Assembly (NCBI RefSeq): GCF_947500065.1
Contig: NZ_CANMQT010000005.1
Location: 186,001-250,000 of the forward strand
Direction: 5' to 3'
Length of the DNA stretch: 64,000 nt
From: an uncultured Aquimarina sp.
GTDB lineage: Bacteria > Bacteroidota > Bacteroidia > Flavobacteriales > Flavobacteriaceae
The notes under the pieces are model-generated. The model had not been told where the DNA came from, did no database searches, and saw only the letters and a list, made by a program, of their open reading frames with translations. The position numbers and the translations under genes were made by a program. Positions 1 through 64,000 of the stretch are shown here, in pieces. The number at the start of each line of letters is the position of its first letter. The stretch's first letter is position 1.

Positions 1-1
1 A

Positions 2-922
2 AGAGTTGTTTCGCTATTGCAAGCTATTATTCCTGCTATTACATATGGCATGCTTGGAATCATTATGCTATATGTATTCATTTCATCAAAAAATCCAGAT
101 ACGTCGTTGGGAGGATCTTCTTTACTGGTATTAATATTATTAATCATATCCATATTACCTGTATTAAGACGAAGCCTAAGAGTAAGTATTGTATGGAAAT
201 TAGGAAATATATCCTTCTCCAAACTCATTGCCATTTTTAGCTTACCAAAAGAAAATCAATTACCATTTGAGAATGTAATCTTTGATCAGGAAAAAATTAT
301 CTTTAGAGATGTTAACTTTAGCTACCCCAATACTTCTACACCAGTACTTAAAGATTTTGATCTAACCATTATTCCAAAAAGCACTATACTCCTACAAGGC
401 AAGTCCGGAACAGGAAAATCCACTTTCATCAGATTATTATTAAAACTTAGGTCTCCGTGTAAAGGTAGTATTGCATTTGGAGACCTCTTTAGCAGTGGAC
501 TAACCGAAAAAGCAATTAGAAAGAATATTGCCATTGTATCCAAAGACTATCCCTTATATGGTAGAGATGTCTATGAAGCTATTGTATACAACCGAAAAGA
601 AGGAACAAAAGAAAAAGCTAAACTCTTATTGGAACACCTGCAATTATATGAAGAAAGACAAAATCAATTACAGCTAGAAAGTAAAATCGGTGACTTAGGA
701 TGCAATTTAACCTCAGGACAACAAAAAATACTGATGTATTGCAGAGCATTATTAACTAAAAAACCTATTTTGATTCTGGAGGAACCCATAAAAGAACTTA
801 ACACAAAAACTCAGCAATTAATACTTCAATTTTTAAAAAGCATGAAAGATCAGAAAACCATTATTCTTTTGGACGATCATCTTGTGGAGGGTTTTGATAT
901 TGACGCAGTTCACTATTTGTAA
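2..922 (+). CDS. ABC exporter, C-terminal part (membrane segment plus ATPase), truncated by window edge
   Basis: The frame is open to the left edge, so this is the 3' part of a longer gene; the first possible start (TTG at 17) is probably internal. The visible part has two hydrophobic segments (about residues 5-23 and 36-52 from that TTG), then a nucleotide-binding domain. Walker A is GKSGTGKST at about 128-136, the ABC signature is a degenerate LTSGQ at 231-235, Walker B is ILILEE at 251-256, and the switch histidine is H288. Membrane domain before ATPase is the half-transporter arrangement of lipid, peptide or drug exporters. The weak signature (LTSGQ instead of LSGGQ) and Walker B with Glu-Glu are unusual but may still work. 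Substrate cannot be inferred. Confidence 0.85.
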   Translation, partial: RVVSLLQAIIPAITYGMLGIIMLYVFISSKNPDTSLGGSSLLVLILLIISILPVLRRSLRVSIVWKLGNISFSKLIAIFSLPKENQLPFENVIFDQEKIIFRDVNFSYPNTSTPVLKDFDLTIIPKSTILLQGKSGTGKSTFIRLLLKLRSPCKGSIAFGDLFSSGLTEKAIRKNIAIVSKDYPLYGRDVYEAIVYNRKEGTKEKAKLLLEHLQLYEERQNQLQLESKIGDLGCNLTSGQQKILMYCRALLTKKPILILEEPIKELNTKTQQLILQFLKSMKDQKTIILLDDHLVEGFDIDAVHYL

Positions 923-1263
923 GCTACAAAAATAGCCTGCCTGCCTATAGAGGATATCGAGATGCAATACAAAACGAAAAGTCGATAGATAATCGAGAAG
1001 AGATCTCAATAATTACTTTAATAAAACTTTTTATCTCTATCTTCTTATCGAGTGTTTTTTTCTATAGGTAAGATATATTGCCTAATTTGCTAAAAAAGGA
1101 ACTCTCGATTCCGCATATCTACCTCAGGCAAGCTCAGATTGACCAACAAAACCTAAAAAAAAGTTTAGGACAAAACCCAAAGTTTATTAAAATCTTCAAA
1201 TTTATAGTGGTATTGTCGTAACTTATTATCATTAAATGGATTTGTGATTAATATTCTTGAGTC
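923..1263. other. Intergenic stretch with a worn dispersed-repeat unit
   Basis: No gene is seen in these 341 bases. Positions 954-1012 hold a degenerate copy of the ATCTCGATAC/GTATCGAGAT repeat family seen intact at 23100-23157 and 23791-23850. It has the left arm ATATCGAGAT, the shared interior ATGCAATACAAAACGAAAAG and a decayed right arm ATCTCAATAA. The pair GCCTATAG (about 942-949) and CTATAGG (about 1070) gives a further outer inversion. Confidence 0.5.
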
Positions 1264-1953
1264 GTGAGTAGAATTATCATCACCATATTATGCTTTACTT
1301 ATATCACTGGTTTTGGTCAAACAGATTATACAACCAAAAGGAAACACATGGTAAAGACTCAATTAAAAACCAGAGATATAAGAGATCGTGCAACACTTAA
1401 TGCGATGTTACAGGTTCCCAGACATCTTTTTGTCCCCAAAAGCAAGAGATCACAAGCATATAGAGATGGTCCTCTGTCTATTGGTAATGGTCAAACTATT
1501 TCCCAACCCTATATTGTAGCACTTATGACACAAGAGTTAAAAGTGAAAGCTACTGATAGGGTGCTGGAGATAGGTACAGGTTCAGGATATCAGGCAGCTG
1601 TACTCGCAAAAATTGTAGATTCGGTATATACTATTGAAATTGTTAAGAACCTGGCTTTGAAAGCAAAAGATCGATTGAAGGTGTTAGGATATACCAATGT
1701 TACTGTAAAATGGGGTGATGGTTATGACGGATGGCCTGTAAAAGCACCTTTTGATGCCATTACAGTAACCGCTGGAGCAGAATCCATTCCACAACCATTA
1801 ATAGATCAGCTTAAAAATGGAGGACGAATGGTCATACCTGTAGGTCCCAATAATTCGGTTCGACAATTGGTTTTGGTCAAAAAAATGGATCATAAAATCA
1901 TAACCAAAAATCTGATTCCGGTTCGTTTCGTGCCTTTTACAAGACAAAATTAG
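1264..1953 (+). CDS. pcm: Protein-L-isoaspartate O-methyltransferase, exported form
   Basis: This enzyme uses S-adenosylmethionine to methylate isoaspartyl residues in aged proteins so they can revert to aspartate. Residues 73-90 carry the family's substrate-loop region (around ISQPYIVALMTQ), and SAM motif I is VLEIGTGSGYQ at 100-110; the 229-residue length is usual for the family. The start is GTG at 1264; the ATG at about 1236 runs into a stop. The first 18 residues are hydrophobic and end in GFGQ, like a Sec signal peptide, which suggests a periplasmic enzyme rather than the usual cytoplasmic one. It stands alone, 70 bases before a permease gene. Confidence 0.88.
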   Translation: MSRIIITILCFTYITGFGQTDYTTKRKHMVKTQLKTRDIRDRATLNAMLQVPRHLFVPKSKRSQAYRDGPLSIGNGQTISQPYIVALMTQELKVKATDRVLEIGTGSGYQAAVLAKIVDSVYTIEIVKNLALKAKDRLKVLGYTNVTVKWGDGYDGWPVKAPFDAITVTAGAESIPQPLIDQLKNGGRMVIPVGPNNSVRQLVLVKKMDHKIITKNLIPVRFVPFTRQN

Positions 1954-2023
1954 TAAGCAGGAACTTAGTAAAAGCTTATTGGTTATATGCTACTAATAAA
2001 ATTAAAGATTTCTATTTTCATCA

Positions 2024-3325
2024 ATGACCAAAGCTAATTCTATAGGTTTTTTTACAGCAACGACTATTGTTATTGCTAATATGATAGGTGCCGGTATCTT
2101 TACCAGTATTGGGTTTCAATTGGTAGATACAGTAAATACGTGGTCTATCATTATTTTATGGTCTCTAGGTGCACTAATGGCTTTATGTGGTGCTTTGAGT
2201 TATGCAGAACTTGGAACCTACTGGACACGTTCTGGCGGGGAATATCATTTTCTTTCCAGAGCATTTCATCCCTTATTAGGGTATTTATCAGGTTGGGTTT
2301 CCCTTACCATTGGATTTTCTGCACCTGTAGCACTCTCCGGAATGGCATTGGGAAAATACATTGCTCCCTATCTAGAGGTTCCTAGTATGTTTTTGGCCGT
2401 GAGTACTATTTTGGTCATCAGTTTTTTCCATTCGTTGAGTATCCAAAGAAGTAGTATACTACAAAATATGACGACGCTACTAAAGGTTTTCCTTATTTTG
2501 ATATTGATCTATTTTGGGATCACTAAGACTCCTGTAGCATCGGCTTATCTTTGGGACTCTAGCTGGAAAGAGGAACTTATGTTACCGGCTTTTGCGGTTT
2601 CATTTGTATATGTTACATTTTCTTATTCTGGATGGAATGCCGCTGCCTATATTGTAGATGAAATCCGAGAGAGTCGCAAGAATTTACCAAAAGCACTCCT
2701 ACTGGGTACAACCGTGGTAAGCATACTTTACTTGTTGTTAAACTTCGTATTCTTAAGACAAAACCCTCTAGAAGCTATTCAAGGACAATTGGAAATAGGG
2801 CAAATCACCGCAATTTCCATTTTCGGGGAAAAGGGCGGCGCATTACTCAGTTTTGGTATCGCACTCATGTTGCTATCATGCATAAGTGCTATGGTATGGG
2901 TAGGTCCACGCGTAACTCAAGTTTTGGCAGAGGACCATACCCTATGGAAATGGTTTTCTGTAAAGACAAAAAAACAGGTTCCCATTCGTGCGATCTGGCT
3001 TCAAACGGCTATTACGATTATGTTATTATTAACCGGGACTTTTGAGCAAGTATTGATCTATAGTGGATTTGTATTACAAATGTTTGCAGCATTAACTGTC
3101 GCTGGAGTATTTGTTGTCAGACGAAAGAATATAGCAAAAAAAGGATTTAGAAGTCCTTTTTTCCCAATTCCGCAAATAATCTTTCTAATACTTAGTTTCT
3201 GGGTGCTGGTGTATTTAGTAGTTGCTAAACCGTTAGAAACCGGTCTTGGACTTCTTAATCTGGTTTTAGGCTTTTTGGTCTATACATTTGATGGTTTTTA
3301 TAGTAAAAGATTGCCCAAACGATAA
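2024..3325 (+). CDS. APC-superfamily amino acid permease
   Basis: A 433-residue inner-membrane transporter with about twelve hydrophobic segments. The N-terminal IANMIGAGIFTSIG motif (about residues 17-30) is the unwound TM1 substrate-binding segment typical of amino-acid/polyamine/organocation carriers, and SFVYVTFSYSGWNAA (about 193-207) matches the TM6 region. Transport probably couples amino acid uptake or exchange to an ion gradient. Substrate specificity cannot be read from sequence. The gene follows pcm by 70 bases on the same strand and may be cotranscribed. A duplicated gene-tail remnant begins at its stop codon. Confidence 0.9.
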   Translation: MTKANSIGFFTATTIVIANMIGAGIFTSIGFQLVDTVNTWSIIILWSLGALMALCGALSYAELGTYWTRSGGEYHFLSRAFHPLLGYLSGWVSLTIGFSAPVALSGMALGKYIAPYLEVPSMFLAVSTILVISFFHSLSIQRSSILQNMTTLLKVFLILILIYFGITKTPVASAYLWDSSWKEELMLPAFAVSFVYVTFSYSGWNAAAYIVDEIRESRKNLPKALLLGTTVVSILYLLLNFVFLRQNPLEAIQGQLEIGQITAISIFGEKGGALLSFGIALMLLSCISAMVWVGPRVTQVLAEDHTLWKWFSVKTKKQVPIRAIWLQTAITIMLLLTGTFEQVLIYSGFVLQMFAALTVAGVFVVRRKNIAKKGFRSPFFPIPQIIFLILSFWVLVYLVVAKPLETGLGLLNLVLGFLVYTFDGFYSKRLPKR

Positions 3326-3437
3326 AGATCTCAATAACTCCATCGTCACGTCGAATTATAAATTTTAGAGCACTTTCAAAAATATTATTTCACATCCGTT
3401 AATGCGTGCCATAAATTGTATCTAGAACGTCCTGTTG
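3325..3437 (-). pseudogene. Remnant copy of the 3' end of the lipoprotein gene at 4951-5511
   Basis: This stretch aligns end to end with 4890-5001, which covers the last codons and 3' flank of the lipoprotein gene. On the minus strand it still reads QQDVLDTIYG against QQDFLDTMYT in the intact gene, then a small insertion shifts the frame. Shared flanking blocks include ATTGTATCTAGAA and AAAAATATTATTT, plus a piece of the ATCTCGATAC repeat. I read it as the worn tail of a second, lost paralogue. Confidence 0.6.
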
Positions 3438-3486
3438 TGCCGACGTTTTACACTGTTCAATTTTGATTTTGAGTATTCTTTCATGC

Positions 3487-4002
3487 TTATATTTTTTTTG
3501 AGAAAACTATATTTTCATATGCTTTCCCATTGACTAAAAAATTTAATTCTCCAATGTTTTCAAATTCATTTCTTTCATAGAATCGAATGGCTCTTTTGTT
3601 TTTTATATACACAGAAAGCCACATCGTATCCAACAATAATTCTTTAGCTTTCTCTTCGACAAAATTTAGTAGTTTTTGCCCTATTCTCAACGGGATGAAA
3701 TCATTTAAGATGAAGATCCTTTGCAATCGACAGCTGTTTTGTGAGGCAACACTTTCGTTTTTAGCGTTTACGACTATTTTGGCATAACCAACAGGCAAAC
3801 CATCTGCATAAACAATATAGAATCGGTTCTTAGGGTCTTTTATTTTCTGTTTCATTTTAGAAACAGAAAAATTCTCATCTAGGTATTTTGATAGATCGTT
3901 TTTATCATCTATATAATGACCATGGGATTCAGCGAATGTTAGTCGTCCTAAAAGCGTTAGAACTTCTGTGTCTACTTCTTTTGCTATTTTTATTTTAATC
4001 AT
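3487..4002 (-). CDS. GNAT-family N-acetyltransferase
   Basis: A 171-residue cytoplasmic acetyltransferase of the Gcn5-related fold. The acetyl-CoA binding motif A is recognisable as LQRIFILNDFIPLRIGQKLL (about residues 93-112, with the RIGQKL loop), followed by the motif B region WLSVYIKNKRAIRFYERNEF. The overall pattern resembles PaiA/spermidine-type acetyltransferases, but the acceptor is unknown. It is preceded by, and overlaps by 8 bases, a small membrane protein gene, so both are read from one promoter at 4295-4302 facing away from the Lrp regulator. Confidence 0.88.
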   Translation of the reverse strand: MIKIKIAKEVDTEVLTLLGRLTFAESHGHYIDDKNDLSKYLDENFSVSKMKQKIKDPKNRFYIVYADGLPVGYAKIVVNAKNESVASQNSCRLQRIFILNDFIPLRIGQKLLNFVEEKAKELLLDTMWLSVYIKNKRAIRFYERNEFENIGELNFLVNGKAYENIVFSKKI

Positions 4003-4231
4003 TGCTGTTCTTTTTAGTTCTCAACCTTTTTATGTGATACCCATGCAGAAATACTGCAATAGTGCATCCTACAATTATTGGAGTAGCGCTAATTAAAGCA
4101 CCGTAAAGAATGTAACCTACATTAGCGATAAGTGATATTAACCTTAACTTATATTCGCCTTTAGTTGACATGGAATATAAATTGATGACCAAAGCAGCGT
4201 AACCAATACTATCTATTAAAATATCGTTCAT
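3995..4231 (-). CDS. Small three-helix membrane protein, SemiSWEET/YgjV-like
   Basis: A 78-residue protein with three hydrophobic helices (about residues 6-22, 30-47 and 49-67) and a basic C-terminus (KRLRTKK). Layout and the IGYAALVINLYS / VGYILYGALI pattern resemble SemiSWEET or half of a YgjV-type protein; such proteins dimerise to form small-solute transporters. This is a fold-level guess, and no substrate can be named. It is the first gene of a two-gene unit with the GNAT enzyme (8-base overlap), divergent from an Lrp regulator that probably controls both. Confidence 0.65.
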   Translation of the reverse strand: MNDILIDSIGYAALVINLYSMSTKGEYKLRLISLIANVGYILYGALISATPIIVGCTIAVFLHGYHIKRLRTKKNSND

Positions 4232-4294
4232 GTTTTATCTTTTTTCTATTTGAATACTTAAAGTTGGAAACTATTCTGTTTAAAATCAACATAA

Positions 4295-4302
4295 CAAATA
4301 TA
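4295..4302 (-). promoter_or_regulatory. -7 element for the small-membrane-protein/GNAT operon
   Basis: The minus strand reads TATATTTG, an exact match to the Bacteroidota -7 consensus TAnnTTTG, about 64 bases upstream of the ATG at 4231. No convincing -33 element was found. Confidence 0.5.
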
Positions 4303-4346
4303 GAATGTAATATTCCACTTTTACTTTATAATCGAATTTATTATAG

Positions 4347-4354
4347 TATATTTG
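4347..4354 (+). promoter_or_regulatory. -7 element of the Lrp-type regulator gene
   Basis: TATATTTG matches TAnnTTTG exactly and lies 44 bases before the ATG at 4399. A palindrome begins three bases downstream, so the expected transcription start lies inside it. Confidence 0.55.
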
Positions 4355-4356
4355 AT

Positions 4357-4371
4357 TTCGATTATATCGAA
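4357..4371. promoter_or_regulatory. Candidate operator for the Lrp-type regulator
   Basis: TTCGATTATATCGAA is a perfect inverted repeat (6-base arms, 3-base centre) placed at the likely transcription start of the regulator gene. A further half-site, ATCGAA, occurs at 4331-4336 between the two divergent -7 elements. Autoregulation is common in Lrp/AsnC proteins. The site assignment is inferred from position and symmetry only. Confidence 0.5.
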
Positions 4372-4398
4372 TAATAACAATTAAAATTTCGATCACAA

Positions 4399-4809
4399 AT
4401 GGATACATTAGATAAAAAAATACTTGAATTACTAAAAATTAATGCCCGAGAAAGCTTCGCTACTATTGGAAAAGAAGTTGGGCTGTCTGCTCCTGCCATT
4501 GGCAAGCGTGTTAGGCAAATGGAAGAAGAAGGCATAATAGAAGGCTATGCTTTAAAAGTGAATCATGAAAAATTAGGCATTGAGACTAAAGCATATATAA
4601 CATTAGTAATGCACCAAGGGCATAGAGGAAGATCTGATGCTCAAAAACAAATACAAGCAATGGAAGAAGTGCAAAGTTGTGATAGAATTACTGGTGATGA
4701 TTGTTTATGCGTTTTAGGTTATTTTAGAAACAATAGGCATCTTATTTCCTTTCTTGAAAAAATCGCAGAGTATGGTGCTTCTAAAACGAGTATTATTTTA
4801 GAACTGTAA
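4399..4809 (+). CDS. Lrp/AsnC-family transcriptional regulator
   Basis: A 136-residue regulator starting with the typical MDTLDKKILELL helix. An AsnC-type helix-turn-helix follows (about residues 4-52, including FATIGKEVGLSAPAIGKRV), then a RAM ligand-binding domain (about 60-136) with the conserved GDDCLCVLG turn. These proteins form octamers or dimers that respond to amino acids. It is transcribed away from the small-membrane-protein/GNAT pair, which suggests it controls them as well as itself through the palindrome at 4357-4371. The ligand is unknown. Confidence 0.92.
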   Translation: MDTLDKKILELLKINARESFATIGKEVGLSAPAIGKRVRQMEEEGIIEGYALKVNHEKLGIETKAYITLVMHQGHRGRSDAQKQIQAMEEVQSCDRITGDDCLCVLGYFRNNRHLISFLEKIAEYGASKTSIILEL

Positions 4810-4950
4810 TTCACTCTTCCAAAAGACGATATTATTGTAGTTGGAAATATCAATTACGAGTCGGCAGATAAAAGAAGTTTTTATTATAAAAAAATCTCGA
4901 TACCTCCAACGTCTCATCTGCTAATGAATTTTATAACACTTTTAAAAATA

Positions 4951-5511
4951 TTATTTTACATCTATTAATGCGGTATACATTGTATCTAGAAAGTCCTGCT
5001 GTTTTTTGTCGTCCTCAAAATAGCGCTGATATAATACACTACAGCTTTCTACATCTAAGATGTTAGATGTATCAAAAGACCAGTTGTCTCTATTTTTTAC
5101 CGTGATACCTAGATCACAAGCTTCTTCTTTCCATTTTTTGTAAAACGTTGTTTCATTTGCAGATGCTAATTCAAAATCTGCATACACCGTATAACCGCTC
5201 ATCTCTTCATTAAAAAACTTGTGAATAGCAGTGATAGGCACACCACCCCAATCAATGGTTTTACCTTCAGCTAATTCAAAACCAGTGAGGTGTTTTTCAT
5301 TCATTATCGAGCTTTGTTCTCCTTTTTTTAATAAGTGCTTTTCATATGCTAAGGTAGTTCCTTCTGGTATCACTACTTCTTTAATTGTGATAGTTTCTGT
5401 CGTTATAAAATAGGGATTGTTAGGACGCGGTCCATTAGGGTTTAGCGTAAGATTACAAGCGGCAAAGCAGCTTATCAGTAATGTAAAAAGAGATACTTTT
5501 AAGAATTTCAT
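4951..5511 (-). CDS. Lipoprotein of unknown function
   Basis: I place the start at the ATG at 5511 rather than further upstream, because it directly gives a lipoprotein signal (MKFLKVSLFTLLISCFAAC, lipobox FAAC with Cys19). The mature part has about 167 residues and contains the stretch TTETITIKEVVIPEGTTLAYEK. It matches no family I recognise. It is probably anchored in the outer or inner membrane facing the periplasm. A worn copy of its 3' end lies at 3325-3437, so a paralogue once existed nearby. A MITE-like fragment lies just upstream. Confidence 0.75.
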   Translation of the reverse strand: MKFLKVSLFTLLISCFAACNLTLNPNGPRPNNPYFITTETITIKEVVIPEGTTLAYEKHLLKKGEQSSIMNEKHLTGFELAEGKTIDWGGVPITAIHKFFNEEMSGYTVYADFELASANETTFYKKWKEEACDLGITVKNRDNWSFDTSNILDVESCSVLYQRYFEDDKKQQDFLDTMYTALIDVK

Positions 5512-5572
5512 AATTTGTTTTCTATTTTTTCCGGACCTATAGAGAAATAACCCATTTAACAAGTTTTCATTT

Positions 5573-5599
5573 ATTTGCAACTAGTGCGCATCACAAAGT
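5573..5599 (+). repeat. Fragment of the dispersed MITE-like repeat (left end)
   Basis: TTTGCAACTAGTGCGCATCA matches the left end of the element at 25948-26104 with few differences. Only about 27 bases remain here, upstream of the lipoprotein gene. Confidence 0.45.
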
Positions 5600-5687
5600 T
5601 ATTTCAAGACAAGGCATACAGAATTAGCCATTAATTATACCGATTGTCGTCATTCTCTTGTATGTTCTTATTTACAGAATCTATTGA

Positions 5688-6563
5688 TTATTGATAAATT
5701 CTAATGTAATCGACTACCATCGGACTTTCGATGAAATTAGGATCAATATCGGACTCTATTGCAATATTCAATATTACATAATAATCAGAATCGTAAGGCC
5801 AGGTATCAGAATTTTTGATAGATGGATTGTATTGCAAATGTTCAATCCCATCAACACTAAATACCATTTTCTCTTCAGACCAATCAAGAGTATATATGTG
5901 AAATTTATTTGAGGCGCTATTAATTTTTTGACCGCCAACATTCTTCACTTTGTCACCGTAGCTTGAAGCATTATGAACAGCACTTGAAACATAATCTTGA
6001 TTCTTACCCCAATGTTCAAGTATATCTATCTCACCACATGAAGGCCACTTAGTCGTTCCAAAACCTTGATTATCCCAATATGCACCATCTTCATCAATAT
6101 TTTTATTTAGCATCCAAATAGCTGGCCAAGTTCCCTTACCTTTTGGTAGTTTTGCACGAATTTCTATTCGACCATAGGTAAAAGCAAATTTCGAATTTAA
6201 TCTCGCTGCAGTGTATTGTTTGATCTCCCCTTGGTCATCAAATGCTTCCTTTTTGGCTATTAAATTCAAATAACCATCTTTTTCATATGAATTAGCTACT
6301 CTGTCAGTATAATGCTGAATCAAACCACCCCACCAACTGCCACCTGGTGGAAGCATAGTTTGATGAAACCATTTCTCTTGGTTAATTGCACCTTCACCAT
6401 CAAATTCATCAGACCATACTAAGGAATCAAATCTTAAATCTAAAGGAGTTCCTATGCTTTCTTTGGAAATATTATGAGTGCTTTTTGATACATTGAAAAT
6501 AAGATATGATAACAGAATTAACCCAACTATTAATACAATATATATTTTACCTTGTCTAGTCAT
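5688..6563 (-). CDS. Membrane-anchored GH16 endo-beta-glucanase (laminarinase type)
   Basis: A 291-residue glycoside hydrolase that should cut internal beta-1,3 or mixed-linkage glucan bonds, such as algal laminarin, by a retaining mechanism. The active-site motif GEIDILEHWG sits at 177-186, giving nucleophile E178, assisting D180 and acid/base E183. The upstream LVWSDEFDG and WPAIWMLN segments are also typical of GH16. The N-terminus (residues 7-23) is one hydrophobic helix without a clear cleavage site, so the enzyme is probably membrane-tethered. It has no carbohydrate-binding module or SusC/D neighbours, so it is not part of an obvious polysaccharide utilisation locus. Confidence 0.93.
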   Translation of the reverse strand: MTRQGKIYIVLIVGLILLSYLIFNVSKSTHNISKESIGTPLDLRFDSLVWSDEFDGEGAINQEKWFHQTMLPPGGSWWGGLIQHYTDRVANSYEKDGYLNLIAKKEAFDDQGEIKQYTAARLNSKFAFTYGRIEIRAKLPKGKGTWPAIWMLNKNIDEDGAYWDNQGFGTTKWPSCGEIDILEHWGKNQDYVSSAVHNASSYGDKVKNVGGQKINSASNKFHIYTLDWSEEKMVFSVDGIEHLQYNPSIKNSDTWPYDSDYYVILNIAIESDIDPNFIESPMVVDYIRIYQ

Positions 6564-6629
6564 TAATAATTGAATTTAATATGCTTTCCGAAATGAATGG
6601 TAGCATCTATACTATGGTTAGTAAGCGAA

Positions 6630-6684
6630 TTAAAAGTAGTAAATTTTCGATTAAACGATTAGTCAAAACTTTTCTTTTTTTAGA
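6630..6684 (+). repeat. Direct repeat, copy 1, flanking the DUF4345/WYL pair
   Basis: About 50 bases here (core TAGTAAATTTTCGATTAA at 6637-6654, then TTAGTCAAA) recur in the same orientation at 7907-7961. The two copies bracket the regulator and DUF4345 genes. Confidence 0.55.
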
Positions 6685-6708
6685 AGGATACACCTCTTAC
6701 GTTAAACC

Positions 6709-7089
6709 TCAAATATTTATCAAACAAAAAATATTTGCTGCGCCTAATACAAGTTCAAATAAAATTCCTTGAGTAATTTGTTTACTTGGTTTACCATCAG
6801 CTTTTAAACTGATTAATCTACCAATTGCAAAACCTACAAAAATTAGAGATGCAATACAATGCGAGGTAAAAGTTAGCTTTTCACTAAATATACCGAGTAC
6901 AATAATAATTCCTGCAGAAAGCATTACTGCACTGACTCCTCTCATTTCGTTTAATAAGCTAGCATCATTTTCTAGTCTGATTCCTGAATTCTTTAAATAG
7001 GTTTTTACTGGATTGCTCAACCTCATTGCACCTACAAAGACAAGCATTAAAGCTGATAATGACAAGATTGCGATTCTGATAATTTCCAT
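6709..7089 (-). CDS. DUF4345-family membrane protein
   Basis: A 126-residue protein with four hydrophobic segments (about residues 5-24, 50-68, 74-92 and 106-124) and the conserved EMRGVSAVMLSAG motif linking helices one and two, typical of DUF4345. Function is unknown for the family. The gene follows a WYL-domain regulator by 60 bases and has its own possible -7 element in that gap, so it may be the regulator's target. Both genes sit between direct repeats of about 50 bases. Confidence 0.8.
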   Translation of the reverse strand: MEIIRIAILSLSALMLVFVGAMRLSNPVKTYLKNSGIRLENDASLLNEMRGVSAVMLSAGIIIVLGIFSEKLTFTSHCIASLIFVGFAIGRLISLKADGKPSKQITQGILFELVLGAANIFCLINI

Positions 7090-7117
7090 TTATAGTTTTT
7101 TTTAATTAATATTTCTA

Positions 7118-7125
7118 CAAATGTA
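7118..7125 (-). promoter_or_regulatory. -7 element upstream of the DUF4345 gene
   Basis: The minus strand reads TACATTTG, an exact TAnnTTTG match, 29 bases before the ATG at 7089 and just after the regulator's stop codon. The DUF4345 gene could thus be transcribed independently of the regulator. Confidence 0.5.
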
Positions 7126-7149
7126 AATTGAGGTTGTGACAAAGGTGTG

Positions 7150-7860
7150 TCAAGGGTACTTCTGGTTCTTTACATATTTTTCAAAATACTCTTTTATAGT
7201 CATATTATGTGGACTAAATGTTTCGTTTTCAGTAACAAGTTTTTCTATAAAATCTATTCTAAAATGTCTAAAATCATTTCGCAATCGACAAAAAGCTATT
7301 AGTAGAAAATCTCCGTGAATGCTATAGACAGCAAAAGGTTCAATGTTTCGATTGGTCAGCTTATTTTCAGAAGAAAGGTAATCCATCGTTAAGACTTTAT
7401 ATTGGATTATAGCCGATTGTATTTGCATTAGGTTATTACTTGTTTTCTCTTCATTATTGTTCCCACTAAAGTAAATTCTGTCTGCTAACAAATCTGCGTT
7501 CCCTTTTTGAGAGTATCGTAAGATGGCTTTTATTTTTTCTATGGCACTCGTAGTGTTTTTAACAAGTGATAAGTCTTTGTTTTTGATTGCTAATTGTTCC
7601 ATCGTAATTAAAGCATTTGCTTCCTCCTCTGTAAAAAGAACTGGTGGAAGGTGATAGCCTTCCATAATAGAATAGCCTTTCCCCTCTTCTGTTACAATAG
7701 GTATTCCTGATTTTTCTAGTGTGCGAATATCTCGATAAATAGTTCTTACACTGACATCATGCTTTTCAGCAAGTTGTTTTGCTGTAATAATTCTTTTAGA
7801 TTGTAGTTGAGTAAGAATAGCAGTTAATCTAGAAAGTCTTGGTTTCTCTTTTTCTTCCAT
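7150..7860 (-). CDS. YafY-type transcriptional regulator (HTH plus WYL domain)
   Basis: A 236-residue regulator. Residues about 8-62 form a DeoR/HTH_11 winged helix (ITAKQLAEKHDVSVRTIYRD). Residues about 140-225 form a WYL ligand-sensing domain, recognisable from IEPFAVYSIHGDFLLIAFC and RNDFRHFRIDFI. WYL regulators bind nucleic acid or nucleotide ligands in studied cases; the ligand here is unknown. The adjacent DUF4345 gene is the likely local target. Confidence 0.9.
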   Translation of the reverse strand: MEEKEKPRLSRLTAILTQLQSKRIITAKQLAEKHDVSVRTIYRDIRTLEKSGIPIVTEEGKGYSIMEGYHLPPVLFTEEEANALITMEQLAIKNKDLSLVKNTTSAIEKIKAILRYSQKGNADLLADRIYFSGNNNEEKTSNNLMQIQSAIIQYKVLTMDYLSSENKLTNRNIEPFAVYSIHGDFLLIAFCRLRNDFRHFRIDFIEKLVTENETFSPHNMTIKEYFEKYVKNQKYP

Positions 7861-7906
7861 TTTGGTGTTTTCTGCTGTTCGTTAAGGGACAAAGTTTGTA
7901 TAGAAA

Positions 7907-7961
7907 TTAAAAATAGTAAATTTTCGATTAAGCATTTAGTCAAACTTTTTTACTTCTTTTT
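7907..7961 (+). repeat. Direct repeat, copy 2, flanking the DUF4345/WYL pair
   Basis: It repeats 6630-6684 with few differences (TAGTAAATTTTCGATTAA at 7914-7931). It lies directly upstream of the regulator gene, so it might carry shared regulatory sequence or mark an old insertion boundary. Confidence 0.55.
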
Positions 7962-8047
7962 AATATGGAAATCGAGGAGTAATCATAAAAATAGCTTGAA
8001 ACATTACTTGAAAACGCAAATTACTTGCTTTTAAGTCAGAACTGGTA

Positions 8048-11000
8048 TTACTTATCTTTTTTCTTACCCAATGAAACCTTGTAGTCATCTATGCTCCCTT
8101 TGATCTTTAGATTGAGATACTTTATTTTTTTGTTAGGATCTACTTCTACAATCTCATCCTCTTGCTCCTTATTAATAATAGTATCGTTCTTGGTACCAAA
8201 TAATTTTTTCCAAGATGCTTTTTTTACAGTTTTCCAAGGAATACGTATATAATAATCGATATTTTGATTATTATCATGGGTACCAGACAATTCCATATGA
8301 CCCAATGTAGATTCAATCCTCATAGCCGGAATAGTAATCTTCCCTTTCTTTATATCCAAGCTATTCTGTAAGGTATCAAACCGAATGTTTTGTAGGTTTT
8401 TATCTCCCATATAATCAGAAAGCGCCAGCATTGGATCGTAATTTTTTAATCTTCCGTTTAATACTTTTACATCCATTTCTATAGTAGATTGGTCCAGATC
8501 CGGCACCATATCTGGGTATACTCTAATCTTTCCTTTAATTCTAGAGGTGAGCTTTCCTTGTAAATTTTCTGAAACGAGATGGTCTTGCCCAAAATTTTCG
8601 AATTTGAACAGCAATTTATCCAAATCAACATTATTCATAACCAAATCCGGCTGCATATAGATATGTTCTGGATCACTACCATTAAAATATCCACTTAATC
8701 GAATATTTCCTCCTGCAGCATCCATATGTAATGTATCAACATAAACATAATGGTTAGGTGTTGTTCTTAAATCTGCTTTAATATTCTGAAGATCTATTCT
8801 ATGGTATATAAAGTGAGCGATATCTACCTTAAATTGCATATCCGTAAATGGTAACTCATATAAATTAAAGGCATCTGCATGTTCTTTTACATCTGCAGTT
8901 TTTGAAGTAACAACCGCTGTTGGTTTTGGTGAACTTACATCGAACTTAAAAAGTGCATCAAAGTCTATATAATTTGCCTTTAATTCGAGGTAATTATCTC
9001 GTTTCTTTATTTGCGGATCATCTCCCAAATAATAGTTTAAATCGAAATTAAAATTGGTCGTTCCTATTTCTCCATGAAAATCTTTTATCACGATATGTTC
9101 TTCTTCGTAATGTATATTTCCTCTAAAATCATGAAAGCGAAGCGGATGTAATTTCATTTTTGTATCTAACTTGTCTAAAGCCAGATCGATGGAATGTAAA
9201 GCCGAATCTTTATAATGCATACTGGAGGCAACATGCAAGGCCAAATCATCAAAAGTTTCGTGTCGGTACTCTTCTGGAACATAATTTTCTCCCTTATACG
9301 AAAAGACATCTTCCAGTCTTAACGTATTAGAAGTAAGATTAATATCTAAATCTACATCTCCGTTAAGTTCGGGTTGCATCCAGAACGCATATTCATGTAT
9401 GAGACCGTCTAAATGAAAGTCACTATCATCTATATAGCCTATAAAATCTACTATTTTTAAGTCTTTGTCATCTATCAACACATCGGCATGAAAATCATGA
9501 AATTTATGCGGATAGTGCTTCAAGTCAGCATATAAACTATCGATAAAAAATTCGCCTTTCGGTAAATATTTAGATTCTGTAAAATCTTTCGCAGAAGCTT
9601 TAAAAGAAAACCCTGTACTTAGACCTTTTATTTGCTCATCGAAACCAGTTTTGGTGGAGTCTTGTGTCGAAAAACGCGTTAATTCGGCAATATCTAGGGT
9701 ATTAGAACTAATATCTAAATGGACGTCAACAGGGATATCCGTATGATGTACAATTGCTGGTAAATCCGAAAGAAAACCGCTTACGGATAGATCTGAATTT
9801 CCGATCAACAGTTCAAACTGGTTTAGGGTCGCTTCCTTACCATTCATTACTAAATGTACATTCAAATCGTGCAAGGGAGCGGGAAGTTTTTTGGCAACCA
9901 GACTCAGGTCTTTTACAATCAATTCCGTAAAATACGCTTGATTGAGTTTTTGTAATGCCTTTTCGGGTTCGTCAATATCGATAATATCATGAAAATTCAT
10001 TTTCAGCGAAATCTCTCCGGAGGCCTCTTGTACTTGCTCTAGTTCAAAAAAGGCTGCAATAAAATCGAGATTAAAATTCGAGTTTATTTTCATATCCACT
10101 TCTGGAGATTCAAAATTCTTCACAAAAACAGATCCTTCAAATTCTCCCTTTTCCAAAGACGCAGTCATATCGGTTAGCGAAAATTCCATGGTGCTTGCGT
10201 CTCTCTTTTCTCCATTTGTAAAATGACCATTGAAGCCCATATTATCTATCTTCTTCGCTCTTTTGGTATTTTCTAAAAAGGCTTTTCCGGCTCCAAAATT
10301 GGCATTGATAAAAGGTTTATTTCCTTTATTAGCAGGTCCTTGAATAGTAGCATTAAAATAGATTTCGCCAGCATTTCTGTATTTCTCTAATACGGGTATG
10401 ACATCTGTAGGAGCAAAAGCAATCAGCATATCAAAATTGGGCTTTGTTCCTTTTATAGAAAGGTCAAGATCTACATCATTCTTTGTGTCTATAGAGCCTT
10501 CTAACTCAAAATCGCCATTTTCCATAACAATACCAGAAGGTTGTATATCGAGAATGCCCGTGTATTCATTAAATATCAGGTCTGTATGTACTTCAAAATG
10601 TTTATTATGGATGAAGGTAGTGTCTCCATCTTTGATTACATTTAACTCAAAATGAGTGTCTATATGCCCAGCGATGATGCTATCTTTTTGGCTAAAACCA
10701 CCTGTACCAGCGTATATAAATTTTTCGACATCTGTATTCGTAGCTTCATCTAAGGTGTGGATGTCCAGACTTTTTAATCGAATTTTTTTTAGATGAATAT
10801 TGGTGGATGGTGTTTCTGTTTCAGAAGTGCTGGCTAAGGAGTTTTGAATATTCGTCGTATTATTTTCATGAATCACAATATTAAAAACGCCTTCTTCTAC
10901 TACTAGAGACTGAATATCATAATCTCCTTTCACCATATCCCACAAGTTAAAACCTATGTAGATGTCTTTTACATCCATGATCATGGATGCATTCTCTTCT

Positions 11001-11242
11001 TTGGTTTCCAAAATTTGTACATCATACACTTTTATAGAGATGTATGGAAAGTTGGCAAAAAGAGATAATTCACTTTCGCCAACACGAATAAGGCCTTTGT
11101 GTTCTTTGTTTAGTGTTGCAATCTCCTCCTTGATAATTTCGGATTGGTTACTTTTAACATATAGCATTAGGCCTCCTACTACTATAATCGGAACTAAGAT
11201 TAGTCCTAATAAAATTCGTTTCCAGAATTTTTTAATCTTCAC
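8048..11242 (-). CDS. AsmA-like large envelope protein
   Basis: A 1064-residue protein with one N-terminal transmembrane helix (about residues 10-28) and a very long periplasmic body rich in short beta strands of the form G-x-x-x-hydrophobic-D. Such strands include DIYIGFNLWDMVKGDYDIQS near the N-terminus and GKITIPAMRIESTLGHMELSG near the C-terminus. This pattern fits the AsmA/TamB-related lipid-transfer family; the closing part resembles an AsmA C-terminal domain. Related proteins bridge inner and outer membrane and are implicated in phospholipid transport. The tail (DDYKVSLGKKKDK) is basic. It stands alone, with 222 bases between it and the next gene. Confidence 0.8.
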   Translation of the reverse strand: MKIKKFWKRILLGLILVPIIVVGGLMLYVKSNQSEIIKEEIATLNKEHKGLIRVGESELSLFANFPYISIKVYDVQILETKEENASMIMDVKDIYIGFNLWDMVKGDYDIQSLVVEEGVFNIVIHENNTTNIQNSLASTSETETPSTNIHLKKIRLKSLDIHTLDEATNTDVEKFIYAGTGGFSQKDSIIAGHIDTHFELNVIKDGDTTFIHNKHFEVHTDLIFNEYTGILDIQPSGIVMENGDFELEGSIDTKNDVDLDLSIKGTKPNFDMLIAFAPTDVIPVLEKYRNAGEIYFNATIQGPANKGNKPFINANFGAGKAFLENTKRAKKIDNMGFNGHFTNGEKRDASTMEFSLTDMTASLEKGEFEGSVFVKNFESPEVDMKINSNFNLDFIAAFFELEQVQEASGEISLKMNFHDIIDIDEPEKALQKLNQAYFTELIVKDLSLVAKKLPAPLHDLNVHLVMNGKEATLNQFELLIGNSDLSVSGFLSDLPAIVHHTDIPVDVHLDISSNTLDIAELTRFSTQDSTKTGFDEQIKGLSTGFSFKASAKDFTESKYLPKGEFFIDSLYADLKHYPHKFHDFHADVLIDDKDLKIVDFIGYIDDSDFHLDGLIHEYAFWMQPELNGDVDLDINLTSNTLRLEDVFSYKGENYVPEEYRHETFDDLALHVASSMHYKDSALHSIDLALDKLDTKMKLHPLRFHDFRGNIHYEEEHIVIKDFHGEIGTTNFNFDLNYYLGDDPQIKKRDNYLELKANYIDFDALFKFDVSSPKPTAVVTSKTADVKEHADAFNLYELPFTDMQFKVDIAHFIYHRIDLQNIKADLRTTPNHYVYVDTLHMDAAGGNIRLSGYFNGSDPEHIYMQPDLVMNNVDLDKLLFKFENFGQDHLVSENLQGKLTSRIKGKIRVYPDMVPDLDQSTIEMDVKVLNGRLKNYDPMLALSDYMGDKNLQNIRFDTLQNSLDIKKGKITIPAMRIESTLGHMELSGTHDNNQNIDYYIRIPWKTVKKASWKKLFGTKNDTIINKEQEDEIVEVDPNKKIKYLNLKIKGSIDDYKVSLGKKKDK

Positions 11243-11464
11243 AGTAGGTGTCTTTAAGGTTAGAAAGGTTATGACCTTAAAAGTAACGAATTCATATTAA
11301 AAATCTTATGTAGGATATGAATTCATTTTTTGGGTCAACTGTATATATTGATTAGATATTTTAAATTCATAAATCAATTAAATGTAAAAGTATTAATATC
11401 ACCAATAGTCACACCTGTCTGCCGTACAGAGACTAACAATAACGGTGATAGTAGATGATGTTAT

Positions 11465-12460
11465 TTAATCCCAACTCACAATTAGAACGATTACATTTTC
11501 ATTTTTTAATATCTGATCAAACTTTCTGTTTAATACTTTACCATTTTCAAACAAATATGATGCATTTGTTAACTCATAAGTCTTTCTTTCGGTATTTGTG
11601 TCCTGGTTAATTATATCAAGTAGTATGTTTTTTATGTGTTTTTTTTCAATACACTCGAAAACGAAATTTTGAACATAGTCTATTTCTTTAGTATTTAAAT
11701 ATGTATGAACCAATTCTAAATACTCTCTGTATTTCTTTAAATCGTTTTTAAAGATTTGAAAATACTCGTTTATTTCAGCATTAATAGAGATGTTAGATAT
11801 AGAATCTATTTTTTTATTGAGTCCACTAAAATGTGATTTTAATCCCCGATTAATCTCTAATTTATTAGGGTATTTATTTTTTTTACGATCTTCAATTTTT
11901 ATTCGTACTGAAGAAGTTGGTTCCGCGTAGTTATAAGACTCTTTAATTAGAAAAGAAAACTCATCTGAACTTAATTTTGAATCCGTATAAATATACACTT
12001 CATCATGTACATGAAAGATTTTCGTTTCAGTCAGAAAACTTTTACTTTCTAATATTCTTTTTATTGTATTACTTGGTAGCGATGGTAGTTCAAATGCACC
12101 TCCAATGGACGTCCATTCCATTAGTATAATATCTTTAACTTTATTGAACAAAATATTCCTCTCACTTTTTTTGTCGATAAACGCAGGGATGTTTTCTATT
12201 TGATATATTGAATCAACTACTTGTATGGTATCTGTTTTTGAAGAAAAATATTTCCTAATAGACTGATTTATTCTAGGCTCAATTTCATTATTATCTAGAA
12301 CATACTGTCTAAAAAATTTAAAGTTAGATACTTCTTCATTTCCATTGTTGTACACAATTTTGATTTTTGCTATTGTAAAACAATGACCACAATCAGCAAA
12401 AGATATTTGATAATAAATTATAAAAAAGGTAGTCAATACCAGTGTCTTAAGAAAATTCAT
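11465..12460 (-). CDS. Exported protein of unknown function
   Basis: The ATG at 12460 is preferred because it gives a good signal peptide (MNFLKTLVLTTFFIIYYQ, cleavage near SFA|DC). The mature protein of about 309 residues begins with a CGHC pair, then mostly charged, helical sequence, with a C-terminal hydrophobic strand (NVIVLIVSWD). I recognise no family. The early CxxC could be a disulfide or metal site, but it is not followed by a thioredoxin-like fold. It stands alone and appears low in GC even for this window. Confidence 0.7.
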   Translation of the reverse strand: MNFLKTLVLTTFFIIYYQISFADCGHCFTIAKIKIVYNNGNEEVSNFKFFRQYVLDNNEIEPRINQSIRKYFSSKTDTIQVVDSIYQIENIPAFIDKKSERNILFNKVKDIILMEWTSIGGAFELPSLPSNTIKRILESKSFLTETKIFHVHDEVYIYTDSKLSSDEFSFLIKESYNYAEPTSSVRIKIEDRKKNKYPNKLEINRGLKSHFSGLNKKIDSISNISINAEINEYFQIFKNDLKKYREYLELVHTYLNTKEIDYVQNFVFECIEKKHIKNILLDIINQDTNTERKTYELTNASYLFENGKVLNRKFDQILKNENVIVLIVSWD

Positions 12461-12587
12461 TTTTTGTAGTAAAGTTGGTTTTCTTACCTTTATCAAATAT
12501 CATTCCGTTGATATCAACACTAACAGTTTATTTATGTAAAGTAGCGATTTTTTACTCACTAAATTTTTCGTTTTACATTTACCTTAA

Positions 12588-12701
12588 GCTATCGCTAGTT
12601 TGCAACTAGTGCTCCACTCAACTTTAAACAAATAGTTCTAGTTCTCTTTTCTATGTTTTCCTACTGGTACCTCCACTAGCCTCAGAATAGTGATAGCGGG
12701 C
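12588..12701. repeat. MITE-like element, short degenerate copy
   Basis: The left end GCTATCGCTAGTTTGCAACT and the right end CCACTAGCCTCAGAATAGTG plus ATAGCGGGC are imperfect inverted repeats of about 25 bases. They match the termini of the fuller element at 25948-26104. The interior differs from the other copies. The rest of 12461-12796 shows no gene. Confidence 0.55.
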
Positions 12702-12796
12702 GATTTATTTAAAATTTGTAATGAAATTGCTAATTACACACCATATTGTAATGCTTCTGTTATTGTTTCAATCCGTTCTTTTATATAATCATTAGT

Positions 12797-15700
12797 CTAG
12801 TTCTTTGTAATGATTAGTGCCGGAATATCTAATGACTTATATAAGTTATTATAGGCTTTCATTTCAGTATTAATTATAGCATCTCTTTCATCTTTATAAA
12901 CCTTCCAATCATTCATAAGGTCATTAAAACGTTCTTTGGCCCCTTTGGTCACTTTTGGATCGGCTTGATCTATGTAGTGTAAAAGTTGTATGAGTTGTGC
13001 ATTGAGTTTGTTATTAAAATTGATAACATCCTGAAAAGTTTTCTGCTTCTCTTGTACCAAGTTCTCTTCCCAGGTATTGATACGCTTCTGTAATTCTTCT
13101 CCTTTTTCAATCAGTCCTTTTGCTTTCTCATTCTCCTTTAAAAGTTTGGCATAATTGGACAATTGATCTTTTGCTGAACGCATTTGAATAACAGATTCAT
13201 GCATATCTTTTAAGGTATTTTCTATATTCACCAACATGTTTTGCTGTTCTACAAAATCTTCTGGAGTTGATGGAATTGCAGGATTCGGAAGAATAGTTGC
13301 TTCTGTTTCTACAGTTTCTTCTTCTAGCGATAATCTCAACGTATAATCTCCAGGAGCAACACTAGCTCCTGAAAGTCCACCGAAAACAAAAAGTTTATTG
13401 ATAGCAGGAATAGCTTCTCGATTAAAATCCCAAGTAAACCTATTATATCCTTTCTTGGAAGGTAACATTTCAGGTTTAGTAGGGCCTCCAGGCCAAGTTT
13501 TAAACTTTTTCTGTTTATTGTTGGTATAGGATCTAATAACTTTTGTTCCTTTTAAAATGTCTAGTTTGAGCTTCAACGAATCCGCATCTTTGTTTAAATA
13601 ATAATCAAACGTCACCCCACTTTTAGGATTGAGTCCTTGACCAACTGCTTTGGAAACACCTCCAAAAATGCGATAATTAGCTTTTGGTTTAAATAATTGA
13701 ACAGTTTTCTTATCGCTTGTCATATTTTGAAGAACACCTAAGTCGTCTAAAATCCAAAAGCCACGACCAGATGTTGCGGCAACCAAATCGTTATCTTGAA
13801 TGATCAGGTCGTTAATTGCTACCACTGGTAAATTCAATTTTAGACGTTGCCAATTCACACCATCATCATTAGAAATGTATAAACCCGTTTCGGTACCTGC
13901 ATATAATAATCCCTTACGTTTCTTATCTGCTCGAACCACTCTGGCAAAACCATTCGGATCATCTAATCCATTTATAATTTTCTCCCAGTTTTTACCATAA
14001 TCATTTGTCCTAAAAATATAGGAATTCAGATCTAAGGATTTGTATCGCATAATTACGATATAAGCAACAGCAGGATCATGTTCAGAAATATCGATACTGT
14101 TTATAATACCATCAGAAATACCTGTAGGTGTTATATTCTCCCAATTAGCACCTCCATTTTTAGTAATATGCAATAAACCATCATCACTTCCTGCGTATAG
14201 TAATCCTTCTTGATGCTTGGATTCTACCAAAGCCGTAATCGTATTATAATTTTCTCCACCGGCAGCTTCGTTGGTATACGGGCCTCCTCCAGGACCATGC
14301 TTATCTTTTTCATTTTTTGTTAGATCGGAGCTTATCGCAGTCCAACTTATTCCTCCATCGGTTGTTTTAAAAACAACATTTCCTGCATGATAAATGGTTT
14401 TTCTGTTATGAGGAGATGAAATGATAGGAGCATTCCAATTGTAACGATATTTAGAATCTTTAGGTGCTATACTCAATCCCAATTCTGGATATTCTTTGAT
14501 TGATTTATTTTCTCTGGATGATTTCGTCCACTTGCTAATATTACCTTGATACGTTCCTCCATACACTGTCTCAGGATTATCCGGGTCAAATGCAATAAAA
14601 GCACTTTCCCCTCCAGCCACAGAATACCAATCTTTCCAATCAATTCCTCCATCATTGGTACGACTAGCAATGGCTATTGCAGAATTGTCCTGTTGACCTC
14701 CATAGACATTGTAGGGCACCAAATTATCTGTAATAACACGATAAAACTGCGCTGTAGCTTGATTTTTTTGAGTACTCCAACTTTTCCCTCCATTGAAAGA
14801 AATATTAGCTCCTCCATCATTAGAATTGATCAGATTCTTATTATCATAAGGATTAATCCATAGATGATGATTATCTCCATGCGGTACAGGAATATTAAAA
14901 AAGCTTTTTCCTCCATCAATGGATTTCATTACTGGAGCGTTTAAAACATATACTACGTTTTCATTTTGTGGATCCGCAAAAATCTCCATATAGTACCAGG
15001 AACGTGCTATATTCACTCGATCACTATTTACTTGCTTCCATTTTTTTCCCGCATCATCAGAACGATACACCCCTCCTTTTTCTCCTTCTGCTTCTACAAC
15101 AGCAAACACACGATTCGGATTTGCTCTGGAAACAGATATTCCAGATTTACCGAAGTCTTTTGGCAGGCCTTCTTTCATTTTGATCCAAGTTTCACCTCCA
15201 TCGGTAGATTTATACAATCCAGAATGTTCTCCACCAGATTCCATGATCCAAGGATAACGGCGATGTTCCCACATAGAAGCATATAAAATCCGTGGATTTG
15301 TAATATCCATAGACAAAGAAGATGCTCCTGTGGTAGTATTAACAAATAGCACTTGTTCCCAAGTTTCACCTCCATCGTTACTTCTGTAAATTCCCCTTTC
15401 ATTAGTAGGAGCGTATTGTGCGCCTTGTACGGCAACATAAATAATATTTGGATTTGTGGGGTGAACAATCACATCAGAAATGTGACGTGTTTTTTCTAGT
15501 CCTAGGTGACTCCAGGTTTTCCCTGCGTCCATAGATTTATATACACCATCTCCCATAGAAGTCATTACACCTCGTGCAGGATGCTCTCCCATTCCTACGA
15601 CCACAATATTGGTATCACTTTCTGAAACTGTAATGGCACCAACAGATCCTGTCTTAAAAAATTTATCTGAAACATTTTTCCATGTAATACCATCATCAGT

Positions 15701-16006
15701 AGTTTTAAAAACTCCTCCTCCTGTAGACCCCATATAATAGGTATGAGGTTCTCCTATAACTCCAGTAGAAGTAACACTTCTACCTCCTCTAAACGGGCCA
15801 ATATTTCTCCATTGTAAACCATGAAATAAAGAATCGGTAAGTTTTAAAACAGGTTCTTTTGTATTCTTTTTTCTTTTCTGTGCTTGATTGGTTACAGGTA
15901 GCAAAAGCATACAAATAAAAATAATTTTAAATGTTTTACTATAGTTGCTAGTTGTTACGGATAGCGTTGAAAGTTGAAGAAAATTAATAATTTTTTCTGA
16001 GCTCAT
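12797..16006 (-). CDS. Exported Asp-box/beta-propeller protein (VPS10/BNR-like repeats)
   Basis: A 1069-residue protein with a signal-type hydrophobic stretch (about residues 26-42, ending NQAQ) after a long N-terminal extension; a later start is possible. The body holds many Asp-box turns of the S-x-D-x-G-x-x-W kind, for example FKTTDDGITW, YKSMDAGKTW, YRSNDGGETW, YKSTDGGETW and FRTNDYGKNW. These mark two large beta-propellers like those of VPS10, Ycf48 and sialidase-type proteins. The last 150 residues are coiled-coil-like (about 930-1050). Sialidase catalytic residues were not evident, so I do not call it an enzyme. Such proteins are common and unexplained in Bacteroidota. Confidence 0.82.
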   Translation of the reverse strand: MSSEKIINFLQLSTLSVTTSNYSKTFKIIFICMLLLPVTNQAQKRKKNTKEPVLKLTDSLFHGLQWRNIGPFRGGRSVTSTGVIGEPHTYYMGSTGGGVFKTTDDGITWKNVSDKFFKTGSVGAITVSESDTNIVVVGMGEHPARGVMTSMGDGVYKSMDAGKTWSHLGLEKTRHISDVIVHPTNPNIIYVAVQGAQYAPTNERGIYRSNDGGETWEQVLFVNTTTGASSLSMDITNPRILYASMWEHRRYPWIMESGGEHSGLYKSTDGGETWIKMKEGLPKDFGKSGISVSRANPNRVFAVVEAEGEKGGVYRSDDAGKKWKQVNSDRVNIARSWYYMEIFADPQNENVVYVLNAPVMKSIDGGKSFFNIPVPHGDNHHLWINPYDNKNLINSNDGGANISFNGGKSWSTQKNQATAQFYRVITDNLVPYNVYGGQQDNSAIAIASRTNDGGIDWKDWYSVAGGESAFIAFDPDNPETVYGGTYQGNISKWTKSSRENKSIKEYPELGLSIAPKDSKYRYNWNAPIISSPHNRKTIYHAGNVVFKTTDGGISWTAISSDLTKNEKDKHGPGGGPYTNEAAGGENYNTITALVESKHQEGLLYAGSDDGLLHITKNGGANWENITPTGISDGIINSIDISEHDPAVAYIVIMRYKSLDLNSYIFRTNDYGKNWEKIINGLDDPNGFARVVRADKKRKGLLYAGTETGLYISNDDGVNWQRLKLNLPVVAINDLIIQDNDLVAATSGRGFWILDDLGVLQNMTSDKKTVQLFKPKANYRIFGGVSKAVGQGLNPKSGVTFDYYLNKDADSLKLKLDILKGTKVIRSYTNNKQKKFKTWPGGPTKPEMLPSKKGYNRFTWDFNREAIPAINKLFVFGGLSGASVAPGDYTLRLSLEEETVETEATILPNPAIPSTPEDFVEQQNMLVNIENTLKDMHESVIQMRSAKDQLSNYAKLLKENEKAKGLIEKGEELQKRINTWEENLVQEKQKTFQDVINFNNKLNAQLIQLLHYIDQADPKVTKGAKERFNDLMNDWKVYKDERDAIINTEMKAYNNLYKSLDIPALIITKN

Positions 16007-16193
16007 TTTATGAAGTAGTAAGATATTTGTGTGATTCGTTACAGAGTTTTCTGAAGGAAACTTTCTGATAAGTCACTAAGGTATGAAAATTACAATGAAT
16101 TCCATTACTTGTAATTTGCTTGCCAAAGTAATAGTCTTAAAAAAAGGATTGAAAAAAAAGAGCCCTAATACAAAGATAATATGATCCAACACC

Positions 16194-16329
16194 AGCTGCC
16201 ACTAGTTTGCACCACAAACCGATGTTAGACAACATAAAAAAACAACCATAAGAATACAAAAATTTATGGTTGTTATATATTCTTAATCTTACTCGTAGTC
16301 GCTAATAATTACAGATTAATGGTAGCGTG
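16194..16329. repeat. MITE-like element with internal stem-loop
   Basis: The copy has a shortened left end (CTGCCACTAGTTTGCACCAC), the family interior ATGTTAGACAACATAAAAAA, and a right end running to ATGGTAGCG. The interior contains a perfect 10-base stem, ACAACCATAA / TTATGGTTGT (about 16242-16273), just 3' of the minus-strand gene ending at 16382, so it may also act as a terminator. The rest of 16007-16381 has no gene. Confidence 0.6.
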
Positions 16330-16381
16330 AGAATACTAGCAATGAACTATAGAACATATTATTAACAACAGTTTTCTTCTC

Positions 16382-17221
16382 TTATTGCCGCACTGTTACA
16401 TACATTGCTATCTTAGCACCTTTTGTTACATCCCAAGTACCTAAACTTGATGTTCGCCCAACTGCTCTTCCTAATAATTGTCCATTATAATTAAATGGCG
16501 CTTGTTCATTATATTCCTGAGGTAAATATTCTATTGCGATAAAGACTGATTTTTCAAATTTCAAATCAAACTTTTTCAAATCGAATGAATTCCAACCATT
16601 TATTATCTGTTTTTCAATGATGATGCTTCTAGAACCTATTTTCTCAAAAGGAAGATTATCTTTTATACTGTAAAAATTCACTCTAAATTTTGCAGCATCG
16701 ATGTTGACATTGGAGAGTGCGATATTTACATCTAAAAGTCTTGAAGGTTTCTTTATTTTAAGTTTTTTAGCAAATTCCTGAATATTATTATTCTGATTAT
16801 TATCGGCTCGAACATCACCTACGACAAAACTAACATACGATGTAGTTCCTAGTTTTTTTTCTTTCGTTTTCTTTGCAATAATTGTGACTTCTTCTAGAGG
16901 CACTAGTTTCTCCTCAAGAACAAATTCGCTGATGCTTTTTTGAATAACATCAGAAACTTTAATAGTACGTTGTTTATAGCCTACATAGGAAAAAGATAAA
17001 CTATCAGATTGATTTTCTTCACGTATTCTAATACTAAAATGGCCATTTTCATCAGATATGGTTCCTATATTTTTATTTTTAATTCCAATATTTACATATG
17101 CCAATTTTTCATTATTAACTCCTTTAACTGTTCCTTTTAAAATTAAATTTTGGGACCAACAAACATTTGATAGTATTAATAAAATCAAGATGAATTTTAA
17201 AGATAATTTGGATGGATGCAT
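16382..17221 (-). CDS. Exported carboxypeptidase-regulatory-like domain protein
   Basis: The start is set at the ATG at 17221 (MHPSKLSLKFILILLILSN, cleavage near CWSQ); longer starts would overlap the upstream gene. Residues about 24-105 form a CarboxypepD_reg-like beta sandwich (LKGTVKGVNNEKLAYVNIGI, TISDENGHFSI, LSFSYVGYK). This domain usually precedes TonB-dependent receptors, but here the following 170 residues do not form a receptor. They look like a second beta-rich domain ending GAKIAMYVTVRQ. Last gene of the four-gene secreted-protein operon (gaps of 31-55 bases). Function unknown. Confidence 0.78.
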   Translation of the reverse strand: MHPSKLSLKFILILLILSNVCWSQNLILKGTVKGVNNEKLAYVNIGIKNKNIGTISDENGHFSIRIREENQSDSLSFSYVGYKQRTIKVSDVIQKSISEFVLEEKLVPLEEVTIIAKKTKEKKLGTTSYVSFVVGDVRADNNQNNNIQEFAKKLKIKKPSRLLDVNIALSNVNIDAAKFRVNFYSIKDNLPFEKIGSRSIIIEKQIINGWNSFDLKKFDLKFEKSVFIAIEYLPQEYNEQAPFNYNGQLLGRAVGRTSSLGTWDVTKGAKIAMYVTVRQ

Positions 17222-17252
17222 TTCTATTTTTTTAATTATTGCAAGTGGCTTT

Positions 17253-18413
17253 TTATTTACGAATCGCCTCTCTGTTTGTTCCATCAGGTAGTTTTGCAAT
17301 TAATTCTTTAAAAATGCCATTTTTTGGATTTTTAAATTCTAATTCAAATCCTTCAATTTTTTTAGAAGAAAATTTGTGTTTTCCAGTTGGAATAAATTCA
17401 TACTCTGAATTATCCGATGTCACAATATAAAACGTAGTACCATTCTCTTTTGTGTAAACTTTTACTGTTGTATTTTTTGCTGTTTTATATTCACCAACAT
17501 ATTGTTTTAAGGTACTAGCATTTACGTCTATGGCTTTTGGTTTATATTTATATGCAATAGCATCCGGTGCTGGTTCTACTCTTAATATCGCTTCAGAAGG
17601 AGCACCATTTCCTGTCATTTCATCATGAATCCACTTTATATACTGTGATACTCTTGTATAGTTTTCAACTACCCCATATAAGCCTTCGTCTCCACCTTTT
17701 GTATCTTGCCATGAGCTAATCCCTGCTAAGTAAACGGTATCATTCTTTAGAATAAAAGCAGGTCCTCCGCTATCACCGGAACCGCTAATCCCCTCATATT
17801 CTGTAAGGTATTTTGTTTTAGTATCGGGATGATCAAATGTCCATGTCAACCAATTTTTAGTTGCTGTTTCAATCCTATTGGTAGCACCTCTTTGTTTCCC
17901 ATCGTTACCGTTTATTCCTATGAGTCCATCACCTTTGTCTCCTCTTCCTACCATGTACACTAGTTTGTCTACTTCGTCTTCATCGACATATAATTTTGCT
18001 TGCATAGCATTCATAGGTTTTGTCTTTAAATGTAATAATGCAATATCTTTTAATGAAGAATTATCTGCTTGTGGATTATTCCATTCTTTATACATTATGA
18101 CCTTGTCTACTTCAACTTCAACATCGTTTATGATCACAAAATGTTTTCTACCCTTATAAAATTTTTGTGTAATTACTACCGCACAATGAGCTGCAGATAA
18201 CACCCATTGATCCGCTATAATTGTACCTTCACAATCGGGTAGGTTTAAAAGACACATATATTTTTCAAATCTCTCCGCAAGTTTGAGAAACTCGGCTTCA
18301 TCTTTATCATGTCTGGTTATCATTAGCTCATGCTCGTTACCAGTTGTATAACTAAAGCTTACTGATAGTAATAATACCATTAGTAGCAATGCGATTGAAT
18401 TTATTCTTTTCAT
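17253..18413 (-). CDS. Trypsin-like serine protease with C-terminal sandwich domain
   Basis: A 386-residue secreted S1-family protease. The signal peptide spans about residues 1-24. The catalytic triad is visible as LSAAHC (H76), DIALLHL (D123) and SGDSGGP (S215). A C-terminal domain from about 290 to 384 (STLKQYVGEYKTAKNTTVKV onward) is clearly related to the N-terminal domain of the neighbouring beta-lactamase-family protein. Both share the VGEY, IYTK/VYTK, GEHKFSF/GKHKFSS and NGIFKEL/NGVFNEL blocks. It lies in an operon between that gene (55-base gap) and the CarboxypepD-like gene (31-base gap). Substrate unknown. Confidence 0.9.
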   Translation of the reverse strand: MKRINSIALLLMVLLLSVSFSYTTGNEHELMITRHDKDEAEFLKLAERFEKYMCLLNLPDCEGTIIADQWVLSAAHCAVVITQKFYKGRKHFVIINDVEVEVDKVIMYKEWNNPQADNSSLKDIALLHLKTKPMNAMQAKLYVDEDEVDKLVYMVGRGDKGDGLIGINGNDGKQRGATNRIETATKNWLTWTFDHPDTKTKYLTEYEGISGSGDSGGPAFILKNDTVYLAGISSWQDTKGGDEGLYGVVENYTRVSQYIKWIHDEMTGNGAPSEAILRVEPAPDAIAYKYKPKAIDVNASTLKQYVGEYKTAKNTTVKVYTKENGTTFYIVTSDNSEYEFIPTGKHKFSSKKIEGFELEFKNPKNGIFKELIAKLPDGTNREAIRK

Positions 18414-18468
18414 TTTAGTTTTTTGTATTGATTATTATGTTTTACAGGAAACATTCAGATGGAGTACC

Positions 18469-19836
18469 TTATTCTGCTAGTAAAAAGTTTGATATTCTTT
18501 TTGCAATTGACAAGGTATATAGGTCGAGCGTATTACTAAGTACAATTATTGTAATCCCTTTATTAGGATACATCCACATGTCTGAAGCAAACAAATCACT
18601 CGCACCAGCGTGGCGAACTAACTTATTCTCTAAATCGTTATTTGCAATTCCCCAACCATACCCATAGTGTGCATTTCCACCATTATATTCAAAATGAGGA
18701 TACAAATATTTAGATGTCGTTGCTTCATCAAGCACTGTATGGTCTCGTATCGCTTGACTCCATAGTAATAAGTCACTTGCCCTTGTTAGAATACCTCCAT
18801 TTCCTTTGAGATTGAGGTACGGACCTTGTTCACTCCAATTCTCTTCATTTGGTTTTTTAGCTTCAGTACCCTCCAAAAAACCGTTGGCAACTTCGTTATT
18901 TTTCCAATCTGGAATTATATAACCCGTATGATTCATTTTGGAAGGTTTAAAAATTTCTAGATTTAAAAAGGCTTCATAATCCATTCCGCTAGCCTTTTCA
19001 ATTATTAAACCAAGTAAACTATATCCCATATTAGAATAATTAAATGCTGTCCCAACTGGACTTATCAGTTCACTACTAAATACTTGGTTTAGAAATGCTG
19101 CTTCTGTAATGGTATCATAATCGCCTCCTATCCCCGCTGTTAAACCAGAAGAATGTGTAAGCAGCTGATGAATGGTTATATTTTTTTTGTCATCTGGAAC
19201 AGCATCAAAGTATTTTGATAATTTATCAGTAACAGCCAGCTTATTTTGCATTGATAATTTTAGTATTCCTGCACTCGTAAACTGTTTCGTAATAGAACAA
19301 ATATCAAAAACAGTATTTAAGTCAATCATTCCATTTTCTTGACTATTTTTTCTACCATATGCCTTGTTAAATAGAATACTGTCATTTTGAACAACTAAAA
19401 TAACTCCTGAAAAGTCTCTCTCCTTAAGTTTCTCATCAATGGTAGTTAAATCATCAATTCCCAAACGAACCGCTTTAAATGTTTCATCGGGTTGTATTAG
19501 CATCAATTCATTAAAAACGCCATTTTCTGCCTTCCTAAATTCTACCTTAACTTCTTCTTCTGTTTTAAAAGAAAATTTGTGTTCTCCAATTGCAATTAAT
19601 TCACTTTCTCCTTCTCCGAGTGAGTTCAAATAGAGCTTCGTATCATTTTCTTTCTTTTTTGTGTAAATATTTATTATAATTCCCTCAGCTTCATACTCAT
19701 ACTCACCAACATATTGTTTTAACGTATTAACAACATCTACATATATAGCTTTTGGTTTATTATTAGTTGTACAACTAAAACTCATCAATGAAAATGACAG
19801 CATTAGAAGTAATACCATTGTGTTTACTTTTTTCAT
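18469..19836 (-). CDS. Serine beta-lactamase family (class C/esterase-type) lipoprotein
   Basis: The ATG at 19836 is chosen because it begins a lipoprotein-like signal (MKKVNTMVLLLMLSFSLMSF, Cys22). Residues about 33-125 form a small beta domain shared with the neighbouring protease. The catalytic domain follows, with the SxxK motif SITK (S181, K184), YSN (267-269) and HAG (409-411) in place of KTG. Members hydrolyse beta-lactams, peptides or esters; the HxG variant is frequent in peptidases and esterases, so drug resistance should not be assumed. The order of domains is reversed from many relatives, which carry the small domain at the C-terminus. Confidence 0.88.
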   Translation of the reverse strand: MKKVNTMVLLLMLSFSLMSFSCTTNNKPKAIYVDVVNTLKQYVGEYEYEAEGIIINIYTKKKENDTKLYLNSLGEGESELIAIGEHKFSFKTEEEVKVEFRKAENGVFNELMLIQPDETFKAVRLGIDDLTTIDEKLKERDFSGVILVVQNDSILFNKAYGRKNSQENGMIDLNTVFDICSITKQFTSAGILKLSMQNKLAVTDKLSKYFDAVPDDKKNITIHQLLTHSSGLTAGIGGDYDTITEAAFLNQVFSSELISPVGTAFNYSNMGYSLLGLIIEKASGMDYEAFLNLEIFKPSKMNHTGYIIPDWKNNEVANGFLEGTEAKKPNEENWSEQGPYLNLKGNGGILTRASDLLLWSQAIRDHTVLDEATTSKYLYPHFEYNGGNAHYGYGWGIANNDLENKLVRHAGASDLFASDMWMYPNKGITIIVLSNTLDLYTLSIAKRISNFLLAE

Positions 19837-19869
19837 CTTTTTAAATTTTATAAGTATTATTAGCATTCG

Positions 19870-20775
19870 TTATTCTATTCCAAATGCCTCACTAAAACCC
19901 TGCTTTATAAATCCCTCAAAAGGTTCATCATGACCTCCACTTCCAGAAAGTATCGTTGCATTTTTCGATTGTAAAAAAGTAACTTCTTCGGCTGTAAGAC
20001 TACCCACAGCCTCGTCTGTTGTTCCATAAATGTACGTTACATTGGATAAGCTCTCAATAGAATTAAAGCGCTCTGTATATCTATTCATTATGATCCCAGC
20101 GAACAATCTAGCTTCATTTCTTGCAAATGCATCCATCTCTGGATCTGAATTTACTATGGGCGTAACGCCATTTTCAAAAAAACCAAATCGCCCTTCAGCT
20201 AATCCTTACCAAAAAATGTCATTAATATCCAATCTGCCTGTCATAATTAAATATTTATCTGCCACTTCTATTCCTTCTTTTGCAATAAGTTCTTGTGTTA
20301 CAAATGCGCCATATGAAAGTCCTACAACATAAACTGTTCTACCCTGATCTTTAAAATAATTAATAACCTGAGAAAGTGTTTCTACAGTTTCATTATTAAA
20401 ATTTACCGCTTGATTTAATGTTATATCATCGCCTTCTAATATGCTAGGATCCAATGTTTGTGCCTGGTGTACATTTACCGTTAAAATATCTGTAGTATTA
20501 AAGGTTCCAACAATAAAATCCACTATATCTTCAGCAAGTTCTGTACTAGGACCTGCTTGCGCATTAATGAGAACTGTAGAGGCTTTTTCGTCTCCTCTGA
20601 AATAAATTAAATTTTTAATGTCTTGCGATATTTCAGTAATAGTTACAGGAGGGTTCGCATTCTCGTCATCATTAGAACAAGAGGATAAACAGATTGAGGA
20701 AAATATAATTAACATTAATTTTGAAATGGAACGATAATAATTAAGACTTGTCATTTTGTTGGATATTCTTTTCAT
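19870..20775 (-). pseudogene. Alpha/beta hydrolase lipoprotein interrupted by one in-frame stop
   Basis: Two open parts lie in the same frame and read as one protein of about 301 residues broken only by a TAA at 20206-20208. The first part has a lipoprotein signal (IIFSSICLSSC) and the nucleophile elbow GLSYGAF. After the stop the frame continues GLAEGRFGFFENG, then MDAFARNEARLF, with the expected acid region (YGTTDEAVG) and a catalytic-His-like GGHDEPFEGF at the end. No frameshift is needed to join them. It is therefore a recent nonsense allele, a sequencing error, or a gene needing readthrough. It heads the operon with the beta-lactamase-family gene (33-base gap). Confidence 0.8.
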
Positions 20776-20905
20776 GTATGTATGTTTTTTGATTTACTAC
20801 TGCGAATGTAAATTTCAAAACAGCACCAAAAGCTATTATTGAGGTTGAAGAAGTACTGAAATAAAACAGTTTTACGAATTAGGACGTTTTATAAACCTAC
20901 CCACA
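20776..20905 (-). repeat. Duplicated promoter region plus relic of an AraC gene end (copy 1)
   Basis: This block aligns along its whole length with 21575-21697, including TGTTTTTTGATTTA, GAAGTACT and the distal GAAT-AGGACGTTTT. In the other copy that distal part encodes the C-terminus of the AraC regulator; here its relic reads KRPNS then stop on the minus strand. Confidence 0.65.
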
Positions 20906-21010
20906 TGTGTAACCACTACTTTTCTGAGTTTACAGGATCTTTATGTCAGATAAAAAAATCCAAGTCAACTAACTTGGATTTTTCTTAATCGTGTATGATG
21001 TTATCAAGTT

Positions 21011-21574
21011 TCAGAAAATGAAATAACCAATTGATACCTGAAATACTCCATTTTTGCTTTTACCTGAAATACCATCTGTATTATTAATGTTAGTTAGCCC
21101 AAGATTATATCGTACACTAAAATTGATCCCGTTATCAAATTTATAACCTAAACCAAAATTCACTCCAAAATCTGTTGTTTTAAAACGATCTTTATAATCT
21201 TGGGTACCTCCTTTAGTAGAAAGTAAAAAACCCACTTGAGGTCCTGCTTCTATACTCAATCCTTTGGTCACATAATATTTTGATATTAATGGAACATTTA
21301 GATAGTTGAGTGCTATAATACCCTCAGATTCCACACTTGAACCAAATCCTTGTCCGGAATACATTAATTCTGGTTGCAAAGAGAATTTGTCTGAAATTTT
21401 AATTTCAGCCATAACTCCCAGATTAAAATCTGTTGTCCAGCCGATTTCAGAATTGTTCCCTCCTGTAAGTGTTGCGAAATTAAGACCTCCTTTTACTCCT
21501 AAGTTAAAATCTTGTGCATTAACATTTGATAATCCCAAAACTGTTATCACAGTTATTAATACTACTTTTTTCAT
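21011..21574 (-). CDS. Outer-membrane beta-barrel protein (PorT-like)
   Basis: A 187-residue protein with a clear signal peptide (MKKVVLITVITVLGLSNVNAQ) and an eight-strand barrel pattern: LGVKGGLNFATLTG at the start, alternating hydrophobic strands such as FSLQPELMYSGQGFG and LSIEAGPQVGFLLSTKGG, and a C-terminal aromatic end IGYFIF. This matches the PorT/OMP_b-brl_2 group common in Bacteroidota; precise function is unknown. It is next to a membrane-bound AraC regulator transcribed in the same direction, 95 bases upstream, which probably controls it. Confidence 0.88.
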   Translation of the reverse strand: MKKVVLITVITVLGLSNVNAQDFNLGVKGGLNFATLTGGNNSEIGWTTDFNLGVMAEIKISDKFSLQPELMYSGQGFGSSVESEGIIALNYLNVPLISKYYVTKGLSIEAGPQVGFLLSTKGGTQDYKDRFKTTDFGVNFGLGYKFDNGINFSVRYNLGLTNINNTDGISGKSKNGVFQVSIGYFIF

Positions 21575-21697
21575 AAACTATGTTTTTTGATTTATTCATG
21601 TAAAAGTAGATGTCAAAAGAACGCAAAGAGCTAATTTTGAGCTTGGTGAAGTACTAAAACAAAGGATTTTTACGAATCAGGACGTTTTTTAAGCTTT
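21575..21697 (-). repeat. Promoter region of the barrel gene and AraC gene end (copy 2)
   Basis: This is the source-like copy of the block duplicated at 20776-20905. It spans the space between the AraC regulator and the barrel gene and includes the last codons of the regulator (KKRPDS). Confidence 0.65.
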
Positions 21698-22770
21698 CTA
21701 TAGGCTCCTGGAGACATTCCCAAACTAGCATTGAATGTTTTGTAGAAAGCACTTTTAGAGGTGAAACCAACTTCCATCCCAATAGCTTCTACAGAATATT
21801 TATTAAATACTGGATTATGTAATAAATTTTGAGCCGCTTTCACTCGGTATTCATTTACAAACTGAACAACACTTTTATTAGTTTCCTGATTTATAATCTG
21901 TGATAAGTAGCTTTCATTTGTTTCCAATCTAATGGCTAAATCTGATCTGCTTAAAAAAGGATCTTTAAATAGTTCCTCCTCTTCCATTAATGCATATAGC
22001 TGGGTAACAATTTTAGAAATCGTGGTTTCATTGATTATTCTTTTGGTCTGAGTGCTACTCGTTTTTTTAGAAGCTAAATACTTATGTATTTCATCCTTTT
22101 GAACAATTACTTGCAGTTTGAACACGCCATAATACAATATCCACCAAGACAAAATAGATAGTAGAATTCTCAAGAGATTTGCACTATATTCTGACTCAAA
22201 AACACCGATCTCTATATTAGCCAAAAGCCAACAGACGATAATACTGATCATGAAAAAGTTTAATCGTAGTAACCAGCGTTTTTTCTCTTTTGAGATCGTG
22301 TTGGATTTTTTTACTAAATGCCTACTCCAAAAGATTAAAAACAAATTGTAACTAAACACCGTAGACAGCTTAATATAGTCTACAACAAGAGCAAAATCTG
22401 AATCGTACAGGTGAAAAACAGTATCTAGATGAAGAATAATTTCTATAATAACAGAAATAATGAATGGAACGTACAACCACTTAAACCACTTTTCTTTTAG
22501 ATACGTATGCTCGATTTGGATGAGAAAGTATGTAAATAAAGTGACAGCAACCAGATACTCTAGCATGATAAGACCTAAAAAATCTAAAATGGGATTTTCT
22601 TTATCAGACCAACTGCCTAAAAAGGTTAGGTTTATTAGTAAAAACAGGGATAGCGATAGATAGTTGTTTGCACGACTCTTATAAAAAGACGTTGTTACCA
22701 ATGATAGACATAAGAAACATCCTAAAACTCCACTGGTAATAACTACCAAATTTAATATGGTTTCATTCAA
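21670..22770 (-). CDS. Membrane-bound AraC-family transcriptional regulator
   Basis: A 366-residue regulator. The first 225 residues contain about seven hydrophobic segments with no signal peptide. Residues about 265-363 form an AraC-type double helix-turn-helix (SRSDLAIRLETNESYLSQII, then YSVEAIGMEVGFTSKSAFYK and FNASLGMSPGAYRK). Such fusions sense envelope or membrane-soluble signals and act on nearby genes from the membrane. The outer-membrane barrel gene 95 bases downstream is the likely target. The duplicated control region before the hydrolase operon suggests that operon may once have been, or still be, a second target. Confidence 0.9.
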   Translation of the reverse strand: MNETILNLVVITSGVLGCFLCLSLVTTSFYKSRANNYLSLSLFLLINLTFLGSWSDKENPILDFLGLIMLEYLVAVTLFTYFLIQIEHTYLKEKWFKWLYVPFIISVIIEIILHLDTVFHLYDSDFALVVDYIKLSTVFSYNLFLIFWSRHLVKKSNTISKEKKRWLLRLNFFMISIIVCWLLANIEIGVFESEYSANLLRILLSILSWWILYYGVFKLQVIVQKDEIHKYLASKKTSSTQTKRIINETTISKIVTQLYALMEEEELFKDPFLSRSDLAIRLETNESYLSQIINQETNKSVVQFVNEYRVKAAQNLLHNPVFNKYSVEAIGMEVGFTSKSAFYKTFNASLGMSPGAYRKLKKRPDS

Positions 22771-23037
22771 TTTGTTAGAAAATTAAGTGCAAACAGTTTT
22801 TTAATATGAGTTTTTTACCATGAACTCATCTTCACTTTGTTCAATTATTTTATAAGTAACTGTATTGTTGTACCGCTTGTTGCAAAATTTGTAGAAAGAA
22901 GTAAGCCAAGAGACTTTGGATTAAGGGTTAAAAAATAACCATGCGTAAACAAGATTTACTACTCTTTTCTATGTTTACTTACGAGCTCGGGCGGAGACTA
23001 GCGGTACGGTGAGACAAACAAATGATCTCGATACCAA
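22771..23037. other. Intergenic stretch leading into a repeat island
   Basis: No gene is seen. GTAAACA (about 22945) and TGTTTAC (about 22974) form a weak inversion. Near 22990 a piece of the MITE-like right end appears (GACTAGCGGTACGG), and a first ATCTCGATAC arm occurs at 23025-23034. Confidence 0.4.
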
Positions 23038-23268
23038 TACCGTCACGTCGAGTGATTCCGATGGTAATCGGAATTGTACTTCGACAAGCTCAGCAGAACT
23101 ATCGAGACGCAGTACAAGACGAAAAGCCAATAGGTGACAAACAAAATGATCTCGATACATTTTTCTTCTGTCATCTCGAGCCTTTCGACAGGCTCAAGAC
23201 AGGCTTCGTCGAGAGAACATTTCAGAAAAACACTCGATCTAACGGATGTACTAAAAACTGGATCTGAA
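23038..23268. repeat. Long direct repeat, left copy, beside the GIY-YIG gene
   Basis: About 208 of these bases recur at 23753-23960, with a 23-base extra segment here (about 23075-23097). The unit contains the hairpin ATTCCGAT-ggta-ATCGGAAT, the arms TATCGAGA / TCTCGATA (23100-23107 / 23150-23157), and a second hairpin around GAGCCTTTCGACAGGCTC. The near-identity of the two copies implies a recent duplication or gene conversion. Confidence 0.8.
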
Positions 23269-23314
23269 CCTTCATCGTCTCATCGAGTGATTTTTGTATA
23301 GCGATAGCGGCGCA

Positions 23315-23689
23315 AAAAATGTATCGAGATGCAATACAAGACAATAGTAACAAACCAAAAGTCTATATTTATAATATGAAATTATCTCACGTCTATATTT
23401 TGAAATGCGCGGATGACTCCTATTATACTGGTGTAACTTCAAATCTTAGTAAACGATTATTCCAGCATCAGTCTGGTTTTTATATAGATTGCTATACTTA
23501 TAACAGGAGACCTATGGAATTAGTCTATAGTTCTGAATTCACCGATATTCAGTTAGCAATTGATACTGAAAAACAAATTAAGAAATGGTCAAGGGCTAAA
23601 AAAGAAGCTTTGATTAATGGAGCGTATGACAAGTTACCTAATTTAGCCAAAAAGAAATTTCAACAATAAAATGATCTCGATACATTTTT
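23315..23689 (+). mobile_element. Repeat unit carrying a GIY-YIG nuclease gene between inverted arms
   Basis: AAAAATGTATCGAGAT at 23315-23330 and ATCTCGATACATTTTT at 23674-23689 are perfect 16-base inverted repeats enclosing the GIY-YIG gene; the right arm starts four bases after its stop. The empty units nearby have the same arms about 40 bases apart with the interior ATGCAGTACAAAACGAAAAG. The left part of that interior is still present here (ATGCAATACAAGAC), so the gene replaces or fills the middle of the unit. Mobility is inferred, not shown. Confidence 0.55.
23376..23669 (+). CDS. Small GIY-YIG nuclease (UPF0213/YhbQ type)
   Basis: A 97-residue protein consisting of one GIY-YIG domain. 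The two signature strands read HVYILKCADDSYYTGVTSNL (residues 5-24), followed by the conserved Arg (SKRLFQHQ) and a helix EKQIKKWSRAKKEALI. The ATG at 23376 is chosen over the one at 23319, which lies inside the flanking repeat arm. Relatives of this size are putative DNA endonucleases of unknown role. The gene sits exactly inside a dispersed repeat unit and between two long direct repeats. This suggests the nuclease acts on, or spreads with, these repeats. Confidence 0.88.
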   Translation: MKLSHVYILKCADDSYYTGVTSNLSKRLFQHQSGFYIDCYTYNRRPMELVYSSEFTDIQLAIDTEKQIKKWSRAKKEALINGAYDKLPNLAKKKFQQ

Positions 23690-23752
23690 CTTGCATTACA
23701 TTCCAGAAAAACACTCGATCTGACGGACGTGTTGAAATTAGATCGATGCCAC

Positions 23753-23960
23753 TACCGTCACGTCGAGTGATTCCGATGATAATCGGAATTGTATCGAGAT
23801 GCAGTACAAAACGAAAAGCCAATAGGTGACAAACAAAATGATCTCGATACATTTTTCTTCTGTCATCTCGAGCCTTTCGACAGGCTCAAGACAGGCTTAG
23901 TCGAGAGAACACTTCAGAAAAACACTCGATCTGACGGACGTACTAAAAACTGGATCTGAA
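23753..23960. repeat. Long direct repeat, right copy, beside the GIY-YIG gene
   Basis: This matches 23038-23268 apart from the 23-base segment missing here. It contains perfect arms GTATCGAGAT (23791-23800) and ATCTCGATAC (23841-23850). Short minus-strand open frames beginning MYRDHFVCHLLAF occur in both copies, but they follow from the repeat and are not called as genes. Confidence 0.8.
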
Positions 23961-23963
23961 TCT

Positions 23964-24098
23964 GTCACTACAACTAGTGTGCATCACAAACCTATGTTAG
24001 ACAACATAAAAAACAATTATAATATACAAAAATTTATGGCTGTTATATATTCTTACTCGAAGTCGCCACTAATTACAAACTAATAGAAATCTGGGGGG
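23964..24098. repeat. MITE-like element
   Basis: Same interior as the copies at 16194 and 25948 (ATGTTAGACAACATAAAAAA, then ATACAAAAATTTATGG). The left end is worn (CAACTAGTGTGCATCAC) and the right end is GTCGCCACTAATTACAAACT. It ends six bases before the boundary core of the lipoprotein cassette at 24105. Confidence 0.65.
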
Positions 24099-24116
24099 TA
24101 TCGTGTTATATAGTAT

Positions 24117-24722
24117 TCATTTTATTTTATGATAATAGCATTGATAATGATTGTCTTTAGCATCTCCAAAAACTAATAATATGGCTCCTGAGTTATGATG
24201 TGCTATTTCAGCAACCAAATTATCCTTTAAATCCCTAGTTAATCTTACTTTATTAACTTCTATTCCACCAAATATATAAGGAATTCCGCCAATCATTGTG
24301 TTTTTATTTTTTAAATATAAATACCCTTCTCTCAGCTCATATTTAATTATTCGTTCGTTAAATTTTTTATTATTAGTTAAATATTCAAATTTAATTTCCC
24401 CATCATTAATAACATTTATTTTAAAAGAAAAATTACTTAAATTATTCTTATTCAGGGTGTCTTTTTTATTATCTCGATCTCGATCCAAAATTTGAAAAAA
24501 ATTATTATAACTAGGGTAATGATTGTTCATAATAGAGTCTTTCGATCTTGCTATGATACTGTATTCCCCATTTAACTCTTTTATATTTTCTGAAGTCAGA
24601 AAAGAAGGAGTTAAAAATACTGGGTTTTGATATTGGTATGAAAAAGATGCACAATTACTAAGAGATATTATAATCAAAAAGAGTGCTAGGTATATAAAAA
24701 GCTTATTAACTATTATTTTCAT
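24117..24722 (-). CDS. Lipoprotein of unknown function in a cassette-like unit
   Basis: A 201-residue protein with a lipoprotein signal (LFLIIISLSNC, lipobox LSNC). The mature part is polar, with beta-type strands such as NGEYSIIARS and LREGYLYLKNKNTMIGG, resembling no family I know. It is enclosed by GTTATATAGTATTC (24105-24118) and its exact complement GAATACTATATAAC (24733-24746). That is the end arrangement expected of an integron-type cassette read on the minus strand. Very AT-rich. Confidence 0.7.
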   Translation of the reverse strand: MKIIVNKLFIYLALFLIIISLSNCASFSYQYQNPVFLTPSFLTSENIKELNGEYSIIARSKDSIMNNHYPSYNNFFQILDRDRDNKKDTLNKNNLSNFSFKINVINDGEIKFEYLTNNKKFNERIIKYELREGYLYLKNKNTMIGGIPYIFGGIEVNKVRLTRDLKDNLVAEIAHHNSGAILLVFGDAKDNHYQCYYHKIK

Positions 24723-24740
24723 TATTTAATTCGAATACTA

Positions 24741-24793
24741 TATAACGTTCGGTATAAGCGGTCGTTTTAATGCCGTTTATATGTTGTTGTAAG
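24741..24793 (-). other. attC-like recombination site (imperfect hairpin)
   Basis: On the plus strand TATAACG (24741-24747) and GTTGTAAG (24786-24793) form the ends. Internal arms GGTATAAGCGG and GCCGTTTATAT pair imperfectly around a spacer GTTTTAAT. The outer cores belong to different neighbours: GTTATAT to the lipoprotein unit and CTTACAAC to the 24811 gene, as in arrays of integron cassettes. Confidence 0.5.
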
Positions 24794-24810
24794 TTTTTTT
24801 ATGGTTATAT

Positions 24811-25263
24811 CTAAAGGTAAATCACTTTGTCGGGTGGTGTTGGGATGTTTTTGTCTAGGAGTTCGTTATAATAATTGTCAAGCCCCTCAACTAAGGTAGC
24901 TCCTTGTTTAATTAGAAATGGAGATAACTTTTTAAAGTAATCTTCACTTTGCTCAAAAATAGTTTCTATTCGTCTCTTAATCTCTATAACTTCATCATTG
25001 GTAATATTCTCCACTTTTTGAGGCGATGGTAAGGAAATATCAAATGCTAAATCCTCAATACTAGTATATCCCCAATATTCATATAAATCATCTTTGGAAA
25101 TTGACTTACCAGTTAATTCATTCAATTGATTAACAGTAGTATCCATTAAGTCCTCATCACCCTGGTCAAAAGCACTATCAAATTTTGAGATAAGAGATAA
25201 AATCTCTGTAAATAATTCCTCTGCTCTTTCAATATTTGGCTCTAGTTCAGTCCTTAGTTTCAT
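24811..25263 (-). CDS. Unknown helical protein in a cassette-like unit
   Basis: The start is the ATG at 25263 (MKLRTELEPNIERAEELFTE). The 150-residue product is acidic, soluble and mostly helical, without signal or membrane segments; I recognise no domain. GTTGTAAG (24786-24793) downstream and its complement CTTACAAC (25292-25299) upstream mark cassette-type ends. Small orphan genes with no family are typical cargo of such cassettes. Confidence 0.68.
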   Translation of the reverse strand: MKLRTELEPNIERAEELFTEILSLISKFDSAFDQGDEDLMDTTVNQLNELTGKSISKDDLYEYWGYTSIEDLAFDISLPSPQKVENITNDEVIEIKRRIETIFEQSEDYFKKLSPFLIKQGATLVEGLDNYYNELLDKNIPTPPDKVIYL

Positions 25264-25290
25264 TTTTGCATTTAATATGTTGAGAAAATT

Positions 25291-25378
25291 GCTTACAACA
25301 TACAAATATAGTTACTATTACACATAATACCGTTTGTAAGTAATTATAAGCAATTATAAACGAATCATACTACAACTC
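25291..25378. repeat. Relative of the hairpin region at 30805-30892
   Basis: TATAGTTACTATTA (25307-25320) and the following ATACCGTTTGTAA, AAGCAATTATAAACGAAT and ATACTA blocks align with 30819-30892. The two cassette upstream flanks thus share an ancestral attC-like site. Confidence 0.5.
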
Positions 25379-25420
25379 CCTCGCAGCAACTAGTTTACAA
25401 CCAGTGTGCACCACAAACCA
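25379..25420. repeat. MITE-like element fragment (left end)
   Basis: GCAACTAGTTTACAACCAGT followed by GTGCACCACAAACCA matches the left end of the element at 25948. The rest is missing. Confidence 0.5.
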
Positions 25421-25426
25421 TTGACG

Positions 25427-25447
25427 GCACGAGCGAGACGCTCGTGC
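25427..25447. terminator. GC-rich hairpin, possible terminator
   Basis: GCACGAGCG and CGCTCGTGC form a perfect 9-base stem with an AGA loop, striking in this AT-rich region. It lies 22 bases after the stop of the minus-strand gene at 25469. There is no strong T-run on that side. Confidence 0.45.
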
Positions 25448-25468
25448 TAGCCTTTTGATTAGCCTTTA

Positions 25469-25837
25469 TTAGCTATAATATTTTAATAGGTTTTTATTTT
25501 TTTCAAAATAATTATGCACTGTTCTGTTGTCCAGTAAAAAGAACGGGATTTCCATATATTTCCAAATTAAAAGTTCAAATTCTTCCTTTAAAAATAAAGA
25601 AGAATTTATATTTTTTATTTCACTTAATAAAAACTCACTGAGTTGATTTTGATCAGGATTATTATTGAGAAAATCTTTTAATTGATTCATCAAAATGGAG
25701 AATTGTTCGGTTAACCATTCAGTTTTATGAGGTCGCGGGCATTTTTCACCATCTCTTCCACCAAAATCATAATCAGTAAAATGGACAGATGATTCTAACT
25801 TACTTTCAATCTTTTTAATTATTGGTTCGTATCTCAT
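25469..25837 (-). CDS. Unknown small soluble protein
   Basis: A 122-residue protein without signal peptide or membrane segment. The N-terminal part carries a Gly/Cys-containing stretch (YDFGGRDGEKCPRPHKTEWL), and the remainder is helical and ends NKNLLKYYS. No family is recognised. It lies between two MITE-like repeats in the cassette region, on the same strand as its neighbours, but I did not find the matched boundary cores seen around the other genes. Confidence 0.6.
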   Translation of the reverse strand: MRYEPIIKKIESKLESSVHFTDYDFGGRDGEKCPRPHKTEWLTEQFSILMNQLKDFLNNNPDQNQLSEFLLSEIKNINSSLFLKEEFELLIWKYMEIPFFLLDNRTVHNYFEKNKNLLKYYS

Positions 25838-25947
25838 ATATAATTACATCTAAGGTTTAATATATGTGTCGTAGCAGAGTAAAATGTTATTGTGTTTTTG
25901 AATTTATTTATCAATACCCGTTGTAGATAGTTTAGAATTAGTGTGCA

Positions 25948-26104
25948 CCCGCTGCCGCTAGTTTGCAACTAGTGTGCACCACAAACCTATGTTAGACAAC
26001 ATAAAAAACAATTATAATATACAAAAATTTATGGCTGTTATATATATTCTTACTCTTACTCCCATTCATAGTCGCCACTAGTCACAGACTAGCGGTAGCG
26101 GGGG
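25948..26104. repeat. MITE-like element, best-preserved copy
   Basis: The left end (CCGCTGCCGCTAGTTTGCAA then CTAGTGTGCACC) and the right end (GTCGCCACTAGTCACAGACT then AGCGGTAGCGG) are inverted repeats of about 28 bases. Each end also folds on its own through CTAGT/ACTAG arms. It encodes nothing. No transposase is nearby, so any movement would depend on a factor encoded elsewhere. Confidence 0.7.
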
Positions 26105-26142
26105 TTTTGTTTTTTCTTTGATTACATACTGTTTATGGTGCG

Positions 26143-26236
26143 AAGTCACAGACATTCGCACAGCACTTTCCTTTTTTGTTCACTCTTCGGAGAGCTGGGA
26201 GTTACAAACTTCGCAGAGCTGGATACATTGTTATGC
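26143..26236 (-). other. Incomplete attC-like region after the SMC/Cap4 pair
   Basis: The core GTTATGC (26230-26236) lies ten bases from the stop codon of the ATPase gene, and its complement GCATAAC lies upstream of the pair at 29095-29101. Beyond it come GTGCGAA/TTCGCAC arms (about 26148-26172), but no distal core. The element at 25948-26104 may have replaced it. Confidence 0.4.
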
Positions 26237-26245
26237 GCTCGCTTT

Positions 26246-27958
26246 TTATTCTATTAATTCCAGAGTTTCTTTTTTAATTTGTTCAAACTCTTTCTTAAAA
26301 TCAGAAAGAAAAGCTCTTTTCTCAAGCGTGTTTATTTTAATTAACTTGCCAGTAGAACTAAAGTGTTCTTTGTTATAGTTAATAGCTGTTTTCTTATTCT
26401 CTTTTGATTCAGCAAGAGAAAAAATAAGCTGTGTGTCTTTAGGATAATGTTTGTAAATAAAGTCAAGAATTAATTTTTTATTGTCTTCGTCGACATCTTC
26501 CTTAAATATTGCGTCCATTACGAATGGCAATCTGTGGACATATGCAGTTCTTTTAATAATAGTATTAAATGAAAAATAATAAGCCAACAAAGTCTTTAAT
26601 AATTCAACACCTTGTTGTGGAAATAATTTATTATTATAAAGACTGTAATCATCTTTAAATATTTTCACTTTAAGTTCTTTTAAATTCGAACGGAAAAGGT
26701 TAGAAAAACTAATCTCAATTTTATTACGTTCACTCTTTATCTCTTCATTAGTTTTAAATTTTGCTAATTCTTCAATTATCCCTCTTAATTCTATTTCGAT
26801 TTCACCGATTTGACTTATTATTTTATTTGATAGACTTACATTAACTTTATTATCTAGCCATGTACTTACGCTTAAGTTGTCAATTTGATAATCTTTTAAA
26901 ATCGAATATTTTTCATTAATCAGAGTTCTTAATTCATTAATGTCTTTTTTCAATGAATTTAGGAGCCCAGTCTTTTTACTTATTTCTTTTTTATTAGTTT
27001 TAAGCTGTTCTTTAGTATCATCAACATCTTGATAATACTCATATACTTTTTCGATAGAGTTAGGCAGAGATTGTTTACATGTAGGACAACTGTCTTTAAG
27101 TGGCTTTTCTTCGCTGATATTTCTATTTACCGCTAGAAGTACTTTACGGTGTTCTTCTAAAAGTTTAATTTTATTACATAATACTAAATATTCTTTTTCG
27201 TTTTGAATTAAAGTGTTTTTTTCATTTTTATACTGCTCTATATATTCAGCAGACTTATTTAAAAAAGCTTCATCTTTAAGTTTAGATAGGTGTAATTCGT
27301 CTTTTCCTTTTTCCGTTTTGTATAGAAATTTTATATCATTTTCAAGTCTTTGTTTTTCAGCTTCAAGTCTTTGTTTTTCCTCTCTATCATACTTATTATT
27401 AATACCTAAATAATAATCATAGTAATCAAATTTGAAATTTCGAAAATAATCCAATCCTCTGAAGGATTTAAGTGTTAATACCCAGCCATAATCCTGAGCA
27501 ACATAATATGGTAAAAACATTGATTCTATAGAACCAAGTTTATAATCTCCTTTACTTTCAAGAAATAAGTTAAAACCGAATAATTCCGCAAGATATTTTT
27601 TTAATTGCTTATGTTCTTCTGACTTATTTCCATTTATACCTAAAAATTTTTTAATAGGAATTCCTTTTCGGATTATGAAAATGAAATCAGTATCACGTAT
27701 AATTGTAATATTTTCTATTGATATTTTTTTTATTTGAAAATCAAGTCTAAAAATAACATTTTCAGAAAGAACTTCACTTAGTTTATGGTTTTCATCATTG
27801 ATGCCAAATGTGTAGTTGATTGCTTGTATTAAAGTACTTTTACCTGATGTGTTTTTTCCATAGATAATATTAATATTATCATTAAACTCAGTGTGGAAAT
27901 ATTTATTATGCTCTTCTGAATAGGCAAAAAAACGATTATATTTTATATGTGTTTTCAT
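26246..27958 (-). CDS. Rad50/SMC-like ATPase with zinc hook (Lamassu LmuB-like)
   Basis: A 570-residue ATPase: Walker A GKNTSGKST (about 35-42) at the N-terminus, coiled coil from about 190, a CPTC zinc-hook motif (C291/C294), a second coiled coil to about 410, and a C-terminal half with LPFVMDAIFKED (477-488) at the Walker B position. The usual acidic residue after Walker B Asp is Ala here. The ABC signature is weak (around QQGVELLKTLLA). Such a short SMC protein next to a Cap4-type nuclease is the LmuA/LmuB arrangement of Lamassu anti-phage systems, where the SMC partner senses foreign DNA ends. Eight bases separate the two genes. No LmuC was found. Confidence 0.8.
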   Translation of the reverse strand: MKTHIKYNRFFAYSEEHNKYFHTEFNDNINIIYGKNTSGKSTLIQAINYTFGINDENHKLSEVLSENVIFRLDFQIKKISIENITIIRDTDFIFIIRKGIPIKKFLGINGNKSEEHKQLKKYLAELFGFNLFLESKGDYKLGSIESMFLPYYVAQDYGWVLTLKSFRGLDYFRNFKFDYYDYYLGINNKYDREEKQRLEAEKQRLENDIKFLYKTEKGKDELHLSKLKDEAFLNKSAEYIEQYKNEKNTLIQNEKEYLVLCNKIKLLEEHRKVLLAVNRNISEEKPLKDSCPTCKQSLPNSIEKVYEYYQDVDDTKEQLKTNKKEISKKTGLLNSLKKDINELRTLINEKYSILKDYQIDNLSVSTWLDNKVNVSLSNKIISQIGEIEIELRGIIEELAKFKTNEEIKSERNKIEISFSNLFRSNLKELKVKIFKDDYSLYNNKLFPQQGVELLKTLLAYYFSFNTIIKRTAYVHRLPFVMDAIFKEDVDEDNKKLILDFIYKHYPKDTQLIFSLAESKENKKTAINYNKEHFSSTGKLIKINTLEKRAFLSDFKKEFEQIKKETLELIE

Positions 27959-27966
27959 TTAATTTT

Positions 27967-29049
27967 TTAATGTTTATAATTGACTTCATAAAAAGCAGCA
28001 AAGACAATAGCTTTAAATTCTATTTCTCCCAAATGTGTAGAATCTGTTTTTGAAAACATAGATACTAATTCAGCTACGTTTTCTTCATCTGAATATGTGA
28101 TACAATTCGAGACATTTAATTTAACAAATTCTAAAATTTTTCTATGCTCAGCCTCACTATAGGATTTAAAAAAGTCAAATGCAGTATCAAAAGCAAACTC
28201 AAATGTTTCACGTTCTGCAGGTTTTATTTTTAGAACTTTTGAAACTTCTCTTTTTTGTGAACGCCAATAGTCAAAACATTTAGATTTACTTGTCAACAAA
28301 TCAAATGTTTCCTCAATTTCCGTAGAGGAAATTCGTTTTTTTTCATCAAGTAAATCTGCTTTGTCCTTTTGATTATAAATATATTCAACATCATTAAAAA
28401 GCTTTATTATAGTGTTTAATGCAGCTCTCGGATTATATATCTGTGAATTAAAAACTTTATCTATTTGACCTACGAGTTCATTTTCTTGTTTCTCAACAGT
28501 ATTATTTATATCTAGCCAAATAAATTTCAAGTGTTCTAGTTGTGTTGTTAAATCAATGTCATCAACACCTTCAGTGATTTTCTGTTTTATAGAGTCGTCA
28601 AGTTCTTTGAATTTAACCAAAGTATTATTGGCTTTAATAGATTCTGAAGCCTTTATTTTTTTCTTATTTTTTTCATAAACTTTCAAATTAATTGTTTGAT
28701 TTGTGGAAAAAAACAAAACATGTTTATAATCTTTAGATTTTACTATTTTATCGTCAAGAAGTGATTTACCTGTTTTAAGAAGTTTTTTTATGATAGTTAT
28801 TAGATTAATGTCTAATTCCCATGAGCTTGGTGCCTTTTTTTTTGATTGATATGCCTCAATAATTTCAGCTTCATCATTTTTATTAAGAAAACAAAAGAGA
28901 AAATCATCATGATGTTCTAAACATATGAAATATTTCTTTTCTTTGAATTTGTTATGGTACTCCTCAAGTAAAAGGTACAATGCAGAATTTCTTTGTAAAG
29001 CAAATCCTGTCTGAGCATCAACACCCGCATTAGTAGATTTATCAGTCAT
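27967..29049 (-). CDS. Cap4-type (DUF4297) nuclease, Lamassu LmuA-like effector
   Basis: A 360-residue protein beginning with the DUF4297 pattern AQTGFALQRNSALYLLL (about residues 12-28). The PD-(D/E)xK core follows as HHDDFLF (D48/D49) and EAYQSKK (E65, Q68, K70). The remaining 250 residues are helical and probably bind the ATPase partner. Such nucleases degrade DNA when their sensor is activated. The gene is first of the pair, immediately before the SMC-like ATPase gene, which favours a Lamassu-type defence system over HerA- or helicase-linked DUF4297 systems. Cassette-type cores enclose the pair. Confidence 0.8.
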   Translation of the reverse strand: MTDKSTNAGVDAQTGFALQRNSALYLLLEEYHNKFKEKKYFICLEHHDDFLFCFLNKNDEAEIIEAYQSKKKAPSSWELDINLITIIKKLLKTGKSLLDDKIVKSKDYKHVLFFSTNQTINLKVYEKNKKKIKASESIKANNTLVKFKELDDSIKQKITEGVDDIDLTTQLEHLKFIWLDINNTVEKQENELVGQIDKVFNSQIYNPRAALNTIIKLFNDVEYIYNQKDKADLLDEKKRISSTEIEETFDLLTSKSKCFDYWRSQKREVSKVLKIKPAERETFEFAFDTAFDFFKSYSEAEHRKILEFVKLNVSNCITYSDEENVAELVSMFSKTDSTHLGEIEFKAIVFAAFYEVNYKH

Positions 29050-29094
29050 TATTCATTGTTTGTCTTATTTTGCAGGTTTCTCTTTCAAACTGGC

Positions 29095-29288
29095 GCATAA
29101 CGTTAAATATATGGCAAGTTGGGCAGAAAATAAGCGATTAATTTCGGTTTAACCACAAGCCAAATCTTTTTATTTTGTTTTAATTTTTTCTCTTTAATAC
29201 CAAATCAAAAGATTTGGCGACTTTGCAAATAGACAGTAACCTTTGGATTAAACACTAATCGCCCAATTTGCTATATATAGTGTTAGGC
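29095..29288 (-). other. attC-like recombination site, long hairpin
   Basis: Plus-strand ends are GCATAAC (29095-29101) and GTTAGGC (29282-29288). Next to them AAATATATGGCAAGTTGGGC and GCCCAATTTGCTATATATAG pair imperfectly, and an inner stem GCCAAATCTTTT (29159-29170) / AAAAGATTTGGC (29207-29218) is perfect. At about 194 bases it is longer than usual integron attC sites. Each outer core matches a different neighbouring cassette. Confidence 0.5.
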
Positions 29289-30779
29289 TTAGTTATTTTT
29301 CGCAACTTTAAATCCAATTGGAAAATCAACTTTTGAAAAATTGTTTATTTCCATATCAAAGTTTGTAGCTAATACCACCTTATTAATTGGAACTAAACTT
29401 ATCTGAGCTATTTTTGTTTTTAAACCTGCAAACTGCATTGTTTCGTAAAATATTTCCTCGCCAGAATTGAAAAAACTGTTTTCAGAGTCCTTAAATAGAA
29501 CAGATTTAATTTCGTGTTTTATGTCAGTTACTCTATAAATAGGAACTCCATTTTTTTTTTGTTTCTCAAAAATAACATCAAAATTTACTGTTTGGTTTTT
29601 AGAGTTTGGTATGTAAAGCATATTCTCTCTAAAGATTTCTAACTGTTCTTCGATGAAATCGTAAGATTTGCTAAAGACATCATTTCCACTTAAAGCACTT
29701 AATGAAGGTAAATGCCAAGTTTTTATATATTTACCTCTAAAAACACCATCTGAATTGAAGTAAGTTTCAAAAAGTAATCCATTTAAAACGTGATTTTCTC
29801 CATCTTTGTTGAACTGATTTAATCTATTTGCTAAATCTTCCATAAAATATCCAGCATCATTTTCTCCTCCATTAGCTGTTTGTAAAATATTTCTACCTAA
29901 AATAAATAATTCTGTATCGTTGTAATCATTCACATTTAATTCAGGTATTCTCGATATAGCTGGACTTTGAACATACCAATTAGAAGTTTTCAATTCTTTT
30001 ACGATGTCAATTAATGCGTTATTATCACTTAATTCAAAATTTTTATCTGCGATAGCATCATCTGGATATGGTGCATTAGTAGTTTGAACAAGTTGACCAG
30101 AGTTGAAAATAAATGTTCCAGTAAGAGAAGTGTGTTCCCAAGAAGTTTGTTTTCCATTTGAGAATGTGTAAACGGAATTCCTTACTCTTTTAAAGAACTC
30201 TTCAACTGTTATGTTTTTATCTTCGATATGTTTGAGCAGAGCAGTAGTGTAAAGTCCATTGTCTCCAGCACCATCTTTTGCTCTTTCTCCTGGTGATGTT
30301 GCGTACGCAATCAAAGTTCCTTTTGGTGCATACATTGGTGCCAGTCCTTGAAGTGCTAGACTCCTGTCCCAACTTTTTTCAAATGGATTATCCCTGCAAG
30401 CATCTAAAATGACAATATTTGTTTCATTACTTGCTCTTTCCATATATGCAAGCACTTTATTTAATGTGATTGAGCTATATTTTGCGGAAACTTCAGTATC
30501 AAAATTGGTGTTTGTTACTGTCATAAAATTATCTCCATCAATTTGCATTCCGTGACCAGCAAAATAAAAAAGTCCAACATCATAGTCGTTCAGTTTTTTA
30601 CCGAATTCGTCAATTTCGGAATCCAAATCTTGCTGATTTGTGTCCGTAACACATTTAACAATGTAGCCAAGTCTGTTTAAAACATCGGCAAAGTCTTTTG
30701 CATCATTAATCGGATTTTTTAGATTATTTTCAGACTTTTCATAGTTGGCGTTCCCAATTATTAATGCTAATCCTTTCAT
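29289..30779 (-). CDS. Caspase-like (peptidase C14) protein with unknown C-terminal domain
   Basis: A 496-residue cytoplasmic protein. Residues 1-230 form a caspase/metacaspase p20-p10-type domain: the start LALIIGNANY, the catalytic His in FYFAGHGMQ (H76), the catalytic Cys in ILDACRDNPF (C128), and TLIAYATSPG further on. The last 250 residues match no family I know and may bind the activator or substrate. Bacterial caspase-like proteins are used in several abortive-infection systems, and this one sits beside a Lamassu-like pair. It has its own cassette ends (GTTAGGCTTA at 29282-29291 and TAAGCCTAAC at 30802-30811), so it may have arrived separately. Confidence 0.85.
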   Translation of the reverse strand: MKGLALIIGNANYEKSENNLKNPINDAKDFADVLNRLGYIVKCVTDTNQQDLDSEIDEFGKKLNDYDVGLFYFAGHGMQIDGDNFMTVTNTNFDTEVSAKYSSITLNKVLAYMERASNETNIVILDACRDNPFEKSWDRSLALQGLAPMYAPKGTLIAYATSPGERAKDGAGDNGLYTTALLKHIEDKNITVEEFFKRVRNSVYTFSNGKQTSWEHTSLTGTFIFNSGQLVQTTNAPYPDDAIADKNFELSDNNALIDIVKELKTSNWYVQSPAISRIPELNVNDYNDTELFILGRNILQTANGGENDAGYFMEDLANRLNQFNKDGENHVLNGLLFETYFNSDGVFRGKYIKTWHLPSLSALSGNDVFSKSYDFIEEQLEIFRENMLYIPNSKNQTVNFDVIFEKQKKNGVPIYRVTDIKHEIKSVLFKDSENSFFNSGEEIFYETMQFAGLKTKIAQISLVPINKVVLATNFDMEINNFSKVDFPIGFKVAKNN

Positions 30780-30804
30780 TTTATCGATGTTCTTTTATAA
30801 TTAA

Positions 30805-30892
30805 GCCTAACATGAGAGTATAGTTACTATTATAAATAGCTAGTACCATTTGTAATTGATTACAAACACTTACAAGCGATTGATACTATACT
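30805..30892 (-). other. attC-like hairpin upstream of the caspase-like gene
   Basis: It begins with core GCCTAAC (30805-30811). AGTATAGT (30817-30824) and ACTATACT (30885-30892) pair, and TTTGTAA-ttga-TTACAAA (30849-30866) forms a central stem. The region is related to 25291-25378. No clear distal core is seen. Confidence 0.45.
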
Positions 30893-31139
30893 TCCCTTTT
30901 GTTTTATAAAGCTCTAAAAATAACGTAAAATTCCCCATATTACAAAATGATGTGGGTTCTTTTATAGATTGGTTGGTGTTTTGTGTGGTCTCTCGACTCC
31001 GCTCGAGATGACAGTACTTGGGCGGTTTATCGTGACAAGTAAGTTTTCTTTCATCGAATTGATACGTTTTGATTAAAAACCCTATTCTCGATAAATCCGC
31101 CCGAGGCTGACACTCGAATTGACGGGTTTTTAATAAAGT
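30893..31139. terminator. Intergenic hairpins downstream of the BatA-type operon
   Basis: ATTAAAAACCC (31072-31082) and GGGTTTTTAAT (31124-31134) are exact complements ending six bases before the stop codon of the operon's last gene. Inside lies GGGCGGTTTATCG (31020-31032) against CGATAAATCCGCCC (31089-31102), a near-perfect match. A TCGA-rich repeat-family piece occurs at about 30990-31010. These nested stems probably end the minus-strand operon; no gene is present. Confidence 0.45.
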
Positions 31140-32909
31140 TTACTCCTTTTCGATTTTAGGAGCTAGCCATAGATATCCGATACACACTAGAAATAGGATA
31201 TAGAATCCAATGGGATTTATGGGTGCTAAAGGAGAAAATTGTTTTGTGTTTTTTATAGAAGCTCTATCAAAGTGTCTGCGGTTTCTTAGTATGTCATCAT
31301 ACGCTGATTTTGCTTTCCATGTGCTGGTATCCGTTACAAAATAATCCAACACAGCGGTGGTGTCTTGTGCGACAGATATCCTATTCCAGCCTAATTTCTT
31401 AGGGTAGGTTTTACCTAGCCATAGATTTGACATATCAATATCGTTGCGAAGTGCAATGCGATATCCTTCATCCGTTGTTACTTCAGGTTCAGGAATAGCG
31501 GTTCTTAGTGTAAACTCATAAGATTGGTCTTTTATAGCCAGGATATTATGTGCATCCCAACTCACGGCAGCGCTTTCTTTTTTACCGATTGCACTTATAA
31601 TCTCAGACCACACTTGTTGGTACTCGGTTGTTTTGCCATTCAATAATAATTCATAGGTGCTTTGTAAAACTGTAGTACTTACTTTACCCTTTCCGAGATG
31701 TTTATAGGCAGATACAATATCGCTTGTACCATTTTTATGTATCACTTGTAACTGAAATTGATCTTTAAACAAAAAAGGATACTTTGCTATTTTAGTTTTT
31801 GGAGCAGTACCCAGACTTGTTTCGGTACTTTTTTCTTTTACAAAATCGAAAGCTACCTCATCTTTTCTATATCTAAAAAAATCTTCATCGGGTTGGATAA
31901 AAAGTCCTAGTCCATGCTGTTTGATAGCGTTCGTAAGAGCAGTTCGTGAACTCCGCCCTAAGTTCTTTGCTGTAGTAGCATCTAGGATGACCAAATCAAA
32001 AGGCTGTAAATTCTTTTCAGAAAAAGCACCTATCGGTATTCGATCTGTATTAAAATACTCGAACTTAAATCTACCTTTTGTGATCCTACTTTTTACCACC
32101 ACCTCATGCCCATTTTCAGCAACATAGTTTTTAAGGTATTTGGTTTCAAAAGTTGGAAAACTATTGACTATCAATATTTTCAAATGGGTACGATCGATCA
32201 CCGTAATAGGGATGGGATCACGAGCATATATAGTTCCTAGAGAATCTTTTTCGACTAATGAAAAATTATAATTACCAATTACCTTAAGATCCGCAGATAA
32301 TCGAAAGGATTGCTTTGTTTCGGATAACAGCGCAATAGAATCTATAGCGTTTCCGCCTGGTTCTTCCAAAATCAGATGATTTCCTTTCTTAGGATTATTG
32401 TATATCCCTTCTATATATAACTGCTCTCCTACTACTCTTTTCTTATCATATCTAAACTTAATAACTCCTGATGGAGCATCACTTTTTATATACCTAACTT
32501 CATAGTTCTTTAATTGCCAAAAATCAAAAGGCGCGATTCCTTCTCCCAATACAAAAACAGTATCCGACGTATGTATATTTCTAAAAATTGGCTGATTCGC
32601 TTTGTACTCAACTGTCTTTAGTCTTTTATGAACTTTCTGTAGACTATCTAATTGATCCTCAATATAATTAGTAGTGAGTATGGCAACCTTCGTTTTTTTG
32701 CCAAGTATGGGTAAAGCTGGCTGTAATGCAATGCATGCAAGCGCACTGATTGCGATACCTGCTATTGTTATTTTTATCCAGAATCGACCTTTCCCAAAAT
32801 CAGACCCTTCTTTCCAAATAAAGATGCACCATAGCACTATAGCACTAATAGCTATTGGCACTATCCAATTACTATGTAAAAAAGTGATGTTTTCAATCAT
32901 TAATTTCAA
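31140..32909 (-). CDS. Large membrane protein of the BatA/MoxR operon
   Basis: A 589-residue protein with two N-terminal transmembrane helices (about 14-31 and 43-63), a large periplasmic region, and one C-terminal helix (about 566-582). The middle region (HLKILIVNSFPTFETKYLKN, PFDLVILDA) has alternating strands and helices like a glutamine-amidotransferase-type Rossmann domain, common in this operon type, but without visible catalytic Cys. Last gene of the DUF4159-MoxR-DUF58-BatA operon, overlapping its neighbour by 17 bases. Probable role is in an envelope complex with BatA-type partners; no activity is known. Confidence 0.72.
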   Translation of the reverse strand: MKLMIENITFLHSNWIVPIAISAIVLWCIFIWKEGSDFGKGRFWIKITIAGIAISALACIALQPALPILGKKTKVAILTTNYIEDQLDSLQKVHKRLKTVEYKANQPIFRNIHTSDTVFVLGEGIAPFDFWQLKNYEVRYIKSDAPSGVIKFRYDKKRVVGEQLYIEGIYNNPKKGNHLILEEPGGNAIDSIALLSETKQSFRLSADLKVIGNYNFSLVEKDSLGTIYARDPIPITVIDRTHLKILIVNSFPTFETKYLKNYVAENGHEVVVKSRITKGRFKFEYFNTDRIPIGAFSEKNLQPFDLVILDATTAKNLGRSSRTALTNAIKQHGLGLFIQPDEDFFRYRKDEVAFDFVKEKSTETSLGTAPKTKIAKYPFLFKDQFQLQVIHKNGTSDIVSAYKHLGKGKVSTTVLQSTYELLLNGKTTEYQQVWSEIISAIGKKESAAVSWDAHNILAIKDQSYEFTLRTAIPEPEVTTDEGYRIALRNDIDMSNLWLGKTYPKKLGWNRISVAQDTTAVLDYFVTDTSTWKAKSAYDDILRNRRHFDRASIKNTKQFSPLAPINPIGFYILFLVCIGYLWLAPKIEKE

Positions 32910-35109
32910 GCTCTTTTAATAGGAATTCGTTTATTTCGCTGGTTTGCTTTTTCTTTTTAAAGGCATTGGGTTGTAACGCTGGCAACGCAACATACAGGCT
33001 TTTTTGCAAAGCTACCAAAGCTTCGTAGGGGACAGCTATATCTTCAGAAATCCACTTTAGTTGTTGCAGTGTTTCTAGGTATTGTCCAGGATTTTCGATA
33101 GCTTTTGTGGCTAACTCATTTCCTGCTTGTTTAAAAAGCTGTTTATCTTCATTGGTAATTTTACTTTCTTCTACGATTAATTGCTCTAGTCGTGCCACAG
33201 ATAGCCGTATCGATAGGTATATATCTTCTTGTTCTAAATCTGCACTCTTGTTATAACTGGATACTTCGTCTATTTCTCCAGTGAGTCTTTTCTCTTCTTT
33301 AATGGGTGGAGGATCAAATCCAATACGATGCACATAGATACGCGCACTATTTTTTATTTCCTGAATCAATTTTAATGCTCTATATTGATATGGTAATGAT
33401 TTTTCTGGAGTGTATAATCGTAAATACAATTCGGCATCCCACATCTCGTTTAAGGCTTGTCGTAACTTACTTTTTAGGGATTGCGTAAACAGTGTAGACT
33501 CTTCTGGATCTTCGTGATTATGCAAATATTCTTCTAAAGGATCTTCCTTTTTTTCTTCTTCTACCAAATTATGTTCGTTCTCACTATCATGTGCGTGGGT
33601 GTACTTTGCCAAGGGATCTTCTTCTTCGTGTCCTTCTTCATGATGATCTTCTTCATGATCAGGAGTTTCAACATCGCCTTCTGCAGTGCCACCAAATTCT
33701 GATTCATCACCCATAAATTCAGCATACTTAAGGCGTAGTACTTTTTGGTCAAAACCTAATTCATTACTCTTAGATTTATATTCTTGTGTAGTTAGTTTAG
33801 GTTTATCTTTAAGCAGTTTTTCTGTGTCTATGATTAACTGGCGTTGACTTCTAAAATAATCTGGCATCAGATCCACTCCCATTGTTCCTTCTACGGCAAA
33901 GGTATCAGAAACGGTATCTTTTATCACCGCAAAAAAAGTTTCACTTCTAGCCGTATTCGGTTTTGGTCGTTTACGATCCAATGCTTCTACATAAAAATAA
34001 AGTTCATCGCCTGGTTCCATCTTCATTTGATCCAGATTGATGTTTTTGAACAAATTCGTATTCTTACTGCCTTTAGGAATTTTACTATTGAAGTTTAACT
34101 TCTCTTCTCTGAACTTTACGGATTCGCCAGAGCCTTTACTTACGGTAGCTATAATATAGGCATCCGCTATCCCAAAATCATCAGTGATAAGCGTGTTAAA
34201 CGACAGTTTCTTATCTTCATTAAAATCAAAAGATGTGAACTGTTGTATGCCTTTGATTTCTACAGAAGGACTTTTGTCTTTGATCACCTCAATAGCATAC
34301 AGTTCTGAAACGTATGATCTGTCTTGTAGATCCGTAAATTTAAAATTATAAAAACCTGCAGTTGTGAGTGCGGATGCTCCTGTATATGCTTCATCTGTCA
34401 ATTCCAATGGATAGCTATTCCCCATGCTTTCCATAGTAACATGCTTTATCTCTTTATCAAATTGTATTTTCCAGGAAACTCTGGATCCTTCTACTGCCTT
34501 TATATCCATACTGGAAGTCTCTACAGAAGGAACTTGTGTATAGTTTGGATAGTTAATGGTTAGTTGTTGACGTATTAACTTAGGTGGCTGTACTGCTGTA
34601 GAAGTAGTATCTGTTGGTTTAAAAACAATGGCTTCTGGAGTTACGTTTGATGGTTGCGACCATTGCAGCCTATCCATCAACTGATATTGATAGATCACTA
34701 AACCTACCAAAATAAACGAACCCAAAATAATACTACCACGAACTATATGATTCGGAGGTTTTATCGTTTTTAGTTTTTCTACAAGTCTGGTGGTTACTCG
34801 GTTTTGCTGTATTCTCGCGATATCCGAAAGTTTCTCTTTAGGCTCTAATAAAAGACCCGTACTATATTCTGTGGCATCGAGATGAACGTCTATATAACTT
34901 GCGATATTCTCTAAACTATGTTTCCACGGTTTTATATAAAGTATGATGATACTGCCAACTAGGAGTAATACCAGTATCGCCCAAAATACATTGAAAAACA
35001 GAAGATATGTAAGAATAGCTGGTCCTAAGGCGTACAATGAAACCTCTAGCCAAAGCATCAATCGCCATCGCCTTCTAAATCCAACTAATATGTCATATCC
35101 TGATCTCAC
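32893..35109 (-). CDS. DUF4175-like membrane protein with His/Glu-rich linker
   Basis: A 738-residue protein with N-terminal transmembrane segments (about 20-60 and 125-143), an extracytoplasmic beta-rich part, and a helical C-terminal third. Around residues 480-545 is an unusual acidic, histidine-rich linker (DHEEDHHEEGHEEEDPLAKY, then more His/Asp/Glu). It could bind divalent metal or simply be a flexible spacer. The overall layout resembles DUF4175 proteins found beside MoxR and BatA genes. Its start overlaps the BatA-type gene's stop by one base, and its end overlaps the next gene, so the group is tightly coupled. Confidence 0.7.
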   Translation of the reverse strand: MRSGYDILVGFRRRWRLMLWLEVSLYALGPAILTYLLFFNVFWAILVLLLVGSIIILYIKPWKHSLENIASYIDVHLDATEYSTGLLLEPKEKLSDIARIQQNRVTTRLVEKLKTIKPPNHIVRGSIILGSFILVGLVIYQYQLMDRLQWSQPSNVTPEAIVFKPTDTTSTAVQPPKLIRQQLTINYPNYTQVPSVETSSMDIKAVEGSRVSWKIQFDKEIKHVTMESMGNSYPLELTDEAYTGASALTTAGFYNFKFTDLQDRSYVSELYAIEVIKDKSPSVEIKGIQQFTSFDFNEDKKLSFNTLITDDFGIADAYIIATVSKGSGESVKFREEKLNFNSKIPKGSKNTNLFKNINLDQMKMEPGDELYFYVEALDRKRPKPNTARSETFFAVIKDTVSDTFAVEGTMGVDLMPDYFRSQRQLIIDTEKLLKDKPKLTTQEYKSKSNELGFDQKVLRLKYAEFMGDESEFGGTAEGDVETPDHEEDHHEEGHEEEDPLAKYTHAHDSENEHNLVEEEKKEDPLEEYLHNHEDPEESTLFTQSLKSKLRQALNEMWDAELYLRLYTPEKSLPYQYRALKLIQEIKNSARIYVHRIGFDPPPIKEEKRLTGEIDEVSSYNKSADLEQEDIYLSIRLSVARLEQLIVEESKITNEDKQLFKQAGNELATKAIENPGQYLETLQQLKWISEDIAVPYEALVALQKSLYVALPALQPNAFKKKKQTSEINEFLLKELEIND

Positions 35110-36407
35110 TATTGCTTCCTGAATTTTGCGACACTACGTTCTGTCACTAATAATACACCCAACAACAACCATAACCATTTAGAAATATCAAAAAGTCTAA
35201 ATTGTTTTTTACCAACATCTACAGTAGCTGATATCGGTTGTAGTTCTGTTATATCTATACTCCTTTTGTCATACCGATCAATTTCATCTTGTTCATGCTT
35301 ATAAAAATCAAACAATCGCAACAGCTGTTCTGGTAAATTTCTATCCACACTATTTTCTAGAGTAAGAGGTGCTGTAAGGTAAAACACATTACTGAGTGCA
35401 CTTTCTTCTATGATTGTATCGGCAAGATGATCGGGTTGGTATACTAATATTTTTGAAGATGTCTCCGGAATTGAATCAGAAGATAACCAAACGACTAATT
35501 GGAACGTAGAAAGGTCTAAGACATCCATATCCTGAACTATTTCTATATCTATTGGCCTATGAATGTATTTTGAAATAGCCTTAAGTGATGCTGCTACATA
35601 AGTCTTCTGATTCGCCAGACTATCTTCATAAAACAACAATACTTTTGTCGGTATTTCTGAAGTCAATGCTATGGTTTCTTGTTTTCCGTTTAACTGCAAT
35701 TGTATACTATCCTTTGTATCATTTACCTTACGTTTATCGTTATCTATGGAAACAAGCTTTTTAGTAAATGATACCTGGTATTGATCACTACTAAGCGATA
35801 CTAACTCCAAGCTATCTTTTCTTTTTGTGGCTTTGAGGATTCTTTTAACCGACTGTTTAGCGTCAATCGGAATCCAGGTTGCGCTTTTAGTAACAGAAGG
35901 TCTCATACCCTGTATTCCTGTTACAAATGCGCTCGTAAAGACCACGATACTATCGGTTTGTAATGTTTCCATTTCCTGAGCTAGTTGCCAATAATTAGGT
36001 TTGTCTGTATTTATAGCATCTAATTGATCGGTATCTAACTCTGGAAAACCAGATTGCAAGAGTCTTAGTGATTCTCCAGTTTCTAAGGTATCCAAAATGT
36101 TACGCATCCTATCATCTTCAAGAAGTGAAGATTCTACAATATACGTAATAGGTATGGTCGTAATTTTCTTTTTTATATTGATTCCGGCTATAATAAAGAC
36201 AAGAATTCCTAGTACTAACATTCTTAGTACGAGCAGAAAAATCTCATTAAACTGAATACTTCTTGATTGTTTTGAATCCGATTCACTCAATAATTTTGTG
36301 CTACCAATTTTTATTGTTCTCCCATCTTTCTTACTCCATAGATGTATCGCTAAAGGAACAAGAAGTCCTAATAAGGCCCATAAATATGTAGGGTTCACAA
36401 AGAACAT
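35109..36407 (-). CDS. BatA-domain membrane protein
   Basis: A 432-residue protein. The N-terminal MFFVNPTYLWALLGLLVPLAIHLW plus a second helix (about 58-78) is the BatA N-terminal domain of aerotolerance-type proteins. A periplasmic region of about 310 residues follows, then a last helix near 408-424 (WLWLLLGVLLVTE). No von Willebrand MIDAS motif is seen in it, unlike true BatA; the neighbouring DUF58 protein supplies that. Genes of this kind form membrane complexes energised by a MoxR ATPase, linked to stress tolerance in other Bacteroidota. Confidence 0.85.
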   Translation of the reverse strand: MFFVNPTYLWALLGLLVPLAIHLWSKKDGRTIKIGSTKLLSESDSKQSRSIQFNEIFLLVLRMLVLGILVFIIAGINIKKKITTIPITYIVESSLLEDDRMRNILDTLETGESLRLLQSGFPELDTDQLDAINTDKPNYWQLAQEMETLQTDSIVVFTSAFVTGIQGMRPSVTKSATWIPIDAKQSVKRILKATKRKDSLELVSLSSDQYQVSFTKKLVSIDNDKRKVNDTKDSIQLQLNGKQETIALTSEIPTKVLLFYEDSLANQKTYVAASLKAISKYIHRPIDIEIVQDMDVLDLSTFQLVVWLSSDSIPETSSKILVYQPDHLADTIIEESALSNVFYLTAPLTLENSVDRNLPEQLLRLFDFYKHEQDEIDRYDKRSIDITELQPISATVDVGKKQFRLFDISKWLWLLLGVLLVTERSVAKFRKQ

Positions 36408-36408
36408 A

Positions 36409-37305
36409 TCAAATTATTTTGTTTCGTTTCTTCAGAAATACCTGTAGCGCTTCACCTATATGTTCATGTAGTTGGAACATATGATAACTAATATCATTCG
36501 CCAATAGCGTGTCTTTGGTGTTTTTGATCATTTCTTCCAATGCCGTCAGGTATTGTTTTTTTGCTGTCTTGGCATCTATTTTAAGCTTCACTCCCGTTTC
36601 CAGGTCTTCGAATGTTACTGTTCCTTTATAGTCAAATTCTAATTCATTCTTTCCCATAAGGTGTAAAACCACTACTTCATTTTTCGGAGTCTTTAGTCTT
36701 TTAATAAAAGTCGTTAGTTCTTCGCTGTGCTCATATAGATCTGTTATAAAGAATATCATTTCTTTATGATTCCGATCATGGAGACTTTTAGAAGCATTCG
36801 GGTTTTCAGGCCATTTTCCTTTATTTTCGATCTTAGTTAGCTCTAATAAAAAACGATTATAATGTTGCTTTTGAATTTTGGGATATAGATTATACAACTG
36901 CTGTTCATTCAGAGCAAACAGACCAATAGCATCTCCTTGATTTTGGGATAAATACCCTAAAGAAGCTATCAGGACTCTGGCATAATCCATTTTAGAAAGT
37001 TCATTTTCCTGATGAAGCATCGATTTACTGGCATCCAAAATGAATTTTATTGAAATATTCGTTTCGACTTCAGATTGTTTAATATAATACCTACCAGATC
37101 TGGCGAGCATTTTCCAATCCAATAATCGTAAATCATCACCAGGTTCATAATTACGATATTGATTAAACTCCATCCCTGAACCTACATTATGACTATGATT
37201 TAATCCAGACAAATATCCATCAACAATTACACGCGCAATCAGCGATAATCCCGAAACACTTTTTATAAGTTCCGGTTTTAGTAATTGATGATAATCTTGT
37301 TTCAC
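36409..37305 (-). CDS. DUF58 protein (von Willebrand A-type)
   Basis: A 298-residue cytoplasmic protein. The RNYEPGDDLRLLDWKMLARS block (about residues 51-70) is the DUF58 signature, and DASKS (about 91-95) is the first part of a MIDAS metal site in a vWA fold. DUF58 proteins work with MoxR ATPases in assembling or inserting metal into other proteins. It lies between the MoxR gene (15-base gap) and the BatA-type gene (1-base gap). Confidence 0.9.
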   Translation of the reverse strand: MKQDYHQLLKPELIKSVSGLSLIARVIVDGYLSGLNHSHNVGSGMEFNQYRNYEPGDDLRLLDWKMLARSGRYYIKQSEVETNISIKFILDASKSMLHQENELSKMDYARVLIASLGYLSQNQGDAIGLFALNEQQLYNLYPKIQKQHYNRFLLELTKIENKGKWPENPNASKSLHDRNHKEMIFFITDLYEHSEELTTFIKRLKTPKNEVVVLHLMGKNELEFDYKGTVTFEDLETGVKLKIDAKTAKKQYLTALEEMIKNTKDTLLANDISYHMFQLHEHIGEALQVFLKKRNKII

Positions 37306-37320
37306 TTGATTTGACTTATT

Positions 37321-38322
37321 TTATTTTCCTATTTCGATATCTTTCAATAAATGCTGAGTCACGGCATCAGAGGTAATCCCTTCTGATTCTGCTCTAAAAT
37401 TGACAATAACTCTATGTCTTAATACGGGTATCGCTACATGATGTAAATCATCTAATGTTACAGACAGTCGTCCCTGTGCTAATGCACGAGCTTTGGCAGT
37501 TAATATCATGGCTTGACCAGCACGTGGTCCTGCTCCCCAATTCACCCATTCTTTTACGTATGCATTGGTAGTTGTTTCGGGTCGTGTAGCTCTAATAACT
37601 TTACTTACATAAGAAATCAAATCATCACTAATAGGAACTTCTCTAACCAAGTGTTGTAATCTCAAAATGTCTTCTGCCGAGATCACCTTATGTAAGGTTT
37701 CTTTTTTTATACCCGTTGTATTTTTTAGAATCATTGTTTCTTCTGATTCCGTAGGATATCCAATTTTGATATATAATAAAAATCGATCCTGTTGCGCCTC
37801 TGGAAGTGCAAAGGTTCCTGATTGTTCTATAGGATTTTGAGTCGCCAATATAAAAAATGGTCTGTCTAACTCGTATGTTTTTCCGGAATAGGTAACCTCA
37901 AACTCCTGCATCGCCTCTAGCAATGCCGCCTGAGTTTTGGGAGGTGTACGATTGATCTCATCTGCAAGGATGATATTAGAAAAAATTGGGCCTTTATTAA
38001 ATTTAAAAAATTTCTTTCCTGTACTATAATCCTCTTCTAATATTTCTGTACCAATAATATCTGATGGCATTAAATCAGGAGTAAATTGGATTCTTTTAAA
38101 ATTGAGATCTATAGCTTGCGCAAGTGTTCTGATCATCAATGTTTTTGCTAAACCAGGAACTCCTTCTAACAACGCATGTCCTCCTGCAAGGAACGTAATT
38201 AATAACTGTTCTACCGTTTCCTCCTGCCCTGTAATCACCTTACCAATCTCTTTTCTTAAATCCTGAAGTTTATCAGTAAGAATGGTAATTTCTTTTTCTA
38301 TACTTGCTAACTCTTTGTCCAT
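37321..38322 (-). CDS. MoxR-family AAA+ ATPase
   Basis: A 333-residue AAA_3 chaperone. Walker A is GVPGLAKT (about 54-61), Walker B is IILADEINR (about 117-125), and sensor/arginine-finger regions follow (FILATQNPIEQSGTFALPEA; QDRFLLYIKIGYP). MoxR ATPases remodel vWA-domain partners, here the DUF58 product encoded next. It is preceded by the DUF4159 gene (13-base gap). Confidence 0.94.
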   Translation of the reverse strand: MDKELASIEKEITILTDKLQDLRKEIGKVITGQEETVEQLLITFLAGGHALLEGVPGLAKTLMIRTLAQAIDLNFKRIQFTPDLMPSDIIGTEILEEDYSTGKKFFKFNKGPIFSNIILADEINRTPPKTQAALLEAMQEFEVTYSGKTYELDRPFFILATQNPIEQSGTFALPEAQQDRFLLYIKIGYPTESEETMILKNTTGIKKETLHKVISAEDILRLQHLVREVPISDDLISYVSKVIRATRPETTTNAYVKEWVNWGAGPRAGQAMILTAKARALAQGRLSVTLDDLHHVAIPVLRHRVIVNFRAESEGITSDAVTQHLLKDIEIGK

Positions 38323-38335
38323 ATAGTTCTATCTT

Positions 38336-38998
38336 TTATGATGTTAACGCATACATAACAATGTTAACACCAAATCGGGTATTGTCTATTTTATACCATC
38401 GTTTATTTCTAAAATCATAGTCCCACTCACAGCCATAGTCTTTATTACTAAACAAGACTCCTATCCTTCCATTAACTTGAATTGCTTTTAAATAGTCGTG
38501 TACAATATCATCTCCCCATCCATTTAATTCTTGAGAAGTAGTTGGTGGACCATCTTCAAACTCAAAGAATATTTTATAAATCTCGTGATTATTAGGGATT
38601 TTCTTTAATGATTGCGGGCCAAAAATGTCTTCCATCTGGCGCTCAAATGATTTAGAAAATAATCCATCTATATCGTGATTACAATCATCGGCAAACACAA
38701 AACCTCCATTATCAACATATTTCTTAAAGTTCTCTCTTTCCTTTTTAGTGAACTGTACTAATTTATGGCCAGAAATATAGCAAAAAGGACTTTTGAAAAT
38801 TTCATCACTACTTAATGAAATGATTTTCTCTTGCGTATCTACTTTTAGCGTAGTATACTCTACAAGAGAGTTTAACAAATTAGAAGGCATCCTTTGGTCT
38901 ACATCCCAATCTCCTGATTCGTATTGTAATCGTGTAAAGAAAAATTTATTGCTCAATATGAAATTAACTAGGTATACTAACGAAACAATATAGATCAT
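38336..38998 (-). CDS. DUF4159-family protein
   Basis: A 220-residue protein with an N-terminal hydrophobic segment (residues 2-17) and the DUF4159 pattern FTRLQYESGDWDVDQRMPSN, then VDNGGFVFADDCNHD (about 90-104) and DYGCEWDYDFRNKRWYKIDN near the end. The fold is predicted to be ThuA/amidotransferase-like. DUF4159 genes recur beside MoxR/DUF58/BatA genes. It is the first gene of that operon, after a strong hairpin at 39062-39115 that separates it from the TldD/TldE pair. Confidence 0.85.
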   Translation of the reverse strand: MIYIVSLVYLVNFILSNKFFFTRLQYESGDWDVDQRMPSNLLNSLVEYTTLKVDTQEKIISLSSDEIFKSPFCYISGHKLVQFTKKERENFKKYVDNGGFVFADDCNHDIDGLFSKSFERQMEDIFGPQSLKKIPNNHEIYKIFFEFEDGPPTTSQELNGWGDDIVHDYLKAIQVNGRIGVLFSNKDYGCEWDYDFRNKRWYKIDNTRFGVNIVMYALTS

Positions 38999-39061
38999 TA
39001 ATTATTAAAATGATCCAAAATTAAAGTTAATTAGGATTCTCTTAAAACAACTACTACCATC

Positions 39062-39115
39062 AGAGCGTAGTTAAAAAAATACACGATATACATCCATATA
39101 TTTTAACTACGCTCT
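39062..39115. terminator. Perfect 15-base inverted repeat between two operons
   Basis: AGAGCGTAGTTAAAA (39062-39076) and TTTTAACTACGCTCT (39101-39115) are exact complements with a 24-base loop. It sits 45 bases after the TldE-type gene's stop and 63 bases before the DUF4159 start, so it likely terminates or attenuates minus-strand transcription here. Confidence 0.55.
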
Positions 39116-39160
39116 ATCTGATAGTTTCTTAATTATTAGTTTTAAGGCAGGATTTTAAGA

Positions 39161-40477
39161 TTATACTGCATCCGAAAGACTCGTAAAGGTAAAGTCTCTT
39201 ATTTTCATATAAGGAACAAGATTACCGTCAATTCTCACCTGTTTACCTAAAGTTTCCAGATTATTAAGCATAATAATTGGACTTTCGTTAAACCTGAAGT
39301 TTTTAACAGGATATTTTATTTTTCCATTTTCTATATAAAATGTTCCATCCCTTGTCAGTCCTGTATATAATAAGGTTTGAGGGTCTACATTTCTAATGTA
39401 CCATAATCTGGTAACTAAAATTCCCTTTTTTGTTCCTTTGATAAGGTCTTCTAATGAAGCGTCTCCTCCTTGCATAATAAATCCATTAGGAAAAGGAACA
39501 GGATCTACTCCTTTTTTCTCTGCCCAATAACGGCTATATGCTAGATTTTTCACAACTCCATTTTCTATCCAACTAGTCTTTTTCAAAGGTTGTCCAGAAC
39601 CATTCCATGTACCGGTAGGCACTTCAGGATTGAGAGGATCTGACCAGATGTTTACACGCTCGTCTACAATCTTCTCTCCCATTTTGGTTCCTCCACCTTC
39701 TTTAGACATAAAACTTCGTCCTTCATCTGCGGTACGTGCATTAAACGCAAACGCCATATTACCTAAAAGACCTACAGAAGCTGCTGGTTCTAGAATCACA
39801 GTATATTTACCAGGTTCTATTGCCTTTGCTTCTTTGGACATTACCGCTTTATCGATCGCTATTTTGGAAGCCTCTGCTGCATCAAATTTACCAACGTCAT
39901 TAAAATCCCTGGTTACCCAACCAGATCCGGTTCCATCATTACTACGCATAGTAACCGTAAAACTGGCATCCGTTGACTGGTTGTAGGCAAACAAACCACT
40001 AGAGTTCATCATTGCACTAAAACCTGCTGAGTCATTAAAGAATCCCGCTGCTGTCACATTTTTTGCTGCTGCTGGTTCAATACTGCTATTAGCAACTTCT
40101 GCACGATACTCGGGTTTTATATTTGCCGTAGCATCTATATACGTTATAGATGAGTCATATTTTTGTGGTCCGAGAGGAGCCATAAATTCTGGATTCTCTG
40201 GAGAAAGTTTCGCTAATTCCTCAGCTCTCTTTACCACTTTTTTCAAAGATTCATCATCAAATTCATCAATAGTAGCTGTACCTGATTTTTTTCCGAAATT
40301 AGATTGTACTACTAAAGTTTGATTTGATCGATGTCCCGCTGTAGAAACTGTATTTCTAGCATAACGGATATTACCACTTTCGCTTCCGCTTAAATTTACT
40401 TCACAAGCATCAGCAGTAGAAAAGCTCAACGCCTTTTCCATAATTTGCTTTGCTTCTTCTTTAGAATATATTGCCAT
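39161..40477 (-). CDS. TldE/PmbA-type subunit of a TldD/TldE metalloprotease
   Basis: A 438-residue PmbA/TldD-family protein lacking the HExxxH metal motif, as expected for the TldE (PmbA) partner. Typical stretches are RYARNTVSTAGHRSNQTLVV near the N-terminus and ARTADEGRSFMSKEGGGTKM in the middle. With its partner it forms a heterodimer that cleaves unfolded peptides, for example in maturation of modified peptides. No signal peptide is seen, whereas the partner has a Tat-type leader, which is odd for a heterodimer. It follows the TldD-type gene by 29 bases. Confidence 0.88.
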   Translation of the reverse strand: MAIYSKEEAKQIMEKALSFSTADACEVNLSGSESGNIRYARNTVSTAGHRSNQTLVVQSNFGKKSGTATIDEFDDESLKKVVKRAEELAKLSPENPEFMAPLGPQKYDSSITYIDATANIKPEYRAEVANSSIEPAAAKNVTAAGFFNDSAGFSAMMNSSGLFAYNQSTDASFTVTMRSNDGTGSGWVTRDFNDVGKFDAAEASKIAIDKAVMSKEAKAIEPGKYTVILEPAASVGLLGNMAFAFNARTADEGRSFMSKEGGGTKMGEKIVDERVNIWSDPLNPEVPTGTWNGSGQPLKKTSWIENGVVKNLAYSRYWAEKKGVDPVPFPNGFIMQGGDASLEDLIKGTKKGILVTRLWYIRNVDPQTLLYTGLTRDGTFYIENGKIKYPVKNFRFNESPIIMLNNLETLGKQVRIDGNLVPYMKIRDFTFTSLSDAV

Positions 40478-40506
40478 GATATTTTTTATTTGTAGTAAGA
40501 CAGTGA

Positions 40507-42147
40507 TTAAATTTTTCTACCTGTGTTGATCACATTTACACCATTAAAACGTGTAGTAGAACTTCCGTGAGATACAGCACTTATCTGAGAAGGCTGTCCT
40601 TTACCATCAAAGAATGACCCGAACATTCGATAATCATCTTTGTCACATATCTTTGAACAAGAATTCCAAAATTCTTGTGTGTTAGATTGATATGCTACAT
40701 CATCTAGCATACCTACAATTTTACCATTTTTGATTTCATAAAATACAGTTCCTCCAAATTGGAAATTGTATCGTTGCTGATCAATAGAATAAGAACCTCT
40801 ACCTGCAATGTAGATTCCTTTTTCTACATCTTTGATCATATCATCAATAGAATACTTCTCTGTTCCAGGCTCTAATGATACATTAGGCATACGCTGAAAT
40901 TGTACATCATTCCAACTCTGAGAGTAACAGCAACCGTGTGATTCATTTTGATCAATCATATGAACTTGATCACGTATTGCTTGATAATTGGTTAGCACTC
41001 CATTACGCACTAAATCCCATTTCTTAGTTTTAACTCCTTCATCATCATATCCCACAGCTCCTAATGAACCAACCTGCGTTTTATCCGCTACAAGATTTAC
41101 TATATCACTACCGTATTTAAAGTTTTTGGTTTTCCATTTATCTAAAGTAGCGAAACTTGTTCCTGCGTAATTAGCTTCGTATCCTAATACTCTATCTAAC
41201 TCTAATGGATGTCCTACTGATTCATGGATAGTTAATCCTAAATGGTTTGGTTCTAATACTAAATCATATTTACCAGCTTCTACGGATTTTGCAGCCAATC
41301 TTGCTTTAGCTTGTTTAGCAGCTACTCCAGCATCTTCTACAATATCATAACTATTACGATATAAATTTAATCCTTCAGGTCCTTTCAGTTTTTCTGAAGC
41401 TAAACCATCCATATATTCATACCCCATACCCATTGGAGCACTCATCGCTTGACGTGATTTAAATTTACCACTAGCTTTATCTATGGCTGTTACCGTAAAT
41501 GTAGGCCATATACGATGTACATCCTGATCGATATATGATCCGTCTGTAGAAGCAAAATATTTCTGCTCATTTACCATAAAAAGACCAGAATTCACATAAT
41601 TAGCTCCATTCTCTAAGGCGGCAGCATTTGCCGATAGCAATAGATCTACCTTTTCTGAAACCGGAACATCTTTAAAGTCTTTTTTGATAGGAGTTTTCCA
41701 AGTAACCTCGCCGTGTGATTTTACCGGAGCAAGTTTTACTTCTTCTTTCTGAATTTTGGAATTTGCTTTTGCAATTGCCACTGCTTGATCAGTTGCTTTC
41801 TTAATTCCATCTTCGGTAACACTATTGGTAGATGCAAATCCCCAAGTACCGTTGACAATTACACGGATTCCTATACCAAATGATTCGGTATTTACTACAT
41901 TTTGTACTTTGTCTTCTCTAGTAAATACATATTGATTAAGGTATCTACCAATTCGTGCGTCTGCATAACTAGCACCTAATGATTTTGCCGTGTTGAGCGC
42001 TACGTCTGCCATTCTTTTCTTGATGGCTACGTCCATTCCCGGATTAAGTAATGCTTCTGCGGGAATATCATTTCCCAGAAGTAGTGAAGGTACCATCAAA
42101 GCACCTGCTCCTAATCCTGTGTATTGAATAAAATCTCTACGTTTCAT
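40507..42147 (-). CDS. TldD-type metalloprotease subunit with Tat-like leader
   Basis: A 546-residue TldD-family protease. The zinc-binding motif HESVGH lies at 308-313, followed by the conserved ELDRVLGYEANYAGTSF. The N-terminus MKRRDFIQYTGLGAGALMVP has a twin-arginine pattern and a hydrophobic core ending near LLLG, so export to the periplasm is likely. Tat-exported TldD proteins are common in Bacteroidota. It heads the two-gene TldD/TldE unit and is divergent from an AraC-type regulator across a 485-base gap. Confidence 0.9.
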   Translation of the reverse strand: MKRRDFIQYTGLGAGALMVPSLLLGNDIPAEALLNPGMDVAIKKRMADVALNTAKSLGASYADARIGRYLNQYVFTREDKVQNVVNTESFGIGIRVIVNGTWGFASTNSVTEDGIKKATDQAVAIAKANSKIQKEEVKLAPVKSHGEVTWKTPIKKDFKDVPVSEKVDLLLSANAAALENGANYVNSGLFMVNEQKYFASTDGSYIDQDVHRIWPTFTVTAIDKASGKFKSRQAMSAPMGMGYEYMDGLASEKLKGPEGLNLYRNSYDIVEDAGVAAKQAKARLAAKSVEAGKYDLVLEPNHLGLTIHESVGHPLELDRVLGYEANYAGTSFATLDKWKTKNFKYGSDIVNLVADKTQVGSLGAVGYDDEGVKTKKWDLVRNGVLTNYQAIRDQVHMIDQNESHGCCYSQSWNDVQFQRMPNVSLEPGTEKYSIDDMIKDVEKGIYIAGRGSYSIDQQRYNFQFGGTVFYEIKNGKIVGMLDDVAYQSNTQEFWNSCSKICDKDDYRMFGSFFDGKGQPSQISAVSHGSSTTRFNGVNVINTGRKI

Positions 42148-42632
42148 AAACCTCTTTTTTGATTGAGTGAATATTAAAATAAGTATGATGAACTTTTCCT
42201 GTACTAATACTTTAGTTTCTATCGTACTTGACCAGATTCCTAAAGTTTTGTTACAGGACTAACTTTCGTTAGCTTTAAATGTAGAAAAATTAAATCAAAT
42301 CACCATATCCCTCTAAACCTTAACTATCTGAATCAAAGTGTAAAATTTAGTAAAACACACTCCGAAGTGAAATTATTTTAAAGCATTGGTAAACAATTAG
42401 TTGAATTAGTTTTTTAAATTAAAATATTCTCAATGAATCACAGAAAACTATGAGGAAAAAGCACAAAAAAGCTACATAATTAAATTTTTGTTAAAGTTTC
42501 CAGTTGTTCTTTATTAAATACTCAAAAGAGTATCACAAAAAAGATCAAGAAAACCTTATTTATTGAAGAAAGGTCTATTGCCGTGTAATTTATTAGTAAA
42601 ACTTTCGACCATACTACCATAGGTAGTCCATC
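42148..42632. promoter_or_regulatory. Divergent control region between TldD and AraC-type genes
   Basis: No gene is seen. ACTACC-ata-GGTAGT at 42613-42627 is a perfect inverted repeat five bases before the regulator's ATG, suited to an operator or leader hairpin. No exact TAnnTTTG element was found; TAAATTTTTG near 42481 is a loose match. The remainder is AT-rich filler. Confidence 0.4.
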
Positions 42633-43682
42633 ATGGTTATTAAATTTACTCCGGAAATAAATAAAGTATATTTTATTAATGAATATACACTCTTCCAGAT
42701 ATCTTCTGGTAATGGTGGTATTCAGGTAGACTTCAAAAATTATTTTGATTGGCAGAATAAGGCTATATACTTAGAAAAAGGACAATATATAAAGTTCTTA
42801 TCCGATGATTTTTCTGTCTTGAAAATGGAGTTTCCGAGCGAGATGGTGTTTAGAAACAAAGAAGTAAGAGTTTTATTCAAGCATCTTATTTCTTTAGGGT
42901 ATATCAACTTTGATACATCTCATCACTTCGAAAACATAATACATCAAATCGAATCTAATGACCAAGTAGATAATGTTATTGATCTTTCTACAAAACAATG
43001 GTATTATCAAAATCCATTTCAGGCAAACAAAGAAGAATACCAAATTATCTTCGATACTAAAGATGTGATTGATCAACAGTATACTAGTAATATTAGTAAT
43101 AAAGAAATTACCGCATACATAGATGAAAAGGGATATAATGTACAGTCATTAATAAAAAACAAAGTTGGAGTCTCTGTTAAATCTCTTCTATCCAATAAGA
43201 AATTATTAGAAAGTAAAAAGGAAATTGCTTTTACAGATAAAAGCATTAAAGAGATTTCTTATGATTTAGGATATAATGATCCCGCTTACTTTAATAGAGT
43301 TTTTAAAAACAATGTAGGCAAAAATCCTCTTCTATTCAGAGAAGAATTTGATTATAAAAACAGAGATCTTTTTTCTCAAAACATTATGGAGCTACTGCAG
43401 CTATATCATACTAAAGAAAGAACATTAGAATTCTATGCTTCTAAAATGAATCTATCTCCAAAAGCGCTTTCTAAAAAAGTAAAAGATAAAATGCAGACTT
43501 CATTAGGCAAACTTATCCGTTATCAAATGATTGACACATCTAAGTTGCTACTAAGCCAAGACCTAAGTATTAAGGACATTTCTTTAGAACTAGGTTTTGA
43601 AGAACCTAATCATTTCTCTCACTTCTTTAGGCATTATACCGGAGAATCTCCATCTCGATTCAAAAATAATAAAGTACAATAA
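42633..43682 (+). CDS. AraC-type regulator with two helix-turn-helix regions
   Basis: A 349-residue cytoplasmic protein. Residues 1-150 may form a sensing domain of cupin-like character. Two separate AraC-type DNA-binding stretches follow: KSIKEISYDLGYNDPAYFNR with VFKNNVGKNPLLFREEF (about 203-242) and LSIKDISLELGFEEPNHFSH with FFRHYTGESPSRFK (about 308-345). Each has the second-HTH signature of an AraC domain. The first seems to retain a reduced first HTH, so the gene may derive from a fused duplication. It is divergent from the TldD/TldE unit. Confidence 0.82.
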   Translation: MVIKFTPEINKVYFINEYTLFQISSGNGGIQVDFKNYFDWQNKAIYLEKGQYIKFLSDDFSVLKMEFPSEMVFRNKEVRVLFKHLISLGYINFDTSHHFENIIHQIESNDQVDNVIDLSTKQWYYQNPFQANKEEYQIIFDTKDVIDQQYTSNISNKEITAYIDEKGYNVQSLIKNKVGVSVKSLLSNKKLLESKKEIAFTDKSIKEISYDLGYNDPAYFNRVFKNNVGKNPLLFREEFDYKNRDLFSQNIMELLQLYHTKERTLEFYASKMNLSPKALSKKVKDKMQTSLGKLIRYQMIDTSKLLLSQDLSIKDISLELGFEEPNHFSHFFRHYTGESPSRFKNNKVQ

Positions 43683-43842
43683 CTTACGTCTTTTTTGTAG
43701 TATGCCTAATAAGGTATATCCAGAAATTTGTAATACAATTACGGAACAACATTAAGCAAATACGCAACGATTATGATTAATTAAAATATCATAATCGTAT
43801 ATAGTTGCTAATATTTAATATTTTTAAACTTTAATAATCGAT

Positions 43843-44418
43843 ATGAAAGCGTTATTGTCTTTGATTTCTAAATGTGATACCTGTGCTGCAAAATTAGAAC
43901 TGGGACCTAGGCCTATAGTTTCTGCCAGTATAAATAGTAAGATTGTGATCATAGGACAAGCACCTGGAAGTGTTGTTCATAAATCCGGAATTCCATGGGA
44001 TGATAAAAGTGGTGAAAACTTAAGGGCTTGGATGGGAATCGATAACGATCTTTTTTATGATCCTGAGATTATAGCGCTTGTACCAATGGGATTTTGTTAT
44101 CCTGGAAAAGGAAAATCCGGAGATTTACCCCCAACCAAAGAATGCGCTCCATTATGGCATCAAAAATTATTAAGTAAAATAAAAGATGTGGAACTTATTC
44201 TATTAATTGGTGGTTATGCCCAACAATATTATTTAAAAGATCAATTAAAAAGGACACTTACAGAAACCGTTAAAAATTATACAGAATATCTCCCAGATTA
44301 TTTTGTTCTACCTCATCCGTCTCCCAGAAATAATATTTGGCAAGCAAAAAATGATTGGTTCAAAAAAGAAGTTATTCCAGAATTACGCAATAGTGTACAG
44401 TCTATTATTAGTAAATAA
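43843..44418 (+). CDS. Uracil-DNA glycosylase family protein
   Basis: A 191-residue protein of the UDG superfamily (SMUG2/family 4-5-like in size). Motif A reads GQAPG (38-42) and motif B reads HPSPRN (158-163), together forming the base-excision pocket. Two Cys pairs near the start (CDTC) might be remains of an iron-sulfur cluster seen in families 4 and 5, but further ligands were not evident. Motif A has no obvious catalytic Asp or Asn directly after GQAPG, so its activity may differ from classical uracil excision. Confidence 0.85.
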   Translation: MKALLSLISKCDTCAAKLELGPRPIVSASINSKIVIIGQAPGSVVHKSGIPWDDKSGENLRAWMGIDNDLFYDPEIIALVPMGFCYPGKGKSGDLPPTKECAPLWHQKLLSKIKDVELILLIGGYAQQYYLKDQLKRTLTETVKNYTEYLPDYFVLPHPSPRNNIWQAKNDWFKKEVIPELRNSVQSIISK

Positions 44419-44432
44419 CTAGCTTACTATTT

Positions 44433-44951
44433 TTATAAATACCTTTCTTTAATGATGTCCATATGCCAAATTTCATGACCTATAATAGTAAATGCAGCGG
44501 CTCTAGCTGACATATTACCTCCATTAGCAGTACCAATACATTCTAGATGGCTATTATTTACACTTTCAAGAAATACAATAGAGCTTTGTCTAACAATATT
44601 AAATTCATTTATCAAGGAATCCATGGTTTTGTTATTCGCTCCAGAAGGTTCTATATAAATATTTTGATCAAATCCAGCTAAAGAAGTTTTATCATTTCTA
44701 GCGATTCTAAAACATCTATTCATAAATACTCTTTCTGTATCAATAAGATGTTGAAAAATTTCTTTTATACTCCACTTCTCTTTTTCATAACGATATTCTT
44801 GTTTATCAAGTGGAATAGTTTCAAAAAACTGGATCGCAGTTTTTTTGCCTACCTGAAAACCTTCTCTTAGATCTAATTCTGGTGATAACTTATTAATATA
44901 TCGAGCATAATACTGATCATACTCTTGGGTATCCAAATCTGTAATTCTCAT
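44433..44951 (-). CDS. DinB-family four-helix protein
   Basis: A 172-residue cytoplasmic protein with the DinB/YfiT metal site: H68 (FQHLID), H159 and H163 (GHEIWHMDII). Members act as metal-dependent thiol transferases or hydrolases, often linked to bacillithiol or stress response; the substrate here is unknown. It converges with the UDG gene, 14 bases apart, so the two are probably independent transcripts. Confidence 0.9.
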   Translation of the reverse strand: MRITDLDTQEYDQYYARYINKLSPELDLREGFQVGKKTAIQFFETIPLDKQEYRYEKEKWSIKEIFQHLIDTERVFMNRCFRIARNDKTSLAGFDQNIYIEPSGANNKTMDSLINEFNIVRQSSIVFLESVNNSHLECIGTANGGNMSARAAAFTIIGHEIWHMDIIKERYL

Positions 44952-45444
44952 TTGTTTTATAGTTTAAGTATTTATACAATGATATTACTTATCACGAATT
45001 AGATTGTAGTCCGGTTTAGAGATATTCATGATCCCAGTTAAATTATTTTTTTTAAAGTTTTTAAGTTTTTAAGTTTAGAAATATCAGCATTTAATAAGAC
45101 ACATTCAATTTTTCCTTATTAAATAATGCACTTATTAATTTTCTTATTATTAGCAATAACTTATGAGCTTTTGAGAAAAAGAATAAATATTTTAAAAATT
45201 TACTTTTTTTGTTAAAAAACTGAAGGAATCACAGTATTTAGCAAAAAGGATTTCATTTTTTTATAATCAGTATAACTAACATTTATCCTTCTATCAACTT
45301 ATCTCATAGACATGAGAAGCAAAATGTTAATTTTTTTTTTATATTTACCGCAAAAGTACTTTTAGAATACGGAATAGGTTACTATTATTTAAATATTCGA
45401 CAGTTCTAATTAAACATTTTTACTTTTATAATAAATACTGAGTT
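44952..45444. other. AT-rich intergenic region, no gene found
   Basis: These 493 bases are extremely AT-rich. A short tandem run of AGTTTTTA units occurs near 45055-45078. A 29-codon frame at 45126-45215 (start MHLLIFLLLAITYELLRKR) would give a tiny membrane peptide but has no supporting signal. Promoters for the flanking divergent genes presumably lie here; TATATTTA at about 45341 is one base off the -7 consensus. Confidence 0.4.
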
Positions 45445-45666
45445 ATGGAATTAATGGAGAAAGCGCGTGAGTTTGAGAGCAGAAGCATGAGCAATATGTC
45501 CACTAGTGATAGAGTTGAAGCATCTAGAGAAGCTAAAGATCTTGTTTTAAGCCTTAATAAAATCTATAAGGAAAATAATGATCCTGAAATCATGGAAATG
45601 ATGAAGATTATTACTGCTAAAAAACAAAAGATCGAAAAAAGACTTAAGGGTAGACCGGACGCATAA
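45445..45666 (+). CDS. Small conserved-looking helical protein
   Basis: A 73-residue protein, MELMEKAREFESRSMSNMST at the start, then a charged helical body and a basic end (KKQKIEKRLKGRPDA). It has no signal peptide, membrane segment or zinc motif. A good terminator follows directly, which supports a real short transcript. Function unknown; the start could also be the Met at position 4. Confidence 0.65.
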   Translation: MELMEKAREFESRSMSNMSTSDRVEASREAKDLVLSLNKIYKENNDPEIMEMMKIITAKKQKIEKRLKGRPDA

Positions 45667-45691
45667 AATAATTTTTAAACAAATAACAAAC

Positions 45692-45738
45692 AAGAGGTTC
45701 TTTATTAAGTATCACAATGATAAAGACCTCTTTTTTTC
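45692..45738. terminator. Bidirectional intrinsic terminator
   Basis: AGAGGTTCTTTAT and ATAAAGACCTCT form a stem with one bulge, followed by TTTTTTT. It serves the small helical protein gene on the plus strand and, in reverse, the histidine kinase gene ending at 45742. Confidence 0.75.
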
Positions 45739-45741
45739 TAC

Positions 45742-47580
45742 TTATTCGGGAATCGTAAAATAAAAGGTAGTGCCTTTTCCTTCTTCCGATTCTAACCAGA
45801 TTTCGCCACCGTGAGCTTCAATGATTTTCTTACAGTGTGCTAAACCTATGCCTGTTCCAGGATATTCTTCTCGAGAATGTAACCTTTGAAAAATAGCAAA
45901 GATTCTATCTTTATGTATTTCAGGAATTCCTATTCCATTATCTTTTACAGAAAACTCCCAAAACTTAGACGATCCTTGCTCTTGAGTTTCTTTTTGGATA
46001 GCCGCAATATGAATTTCCGGAACGACGTCTTTGCCCGTAAATTTAATCCCATTACTAACTAGATTCTGTATCAATAATCGTAACTCAATCTTATTACCTT
46101 TTACGACAGGTAACCTTTCAGAATTAATCTTGGCATTTGTTCTTTCTAATACATTACCGAAATCACTTTTTAACTCTTCTACGACCTTATTCACGTCAAC
46201 ATCAGAGAATTCTCTAACTCTTCCTAATCTGGAATATTCTAATAGTGAATCAATAAGATTCTTCATTCGTATACTCGCATCCTTAATAAAGTTAAGGCTC
46301 TCTTTTCCCACTTCATCAAAGCTTTCGCCATAATCTTCTGATATCAATCCTATGAAACTTGATATCGTATTTAAAGGTTCCTGTAAATCATGACTCGCTA
46401 TATATGCAAACTGTTCTAGTTCCTTGTTTTTAGATTCTAAAACCAAAGACTGTTCATTGATCTCCCTATTTTTCATTGCTAACTCTGCATTAAGCCTTTT
46501 TTTATTAAGGTAACTTTTATATATAAAGCCTCCGCACATTAACACAAATAAAATCAAAGCGATCAGTGACCAATTAATTTTTTTCTGATCTTCAATTTCC
46601 GAAAGCTTCTCTTGCAGTATGGCTTCCTGTTTTTTGATTTGATTATTTTGTTCTTTTAAAAATTCCTGTTGCTTTTCGATTTCTTCAGCACTTATTCTAA
46701 TGCTTTCTTCCTGTGTCTTTATAAATGCAACTTGATCCTGAATGTTTTTTTCTAATTCTTTTTCTATCAGTAGTTTTTCTTCGTATTTCTTTTCTTGTAT
46801 TGCGCTTTCGGTAGACAACTTTTGTATCCATTTATTTCGCTCACTGATATCCTCTTTTATAGTATCTATTACTTTTTCCTGATCAATTATCTGTTCTTCC
46901 TGTTGCTTAATCCGCTCTTCCTTACTTTTAATAACTTCTTTTTGTTCTTCATTCTGATCCAATACTTTCTCTAAGGAGTCTTCTGTAGATTTATACAATC
47001 CTTTCCATTTTTGGGAAGATGTGACAGCATATTGCTTTAGTGTGGGAGCAGTGACAAAACCTTCATTATTAATTCGATCAGTATTGATTTCATACTCAAA
47101 TGAAGTACCTACATTAACCATATTAATCATGGAGGCATTATAATCATATTCCTCTGTAACCAGAAGTATCTCTTTACCAGAAATTTTACTAAGAATGTAA
47201 TTAATATCGTAATTGTATTTGTTATGAACATATAATAACTGAACATCTTTAATACTTTTTACGAACTGAAAACGAATAATTTCTACAGGTTTACCAAAAA
47301 TTTTACGTTTTTGAGCCATTGATTTTAGATCTATTATGGTACGATCTGGGCCCAGAACACCTATTTTAAAAGAGTCCATTTCATCTATTTGAGGCCAACT
47401 TACTTGTTGTGCAAAATTATTAATGAATATAGCACGTTGTACTCTTTTGACTTCTTCATTACTAGTATCTTGCCCCCAGACAGTAGCTAAATTGAAGATA
47501 CTAAATAACAGGAACAACATATACGAAACATGTAGTTTGCTATAGGGGATATCAAAAATTTTACACGAACTATTCATCAT
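45742..47580 (-). CDS. Sensor histidine kinase with YfiR-type periplasmic domain
   Basis: A 612-residue membrane kinase: signal/anchor region (about 15-37), a YfiR-like (DUF4154) periplasmic domain (about 42-190), a long coiled coil (about 200-335), a transmembrane helix (337-355), a HisKA domain with the phospho-acceptor H397 (ASHDLQEPL), and a HATPase domain with N (NLVSNGIKF), G1 (DNGIGIP) and G2 (GTGIGLAH) boxes. The TonB-dependent receptor gene overlaps its start by the four bases ATGA, so the receptor and kinase are translationally coupled and probably one sensing unit. Likely partners are the nearby stand-alone receivers. Confidence 0.92.
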   Translation of the reverse strand: MMNSSCKIFDIPYSKLHVSYMLFLLFSIFNLATVWGQDTSNEEVKRVQRAIFINNFAQQVSWPQIDEMDSFKIGVLGPDRTIIDLKSMAQKRKIFGKPVEIIRFQFVKSIKDVQLLYVHNKYNYDINYILSKISGKEILLVTEEYDYNASMINMVNVGTSFEYEINTDRINNEGFVTAPTLKQYAVTSSQKWKGLYKSTEDSLEKVLDQNEEQKEVIKSKEERIKQQEEQIIDQEKVIDTIKEDISERNKWIQKLSTESAIQEKKYEEKLLIEKELEKNIQDQVAFIKTQEESIRISAEEIEKQQEFLKEQNNQIKKQEAILQEKLSEIEDQKKINWSLIALILFVLMCGGFIYKSYLNKKRLNAELAMKNREINEQSLVLESKNKELEQFAYIASHDLQEPLNTISSFIGLISEDYGESFDEVGKESLNFIKDASIRMKNLIDSLLEYSRLGRVREFSDVDVNKVVEELKSDFGNVLERTNAKINSERLPVVKGNKIELRLLIQNLVSNGIKFTGKDVVPEIHIAAIQKETQEQGSSKFWEFSVKDNGIGIPEIHKDRIFAIFQRLHSREEYPGTGIGLAHCKKIIEAHGGEIWLESEEGKGTTFYFTIPE

Positions 47581-50288
47581 AATCGCAACAATAGCCGAAG
47601 ATAATAATTAGCTCCATTTACTCCAAATTGCTGCACTCTTCTGCTATACATAAAATTACCATTACTTGTATTTGCAGAATGCGTATGCTTGTCTGGAAAT
47701 ACGTTAAAAACATTATTCCCTCCTAAGGTACATTTTATATAATCGTTAACCTGATATGAAATGGCTAAATCCGTTGTTAACTTTGGTGAAAAAGTTTGAT
47801 CTCGGGATTCTACTACTCCTGTAAATTCATTTAACACCCAATTAGTCTGATCTCCATCATCCGGATGAATAAATGCTACCTCTCCAAATAATGAATTCAC
47901 CATCTGCAGTCTGAACTTATTAAATTCATAAGAGACTAGGGAATTAATCTTATAATTAGGTTGAGCAGATTCTACTCTTGCAATCTCTTCTCTATTAAAC
48001 AATACATCTTCTTGACCTATAAGAGAAGGAGAAACTTTAATACGCCCTTGTACTTTAGTGTCTGTAATATTTGCGCCTAACGAGGCATCTAATTTACCTC
48101 CACCTAGCATAGTTTTATACGCCAAAGCTATATCAAATCCTGATGTTCTGGAATCAATCGCATTTGTAAAAAATTGTGCTGCTCCAACACCAAATGGTTC
48201 TAAAATAGTTTCATAACCCTCATCAAACCTACCCGAAAGTACAATTCTATCATCTATACTAATTAGGTAATAATCAAAAGTGAAAGTGAAATTATCATTT
48301 AGTTTCCCACTAACTCCCGCACTAAAATGTTTCGATAATTCTGGTTTCAATTTGTCTATCTGAAAAGCTTCTGTTGCTACAGCACTTTCATTATTAAATG
48401 TACCTACCTGGATACTCTCACCATTAATAAACTGCGTACTTATATTCTGAAAAAACACTTGATGAAGTGATGGTGCTCTAAAACCTGTAGAGAACCCAGC
48501 ACGCACACTAATTAGATCATTAATTCTATATCTACTTGATAGTTTCCAAATAGCCTGGCCACCAAAATCATTATATGCCTCATACCGTGCAGCAGCTTTG
48601 ATCAATAATTTTTCTGATACATTTGTTTCTATATCCAGATATACAGAACTATTGGTTCTAAAACGATTTAATTCATTTTCTGGTTGAAAACCAGGAAAAA
48701 CCTGTGCTCCTGCTGCCCTGGGCAGCTCATCTCCTAATTCATCAAAATAGGTACTACCTCCATCGATATAAGAGGCTTCTTCTCCAGCAATAATTTGATA
48801 ATTCTCTACCCTAAGCTCGGCTCCAAAAGCAATATTAATTCCATTAAGCCAATCAAACGTTTTGGAAAGATCAAGGTTGGTGGTATTTTGTTGATATTCA
48901 AACCCACCTGCATAAAAGGTTCTTGGAGAAGCTATTCCTAAAGAGGCATTATTAGAATTATTAACTGTATAATCCAAACTATTAATACCTATAGAATGAC
49001 TAAAATCCACATTCCATCCATTCTTAATTCCCCTGATTCCTCCAGCAACTACATCATCCTGAATATCTGTTAATATTTGAGGAGAAAAACCATTGGGAAA
49101 TAATTCAGGGACAACTCTATCCTGATTTTTTGGAAAACGATAAAACCCTGCAGCTTTACCTTCGCGATAATTTCTTCCTCCTTGAAGATAAAATGTTGCA
49201 TTTTCAGACATTTTGATTTCACCGTTAAAGGCTAAAGCAAGGTTTTGTGTCTCTGCGCTTCCGATCTGCATAACTCTACGTCCGGAGTATCCTGTTTGAT
49301 TAAAAAAACTATTTTCTTGAATCAATCTTTCATCTTCCACTGGATCTTCCGTATAGACTGTTCCGGTATAATCTCCTGCTCTATTGACCGATTCTCTATT
49401 CCTATATTCTGCAGTTACATTAATAAATCCTTCTTTTCCTATTTTCAATCCAAAATTAGCAGCTGAATAGGTCGTAAATCCATCTCCTTCTGTTGTAACT
49501 CCAACTCTATTATCTACATGAATAACTTCAGTTTGCTTCTTTAGAATGATATTGATTACTCCCGCAATGGCATCTGATCCATATTGCGAAGTTGCACCAT
49601 CACGTAATATTTCAATTCGTTCAATAGAAGCTATCGGTATTGCATTAAAATCAGTACCAACAGTACCTCTACCCACAGTACCATTAACATTAAGTAAAGA
49701 ACTATTATGTCTTCTTTTTCCGTTAATCAAAACTAAAACCTGATCTGGTCCTAGACCTCTTAATGTAGCAGGATCAATATGATCTGTACCATCCGCAATC
49801 GTTTGATGTGTAGAATGAAAAGATGGAACCAGATAATGCAAAATATGACTTAATTCTATTTGCGAAGAATTTGTGATCTCCTGTGGAGAAATTATATCCA
49901 CTGGGGCGGTTGTTTTGAGAAGAGATCTGGGCTTTGCTCTAGAACCAATAGAGATTGGCTGATCCATAGAAAAACCAGTTTCTAATATAAAATCTAATTG
50001 AGCAGTTTCACCGACTTTAACCAATACGGTTTTAGAAACTGAATTATACATTACAAATCCAGCCGTGATTACATACTCTCCTTCATCTATATCAAAGGTA
50101 TAATTCCCATTGACATCTGTTGTTGTATCCTGATTAATTCCTTCAATGCTGACTCTTGCTCCTGGTAAATTACCAAATTGATCAGAAACATTACCTGAAA
50201 CTGTAGCTCGTGATTGAGACGAAACTATTTGAGAAAAACAAAAAAATAATACATAGGCGATACAGGGCGTAAACTGCAATCTAACCAT
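47577..50288 (-). CDS. TonB-dependent outer-membrane receptor
   Basis: A 903-residue receptor. Signal peptide to about residue 25, a CarboxypepD_reg-like domain (about 28-105), a plug domain (about 125-240, including LRGLGPDQVLVLINGKRRH and RIEILRDGATSQYGSDAIAG), and a 22-strand-type barrel to the C-terminus (NYYLRLLLRL). It is the classical non-SusC type, and no SusD partner is next to it. Substrate is unknown; such receptors take up siderophores, vitamins or small organics. Coupling to a YfiR-type kinase suggests the ligand or the receptor's occupancy is also a signal. Confidence 0.93.
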   Translation of the reverse strand: MVRLQFTPCIAYVLFFCFSQIVSSQSRATVSGNVSDQFGNLPGARVSIEGINQDTTTDVNGNYTFDIDEGEYVITAGFVMYNSVSKTVLVKVGETAQLDFILETGFSMDQPISIGSRAKPRSLLKTTAPVDIISPQEITNSSQIELSHILHYLVPSFHSTHQTIADGTDHIDPATLRGLGPDQVLVLINGKRRHNSSLLNVNGTVGRGTVGTDFNAIPIASIERIEILRDGATSQYGSDAIAGVINIILKKQTEVIHVDNRVGVTTEGDGFTTYSAANFGLKIGKEGFINVTAEYRNRESVNRAGDYTGTVYTEDPVEDERLIQENSFFNQTGYSGRRVMQIGSAETQNLALAFNGEIKMSENATFYLQGGRNYREGKAAGFYRFPKNQDRVVPELFPNGFSPQILTDIQDDVVAGGIRGIKNGWNVDFSHSIGINSLDYTVNNSNNASLGIASPRTFYAGGFEYQQNTTNLDLSKTFDWLNGINIAFGAELRVENYQIIAGEEASYIDGGSTYFDELGDELPRAAGAQVFPGFQPENELNRFRTNSSVYLDIETNVSEKLLIKAAARYEAYNDFGGQAIWKLSSRYRINDLISVRAGFSTGFRAPSLHQVFFQNISTQFINGESIQVGTFNNESAVATEAFQIDKLKPELSKHFSAGVSGKLNDNFTFTFDYYLISIDDRIVLSGRFDEGYETILEPFGVGAAQFFTNAIDSRTSGFDIALAYKTMLGGGKLDASLGANITDTKVQGRIKVSPSLIGQEDVLFNREEIARVESAQPNYKINSLVSYEFNKFRLQMVNSLFGEVAFIHPDDGDQTNWVLNEFTGVVESRDQTFSPKLTTDLAISYQVNDYIKCTLGGNNVFNVFPDKHTHSANTSNGNFMYSRRVQQFGVNGANYYLRLLLRL

Positions 50289-50420
50289 AAGGGGTAATTT
50301 TAAATTTATTTCCTATTAAAAATGCGTGTGTGCTTAAATGATTATAGCAATATAAATAATAAAAAATCAAAAAAATTCTTAAAAGAGGTATTCTTTTGTA
50401 AATAAATCAAAGAACCAGAC

Positions 50421-50831
50421 TTATCCCACTAAAGTTAATTCTTGATTAAAGTATTCTATTATTATAGTATCCATAACAACTCTCGTAAGCATTTTTCCCT
50501 TAACCCCCTTAATCTCTGGTATTGCATCTGCTATAGCCATATCTTCTGCTGGTAATACAGAACCAAGCATCAAAAAGATGTTTGTCTTTCTAAATGTACT
50601 TTCTAGTTTCTGAAATTCTGATAAAAACTCCCAACCATTCATTACGGGCATATTAATGTCTAAAAAAATTATTTCGGGTATAACTCCCGATTTGATTATT
50701 TCTAGAGCTTCCAAACCATTTTTAGCTACTAATATTTCATCAGCGTATCCCGCTTTTGAAAGTATTGTTTTATTAAAAAAAATAGTGGCTTCACTATCAT
50801 CTACCAAAAGTATTCTTCTTATTTTTTTCAT
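50421..50831 (-). CDS. Stand-alone receiver, atypical (pair A, second gene)
   Basis: A 136-residue receiver domain without output domain. The acidic pair D11/D12 and phospho-acceptor D58 (IIFLDINMPVMNG) are intact, but the conserved Thr/Ser after strand four is altered (FLMLGS) and the Lys-Pro pair is replaced by Lys-Met (GKMLT). It overlaps the preceding receiver gene by ATGA, so the two are coupled. It is closest to the gene at 51439, which shares the same departures. Confidence 0.88.
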   Translation of the reverse strand: MKKIRRILLVDDSEATIFFNKTILSKAGYADEILVAKNGLEALEIIKSGVIPEIIFLDINMPVMNGWEFLSEFQKLESTFRKTNIFLMLGSVLPAEDMAIADAIPEIKGVKGKMLTRVVMDTIIIEYFNQELTLVG

Positions 50832-51250
50832 ATAAAAGGGGTTTCGAAAAAATGTTTTTCTATTACATTATTTAACAATGGGAATGATAATGGTTTACTA
50901 ATAAGGTCTTCAACTAAAGAATTAGCTTTAGAGTTTTCTATGTCTTTGACATCAGAAGAAGTAGTTAATATTATTACTTTAATATCTTTAATAATATTGC
51001 GGTTTAACTTTGAATATTCTATCAAAAATTCCCAGCCATTCATAGCTGGCATATTAAGATCTAAAAAAATCAAATTTGGTTTTAATTCAATTCCTTTTTC
51101 TACGTTCGTTAAGTATTTTAAAGCAGCTTCTCCACTCTGTTCTACTTTTATATTTTCAAAACTATCATGTTTTGATAACACCTTACTGTTATAAAAGTTC
51201 GTGGGTCTATCGTCATCTATTAACAAAACGCAGTTAACTAAATTATTCAT
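50828..51250 (-). CDS. Stand-alone receiver, canonical (pair A, first gene)
   Basis: A 140-residue single receiver domain with D12-D14, phospho-acceptor D64 (LIFLDLNMPAMNG), the Thr-Ser region LTTSS and an intact Lys-Pro (ISKPLSF). It probably exchanges phosphate with the nearby histidine kinase and passes the signal by protein contacts. It is closest to the first gene of the second pair (51883-52311). Confidence 0.9.
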   Translation of the reverse strand: MNNLVNCVLLIDDDRPTNFYNSKVLSKHDSFENIKVEQSGEAALKYLTNVEKGIELKPNLIFLDLNMPAMNGWEFLIEYSKLNRNIIKDIKVIILTTSSDVKDIENSKANSLVEDLISKPLSFPLLNNVIEKHFFETPFI

Positions 51251-51438
51251 AATACATTCTCGTTGGTATATGCCAAAAAAAACACATCACAGTAAAAAAG
51301 TAATAGTAATCTATAGTTTTAGTTCTTCACTTTAGGGTTAAACGCAAAAAAGATCGATAAAGTGTATTTTGTTTATAAAGAAGTACGTTTTTACACCTTT
51401 TTAAGTATAAAAGTTAAACAAAATGAGTTTATTAATTT

Positions 51439-51840
51439 CTAGTTTAGAGATTCGTCGAAATATTTAGACACAATTTCCAAAACAATTTCCTTGGTTAGCA
51501 TCTTTTCTCTAAATTCAGTTACCTGAGGAAAAGACTTCAGTGTATTTTCTTCTTCTTCGCTTAATTTAGCACCTAACATTACTATAATCCTAGAGTTTTT
51601 ATACGCTGCTGATAACTGATTATGTTGTTCTAAGAATTCCCAGCCATTCATCACAGGCATATTCAGATCTAAAAATATAATTTCAGGAATCGTATCAGAT
51701 TGTAGGTGTTTCATAGCATTACTACCATTAGTAGCTATAAGTACTTCTTCTACACAGTTCGTTTTTTGAATAATGGTTTTATTAAAAAAATTAGTTGCAT
51801 TACTGTCATCAACAAGAAGAAAACGTTTTAACCTATTCAT
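51439..51840 (-). CDS. Stand-alone receiver, atypical (pair B, second gene)
   Basis: A 133-residue receiver with D11/D12 and phospho-acceptor D58 (IIFLDLNMPVMNG) but the same altered switch positions as the 50421 gene (VMLGAK; EKMLTK in place of Lys-Pro). It follows the canonical member of its pair by 42 bases. Confidence 0.88.
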   Translation of the reverse strand: MNRLKRFLLVDDSNATNFFNKTIIQKTNCVEEVLIATNGSNAMKHLQSDTIPEIIFLDLNMPVMNGWEFLEQHNQLSAAYKNSRIIVMLGAKLSEEEENTLKSFPQVTEFREKMLTKEIVLEIVSKYFDESLN

Positions 51841-51882
51841 TTTAAAAAATACATCTTATTAAATTAACATATTCTAGTTATC

Positions 51883-52311
51883 TCATGAATTACTTAAAAT
51901 ACCACTGGAAAAATGTTTTTCAAGAACGTTATCTAGTAAATCCAATGATAATGGTTTGTTTATAAAATCATCCACAGCATGGTTTTTTATTGATTCATTA
52001 ACATCGTCTGGGTTAGAAGATGTAGATAATAAAATTACTTTAATGCCTTCTGTAGTACTCTTATTCAACTTAGCAAACTCAACCAAAAACTCCCATCCAT
52101 TCATTGCTGGCATATTGATGTCCAGAAAAATAAGATCCGGTTTTATTGCTACCTTGTTTTCCACTTTAGTGAGATAATCCAATGCAGCTTTCCCACTATG
52201 CACTGTATTTACATTATCAAAACTATTGTGTCTGGTTACTACTCTTTCATTAAAGAAATTTGTGGCCTTATCATCATCGATTAAAAGGACACAGGGGATT
52301 GATTTCTCCAT
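51883..52311 (-). CDS. Stand-alone receiver, canonical (pair B, first gene)
   Basis: The start is taken at the ATG at 52311 (MEKSIPCVLLIDDDKATNFF), which aligns with the paralogue at 50828; the longer frame adds an unrelated N-terminus. The 142-residue receiver has phospho-acceptor D64 (LIFLDINMPAMNG), LSTSS and Lys-Pro (INKPLSL). It is the first gene of the receiver/receptor/kinase cluster, divergent from the acyltransferase gene. Confidence 0.9.
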   Translation of the reverse strand: MEKSIPCVLLIDDDKATNFFNERVVTRHNSFDNVNTVHSGKAALDYLTKVENKVAIKPDLIFLDINMPAMNGWEFLVEFAKLNKSTTEGIKVILLSTSSNPDDVNESIKNHAVDDFINKPLSLDLLDNVLEKHFSSGILSNS

Positions 52312-52525
52312 AAAGTTTTTCCAATTACATTCAAAAAAACTAAACTTATTTGACATAGACACCATAAAATAAGACTTTCCGAAGCAGTTTTCGTTCAAAA
52401 ACCCGATTTAAACGACAAAACTACATCAATTGTTTTACCGTATCGGTATTACGGCATTAAAGTCACTAAAACACCCTTCTATCAAAATTGACAATCGTTT
52501 AACAAAGTTCTATTAAAAATAAATG

Positions 52526-52533
52526 TACATTTG
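52526..52533 (+). promoter_or_regulatory. -7 element of the acyltransferase/hydrolase operon
   Basis: TACATTTG is an exact TAnnTTTG match, 45 bases before the ATG at 52579. The -33 element is not clear. Confidence 0.5.
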
Positions 52534-52578
52534 GAACTAGTCAGACAGTAATTTGTCAATAACGTTTGTAAGGGATTT

Positions 52579-53766
52579 ATGCTTGACAAAATAAAAAATA
52601 GGTGCAAAGCCACCACATTACATTATTCAATATTTAACAGCGCTAATGATGTTCCGTCCATTGATTGGAATAGTATAAATAATAAAAATAATCTTTTTCT
52701 TACACTTGATTATCTAAATACTCTAGAGGATACTTTATCAGAAACTATTGGATTTCGATATATATTATTCTATGACCAAAATGGACCGGTAGGTATTGCT
52801 GTAAATCAACTGATTAAATTCAATACAGAAGATTTAAAATTTCAGGAATTTCCTTGTAGAATAAGTGATGCCATCAAAAATACTTTTATGAAAAGTATGG
52901 ATGTACGGGTATTGGTTTGTGGAAACTTATTTTCCTGTGGTGAACATGGTTTTCTTTACTCTGATAAGATTAGTGCTAAGGAGGCTTTTGAAAATCTATC
53001 AGATGCGTTGAAAGAAATCAGAAAAACTGAAAAGACTGACAAACCCTCTTTTATTTTATTAAAGGAATTCTGGCCAACATCTTTTGACCAAAGTGATTAT
53101 ATTATAAATCAGAAATTCAGAGAATTTAGAATCGATGTAAACATGGTTTTACAAGTGCAGTCTAACTGGAATAATTTTGATGATTACTTGGGTAGTATGA
53201 AAACGAAGTTCAGAACCAGAGCTAAAAAAGTTTTTAAAAAGTCATCCGACCTACTAGTCAAAGATTTTACTTCTGAAGATATAGATCAATATAAAGAAGC
53301 GATTGATACGCTATATCTTTCGGTTCTAGACAATGCTGATTTCAAAATTGGAAAATTAGACGCTGTCACTTTTAGAAACCTTAAAAAAACACTTCAGAGT
53401 TCTTTTGTTTTCAAGGCCTATTTTCTAGATACTAAACTAGTAGGTTTTACTACTTCTTTTATTCTAAACAATGTTGTAGAAGCAAACCATATCGGAATCG
53501 ATTATGCCTATAACAAGTCACATGATATTTACCAAAGAATGTTATATGACTATGTTGATCTGGCTATAGAGAAGAAAGTCGATGAACTAAGATTAGGTAG
53601 AACTGCAGAGATTATTAAGAGCTGTGTAGGTGCTAAGCCTGTAGAAATGAAGCTTTATGTTCGTCATGGCAACTCCATTTCTAATAAACTTTTAAAACCT
53701 TTAGTAGAATTCATTTCACCTAGTGAATACGAAGTTAGGAATCCCTTTAAACTTCAACTAAGTTAA
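52579..53766 (+). CDS. GNAT-fold acyltransferase, FemAB/BioF2-like
   Basis: A 395-residue cytoplasmic protein. Residues about 200-345 resemble a GNAT/FemAB-type acyltransferase: KFRTRAKKVFKKS, then FVFKAYFLDTKLVGFTTSFI, then VEANHIGIDYAYNKSHDIYQ and RMLYDYVDLAIEKKVDELRL, similar to peptidoglycan- or lipid-related N-acyltransferases. The substrate cannot be inferred. Its stop is followed two bases later by the start of the YdjM-like gene, so both belong to one transcript. Confidence 0.7.
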   Translation: MLDKIKNRCKATTLHYSIFNSANDVPSIDWNSINNKNNLFLTLDYLNTLEDTLSETIGFRYILFYDQNGPVGIAVNQLIKFNTEDLKFQEFPCRISDAIKNTFMKSMDVRVLVCGNLFSCGEHGFLYSDKISAKEAFENLSDALKEIRKTEKTDKPSFILLKEFWPTSFDQSDYIINQKFREFRIDVNMVLQVQSNWNNFDDYLGSMKTKFRTRAKKVFKKSSDLLVKDFTSEDIDQYKEAIDTLYLSVLDNADFKIGKLDAVTFRNLKKTLQSSFVFKAYFLDTKLVGFTTSFILNNVVEANHIGIDYAYNKSHDIYQRMLYDYVDLAIEKKVDELRLGRTAEIIKSCVGAKPVEMKLYVRHGNSISNKLLKPLVEFISPSEYEVRNPFKLQLS

Positions 53767-53768
53767 AT

Positions 53769-54782
53769 ATGGATTCATTAACCCAAATTGTATTAGGTGC
53801 CGCCGTTGGTGAAGCCGCCATTGGAAAAAAGGTTGGTAATAAAGCAATGCTTTGGGGAGCTATTGCCGGAACTATTCCGGATCTCGATGTCATGGCTAAA
53901 CTGTTTTTTGACAATGTTACGGCAAATGAATTGCATAGAGGATTTTCGCATTCTATATTGTTTAGTATTATTATGGCTCCAATCCTTGGATGGTTAATCG
54001 CTAAATTATATAGAAATAAAGAGGCTGATTGGAAAGACTGGACAAAATTGATGTTTCTGGGACTATTTACACATCCTATTCTGGATGCATTTACCACTTG
54101 GGGAACACAGTTATTTTGGCCTTTTACGTATAAAGTTTCGTTCAAAAATATTTTTGTAGTGGATCCACTATATACTATCCCTTTTTTAATTCTTGTAATT
54201 ACCGCTATGTTCTATAAAAGAACGAATGTAAAAAGGAAAAAAATAAATAATCTAGGGATTATTATCAGTAGTACCTATATGGTCATCACCTTAGGTTTAA
54301 AGTGGTATACCTATCAAAAATTTCAGGTTAGTTTAGAGAATCAGCACATCGCATATAAAGAAATTCAGACCAAACCTACTCCATTGAATAGCTTGCTATG
54401 GACTACTAATGTAGAAACGGAAGATTCTTTTATGATTGGTTATTACTCTTTATTAGATGACGATGATCGTATTCAATTTTCTGAATTTCCAAAAAACCAT
54501 CATTTGCTAGGTAAAATGAAAGATAACCCTCTAATTTCAAGATTAATTAACTTATCTCAGGGTTGGTATACTATCGAAAAGATTAACAATAAAACGTATT
54601 TTAATGATCTTAGATTTGGTCAATTTGGAATGGGTGCTGAAGCCAGCCGTTTTGTTTTTAGTTATGAATTATATTACGATGCTAATGGTGAATTAAAAGC
54701 CAAAGAAAGAGAACGTGATATAGAGGAAGCCTCTCCTATGCTTAAAAAACTTTTCGCAAGAGTACTTGGAGATAAATCATAA
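53769..54782 (+). CDS. YdjM-like membrane-bound metal-dependent hydrolase
   Basis: A 337-residue inner-membrane protein with the family N-terminus MDSLTQIVLGAAVGEAAIGK. It carries the metal-site residues in GTIPDLD (D38/D40), LHRGFSHS (H56, H61) and FTHPILDAFTTWG (H102, D106). About five transmembrane helices are followed by a soluble C-terminal part. Relatives are LexA-regulated or lipid-related hydrolases of unclear substrate. Coupled to the acyltransferase gene before it, and followed by a strong terminator. Confidence 0.88.
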   Translation: MDSLTQIVLGAAVGEAAIGKKVGNKAMLWGAIAGTIPDLDVMAKLFFDNVTANELHRGFSHSILFSIIMAPILGWLIAKLYRNKEADWKDWTKLMFLGLFTHPILDAFTTWGTQLFWPFTYKVSFKNIFVVDPLYTIPFLILVITAMFYKRTNVKRKKINNLGIIISSTYMVITLGLKWYTYQKFQVSLENQHIAYKEIQTKPTPLNSLLWTTNVETEDSFMIGYYSLLDDDDRIQFSEFPKNHHLLGKMKDNPLISRLINLSQGWYTIEKINNKTYFNDLRFGQFGMGAEASRFVFSYELYYDANGELKAKERERDIEEASPMLKKLFARVLGDKS

Positions 54783-54815
54783 AAAAAAGGTTCAATAGAA
54801 TGAACCCTTTTTTTA
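54783..54815. terminator. Bidirectional intrinsic terminator
   Basis: AAAAAAGGTTCA and TGAACCCTTTTTT form a stem with an ATAGAA loop and T-runs on both strands, between two convergent genes. Confidence 0.85.
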
Positions 54816-54834
54816 CATATATGATTATTGCCTA

Positions 54835-55335
54835 TTAAGCGAATTCACAAATCACACCGCCCATTAATGCAAGACATACGATCCAATATCCAACATTGAT
54901 AGCTATATATTTAAAGCCTTTTCTTTCGAACATTGCATTGGTTCCCATAACAGGAAGCACTGCAAATATCCCCAACATAGCTCCGTGTAAAGCACCATGC
55001 TTGAAAGTTCTGAAATTATCACCATACTTAGCCATAAAATCCTGAGCGTACTGGTACGTCTCAGTGCCTTCTTTCATTAAATCTGGATCTCCCATTAAGG
55101 TTGAGAAAAATCCAAACTGATGAATTACAAATGTATTAAGAATGATAGCCAGGAGAAAACTAAGTACATAGCTAAGAATAAAAATCAAAGCCATGTTTCC
55201 ACCTTTTAAGTCCTCTTCGGTGAAACCGCAAACTTTCATCCATGCTTTCTGGAAAGCTATAGGGCTATACCAGATAAATCCTAAAACCATTGGGATCAAT
55301 GCTGCGGCTGCAGCGATCAAAAAATTAAATTCCAT
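54835..55335 (-). CDS. DUF1761-family membrane protein
   Basis: A 166-residue protein with four hydrophobic segments (about 4-22, 48-68, 115-132 and 144-162). The IPMVLGFIWYSPIAFQKAWM start, EDLKG turn and HGALHGAMLG motif are typical of DUF1761. Function unknown. A possible -7 element (TATATTTG on the minus strand, 55362-55369) lies 27 bases upstream, between it and the LysE-type gene. Confidence 0.87.
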   Translation of the reverse strand: MEFNFLIAAAAALIPMVLGFIWYSPIAFQKAWMKVCGFTEEDLKGGNMALIFILSYVLSFLLAIILNTFVIHQFGFFSTLMGDPDLMKEGTETYQYAQDFMAKYGDNFRTFKHGALHGAMLGIFAVLPVMGTNAMFERKGFKYIAINVGYWIVCLALMGGVICEFA

Positions 55336-55361
55336 ATTAGTTAGTATTTAAAGTTGTTTCT

Positions 55362-55369
55362 CAAATATA
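55362..55369 (-). promoter_or_regulatory. -7 element of the DUF1761 gene
   Basis: The minus strand reads TATATTTG, an exact consensus match, just upstream of the ATG at 55335. Confidence 0.5.
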
Positions 55370-55392
55370 ACGAAAATCAATTTCATATAATG

Positions 55393-55992
55393 TTACCAAA
55401 CTAAATAGGCCAAACGAAAAGAGAATACTAACAGCACTACTCCTGTAATTTTAAAGAAGATACTTAATCTATACTCAGAGATAAATCTCTTAAGTTTTTC
55501 TGAGAGAAATACTTTTAGCAAGTCCGTGGTTAAAATACCGATTAAAACCGCTGTTAAGAATACTAAAACTGATGTAGTATCATTGTACTTTTGCTGTCCA
55601 TATTTAAACACTCCTATCCAAACTATAAATACGAAAGGGTTAAAAAAATTGACACTAAACCCCTTTATAAAAAAAGTACTCCATTTTTTGGAAACCATGG
55701 ATAAATCCTTAGTAATTATTGCTTTTTTAAGCAGATAACTAATCCCTAATACAAGAAGGATACAACTCCCTATGATACCAATCCAGAATTGATTTTGTGT
55801 AGCTGTCATAAAAGAAGAAAGTCCATAATAACATAATGCTACACAGATAACATCACTCAATATGATCCCAAAAGCCACAGATACGCCTGCTTTAATTCCA
55901 TACTGAAAACTACTATTAAGTAATAAAAAAAATACCGGACCAACAAAAATGATCATCGCTAATCCAATAACAAAGCCTTCGACAAATGACAT
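55393..55992 (-). CDS. LysE/RhtB-family amino acid exporter
   Basis: A 199-residue inner-membrane protein with six hydrophobic segments. The first contains the family pattern FVIGLAMIIFVGPVFFLLLN, the second FGIILSDVICVALCYYG, and NFFNPFVFIVWIGVF (about 114-128) fits the TM4 region. Members export amino acids or related solutes by proton exchange. The usual GPG motif is GPV here, which also occurs in Bacteroidota members. Substrate unknown. Confidence 0.88.
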   Translation of the reverse strand: MSFVEGFVIGLAMIIFVGPVFFLLLNSSFQYGIKAGVSVAFGIILSDVICVALCYYGLSSFMTATQNQFWIGIIGSCILLVLGISYLLKKAIITKDLSMVSKKWSTFFIKGFSVNFFNPFVFIVWIGVFKYGQQKYNDTTSVLVFLTAVLIGILTTDLLKVFLSEKLKRFISEYRLSIFFKITGVVLLVFSFRLAYLVW

Positions 55993-56071
55993 CTATTATA
56001 ACTAACAATTATTATATATGTAAATATAGATATAATCATTATTGATATTATAACTTCCTTTTAATAATACA

Positions 56072-56099
56072 AAACCACCTCGACATCTCGAAGTGGTTT
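56072..56099 (-). terminator. Hairpin terminator after the T9SS protein gene
   Basis: AAACCAC and GTGGTTT enclose CTCGACATCTCGAA, and the minus strand continues with TGTATT. It lies about 85 bases after the stop codon at 56184, within a 191-base gap. Confidence 0.55.
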
Positions 56100-56183
56100 A
56101 CTTTTGCAACCTTAAGTAACTACGACCCCTTAATTTCGTAGATCTATTATGCAAAAAAAATGTGTAATGAATACTATTAACTA

Positions 56184-57044
56184 TTAGCGCTTCACTAATT
56201 TGATCTTTTTATTAATCTGATTAGAAGATATTTTTACAAAATATACTCCTACAGATAATTCTTTCACAGAAATAGCTTCATCGATAGCATCAGCAGCTAT
56301 TTCTTTTACCAGTCCACCATTAATATCAAATATCTTTACTTCATCTATTGATGATGTAGCACCTTGGATTGTAAAACTGCTAATTACCGGATTAGGAGAT
56401 ACGATAATATCATGTAATGTATCAGAAACCTCATCTATATTCAATAAAGGATCCATCAAATCATACATCACTAATCCAGATTCATTTCCTCCATAGAAAT
56501 CAGTATCTGTAATAGGTGTTCCATCGATATCTGCTCCAAAAAAGTTAGATAGATCAAAACTTCCTCCGGAATTAGCTGCTAAATCAACAATCACAGCATC
56601 CGTGTTTTCTGTTAAGGTAATATCTCCACTAGTTGGCATATTAGCTACAACAAAAGAAAACAAAGGAATCTGTTGCCCTGCAGTATGTGAAGCAATCGTC
56701 AATTGTGAAGAAGCTTCTCTACTAAACGTCCATAAATCTCTGGTACCATCCCCTGCTGTAAAACCATTCAAAACTGTGGCTGTAAAATTGGTGTTATCAT
56801 CCCAGTTAGAACCATTAATCTGAGTGAAACTTGTAAGGCTATTACCAGTAGAAATAGAAATCGTGATATTCACAGAACCTACTTCTACAGATCCATTGGA
56901 AAAATCAGGAACAATCACAAAAGTATATTCGTAATTCTCTCCAGTATTATTAAAATCTCGTACCAATCCATATTGATAGGTTTGTGCAGTCATCGTGACA
57001 ACTCCGAAAAGGAGAGTTATGATAAATGTTAGTTGTTTGTTCAT
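56184..57044 (-). CDS. T9SS type A sorting-domain protein, possible cohesin-like
   Basis: A 286-residue exported protein. The signal peptide (MNKQLTFIITLLFGVVTMTAQ) is followed by a beta-rich region of about 180 residues (VGSVNITISISTGNSL, AGQQIPLFSFVVANMPTSGD) that resembles a cohesin-type sandwich. A C-terminal type IX sorting domain follows (about 212-286: IIVSPNPVISSFTIQG, VKIFDINGGLV, LSVGVYFVKISS, KKIKLVKR). It should be secreted through the outer membrane and attached to the cell surface. It follows the giant leucine-rich-repeat gene by 30 bases, and that protein ends in dockerin-like motifs but has no sorting domain of its own. Confidence 0.85.
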   Translation of the reverse strand: MNKQLTFIITLLFGVVTMTAQTYQYGLVRDFNNTGENYEYTFVIVPDFSNGSVEVGSVNITISISTGNSLTSFTQINGSNWDDNTNFTATVLNGFTAGDGTRDLWTFSREASSQLTIASHTAGQQIPLFSFVVANMPTSGDITLTENTDAVIVDLAANSGGSFDLSNFFGADIDGTPITDTDFYGGNESGLVMYDLMDPLLNIDEVSDTLHDIIVSPNPVISSFTIQGATSSIDEVKIFDINGGLVKEIAADAIDEAISVKELSVGVYFVKISSNQINKKIKLVKR

Positions 57045-57074
57045 TTTTTAATCTTTTTAATGAGAAAAAGTTTA

Positions 57075-60000
57075 TTAATTATTTTGAGCAGCTAGGACCT
57101 TCATTTTTTCCAACATCATAGTATCCAAAGCAATACGCTTGGTACTCACCTCCTCTGGTAACTGCTCGGTAATAGTAAATCCATAGAACTGGATGAAGGA
57201 ATTTATCGGATGGTTTAGAATATTATCTCGTACAAGGTTTGCATCATTATTATTCCCAATGATCTGAGTACCTCCTGTAAGATTTACATCAGCATCATTA
57301 TATCCGGTTACATTGAAACCATAAAACTGAATCGCTTGATTAATCGGATCATTAAGAATGGTATCTCGGATGGTATTGGCATCATTAGAACTTCCGATCA
57401 GGTTGATCTTACCATCACCATTAGTATCTCCAGACCACATCGCTAATATATCAGATGGCATACCATAAGTTGTCTGAGCATTGCCTCCATAAGTAATCTG
57501 ATTAGTAGCATCCGTAAAATCAATAGTTGTCCTGGTTGGTGACAAACTTATCGCAGCAGCTGTCATTATTCCCAAATGATTACGATGCTTGATCACTACA
57601 TAATAATCTCCTGTAGGAACATCAAAAGTCAGCGGAGTTACTAAATCGTCAGCAACATCAACAATATCACCATCACGTTGTAATATCCCTGATTGTCCAG
57701 CAATAACTAAAGTTGGATCTGTAGCGTCTCTCAATTCTACCCAAATCCAATCTACTGTTGAGTTATTTCCGTTATCACTTATTCCAACCGTTTCATTTAT
57801 TGATGCTCCATCTGTATAAGGTGTATCAGAATCAATATATCCATTTGTTCTTAAATCGTCTCGCATTAGATTCTCCTCTCCTGCAATAGGATCTAGCATA
57901 GCTCCTTGTAAAAAGACATCAATATCAACGACTACATAATCACAACTCGTCTCGTTAAAACTTGCTGTGGCATCTTTTGTCCACGTACTATAATCATTTG
58001 CTAAATCATCTACCAGAATACAGCTTAAGCTAGAATTTCCTGAAGCGTTAAAACTTGTTATGTTGGTATTGTTACCATTTTTAATATTTAAACTTACTAA
58101 ATCATTATTCTGCACTTCTACTACTTTTAAGGCGGTATTTAGAGAAAGATCTAAACCTGCTAGGCCTGTATTAGTGCAATACAATTCTTCTAATAAAAGA
58201 TTGTTTGATACATCTAACGATGTTATAGCTGTATTATCAAGTTGTATACTCTCTAAATTTATATTCGCTGAAATCGTAAGATCTGCCAATGGTATATTTT
58301 CAAAATCAATTGTTTTTAGGTTTACGTTACTACTTAAGTCTACTGTAGTGAATGTATGATCTTTCATACTTAGACTTCTTAGCGCAGTAAAATCTTCGAT
58401 TCCTGTTAAATCTGCTATCACTATCCCCGAACTTCCGAGAATAGACAAGCCCGTTATACCTTCAATTCTTGCTGTAGGTATGTAATTATCTCCTGGATTA
58501 TCATCGAAGCTTACTAAAAACGATTCAAAGTTATCATCTGGCACATACGTATAACGGCAATAGGTGTTGCTAAAACTTGCTGTGGCATCTATGTCGTTCC
58601 AATTGGTTGTACTCCAAGCAGCATCGTCTACTAAAATACAAGACAAGCTCGGGGTGTTTAGAACTCTAAAGAAAATCACATCTGTATTCGTTCCATTTTT
58701 TAGATTTAGTGAAGAAAGATTAGGAAGATTATCTAACATAATAAACTCCAGATTGGTATGACTACTTAAGTCCAACTCTGTAATTAGAGTTCCGTATAAA
58801 CCTATATCACCAAGGCTTCCTGTAAGATGACTTATATCTAAATCTGTTATATTGTTATTAGATAATTGTAAACTAAACAACAGTGTATTGCCACTTAAAT
58901 CAATTGCATTTAAAGAGGTATCATAAAATGCTAAATATTCTAGATTTACTAAATGTGAAATGTCATAACCCGCTGATAAATCAATATCATAAAAATCTAG
59001 GCTTGTCAAATTCGTATTGTTTGTTAAATCCGGCGCTGTTAAAGCTGGCATATTATGAATACGAAGACTTGACAAAGCGTTATTATTAGATAAATCTAAA
59101 GAGGTTAAACTTGTATTATCAAGTTGTATACTTTCTAAATTTGTATTTGCTGAAATTGTAAGATCTGTCAATGGTGTATCTTTAAAATCAATTCCTATTA
59201 GGTTTATGTTACTACTAAGATCTGCTGTAGTAAATGTATGGTCTTCCATTTCTAACCTTTCTAAAGCAACAAAATCTTCGATTCCTGTTACATCTGCAAT
59301 TGGTGCTGAACCTGCGTAAATAGTCAAGTTCGTCACAACTTCAATATTAACCGTAGGCACGTAATTGTCTCCTGGAATATCATCGTAGGTTCCTAATGAC
59401 AATTCAAAATTATCATCTGGCACATACGTATAACGACAAAAAGTATCTGAGAAAGTTGCTGTACCATCTATACCTGTCCAATTAGCTGTACTATACGCTG
59501 CATCATCAACTAGAACACACGATAATTCTGAATTATTTAAGGCATTGAACACAGTAACATTGATATTATTTCCGTTTTTGGAATTTAAAGTGGTTAACGC
59601 ATTATTAGACACATCAATGTATGTTAATGCTGCATTGGAACTTAAATCTAAGCCTTCGATATTATTGTTTTGGCACAATACGCTTTCAAGATTTACATTA
59701 GCACTAAGATCTAAAGCTGTTAGATTATTATCAAAAATGGTTAAGATTTGTAAAGCTGTATTATTACTAAAATCAACCGTCGTAAATCCACAATTGGATG
59801 CAAATACTTCTTCTAAGGCGGTATTATTTGTTACATTAATAGTTGTAAGATTTGCGTTATCTGCGACGTCTAGTATTTTTAGATTTAGATTAGCGCTGAA
59901 ATCTAATGAGGTAAGTAAGTTATTACCAACATAGAGGTTCTCAACTGCTACAAAACCTTCGATACCAGTTAAATCGCTAATTGATTTACCATTAACACTT

Positions 60001-63000
60001 ATCGAAGTGATAGTTTCTATAAGTGCTGTTGGCACTTGTCCATCACCATTTATATCGTCATATCCTAAAGCTTCTAAAGCTATTTCAAAATTAGCATCTG
60101 GGATGGTGGTATAACGACAATAGATGTCTGAGAAATTTGTAGTAATATCTTTAGTCCACGTACTGTAATCATTAGCTAAATCATCAACCAAAATACAGCT
60201 TAAGTTAGGGTTTCCTGAAGCATTAAAATTTGTGATGTCCGCATTGTTACCGTTTTTAACATTTAAGCTTACTAATTCACTATTTTGTACTTGTACTAGT
60301 TTTAAGGCAGTGTTATTAGAAAGATCTAAGCTTGTTAGGCTAGTATTATTATAACAGTATAATTGTTCTAATAAAAGATTCTGCGATAAGTCTATAGAAA
60401 CAATATCTGTATCAAAGCATATTAATCTTTTTAATAAGGTATTATTAGTAAGGTCTAAAGATGTTATATTAGTGCTTCTACAGTTAAGTTCTGCTAATTG
60501 TGTATTGTTTGCTAGGTTTAGAGTTGTTATAGGGTTTGCTGTACATTGCAGTCCTATTAAGTTTACATTGTTACTAACATCTAAAGCGGCTATATTGTTA
60601 AGATTACAATTAAAAACTTCTAATGCAGTAAAGTCTGCTATTCCTGTTACATCTGAAATACTTTTACTTCTTACATCTAAACTCGTTACGACTTCAATTA
60701 ATGCAGTAGGCACTTGCCCATCTCCAGAAATATCGTCATAACCTAAAGCTTCTAGTTCAGCTTCAAAGTTGGCATCGGGAATTTGTGTATAACGACAATA
60801 AGTATCTGAGAAACTTGTAGTAATATCTATATTAGTCCAGCTTGTTGTACTCCAGGCAGCAGCATCTACTAAGATGCAGCTTAAATCTGGATTATTGTTG
60901 ACTCTAAATGTAGTTATATTTGTATTGTTTCCGTTTTTGACATTTAGATAGGTTAATTCACAATCGACACATTCTAAATCTTCTAATAGTGCATGATTAC
61001 TTAAATCTAGATTGGCAATGGTATTATAAGATAAATACACGGCCCATAATTGAAGGTTATTTGATACATCTATTCCCACTAATGAATTATTCAAGACATC
61101 TAATGTTTCTAATACTGTATTTGCGCTAAGATCTAATGTAGTTAGAAAATTAGTATCAATATCTAAATCTTCTAAATCCGTATTTTGTGATACATCAATG
61201 GTTGTTAAGTTATTCTCGAAAGCAAATATTTGTTTTAAAGCCACATTGTTTGAGACATCTATAGACGCAATGGTATTTCTTGAAAAATTAAGACTTTCTA
61301 ATGCTGTGTTGGAGCTTACATTTAAAGATGTTAATGAGTTTGACGAACAGTTTAAGTTTGTAAGTGCTACAAAGTCTTCTATTCCCGTTAAGTCTGCAAT
61401 TGACAGATTGGGAACATTCAAATTTGTCACTACTTCTATAAATCTAGTTGGCACTCTTCCATCGTTTGCTGCACTATCGTCGTAACCTAACACTCTTAAT
61501 GCTGCTTCAAAATTAGCATCTGGTATTAATGTATAATCACAATCTGTATCACTAAAGTTTACATTTCCGTCTATACCTAACCAAGTGGTTGTGGAATATG
61601 CAGCATCATCTACTAAAACACATGCTAAATCTGCATTTCCTGTTAATTGGAAGTTGGTACCTCCAGTAATATTTGTATTCGTACCATTTTTAAGGTTTAA
61701 TGACGTTAAACTATTACTGCTTGCTCTAAATGAATTTAGCGCTGGATTATTGGTTAAATCCAGTGTAACAAAGTCATTACCGCTTCCCCAAAAAGAGGTC
61801 AACGCTATATTATTACTCAAGTCTATTGCAGTTAAATCATTACCTGAAAGCCATAATACCTTTAAATCTGGGTTATTTGTAATGTCTAAACTAGTTAATG
61901 AACAATTTTCTGCTTTGAAGCCTACCAATAGGGTATTTGCTGAAAGGTCTATTGTTGTAAGATTATTACTTCTTACTATTAATTGTCTCAACTCAGTAAT
62001 ATTTGTAACATCTATCGTAGTTAAGGAATTGTAACCTACATCTAAGGTTTTTATCGCACGAAAATCTTCAATACCTGTTAAATCCGAAATACTTTTATTC
62101 TCTACGTCTAAGGTTTCTAGTCCTTCAATAAGTTGTGTTGGCACTTGTCCGTCTCCAGAAATATCATCGTATCCTAAAGCTTCTAATTCTGCTTCAAAAT
62201 TAGCATCTGATATAGCTGTGTAACGACAGTAAGTCCCTTCGTTAAAGGTTACACCAGTATCTACATTGTTTGCCCAAATAGTATTACCAGCACTGTAAGC
62301 TGCATCGTCTACAAGGATACAAGACAAATTAGGATTACTAGAGGCGTTAAACTCGCTAATAAGTGTGTTGTTTCCGTTTTGAATATTCAAGTTATATAAA
62401 TTGGTTTCGGAACAGTTTAAAACGCGTAGATTGGTAAGTGTACTTACATCTAAATTTTCTATCGGAGTTTGGTTGATTCGTAATTGTAGTATCGCTGTAT
62501 TATTAGTTAAGTCTATACTTTCAAGTCCTGTATCGTGTACTTGTAATTCAGTCAATAGTGGATTGCTTGAAACATCTAAAGAAGTAATACTTGTAGAACT
62601 TGCAATTAATCGATTTAGCAACGGGTTATTACTTACGTCTAAACTAGTTAGATTCGAGTTTGAAAAAATATTTAATTCTTCTAAAGCTGAATTATTAGTT
62701 AAATCTAGATTTGTAATATTAGTTGTATTTGCTCCTAATTTTTTTAAAGCTGTGTTATTTGAAACATCCAGACTTGTTAAGTTATTTAGACTAACATATA
62801 GTTCTTCTAATAATAAGTTGTTTGATACATCTATGCTTGTTAGGTTATTAAATTCACAACTTAATTTTTTTAATGCTGTAAAATCTTGTATTCCTGTTAA
62901 GTCAGAAATGGATTGTAATGTTACATTCAGGTTAGCTACATTTTCAATAGCTGCTGTTGGTACTAATCCATCATTAGATATATCGTCGTAACTCGATAAT

Positions 63001-64000
63001 GCCGCTTCGAAATTGGCATCTGGTATCGCAGTATAACGACAATAGGTATCATTAAAACTTGTTGCAGCGTCTTTAGTCCATGTACTATAATCATTAGCTA
63101 AATCATCTACCAAAATACAGCTTAAATTAGGGTTGCTAGAAGCATCAAAATCAGTAATAGCTGTATTATTCCCATTCTTTACATTTAAATACGATAAGCT
63201 GTTCTGAGAACAATTTAGATTTGTTAATGCTGTTTGTAACGAAACATCTAGCGCTGTAATTTGTGTGTTTTGTACCCTTAGTTCTTCAATCAAAGGGTTT
63301 TGACTAAAATCTACATTAGCGATAGGAGTCTGATGCAAATAAACTAATCTTAACAACGGATTGTTTGAAAAATCTATAGTAGTAATACCTGTATTATTAG
63401 CTTTAAATGCCTGTAGGTTAGTATTAGAATCAATATCTAAACTGGTTAATGTCGCCATATTATACACATCTAAGTGTACTAATTGTGTATTATTTGAAAC
63501 ATCTAATATTGCTATGTTATTGGTATCACATCGCAAAGTTGATAAATTAACATTATTAGAAACATCAAGGGTTGTTAAGTTATTATCTGATATTCTTAAG
63601 GATACTAACTCCGTATTATTGAGAACGTTTACAGTTGCAAGTGAATTCTCCTTCAACATCAAACTTTCTAGATTTAAATTATTAGAAAGATCTATTGTTG
63701 TTAAAGCATTATTAAAACAAGATAATGACGTTAATGCTTTAAAATCTTCTATTCCTGTTATATCTAAAATTCCTTCACTATCTACATTAAGGTCTGTAAC
63801 AACTTCTATTAAAACAGTTGGTACTTGACCATCTGCTGAAATATCATCATAACCTAATGTTTCTAAAGCAGCTTCGAAATTAGCATCTGGAATAGCCGTA
63901 TAACGACAATAGGTATCGCTAAAACTTGTGGTAGCATCTTTAATCCAGAAAGTATAATCTTTATTTAAATCATCTACCAAAACACAGCTTAGATTCGCAT
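57075..64000 (-). CDS. Giant leucine-rich-repeat protein with dockerin-like C-terminus, 5' end outside window
   Basis: The minus-strand frame stays open to the right edge, so the N-terminus is missing; over 2300 residues are visible. The sequence consists of super-repeats of about 227-293 residues. Each starts with CRYTxIPDANFEAAL, then DDISGDGQVPT, ISDLTGIEDFTAL, about ten internalin-like units of the type LxxLDVSNNTxL, and a closing NPNLSCILVDD. Eight starts are visible, at about 58550, 59430, 60110, 60790, 61530, 62220, 63030 and 63900. The C-terminus adds a beta domain, then two calcium-loop-like repeats (GDTNGDGKINLIG and related DADVNLTGG, each followed by NDANxxRDxILNxPIN) resembling a dockerin. 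It has no type IX sorting domain. Probably a surface adhesion or binding protein. Confidence 0.85.
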   Translation of the reverse strand, partial: ANLSCVLVDDLNKDYTFWIKDATTSFSDTYCRYTAIPDANFEAALETLGYDDISADGQVPTVLIEVVTDLNVDSEGILDITGIEDFKALTSLSCFNNALTTIDLSNNLNLESLMLKENSLATVNVLNNTELVSLRISDNNLTTLDVSNNVNLSTLRCDTNNIAILDVSNNTQLVHLDVYNMATLTSLDIDSNTNLQAFKANNTGITTIDFSNNPLLRLVYLHQTPIANVDFSQNPLIEELRVQNTQITALDVSLQTALTNLNCSQNSLSYLNVKNGNNTAITDFDASSNPNLSCILVDDLANDYSTWTKDAATSFNDTYCRYTAIPDANFEAALSSYDDISNDGLVPTAAIENVANLNVTLQSISDLTGIQDFTALKKLSCEFNNLTSIDVSNNLLLEELYVSLNNLTSLDVSNNTALKKLGANTTNITNLDLTNNSALEELNIFSNSNLTSLDVSNNPLLNRLIASSTSITSLDVSSNPLLTELQVHDTGLESIDLTNNTAILQLRINQTPIENLDVSTLTNLRVLNCSETNLYNLNIQNGNNTLISEFNASSNPNLSCILVDDAAYSAGNTIWANNVDTGVTFNEGTYCRYTAISDANFEAELEALGYDDISGDGQVPTQLIEGLETLDVENKSISDLTGIEDFRAIKTLDVGYNSLTTIDVTNITELRQLIVRSNNLTTIDLSANTLLVGFKAENCSLTSLDITNNPDLKVLWLSGNDLTAIDLSNNIALTSFWGSGNDFVTLDLTNNPALNSFRASSNSLTSLNLKNGTNTNITGGTNFQLTGNADLACVLVDDAAYSTTTWLGIDGNVNFSDTDCDYTLIPDANFEAALRVLGYDDSAANDGRVPTRFIEVVTNLNVPNLSIADLTGIEDFVALTNLNCSSNSLTSLNVSSNTALESLNFSRNTIASIDVSNNVALKQIFAFENNLTTIDVSQNTDLEDLDIDTNFLTTLDLSANTVLETLDVLNNSLVGIDVSNNLQLWAVYLSYNTIANLDLSNHALLEDLECVDCELTYLNVKNGNNTNITTFRVNNNPDLSCILVDAAAWSTTSWTNIDITTSFSDTYCRYTQIPDANFEAELEALGYDDISGDGQVPTALIEVVTSLDVRSKSISDVTGIADFTALEVFNCNLNNIAALDVSNNVNLIGLQCTANPITTLNLANNTQLAELNCRSTNITSLDLTNNTLLKRLICFDTDIVSIDLSQNLLLEQLYCYNNTSLTSLDLSNNTALKLVQVQNSELVSLNVKNGNNADITNFNASGNPNLSCILVDDLANDYSTWTKDITTNFSDIYCRYTTIPDANFEIALEALGYDDINGDGQVPTALIETITSISVNGKSISDLTGIEGFVAVENLYVGNNLLTSLDFSANLNLKILDVADNANLTTINVTNNTALEEVFASNCGFTTVDFSNNTALQILTIFDNNLTALDLSANVNLESVLCQNNNIEGLDLSSNAALTYIDVSNNALTTLNSKNGNNINVTVFNALNNSELSCVLVDDAAYSTANWTGIDGTATFSDTFCRYTYVPDDNFELSLGTYDDIPGDNYVPTVNIEVVTNLTIYAGSAPIADVTGIEDFVALERLEMEDHTFTTADLSSNINLIGIDFKDTPLTDLTISANTNLESIQLDNTSLTSLDLSNNNALSSLRIHNMPALTAPDLTNNTNLTSLDFYDIDLSAGYDISHLVNLEYLAFYDTSLNAIDLSGNTLLFSLQLSNNNITDLDISHLTGSLGDIGLYGTLITELDLSSHTNLEFIMLDNLPNLSSLNLKNGTNTDVIFFRVLNTPSLSCILVDDAAWSTTNWNDIDATASFSNTYCRYTYVPDDNFESFLVSFDDNPGDNYIPTARIEGITGLSILGSSGIVIADLTGIEDFTALRSLSMKDHTFTTVDLSSNVNLKTIDFENIPLADLTISANINLESIQLDNTAITSLDVSNNLLLEELYCTNTGLAGLDLSLNTALKVVEVQNNDLVSLNIKNGNNTNITSFNASGNSSLSCILVDDLANDYSTWTKDATASFNETSCDYVVVDIDVFLQGAMLDPIAGEENLMRDDLRTNGYIDSDTPYTDGASINETVGISDNGNNSTVDWIWVELRDATDPTLVIAGQSGILQRDGDIVDVADDLVTPLTFDVPTGDYYVVIKHRNHLGIMTAAAISLSPTRTTIDFTDATNQITYGGNAQTTYGMPSDILAMWSGDTNGDGKINLIGSSNDANTIRDTILNDPINQAIQFYGFNVTGYNDADVNLTGGTQIIGNNNDANLVRDNILNHPINSFIQFYGFTITEQLPEEVSTKRIALDTMMLEKMKVLAAQNN

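What the first reader, a model, noticed from the sequence alone, without database searches (positions are those of the whole stretch)
24105..30811. Array of integron-like gene cassettes with matched boundary cores and attC-like hairpins
All six genes at 24117-30779 lie on the minus strand. Four units have a short core on one side and its exact complement on the other: GTTATATAGTATTC at 24105-24118 / 24733-24746, GTTGTAAG at 24786-24793 / 25292-25299, GTTATGCGC at 26230-26238 / 29093-29101, and GTTAGGCTTA at 29282-29291 / 30802-30811. The core differs from unit to unit, but each pair matches itself. This is the known property of an integrated integron cassette: it starts with TTRRRY and ends with its own complementary RYYYAAC. 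Between neighbours lie imperfect hairpins (24741-24793, 29095-29288) whose two outer cores belong to different units, as attC sites do. Cargo is a defence pair, a caspase and orphan genes. No integrase is in the window. GTTAGGC fits GTTRRRY exactly; the others deviate by a base or so.
Basis: partly seen in the sequence, partly recalled or inferred. Interest (0 to 1): 0.85.

Follow-up and report, generated by a model that had tools for sequence, protein, structure and literature searches.

The report
Bacteroidota integron without classical integrase
The array is a real set of swappable gene cassettes belonging to an integron system of Bacteroidota that sits with a different recombinase from the one that defines classical integrons, in bacteria for which few integrons have been reported.

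Summary
Two attC sites (29099-29284, 24744-24788, minus strand) are the two best hits in the window for a weight matrix and for a covariance model built only from other genomes. The caspase and LmuAB cassettes sit behind an attI-like block. At the orthologous locus of three other genomes of the genus that block is conserved up to GTT and then gives way to unrelated cassettes, each with its own matched core.

The genome has no IntI over the model cut-off. It has a 379-aa XerA-like tyrosine recombinase on another contig, followed by a palindromic attI and nine cassettes. It lacks the IntI-specific domain and groups outside IntI. Relatives in many Bacteroidota show recombinase, attI and cassettes in one orientation; one array has 55 attC sites in 65 kb. 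The attC model matches in 106 of 120 family genomes. attC arms covary.

I found no report of it in ten paper searches. Recombination itself is inferred, not shown.

The parts
30812..30895 (-). attI-like docking site without an integrase gene (ends ...GTAACTATACTCTCAT|GTT); the block conserved between genomes reaches to about 30966
   Evidence: conserved, with some differences, at the orthologous locus of G018, G006 and G014 up to GTT, then different cassettes; shares GTAACTATA..TGTT with the attI behind the genome's own integrase
29282..30811 (-). cassette 1: caspase (ORF 29289-30779), core GTTAGGCTTA / TAAGCCTAAC
   Evidence: Peptidase_C14 8e-40
29099..29284 (-). attC, 180-nt class
   Evidence: PWM 36.6; CM E=0.005 for 29099-29179; near-identical site in an integrase-linked array of G014 (L087); similar sites in many other genomes of the genus, on five other contigs of the own genome and at another place of the same contig
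26230..29101 (-). cassette 2: LmuA (27967-29049) and LmuB (26246-27958), Lamassu-type defence pair, core GTTATGCGC / GCGCATAAC
   Evidence: PADLOC LmuA 5e-118, LmuB 1e-209; cores
25840..25905 (-). apparent right half of a 157-nt-class attC, with CTT in place of GTT, just upstream of ORF 25469-25837
   Evidence: matches in several genomes of the genus; sequence; CM only E 9.6 (25852-25896)
25469..25837 (-). ORF of a presumed degenerate cassette (no matched 3' core)
   Evidence: coding part 88% identical in G018:C2, where no cassette ends were seen beside it
25300..25381 (-). second copy of the attI-like block (75% identity to the first)
   Evidence: (E 1e-7)
24786..25299 (-). cassette 3: ORF 24811-25305 by the first start codon (real start probably inside the cassette), core GTTGTAAG / CTTACAAC
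24744..24788 (-). attC, 39-nt class, loop CATTAAAACG
   Evidence: PWM 23.9; CM E=4e-4; the same loop in short attC sites of L094 and L105 and of G014
24105..24746 (-). cassette 4: ORF 24117-24722, core GTTATATAGTATTC / GAATACTATATAAC
25966..26045 (+). 80-nt repeat beyond the last cassette of the caspase/Lmu array
   Evidence: relatives of it in G014 near the same locus
23971..24050 (+). 80-nt repeat beyond the last cassette of the second array (99% to the other copy)
31140..32909 (-). conserved right flank gene
   Evidence: relatives beside the attI-like block in G018, G006 and G014
21011..21574 (-). conserved left flank gene (outer-membrane beta-barrel-like by eye)
   Evidence: relatives at the other side of the locus in L225 and L227

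Best explanation
The window holds two small cassette arrays of an integron system of Bacteroidota. Each cassette has its own 8-14-nt core at both ends and an attC site whose arms fold into a hairpin. Cassettes are inserted at G|TT of an attI site. The recombinase is most likely the 379-aa tyrosine recombinase encoded on contig 16 of the same genome, acting in trans on attI-like sites here that have no integrase gene of their own. It belongs to a Bacteroidota lineage of XerA-like recombinases, lacks the IntI-specific domain, and is encoded in the same orientation as its cassettes, just upstream of a palindromic attI. Shown by sequence: architecture, matched cores, conserved and covarying hairpin arms, breakpoints at GTT, linkage of recombinase, attI and array. 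Inferred: that this enzyme does the recombination, that it uses folded single strands of attC, and that it serves the window's sites in trans.
For: Window attC sites found by PWM and CM from other genomes. Array swap at GTT at one locus in four genomes, each first cassette with a matched core. Own recombinase followed by attI and nine cassettes. One 852-nt cassette present twice and identical, once joined to attI and once to an attC, both at GTT. Strict chains from attI at 24 of 31 loci (up to 18 cassettes); 0 of 93 shuffles. An inverted repeat, mostly 18-28 bp, ends 2-8 nt before GTT in 47 of 55 loci. 55 attC in 65 kb behind one relative of the enzyme, none on the other strand, 49 of 54 cassettes with an own-core match of at least 8 nt against a 4% null. 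Among 54 of those sites, chosen by sequence only, the L-box 6-mer of one arm has its exact complement in the other in 53, against 19.5 (max 26) with arms permuted. attC model in 106 of 120 family genomes, 0 of 8 non-Bacteroidota genomes.
Against: No recombination was observed. At 7 of 31 clade A loci no strict chain starts at the GTT chosen as attI. Of 13 clade B loci, three gave no chain (one cut by a contig end), two only a weak link at a looser setting, and one a single strict link, which the control also gives (16 of 200 random starts). In the 65-kb array the strict chain from behind the gene reached only 11 and I identified no attI there. The resident integrases of G018, G006 and G014 have attI palindromes unlike the orphan site's GTAACTATA, so which integrase served those loci is open. 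Random non-boundary GTTs still gave a link in 13 of 310 cases. The weight-matrix scores of the own contig 16 sites (18.0-31.0) overlap the best shuffled score (19.9). I did not recognise a complete attC after the last cassette of either window array.
Confidence: 0.92

Rival explanations
1. An ordinary integron remnant: attC clusters lacking an integrase (CALIN) moved by a classical IntI, now lost or elsewhere.
For: Layout, cores and hairpins resemble classical cassettes; classical IntI exists in the wider GTDB phylum (105 of 395 genomes over the cut-off).
Against: No IntI over the cut-off in the own genome. Of the 107 phylum genomes with an IntI match at E 1e-60 or better one is in the same class and none in the same order or family, while the attC model matches 106 of 120 family genomes. 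The attI/cassette chains start directly behind the non-IntI recombinase.
Confidence: 0.04
2. The arrays are real, but another enzyme (for example host XerC/XerD) moves them and the linked recombinase is a passenger.
For: The attI palindromes look dif-like in shape (the comparison with dif is recalled); the recombinase is Xer-like.
Against: attI and cassettes begin within about 30-115 nt of the stop codon of this gene across many genera; the genome's XerC/XerD-like genes at L003 and L004 are on other contigs and outside the clade.
Confidence: 0.08
3. Cores and hairpins are termini of transposons, MITEs or REP elements.
For: The locus is rich in repeats: 172-nt, 80-nt and REP-like sequences.
Against: Cores differ from unit to unit but match within a unit; attC arms covary; chains of up to 18 cassettes by the strict rule run head to tail behind a recombinase; the swap at one locus is exactly at GTT.
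Confidence: 0.01
4. Chance matches in AT-rich DNA.
For: Short cores alone exceed shuffles only modestly, and core-plus-hairpin rules fire often.
Against: Models trained on other genomes rank exactly the two claimed sites first in 64 kb.
Confidence: 0.005

Closest known systems
Classical integron (IntI, attI, attC; sedentary chromosomal integrons)
   Same: attI site with insertion at G|TT, head-to-tail cassettes with own matched cores, attC hairpins with conserved arms, ORFs mostly in one orientation, large chromosomal arrays, defence genes among the cargo.
   Different: Recombinase lacks the IntI-specific domain and groups in a separate, Bacteroidota lineage; integrase in the same orientation as the cassettes; attI carries a palindrome; self-matched cores mostly 8-10 nt that do not follow GTTRRRY; attC lengths fall into discrete classes.
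CALIN (attC clusters lacking an integron integrase)
   Same: No integrase beside the window arrays.
   Different: The window arrays have attI-like sites; one is conserved at the same place in four genomes and holds other cassettes in each.
XerA / Xer recombinases (NCBIfam NF040815; PDB 5hxy)
   Same: Closest model and solved structure of the recombinase.
   Different: About 110 residues before the SAM-like domain, next to attI and cassettes, 46-86% identity within one genus.
[quoted passage not shown] passages and section 11 read)
   Same: A member of the Flavobacteriales (taxonomy recalled); insertion without flanking homology of a unit with 27 bp before the gene and 140 bp with attC-like folds after it; here ORFs start a median 26 nt after GTT and the commonest attC class is about 118 nt plus cores.
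   Different: The authors name no recombinase; I did not test that genome or that sequence.
Lamassu defence system
   Same: LmuA and LmuB by strong model matches.
   Different: No third gene in the cassette.

Membership tests
Classical integron | Integrase with the IntI-specific additional domain (called defining in PMC9668308, passages read) | tested here: not met
   TIGR02249 184 bits against a cut-off of 265, match split at model position 178; alignment to IntI4 leaves 26 residues where IntI4 has 68; none of 26 aligned relatives has an insert there; no helix between 287 and 305 in the model; outside the clade that holds the 12 IntI rows. Clade B members were not examined one by one.
Classical integron | attI next to the integrase gene, insertion at G|TT | tested here: met
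   post-stop DNA of clade A loci; inverted repeat ending 2-8 nt before GTT in 47 of 55; breakpoint comparison at an orphan site
Classical integron | attC sites with structure-conserved hairpin arms | tested here: met
   92.9% of cells paired against 69.9% shuffled; covariation 0.496 against 0.113 shuffled and at most 0.103 when slid (sites preselected for pairing); sites selected by sequence only: 53 of 54 against 19.5 permuted
Classical integron | Core GTTRRRY / RYYYAAC | tested here: not met
   Of 167 starts position 4 is a purine in 163, position 5 in 59, position 6 in 89; position 7 is a pyrimidine in 70. GTT was required by the search; self-complementarity holds.
Classical integron | Cassettes of one or a few ORFs in one orientation | tested here: met
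   160 distinct cassettes, median 710 nt; longest ORF same strand 138, opposite 10, none of 60 aa or more 12
Classical integron | Integrase-dependent recombination through the folded bottom strand of attC | not testable with these tools
   only indirect: covariation and duplicated cassettes
Classical integron | Pc promoter driving cassettes | not tested
   none
CALIN | attC cluster without integron integrase | tested here: inconclusive
   no integrase beside it, but attI-like sites are present and a candidate recombinase exists in trans
Xer dif-type mobile modules (pdif) | Gene flanked by XerC/XerD dif-like sites | not tested
   attI palindromes are dif-like in shape only; a recalled system
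Lamassu | LmuA and LmuB homologues side by side | tested here: met
   5e-118 and 1e-209

The most novel reading that the evidence does not exclude
Bacteroidota have their own class of integron, with hairpin attC cassettes handled by a XerA-like integrase that never acquired the IntI domain. It reaches superintegron size, is present in most Flavobacteriaceae genera, also uses integrase-free attI docking sites in trans, and is the unexplained route by which some flavobacteria take up genes without sequence homology.
Probability: 0.7. Interest if true: 0.95.

Novelty: new variant of a known kind. Interest (0 to 1): 0.9.

Why it matters
The IntI-specific domain is described as defining and necessary for integron recombination (PMC9668308, passages). 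Two papers list Bacteroidota among phyla with integrons (PMC8618304 and PMC9668308, passages), but IntegronFinder 2.0 names one complete integron, in Salinibacter ruber, for Bacteroidetes proper (PMC9024848, passages). A large, common cassette system in this phylum with an integrase lacking that domain would mean that integron-type gene capture arose with, or tolerates, another enzyme. It would make directly testable how a Xer-type recombinase handles folded single-stranded sites, a transition discussed in PMC4792948 (passages read). It would also open a large pool of cassette genes, many of unknown function and some for phage defence, and offers a possible explanation for homology-independent gene uptake reported in a flavobacterium (PMC13148043, section 11 read).

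Tried and rejected
Tried and of little use: single-hairpin folding energies (24733-24799 not above shuffles); core statistics and a core-plus-hairpin rule in the window alone (too many false links); Rfam at gathering score (no match); tRNA search for an insertion target (none); BLAST of one attC against plasmids (no match); integrase against phages (no match). The gene 25469-25837 was tested as an intact cassette and rejected. The idea that tet(X3) behind a truncated relative of this recombinase on pHH1107 is a cassette was tested by PWM, chain and core search and not supported.

Rejected readings: transposon or REP ends, chance, and a classical IntI as the agent (see rivals). Rows dropped before counts: the PWM training set dropped the own genome's array and attC lengths outside the main classes (144 of 166 kept). 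The 166 sites, and so the alignment A2 and the arm comparison, had been admitted only if their arms pair (stem score 10 or more), which inflates pairing figures; the added check uses sites chosen by sequence alone. A2 holds 49 of the 61 thinned references (77 before thinning). In one search two of five measures are weak: pairs with a change on both sides 10 against 7.8 shuffled (13 of 500 as high) and further pair types 21 against 19.2 (115 of 500). The cargo scan took 129 of 148 cassette ORFs. In one search, 41 stretches were tried: one held no integrase (a 386-base contig taken by guess), one gave no GTT, five gave no cassette, 34 gave one or more; some later links there are doubtful, so the strict count (31 loci of 5 kb or more) is the one to use. 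The tree is a quick build with several long branches; its IntI rows all come from the GTDB phylum of the window. A3 is a meaningless alignment of unrelated cassette proteins, made only to scan them in one search each. The structure model has pTM 0.50, so the arrangement of its domains is unsure.
Full report
Observation. The four core pairs are exact at the coordinates given and the six ORFs lie on the minus strand. Taken alone this is weak evidence: in 24001-31000 the number of GTT cores with an exact downstream complement exceeds Markov shuffles only modestly at 8-10 nt, and single-hairpin energies are significant only for the long site (z -3.4; z +0.4 and -0.3 for the short one). No Rfam family at gathering score and no tRNA is in the window.

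The recombinase. A search of the own genome (6.57 Mb, 69 contigs) with the integron integrase model TIGR02249 gives nothing over the cut-off; its best hit is a 379-aa tyrosine recombinase on contig 16. Directly behind its stop codon lies an inverted repeat, then CAATT|GTT, then an array. Read along the strand of the recombinase, nine cassettes follow one another to the contig end, each with an 8-10-nt core and its exact complement. One 852-nt cassette occurs twice and is identical; one copy is joined to attI, the other to an attC, both at GTT.

Relatives of the recombinase. In 56 related genomes 26 have a homologue at E 1e-60 or better; in 199 genomes of the family 82. Two bands appear: clade A (53-63% identity outside the genus, with attI visible behind the stop codon in most) and clade B (about 35-49%). 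In 55 loci the best inverted repeat behind the gene ends 2-8 nt before GTT in 47; its score exceeds the shuffled 95% point in 37 of 55, against 1 of 47 control stretches. By a strict rule (core of 9 or more, stem 12 or more) cassette chains start at attI in 24 of 31 clade A loci and reach 18; 0 of 93 shuffled sequences and 13 of 310 random GTTs give a link. In 13 clade B loci, chains of 11, 7, 4, 4, 3, 2, 2 and 1 were found by that rule; L268 and L271 gave one weak link each only at a looser setting, though L268 has five weight-matrix sites; three had none, one of them cut by a contig end. 200 random starts gave 184 zeros, 16 ones and nothing longer. At 28 loci (clades A and B, the own one among them) weight-matrix sites at a cut-off of 17 lie on the strand of the recombinase in 13 and on the other strand in none. 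Around 80 named loci from a capped scan (best 80 of at least 590 relatives), sites appear at 11, all labelled Bacteroidota and all on the strand of the recombinase; at one, L147, the site lies upstream of the gene. Named hosts with chains directly behind the gene include Winogradskyella ursingii, Seonamhaeicola aphaedonensis and Aequorivita sinensis.

Large arrays. Behind a clade B recombinase of genome G069 (38% identity) lie 55 weight-matrix attC sites on one strand in about 65 kb and none on the other; 49 of 54 neighbouring sites enclose a cassette with an own-core match of 8 or more, against a 4% rate for random pairs; the strict chain from behind the gene reaches 11. In 8 non-Bacteroidota genomes it finds nothing.

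attC. In 166 sites the length between AAC and GTT falls into classes: 36-41, 50-55, 62-72, 111-124, 156-162 and 176-187, with three outliers at 93, 228 and 234. On 49 distinct sites the proposed arms pair in 92.9% of cells (69.9% after shuffling partners) and the covariation score is 0.496 (0.113 shuffled, at most 0.103 with partners slid); 10 of 13 pairs show changes on both sides (shuffled mean 7.8, 13 of 500 as high), and the number of further pair types is not above shuffles. Those sites had been admitted by a pairing rule, so I repeated the test on sites chosen by the weight matrix alone: in G069 arms of one site fit each other better than arms of other sites (11.9 against 7.5, max 8.2 in 200 permutations), the L-box 6-mer has its exact complement in 53 of 54 sites against 19.5 (max 26) permuted, and five of six other loci with 4-11 sites exceed every permutation (the exception, L156, has four sites). 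This is the signature of sites used as folded single strands; that use itself is inferred. Of 167 cassette starts a purine at position 4 (163), A at position 11 (162) and T at position 12 (139) stand out; positions 5-9 vary.

Back to the window. A weight matrix trained on 144 sites of other genomes puts 29099-29284 and 24744-24788 (minus) first and second in 64 kb (36.6, 23.9; next 14.0; best of 20 shuffled windows, one strand each, 19.9) and recovers all nine sites of the own contig 16 array, though three of these score below the best shuffle. The covariance model, also built without the own genome, ranks 24744-24788 (E 4e-4) and 29099-29179 (E 0.005) first. The long site is nearly identical to an attC in an integrase-linked array of G014 and has relatives across the genus and on other contigs of the own genome. 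The short site shares the loop CATTAAAACG with short sites of other genomes.

The right flank gene and a block of about 150 nt next to it are conserved in G018, G006 and G014. The conservation stops at GTT. There the window has the caspase cassette, G018 a 217-aa protein, G006 a Crp-like regulator (by eye) and G014 an 846-aa protein followed by other genes. All four first cassettes have their own matched core (10 nt in the window and G018, 9 nt in G006 and G014). The block is therefore a docking site without an integrase beside it. A second copy, 75% identical, lies at 25300-25381 in front of the second mini-array. Both arrays end near copies of an 80-nt repeat.

Cargo. The second cassette carries LmuA and LmuB (5e-118, 1e-209), the first a caspase (8e-40); the other three ORFs have no confident family, only a sub-threshold Imm6 match and a weak PbeC match for ORF 24811-25305. 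Of 129 cassette ORFs scanned from other arrays, the commonest Pfam family has 4 members and 66 families occur in all; defence-type hits include SLATT-associated reverse transcriptase partners, AbiEii, methylases, BpuJI and a CAP12-type TIR (25 families shown of each). 138 of 148 longest ORFs point along the array, starting a median 26 nt after GTT.

What the enzyme is. It matches XerA best (NF040815 215 bits, cut-off 220; a G230 homologue 239) and TIGR02249 at 184 bits (cut-off 265), with the match broken where IntI has its extra domain. Against IntI4 the alignment leaves 26 residues where IntI4 has 68. The predicted model (pLDDT 82, pTM 0.50) shows no helix there, and Foldseek puts XerA and IntI4 first. 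R238, K263, H328, R331, H354 and Y363 are invariant in 26 members (their catalytic roles are recalled from the tyrosine recombinase family). In a 134-row tree the 12 classical IntI rows fall in a 17-row clade with support 100; the 54 clade A rows fall with 27 others in an 81-row clade (support 94) whose labelled members are all Bacteroidota; one Bacteroidota row, L164, lies outside it. Classical IntI is over the cut-off in 105 of 395 genomes of the GTDB phylum; of the 107 with E 1e-60 or better one is in the same class and none in the same order or family. NCBI calls some members 'site-specific tyrosine recombinase/integron integrase'; that is the description of the XerA-like model NF040815 and, as I read it, not evidence of an integron.

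Literature. Ten searches of the held library listed no paper that, by title, abstract start or the passages I opened, describes such integrons in Flavobacteriaceae or with such an integrase; bioRxiv and most subscription papers are not held. IntegronFinder 2.0 (PMC9024848, passages) names one complete integron in Bacteroidetes proper. PMC8618304 and PMC9668308 (passages) list Bacteroidota among phyla with integrons. PMC9668308 (passages) treats the IntI-specific domain as defining. PMC2426708 (passages) lists the Bacteroidetes/Chlorobi group among holders of intI. [quoted passage not shown] PMC13148043 (passages and section 11) reports homology-free insertion in Riemerella anatipestifer of a gene with 27 bp before and 140 bp after it that folds like attC, by a mechanism not yet known; the dimensions fit the cassettes described here. 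I did not test that genome.

Verdict. Its architecture is that of an integron by the sequence tests made; it is not a classical IntI integron. What is missing is a recombination experiment.

Noticed in passing
L280 (pHH1107, FJ012881.1) 4043-6064: A truncated relative of this recombinase (52% identity over 231 C-terminal residues, annotated TnpF) lies directly upstream of tet(X3); the same match is listed on other plasmids, mostly of Acinetobacter. No attC or matched core was found around tet(X3).
   Followed up: partly
L283 (Rufibacter tibetensis plasmid 1) and L281 (Chryseobacterium sp. SNU WT5 plasmid): Clade B recombinases on plasmids with one cassette link behind an attI-like site each (a single link also occurs in controls) and two 54-nt attC sites in the Rufibacter plasmid, so plasmid-borne versions probably exist.
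   Followed up: partly
attC sites: attC lengths are quantised (about 40, 54, 62, 118, 157 and 182 nt) across genera; I have no explanation.
   Followed up: no
clade A loci, post-stop DNA: The attI palindrome differs between species, and the orphan site in G018, G006 and G014 keeps a TAACTATAC-type end although their resident integrases have other palindromes.
   Followed up: no
own genome contigs C5, C15, C17, C28 (L230, L232-L234) and, weakly, C24 (L231): More attC sites, mostly near contig ends; contig 28 (4.6 kb) is one array of at least five attC sites. The main integron is probably split by the assembly.
   Followed up: partly
window 22975-23963: Two 172-nt copies (96%) and shorter repeats around a GIY-YIG-like ORF (23319-23669, name by eye), REP-like.
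   Followed up: no
window 16197-16327: A further, diverged copy (81-83%) of the repeat found at the ends of both arrays; G014 has five matches to it between C3:133608 and 141722, near the same locus.
   Followed up: no
L227 11864-17313 (G014): The same docking site in G014 is followed by a methylase/HD-type 846-aa ORF, an OLD-nuclease-like 582-aa ORF and a restriction-endonuclease-like 284-aa ORF (names by eye, no family search).
   Followed up: no
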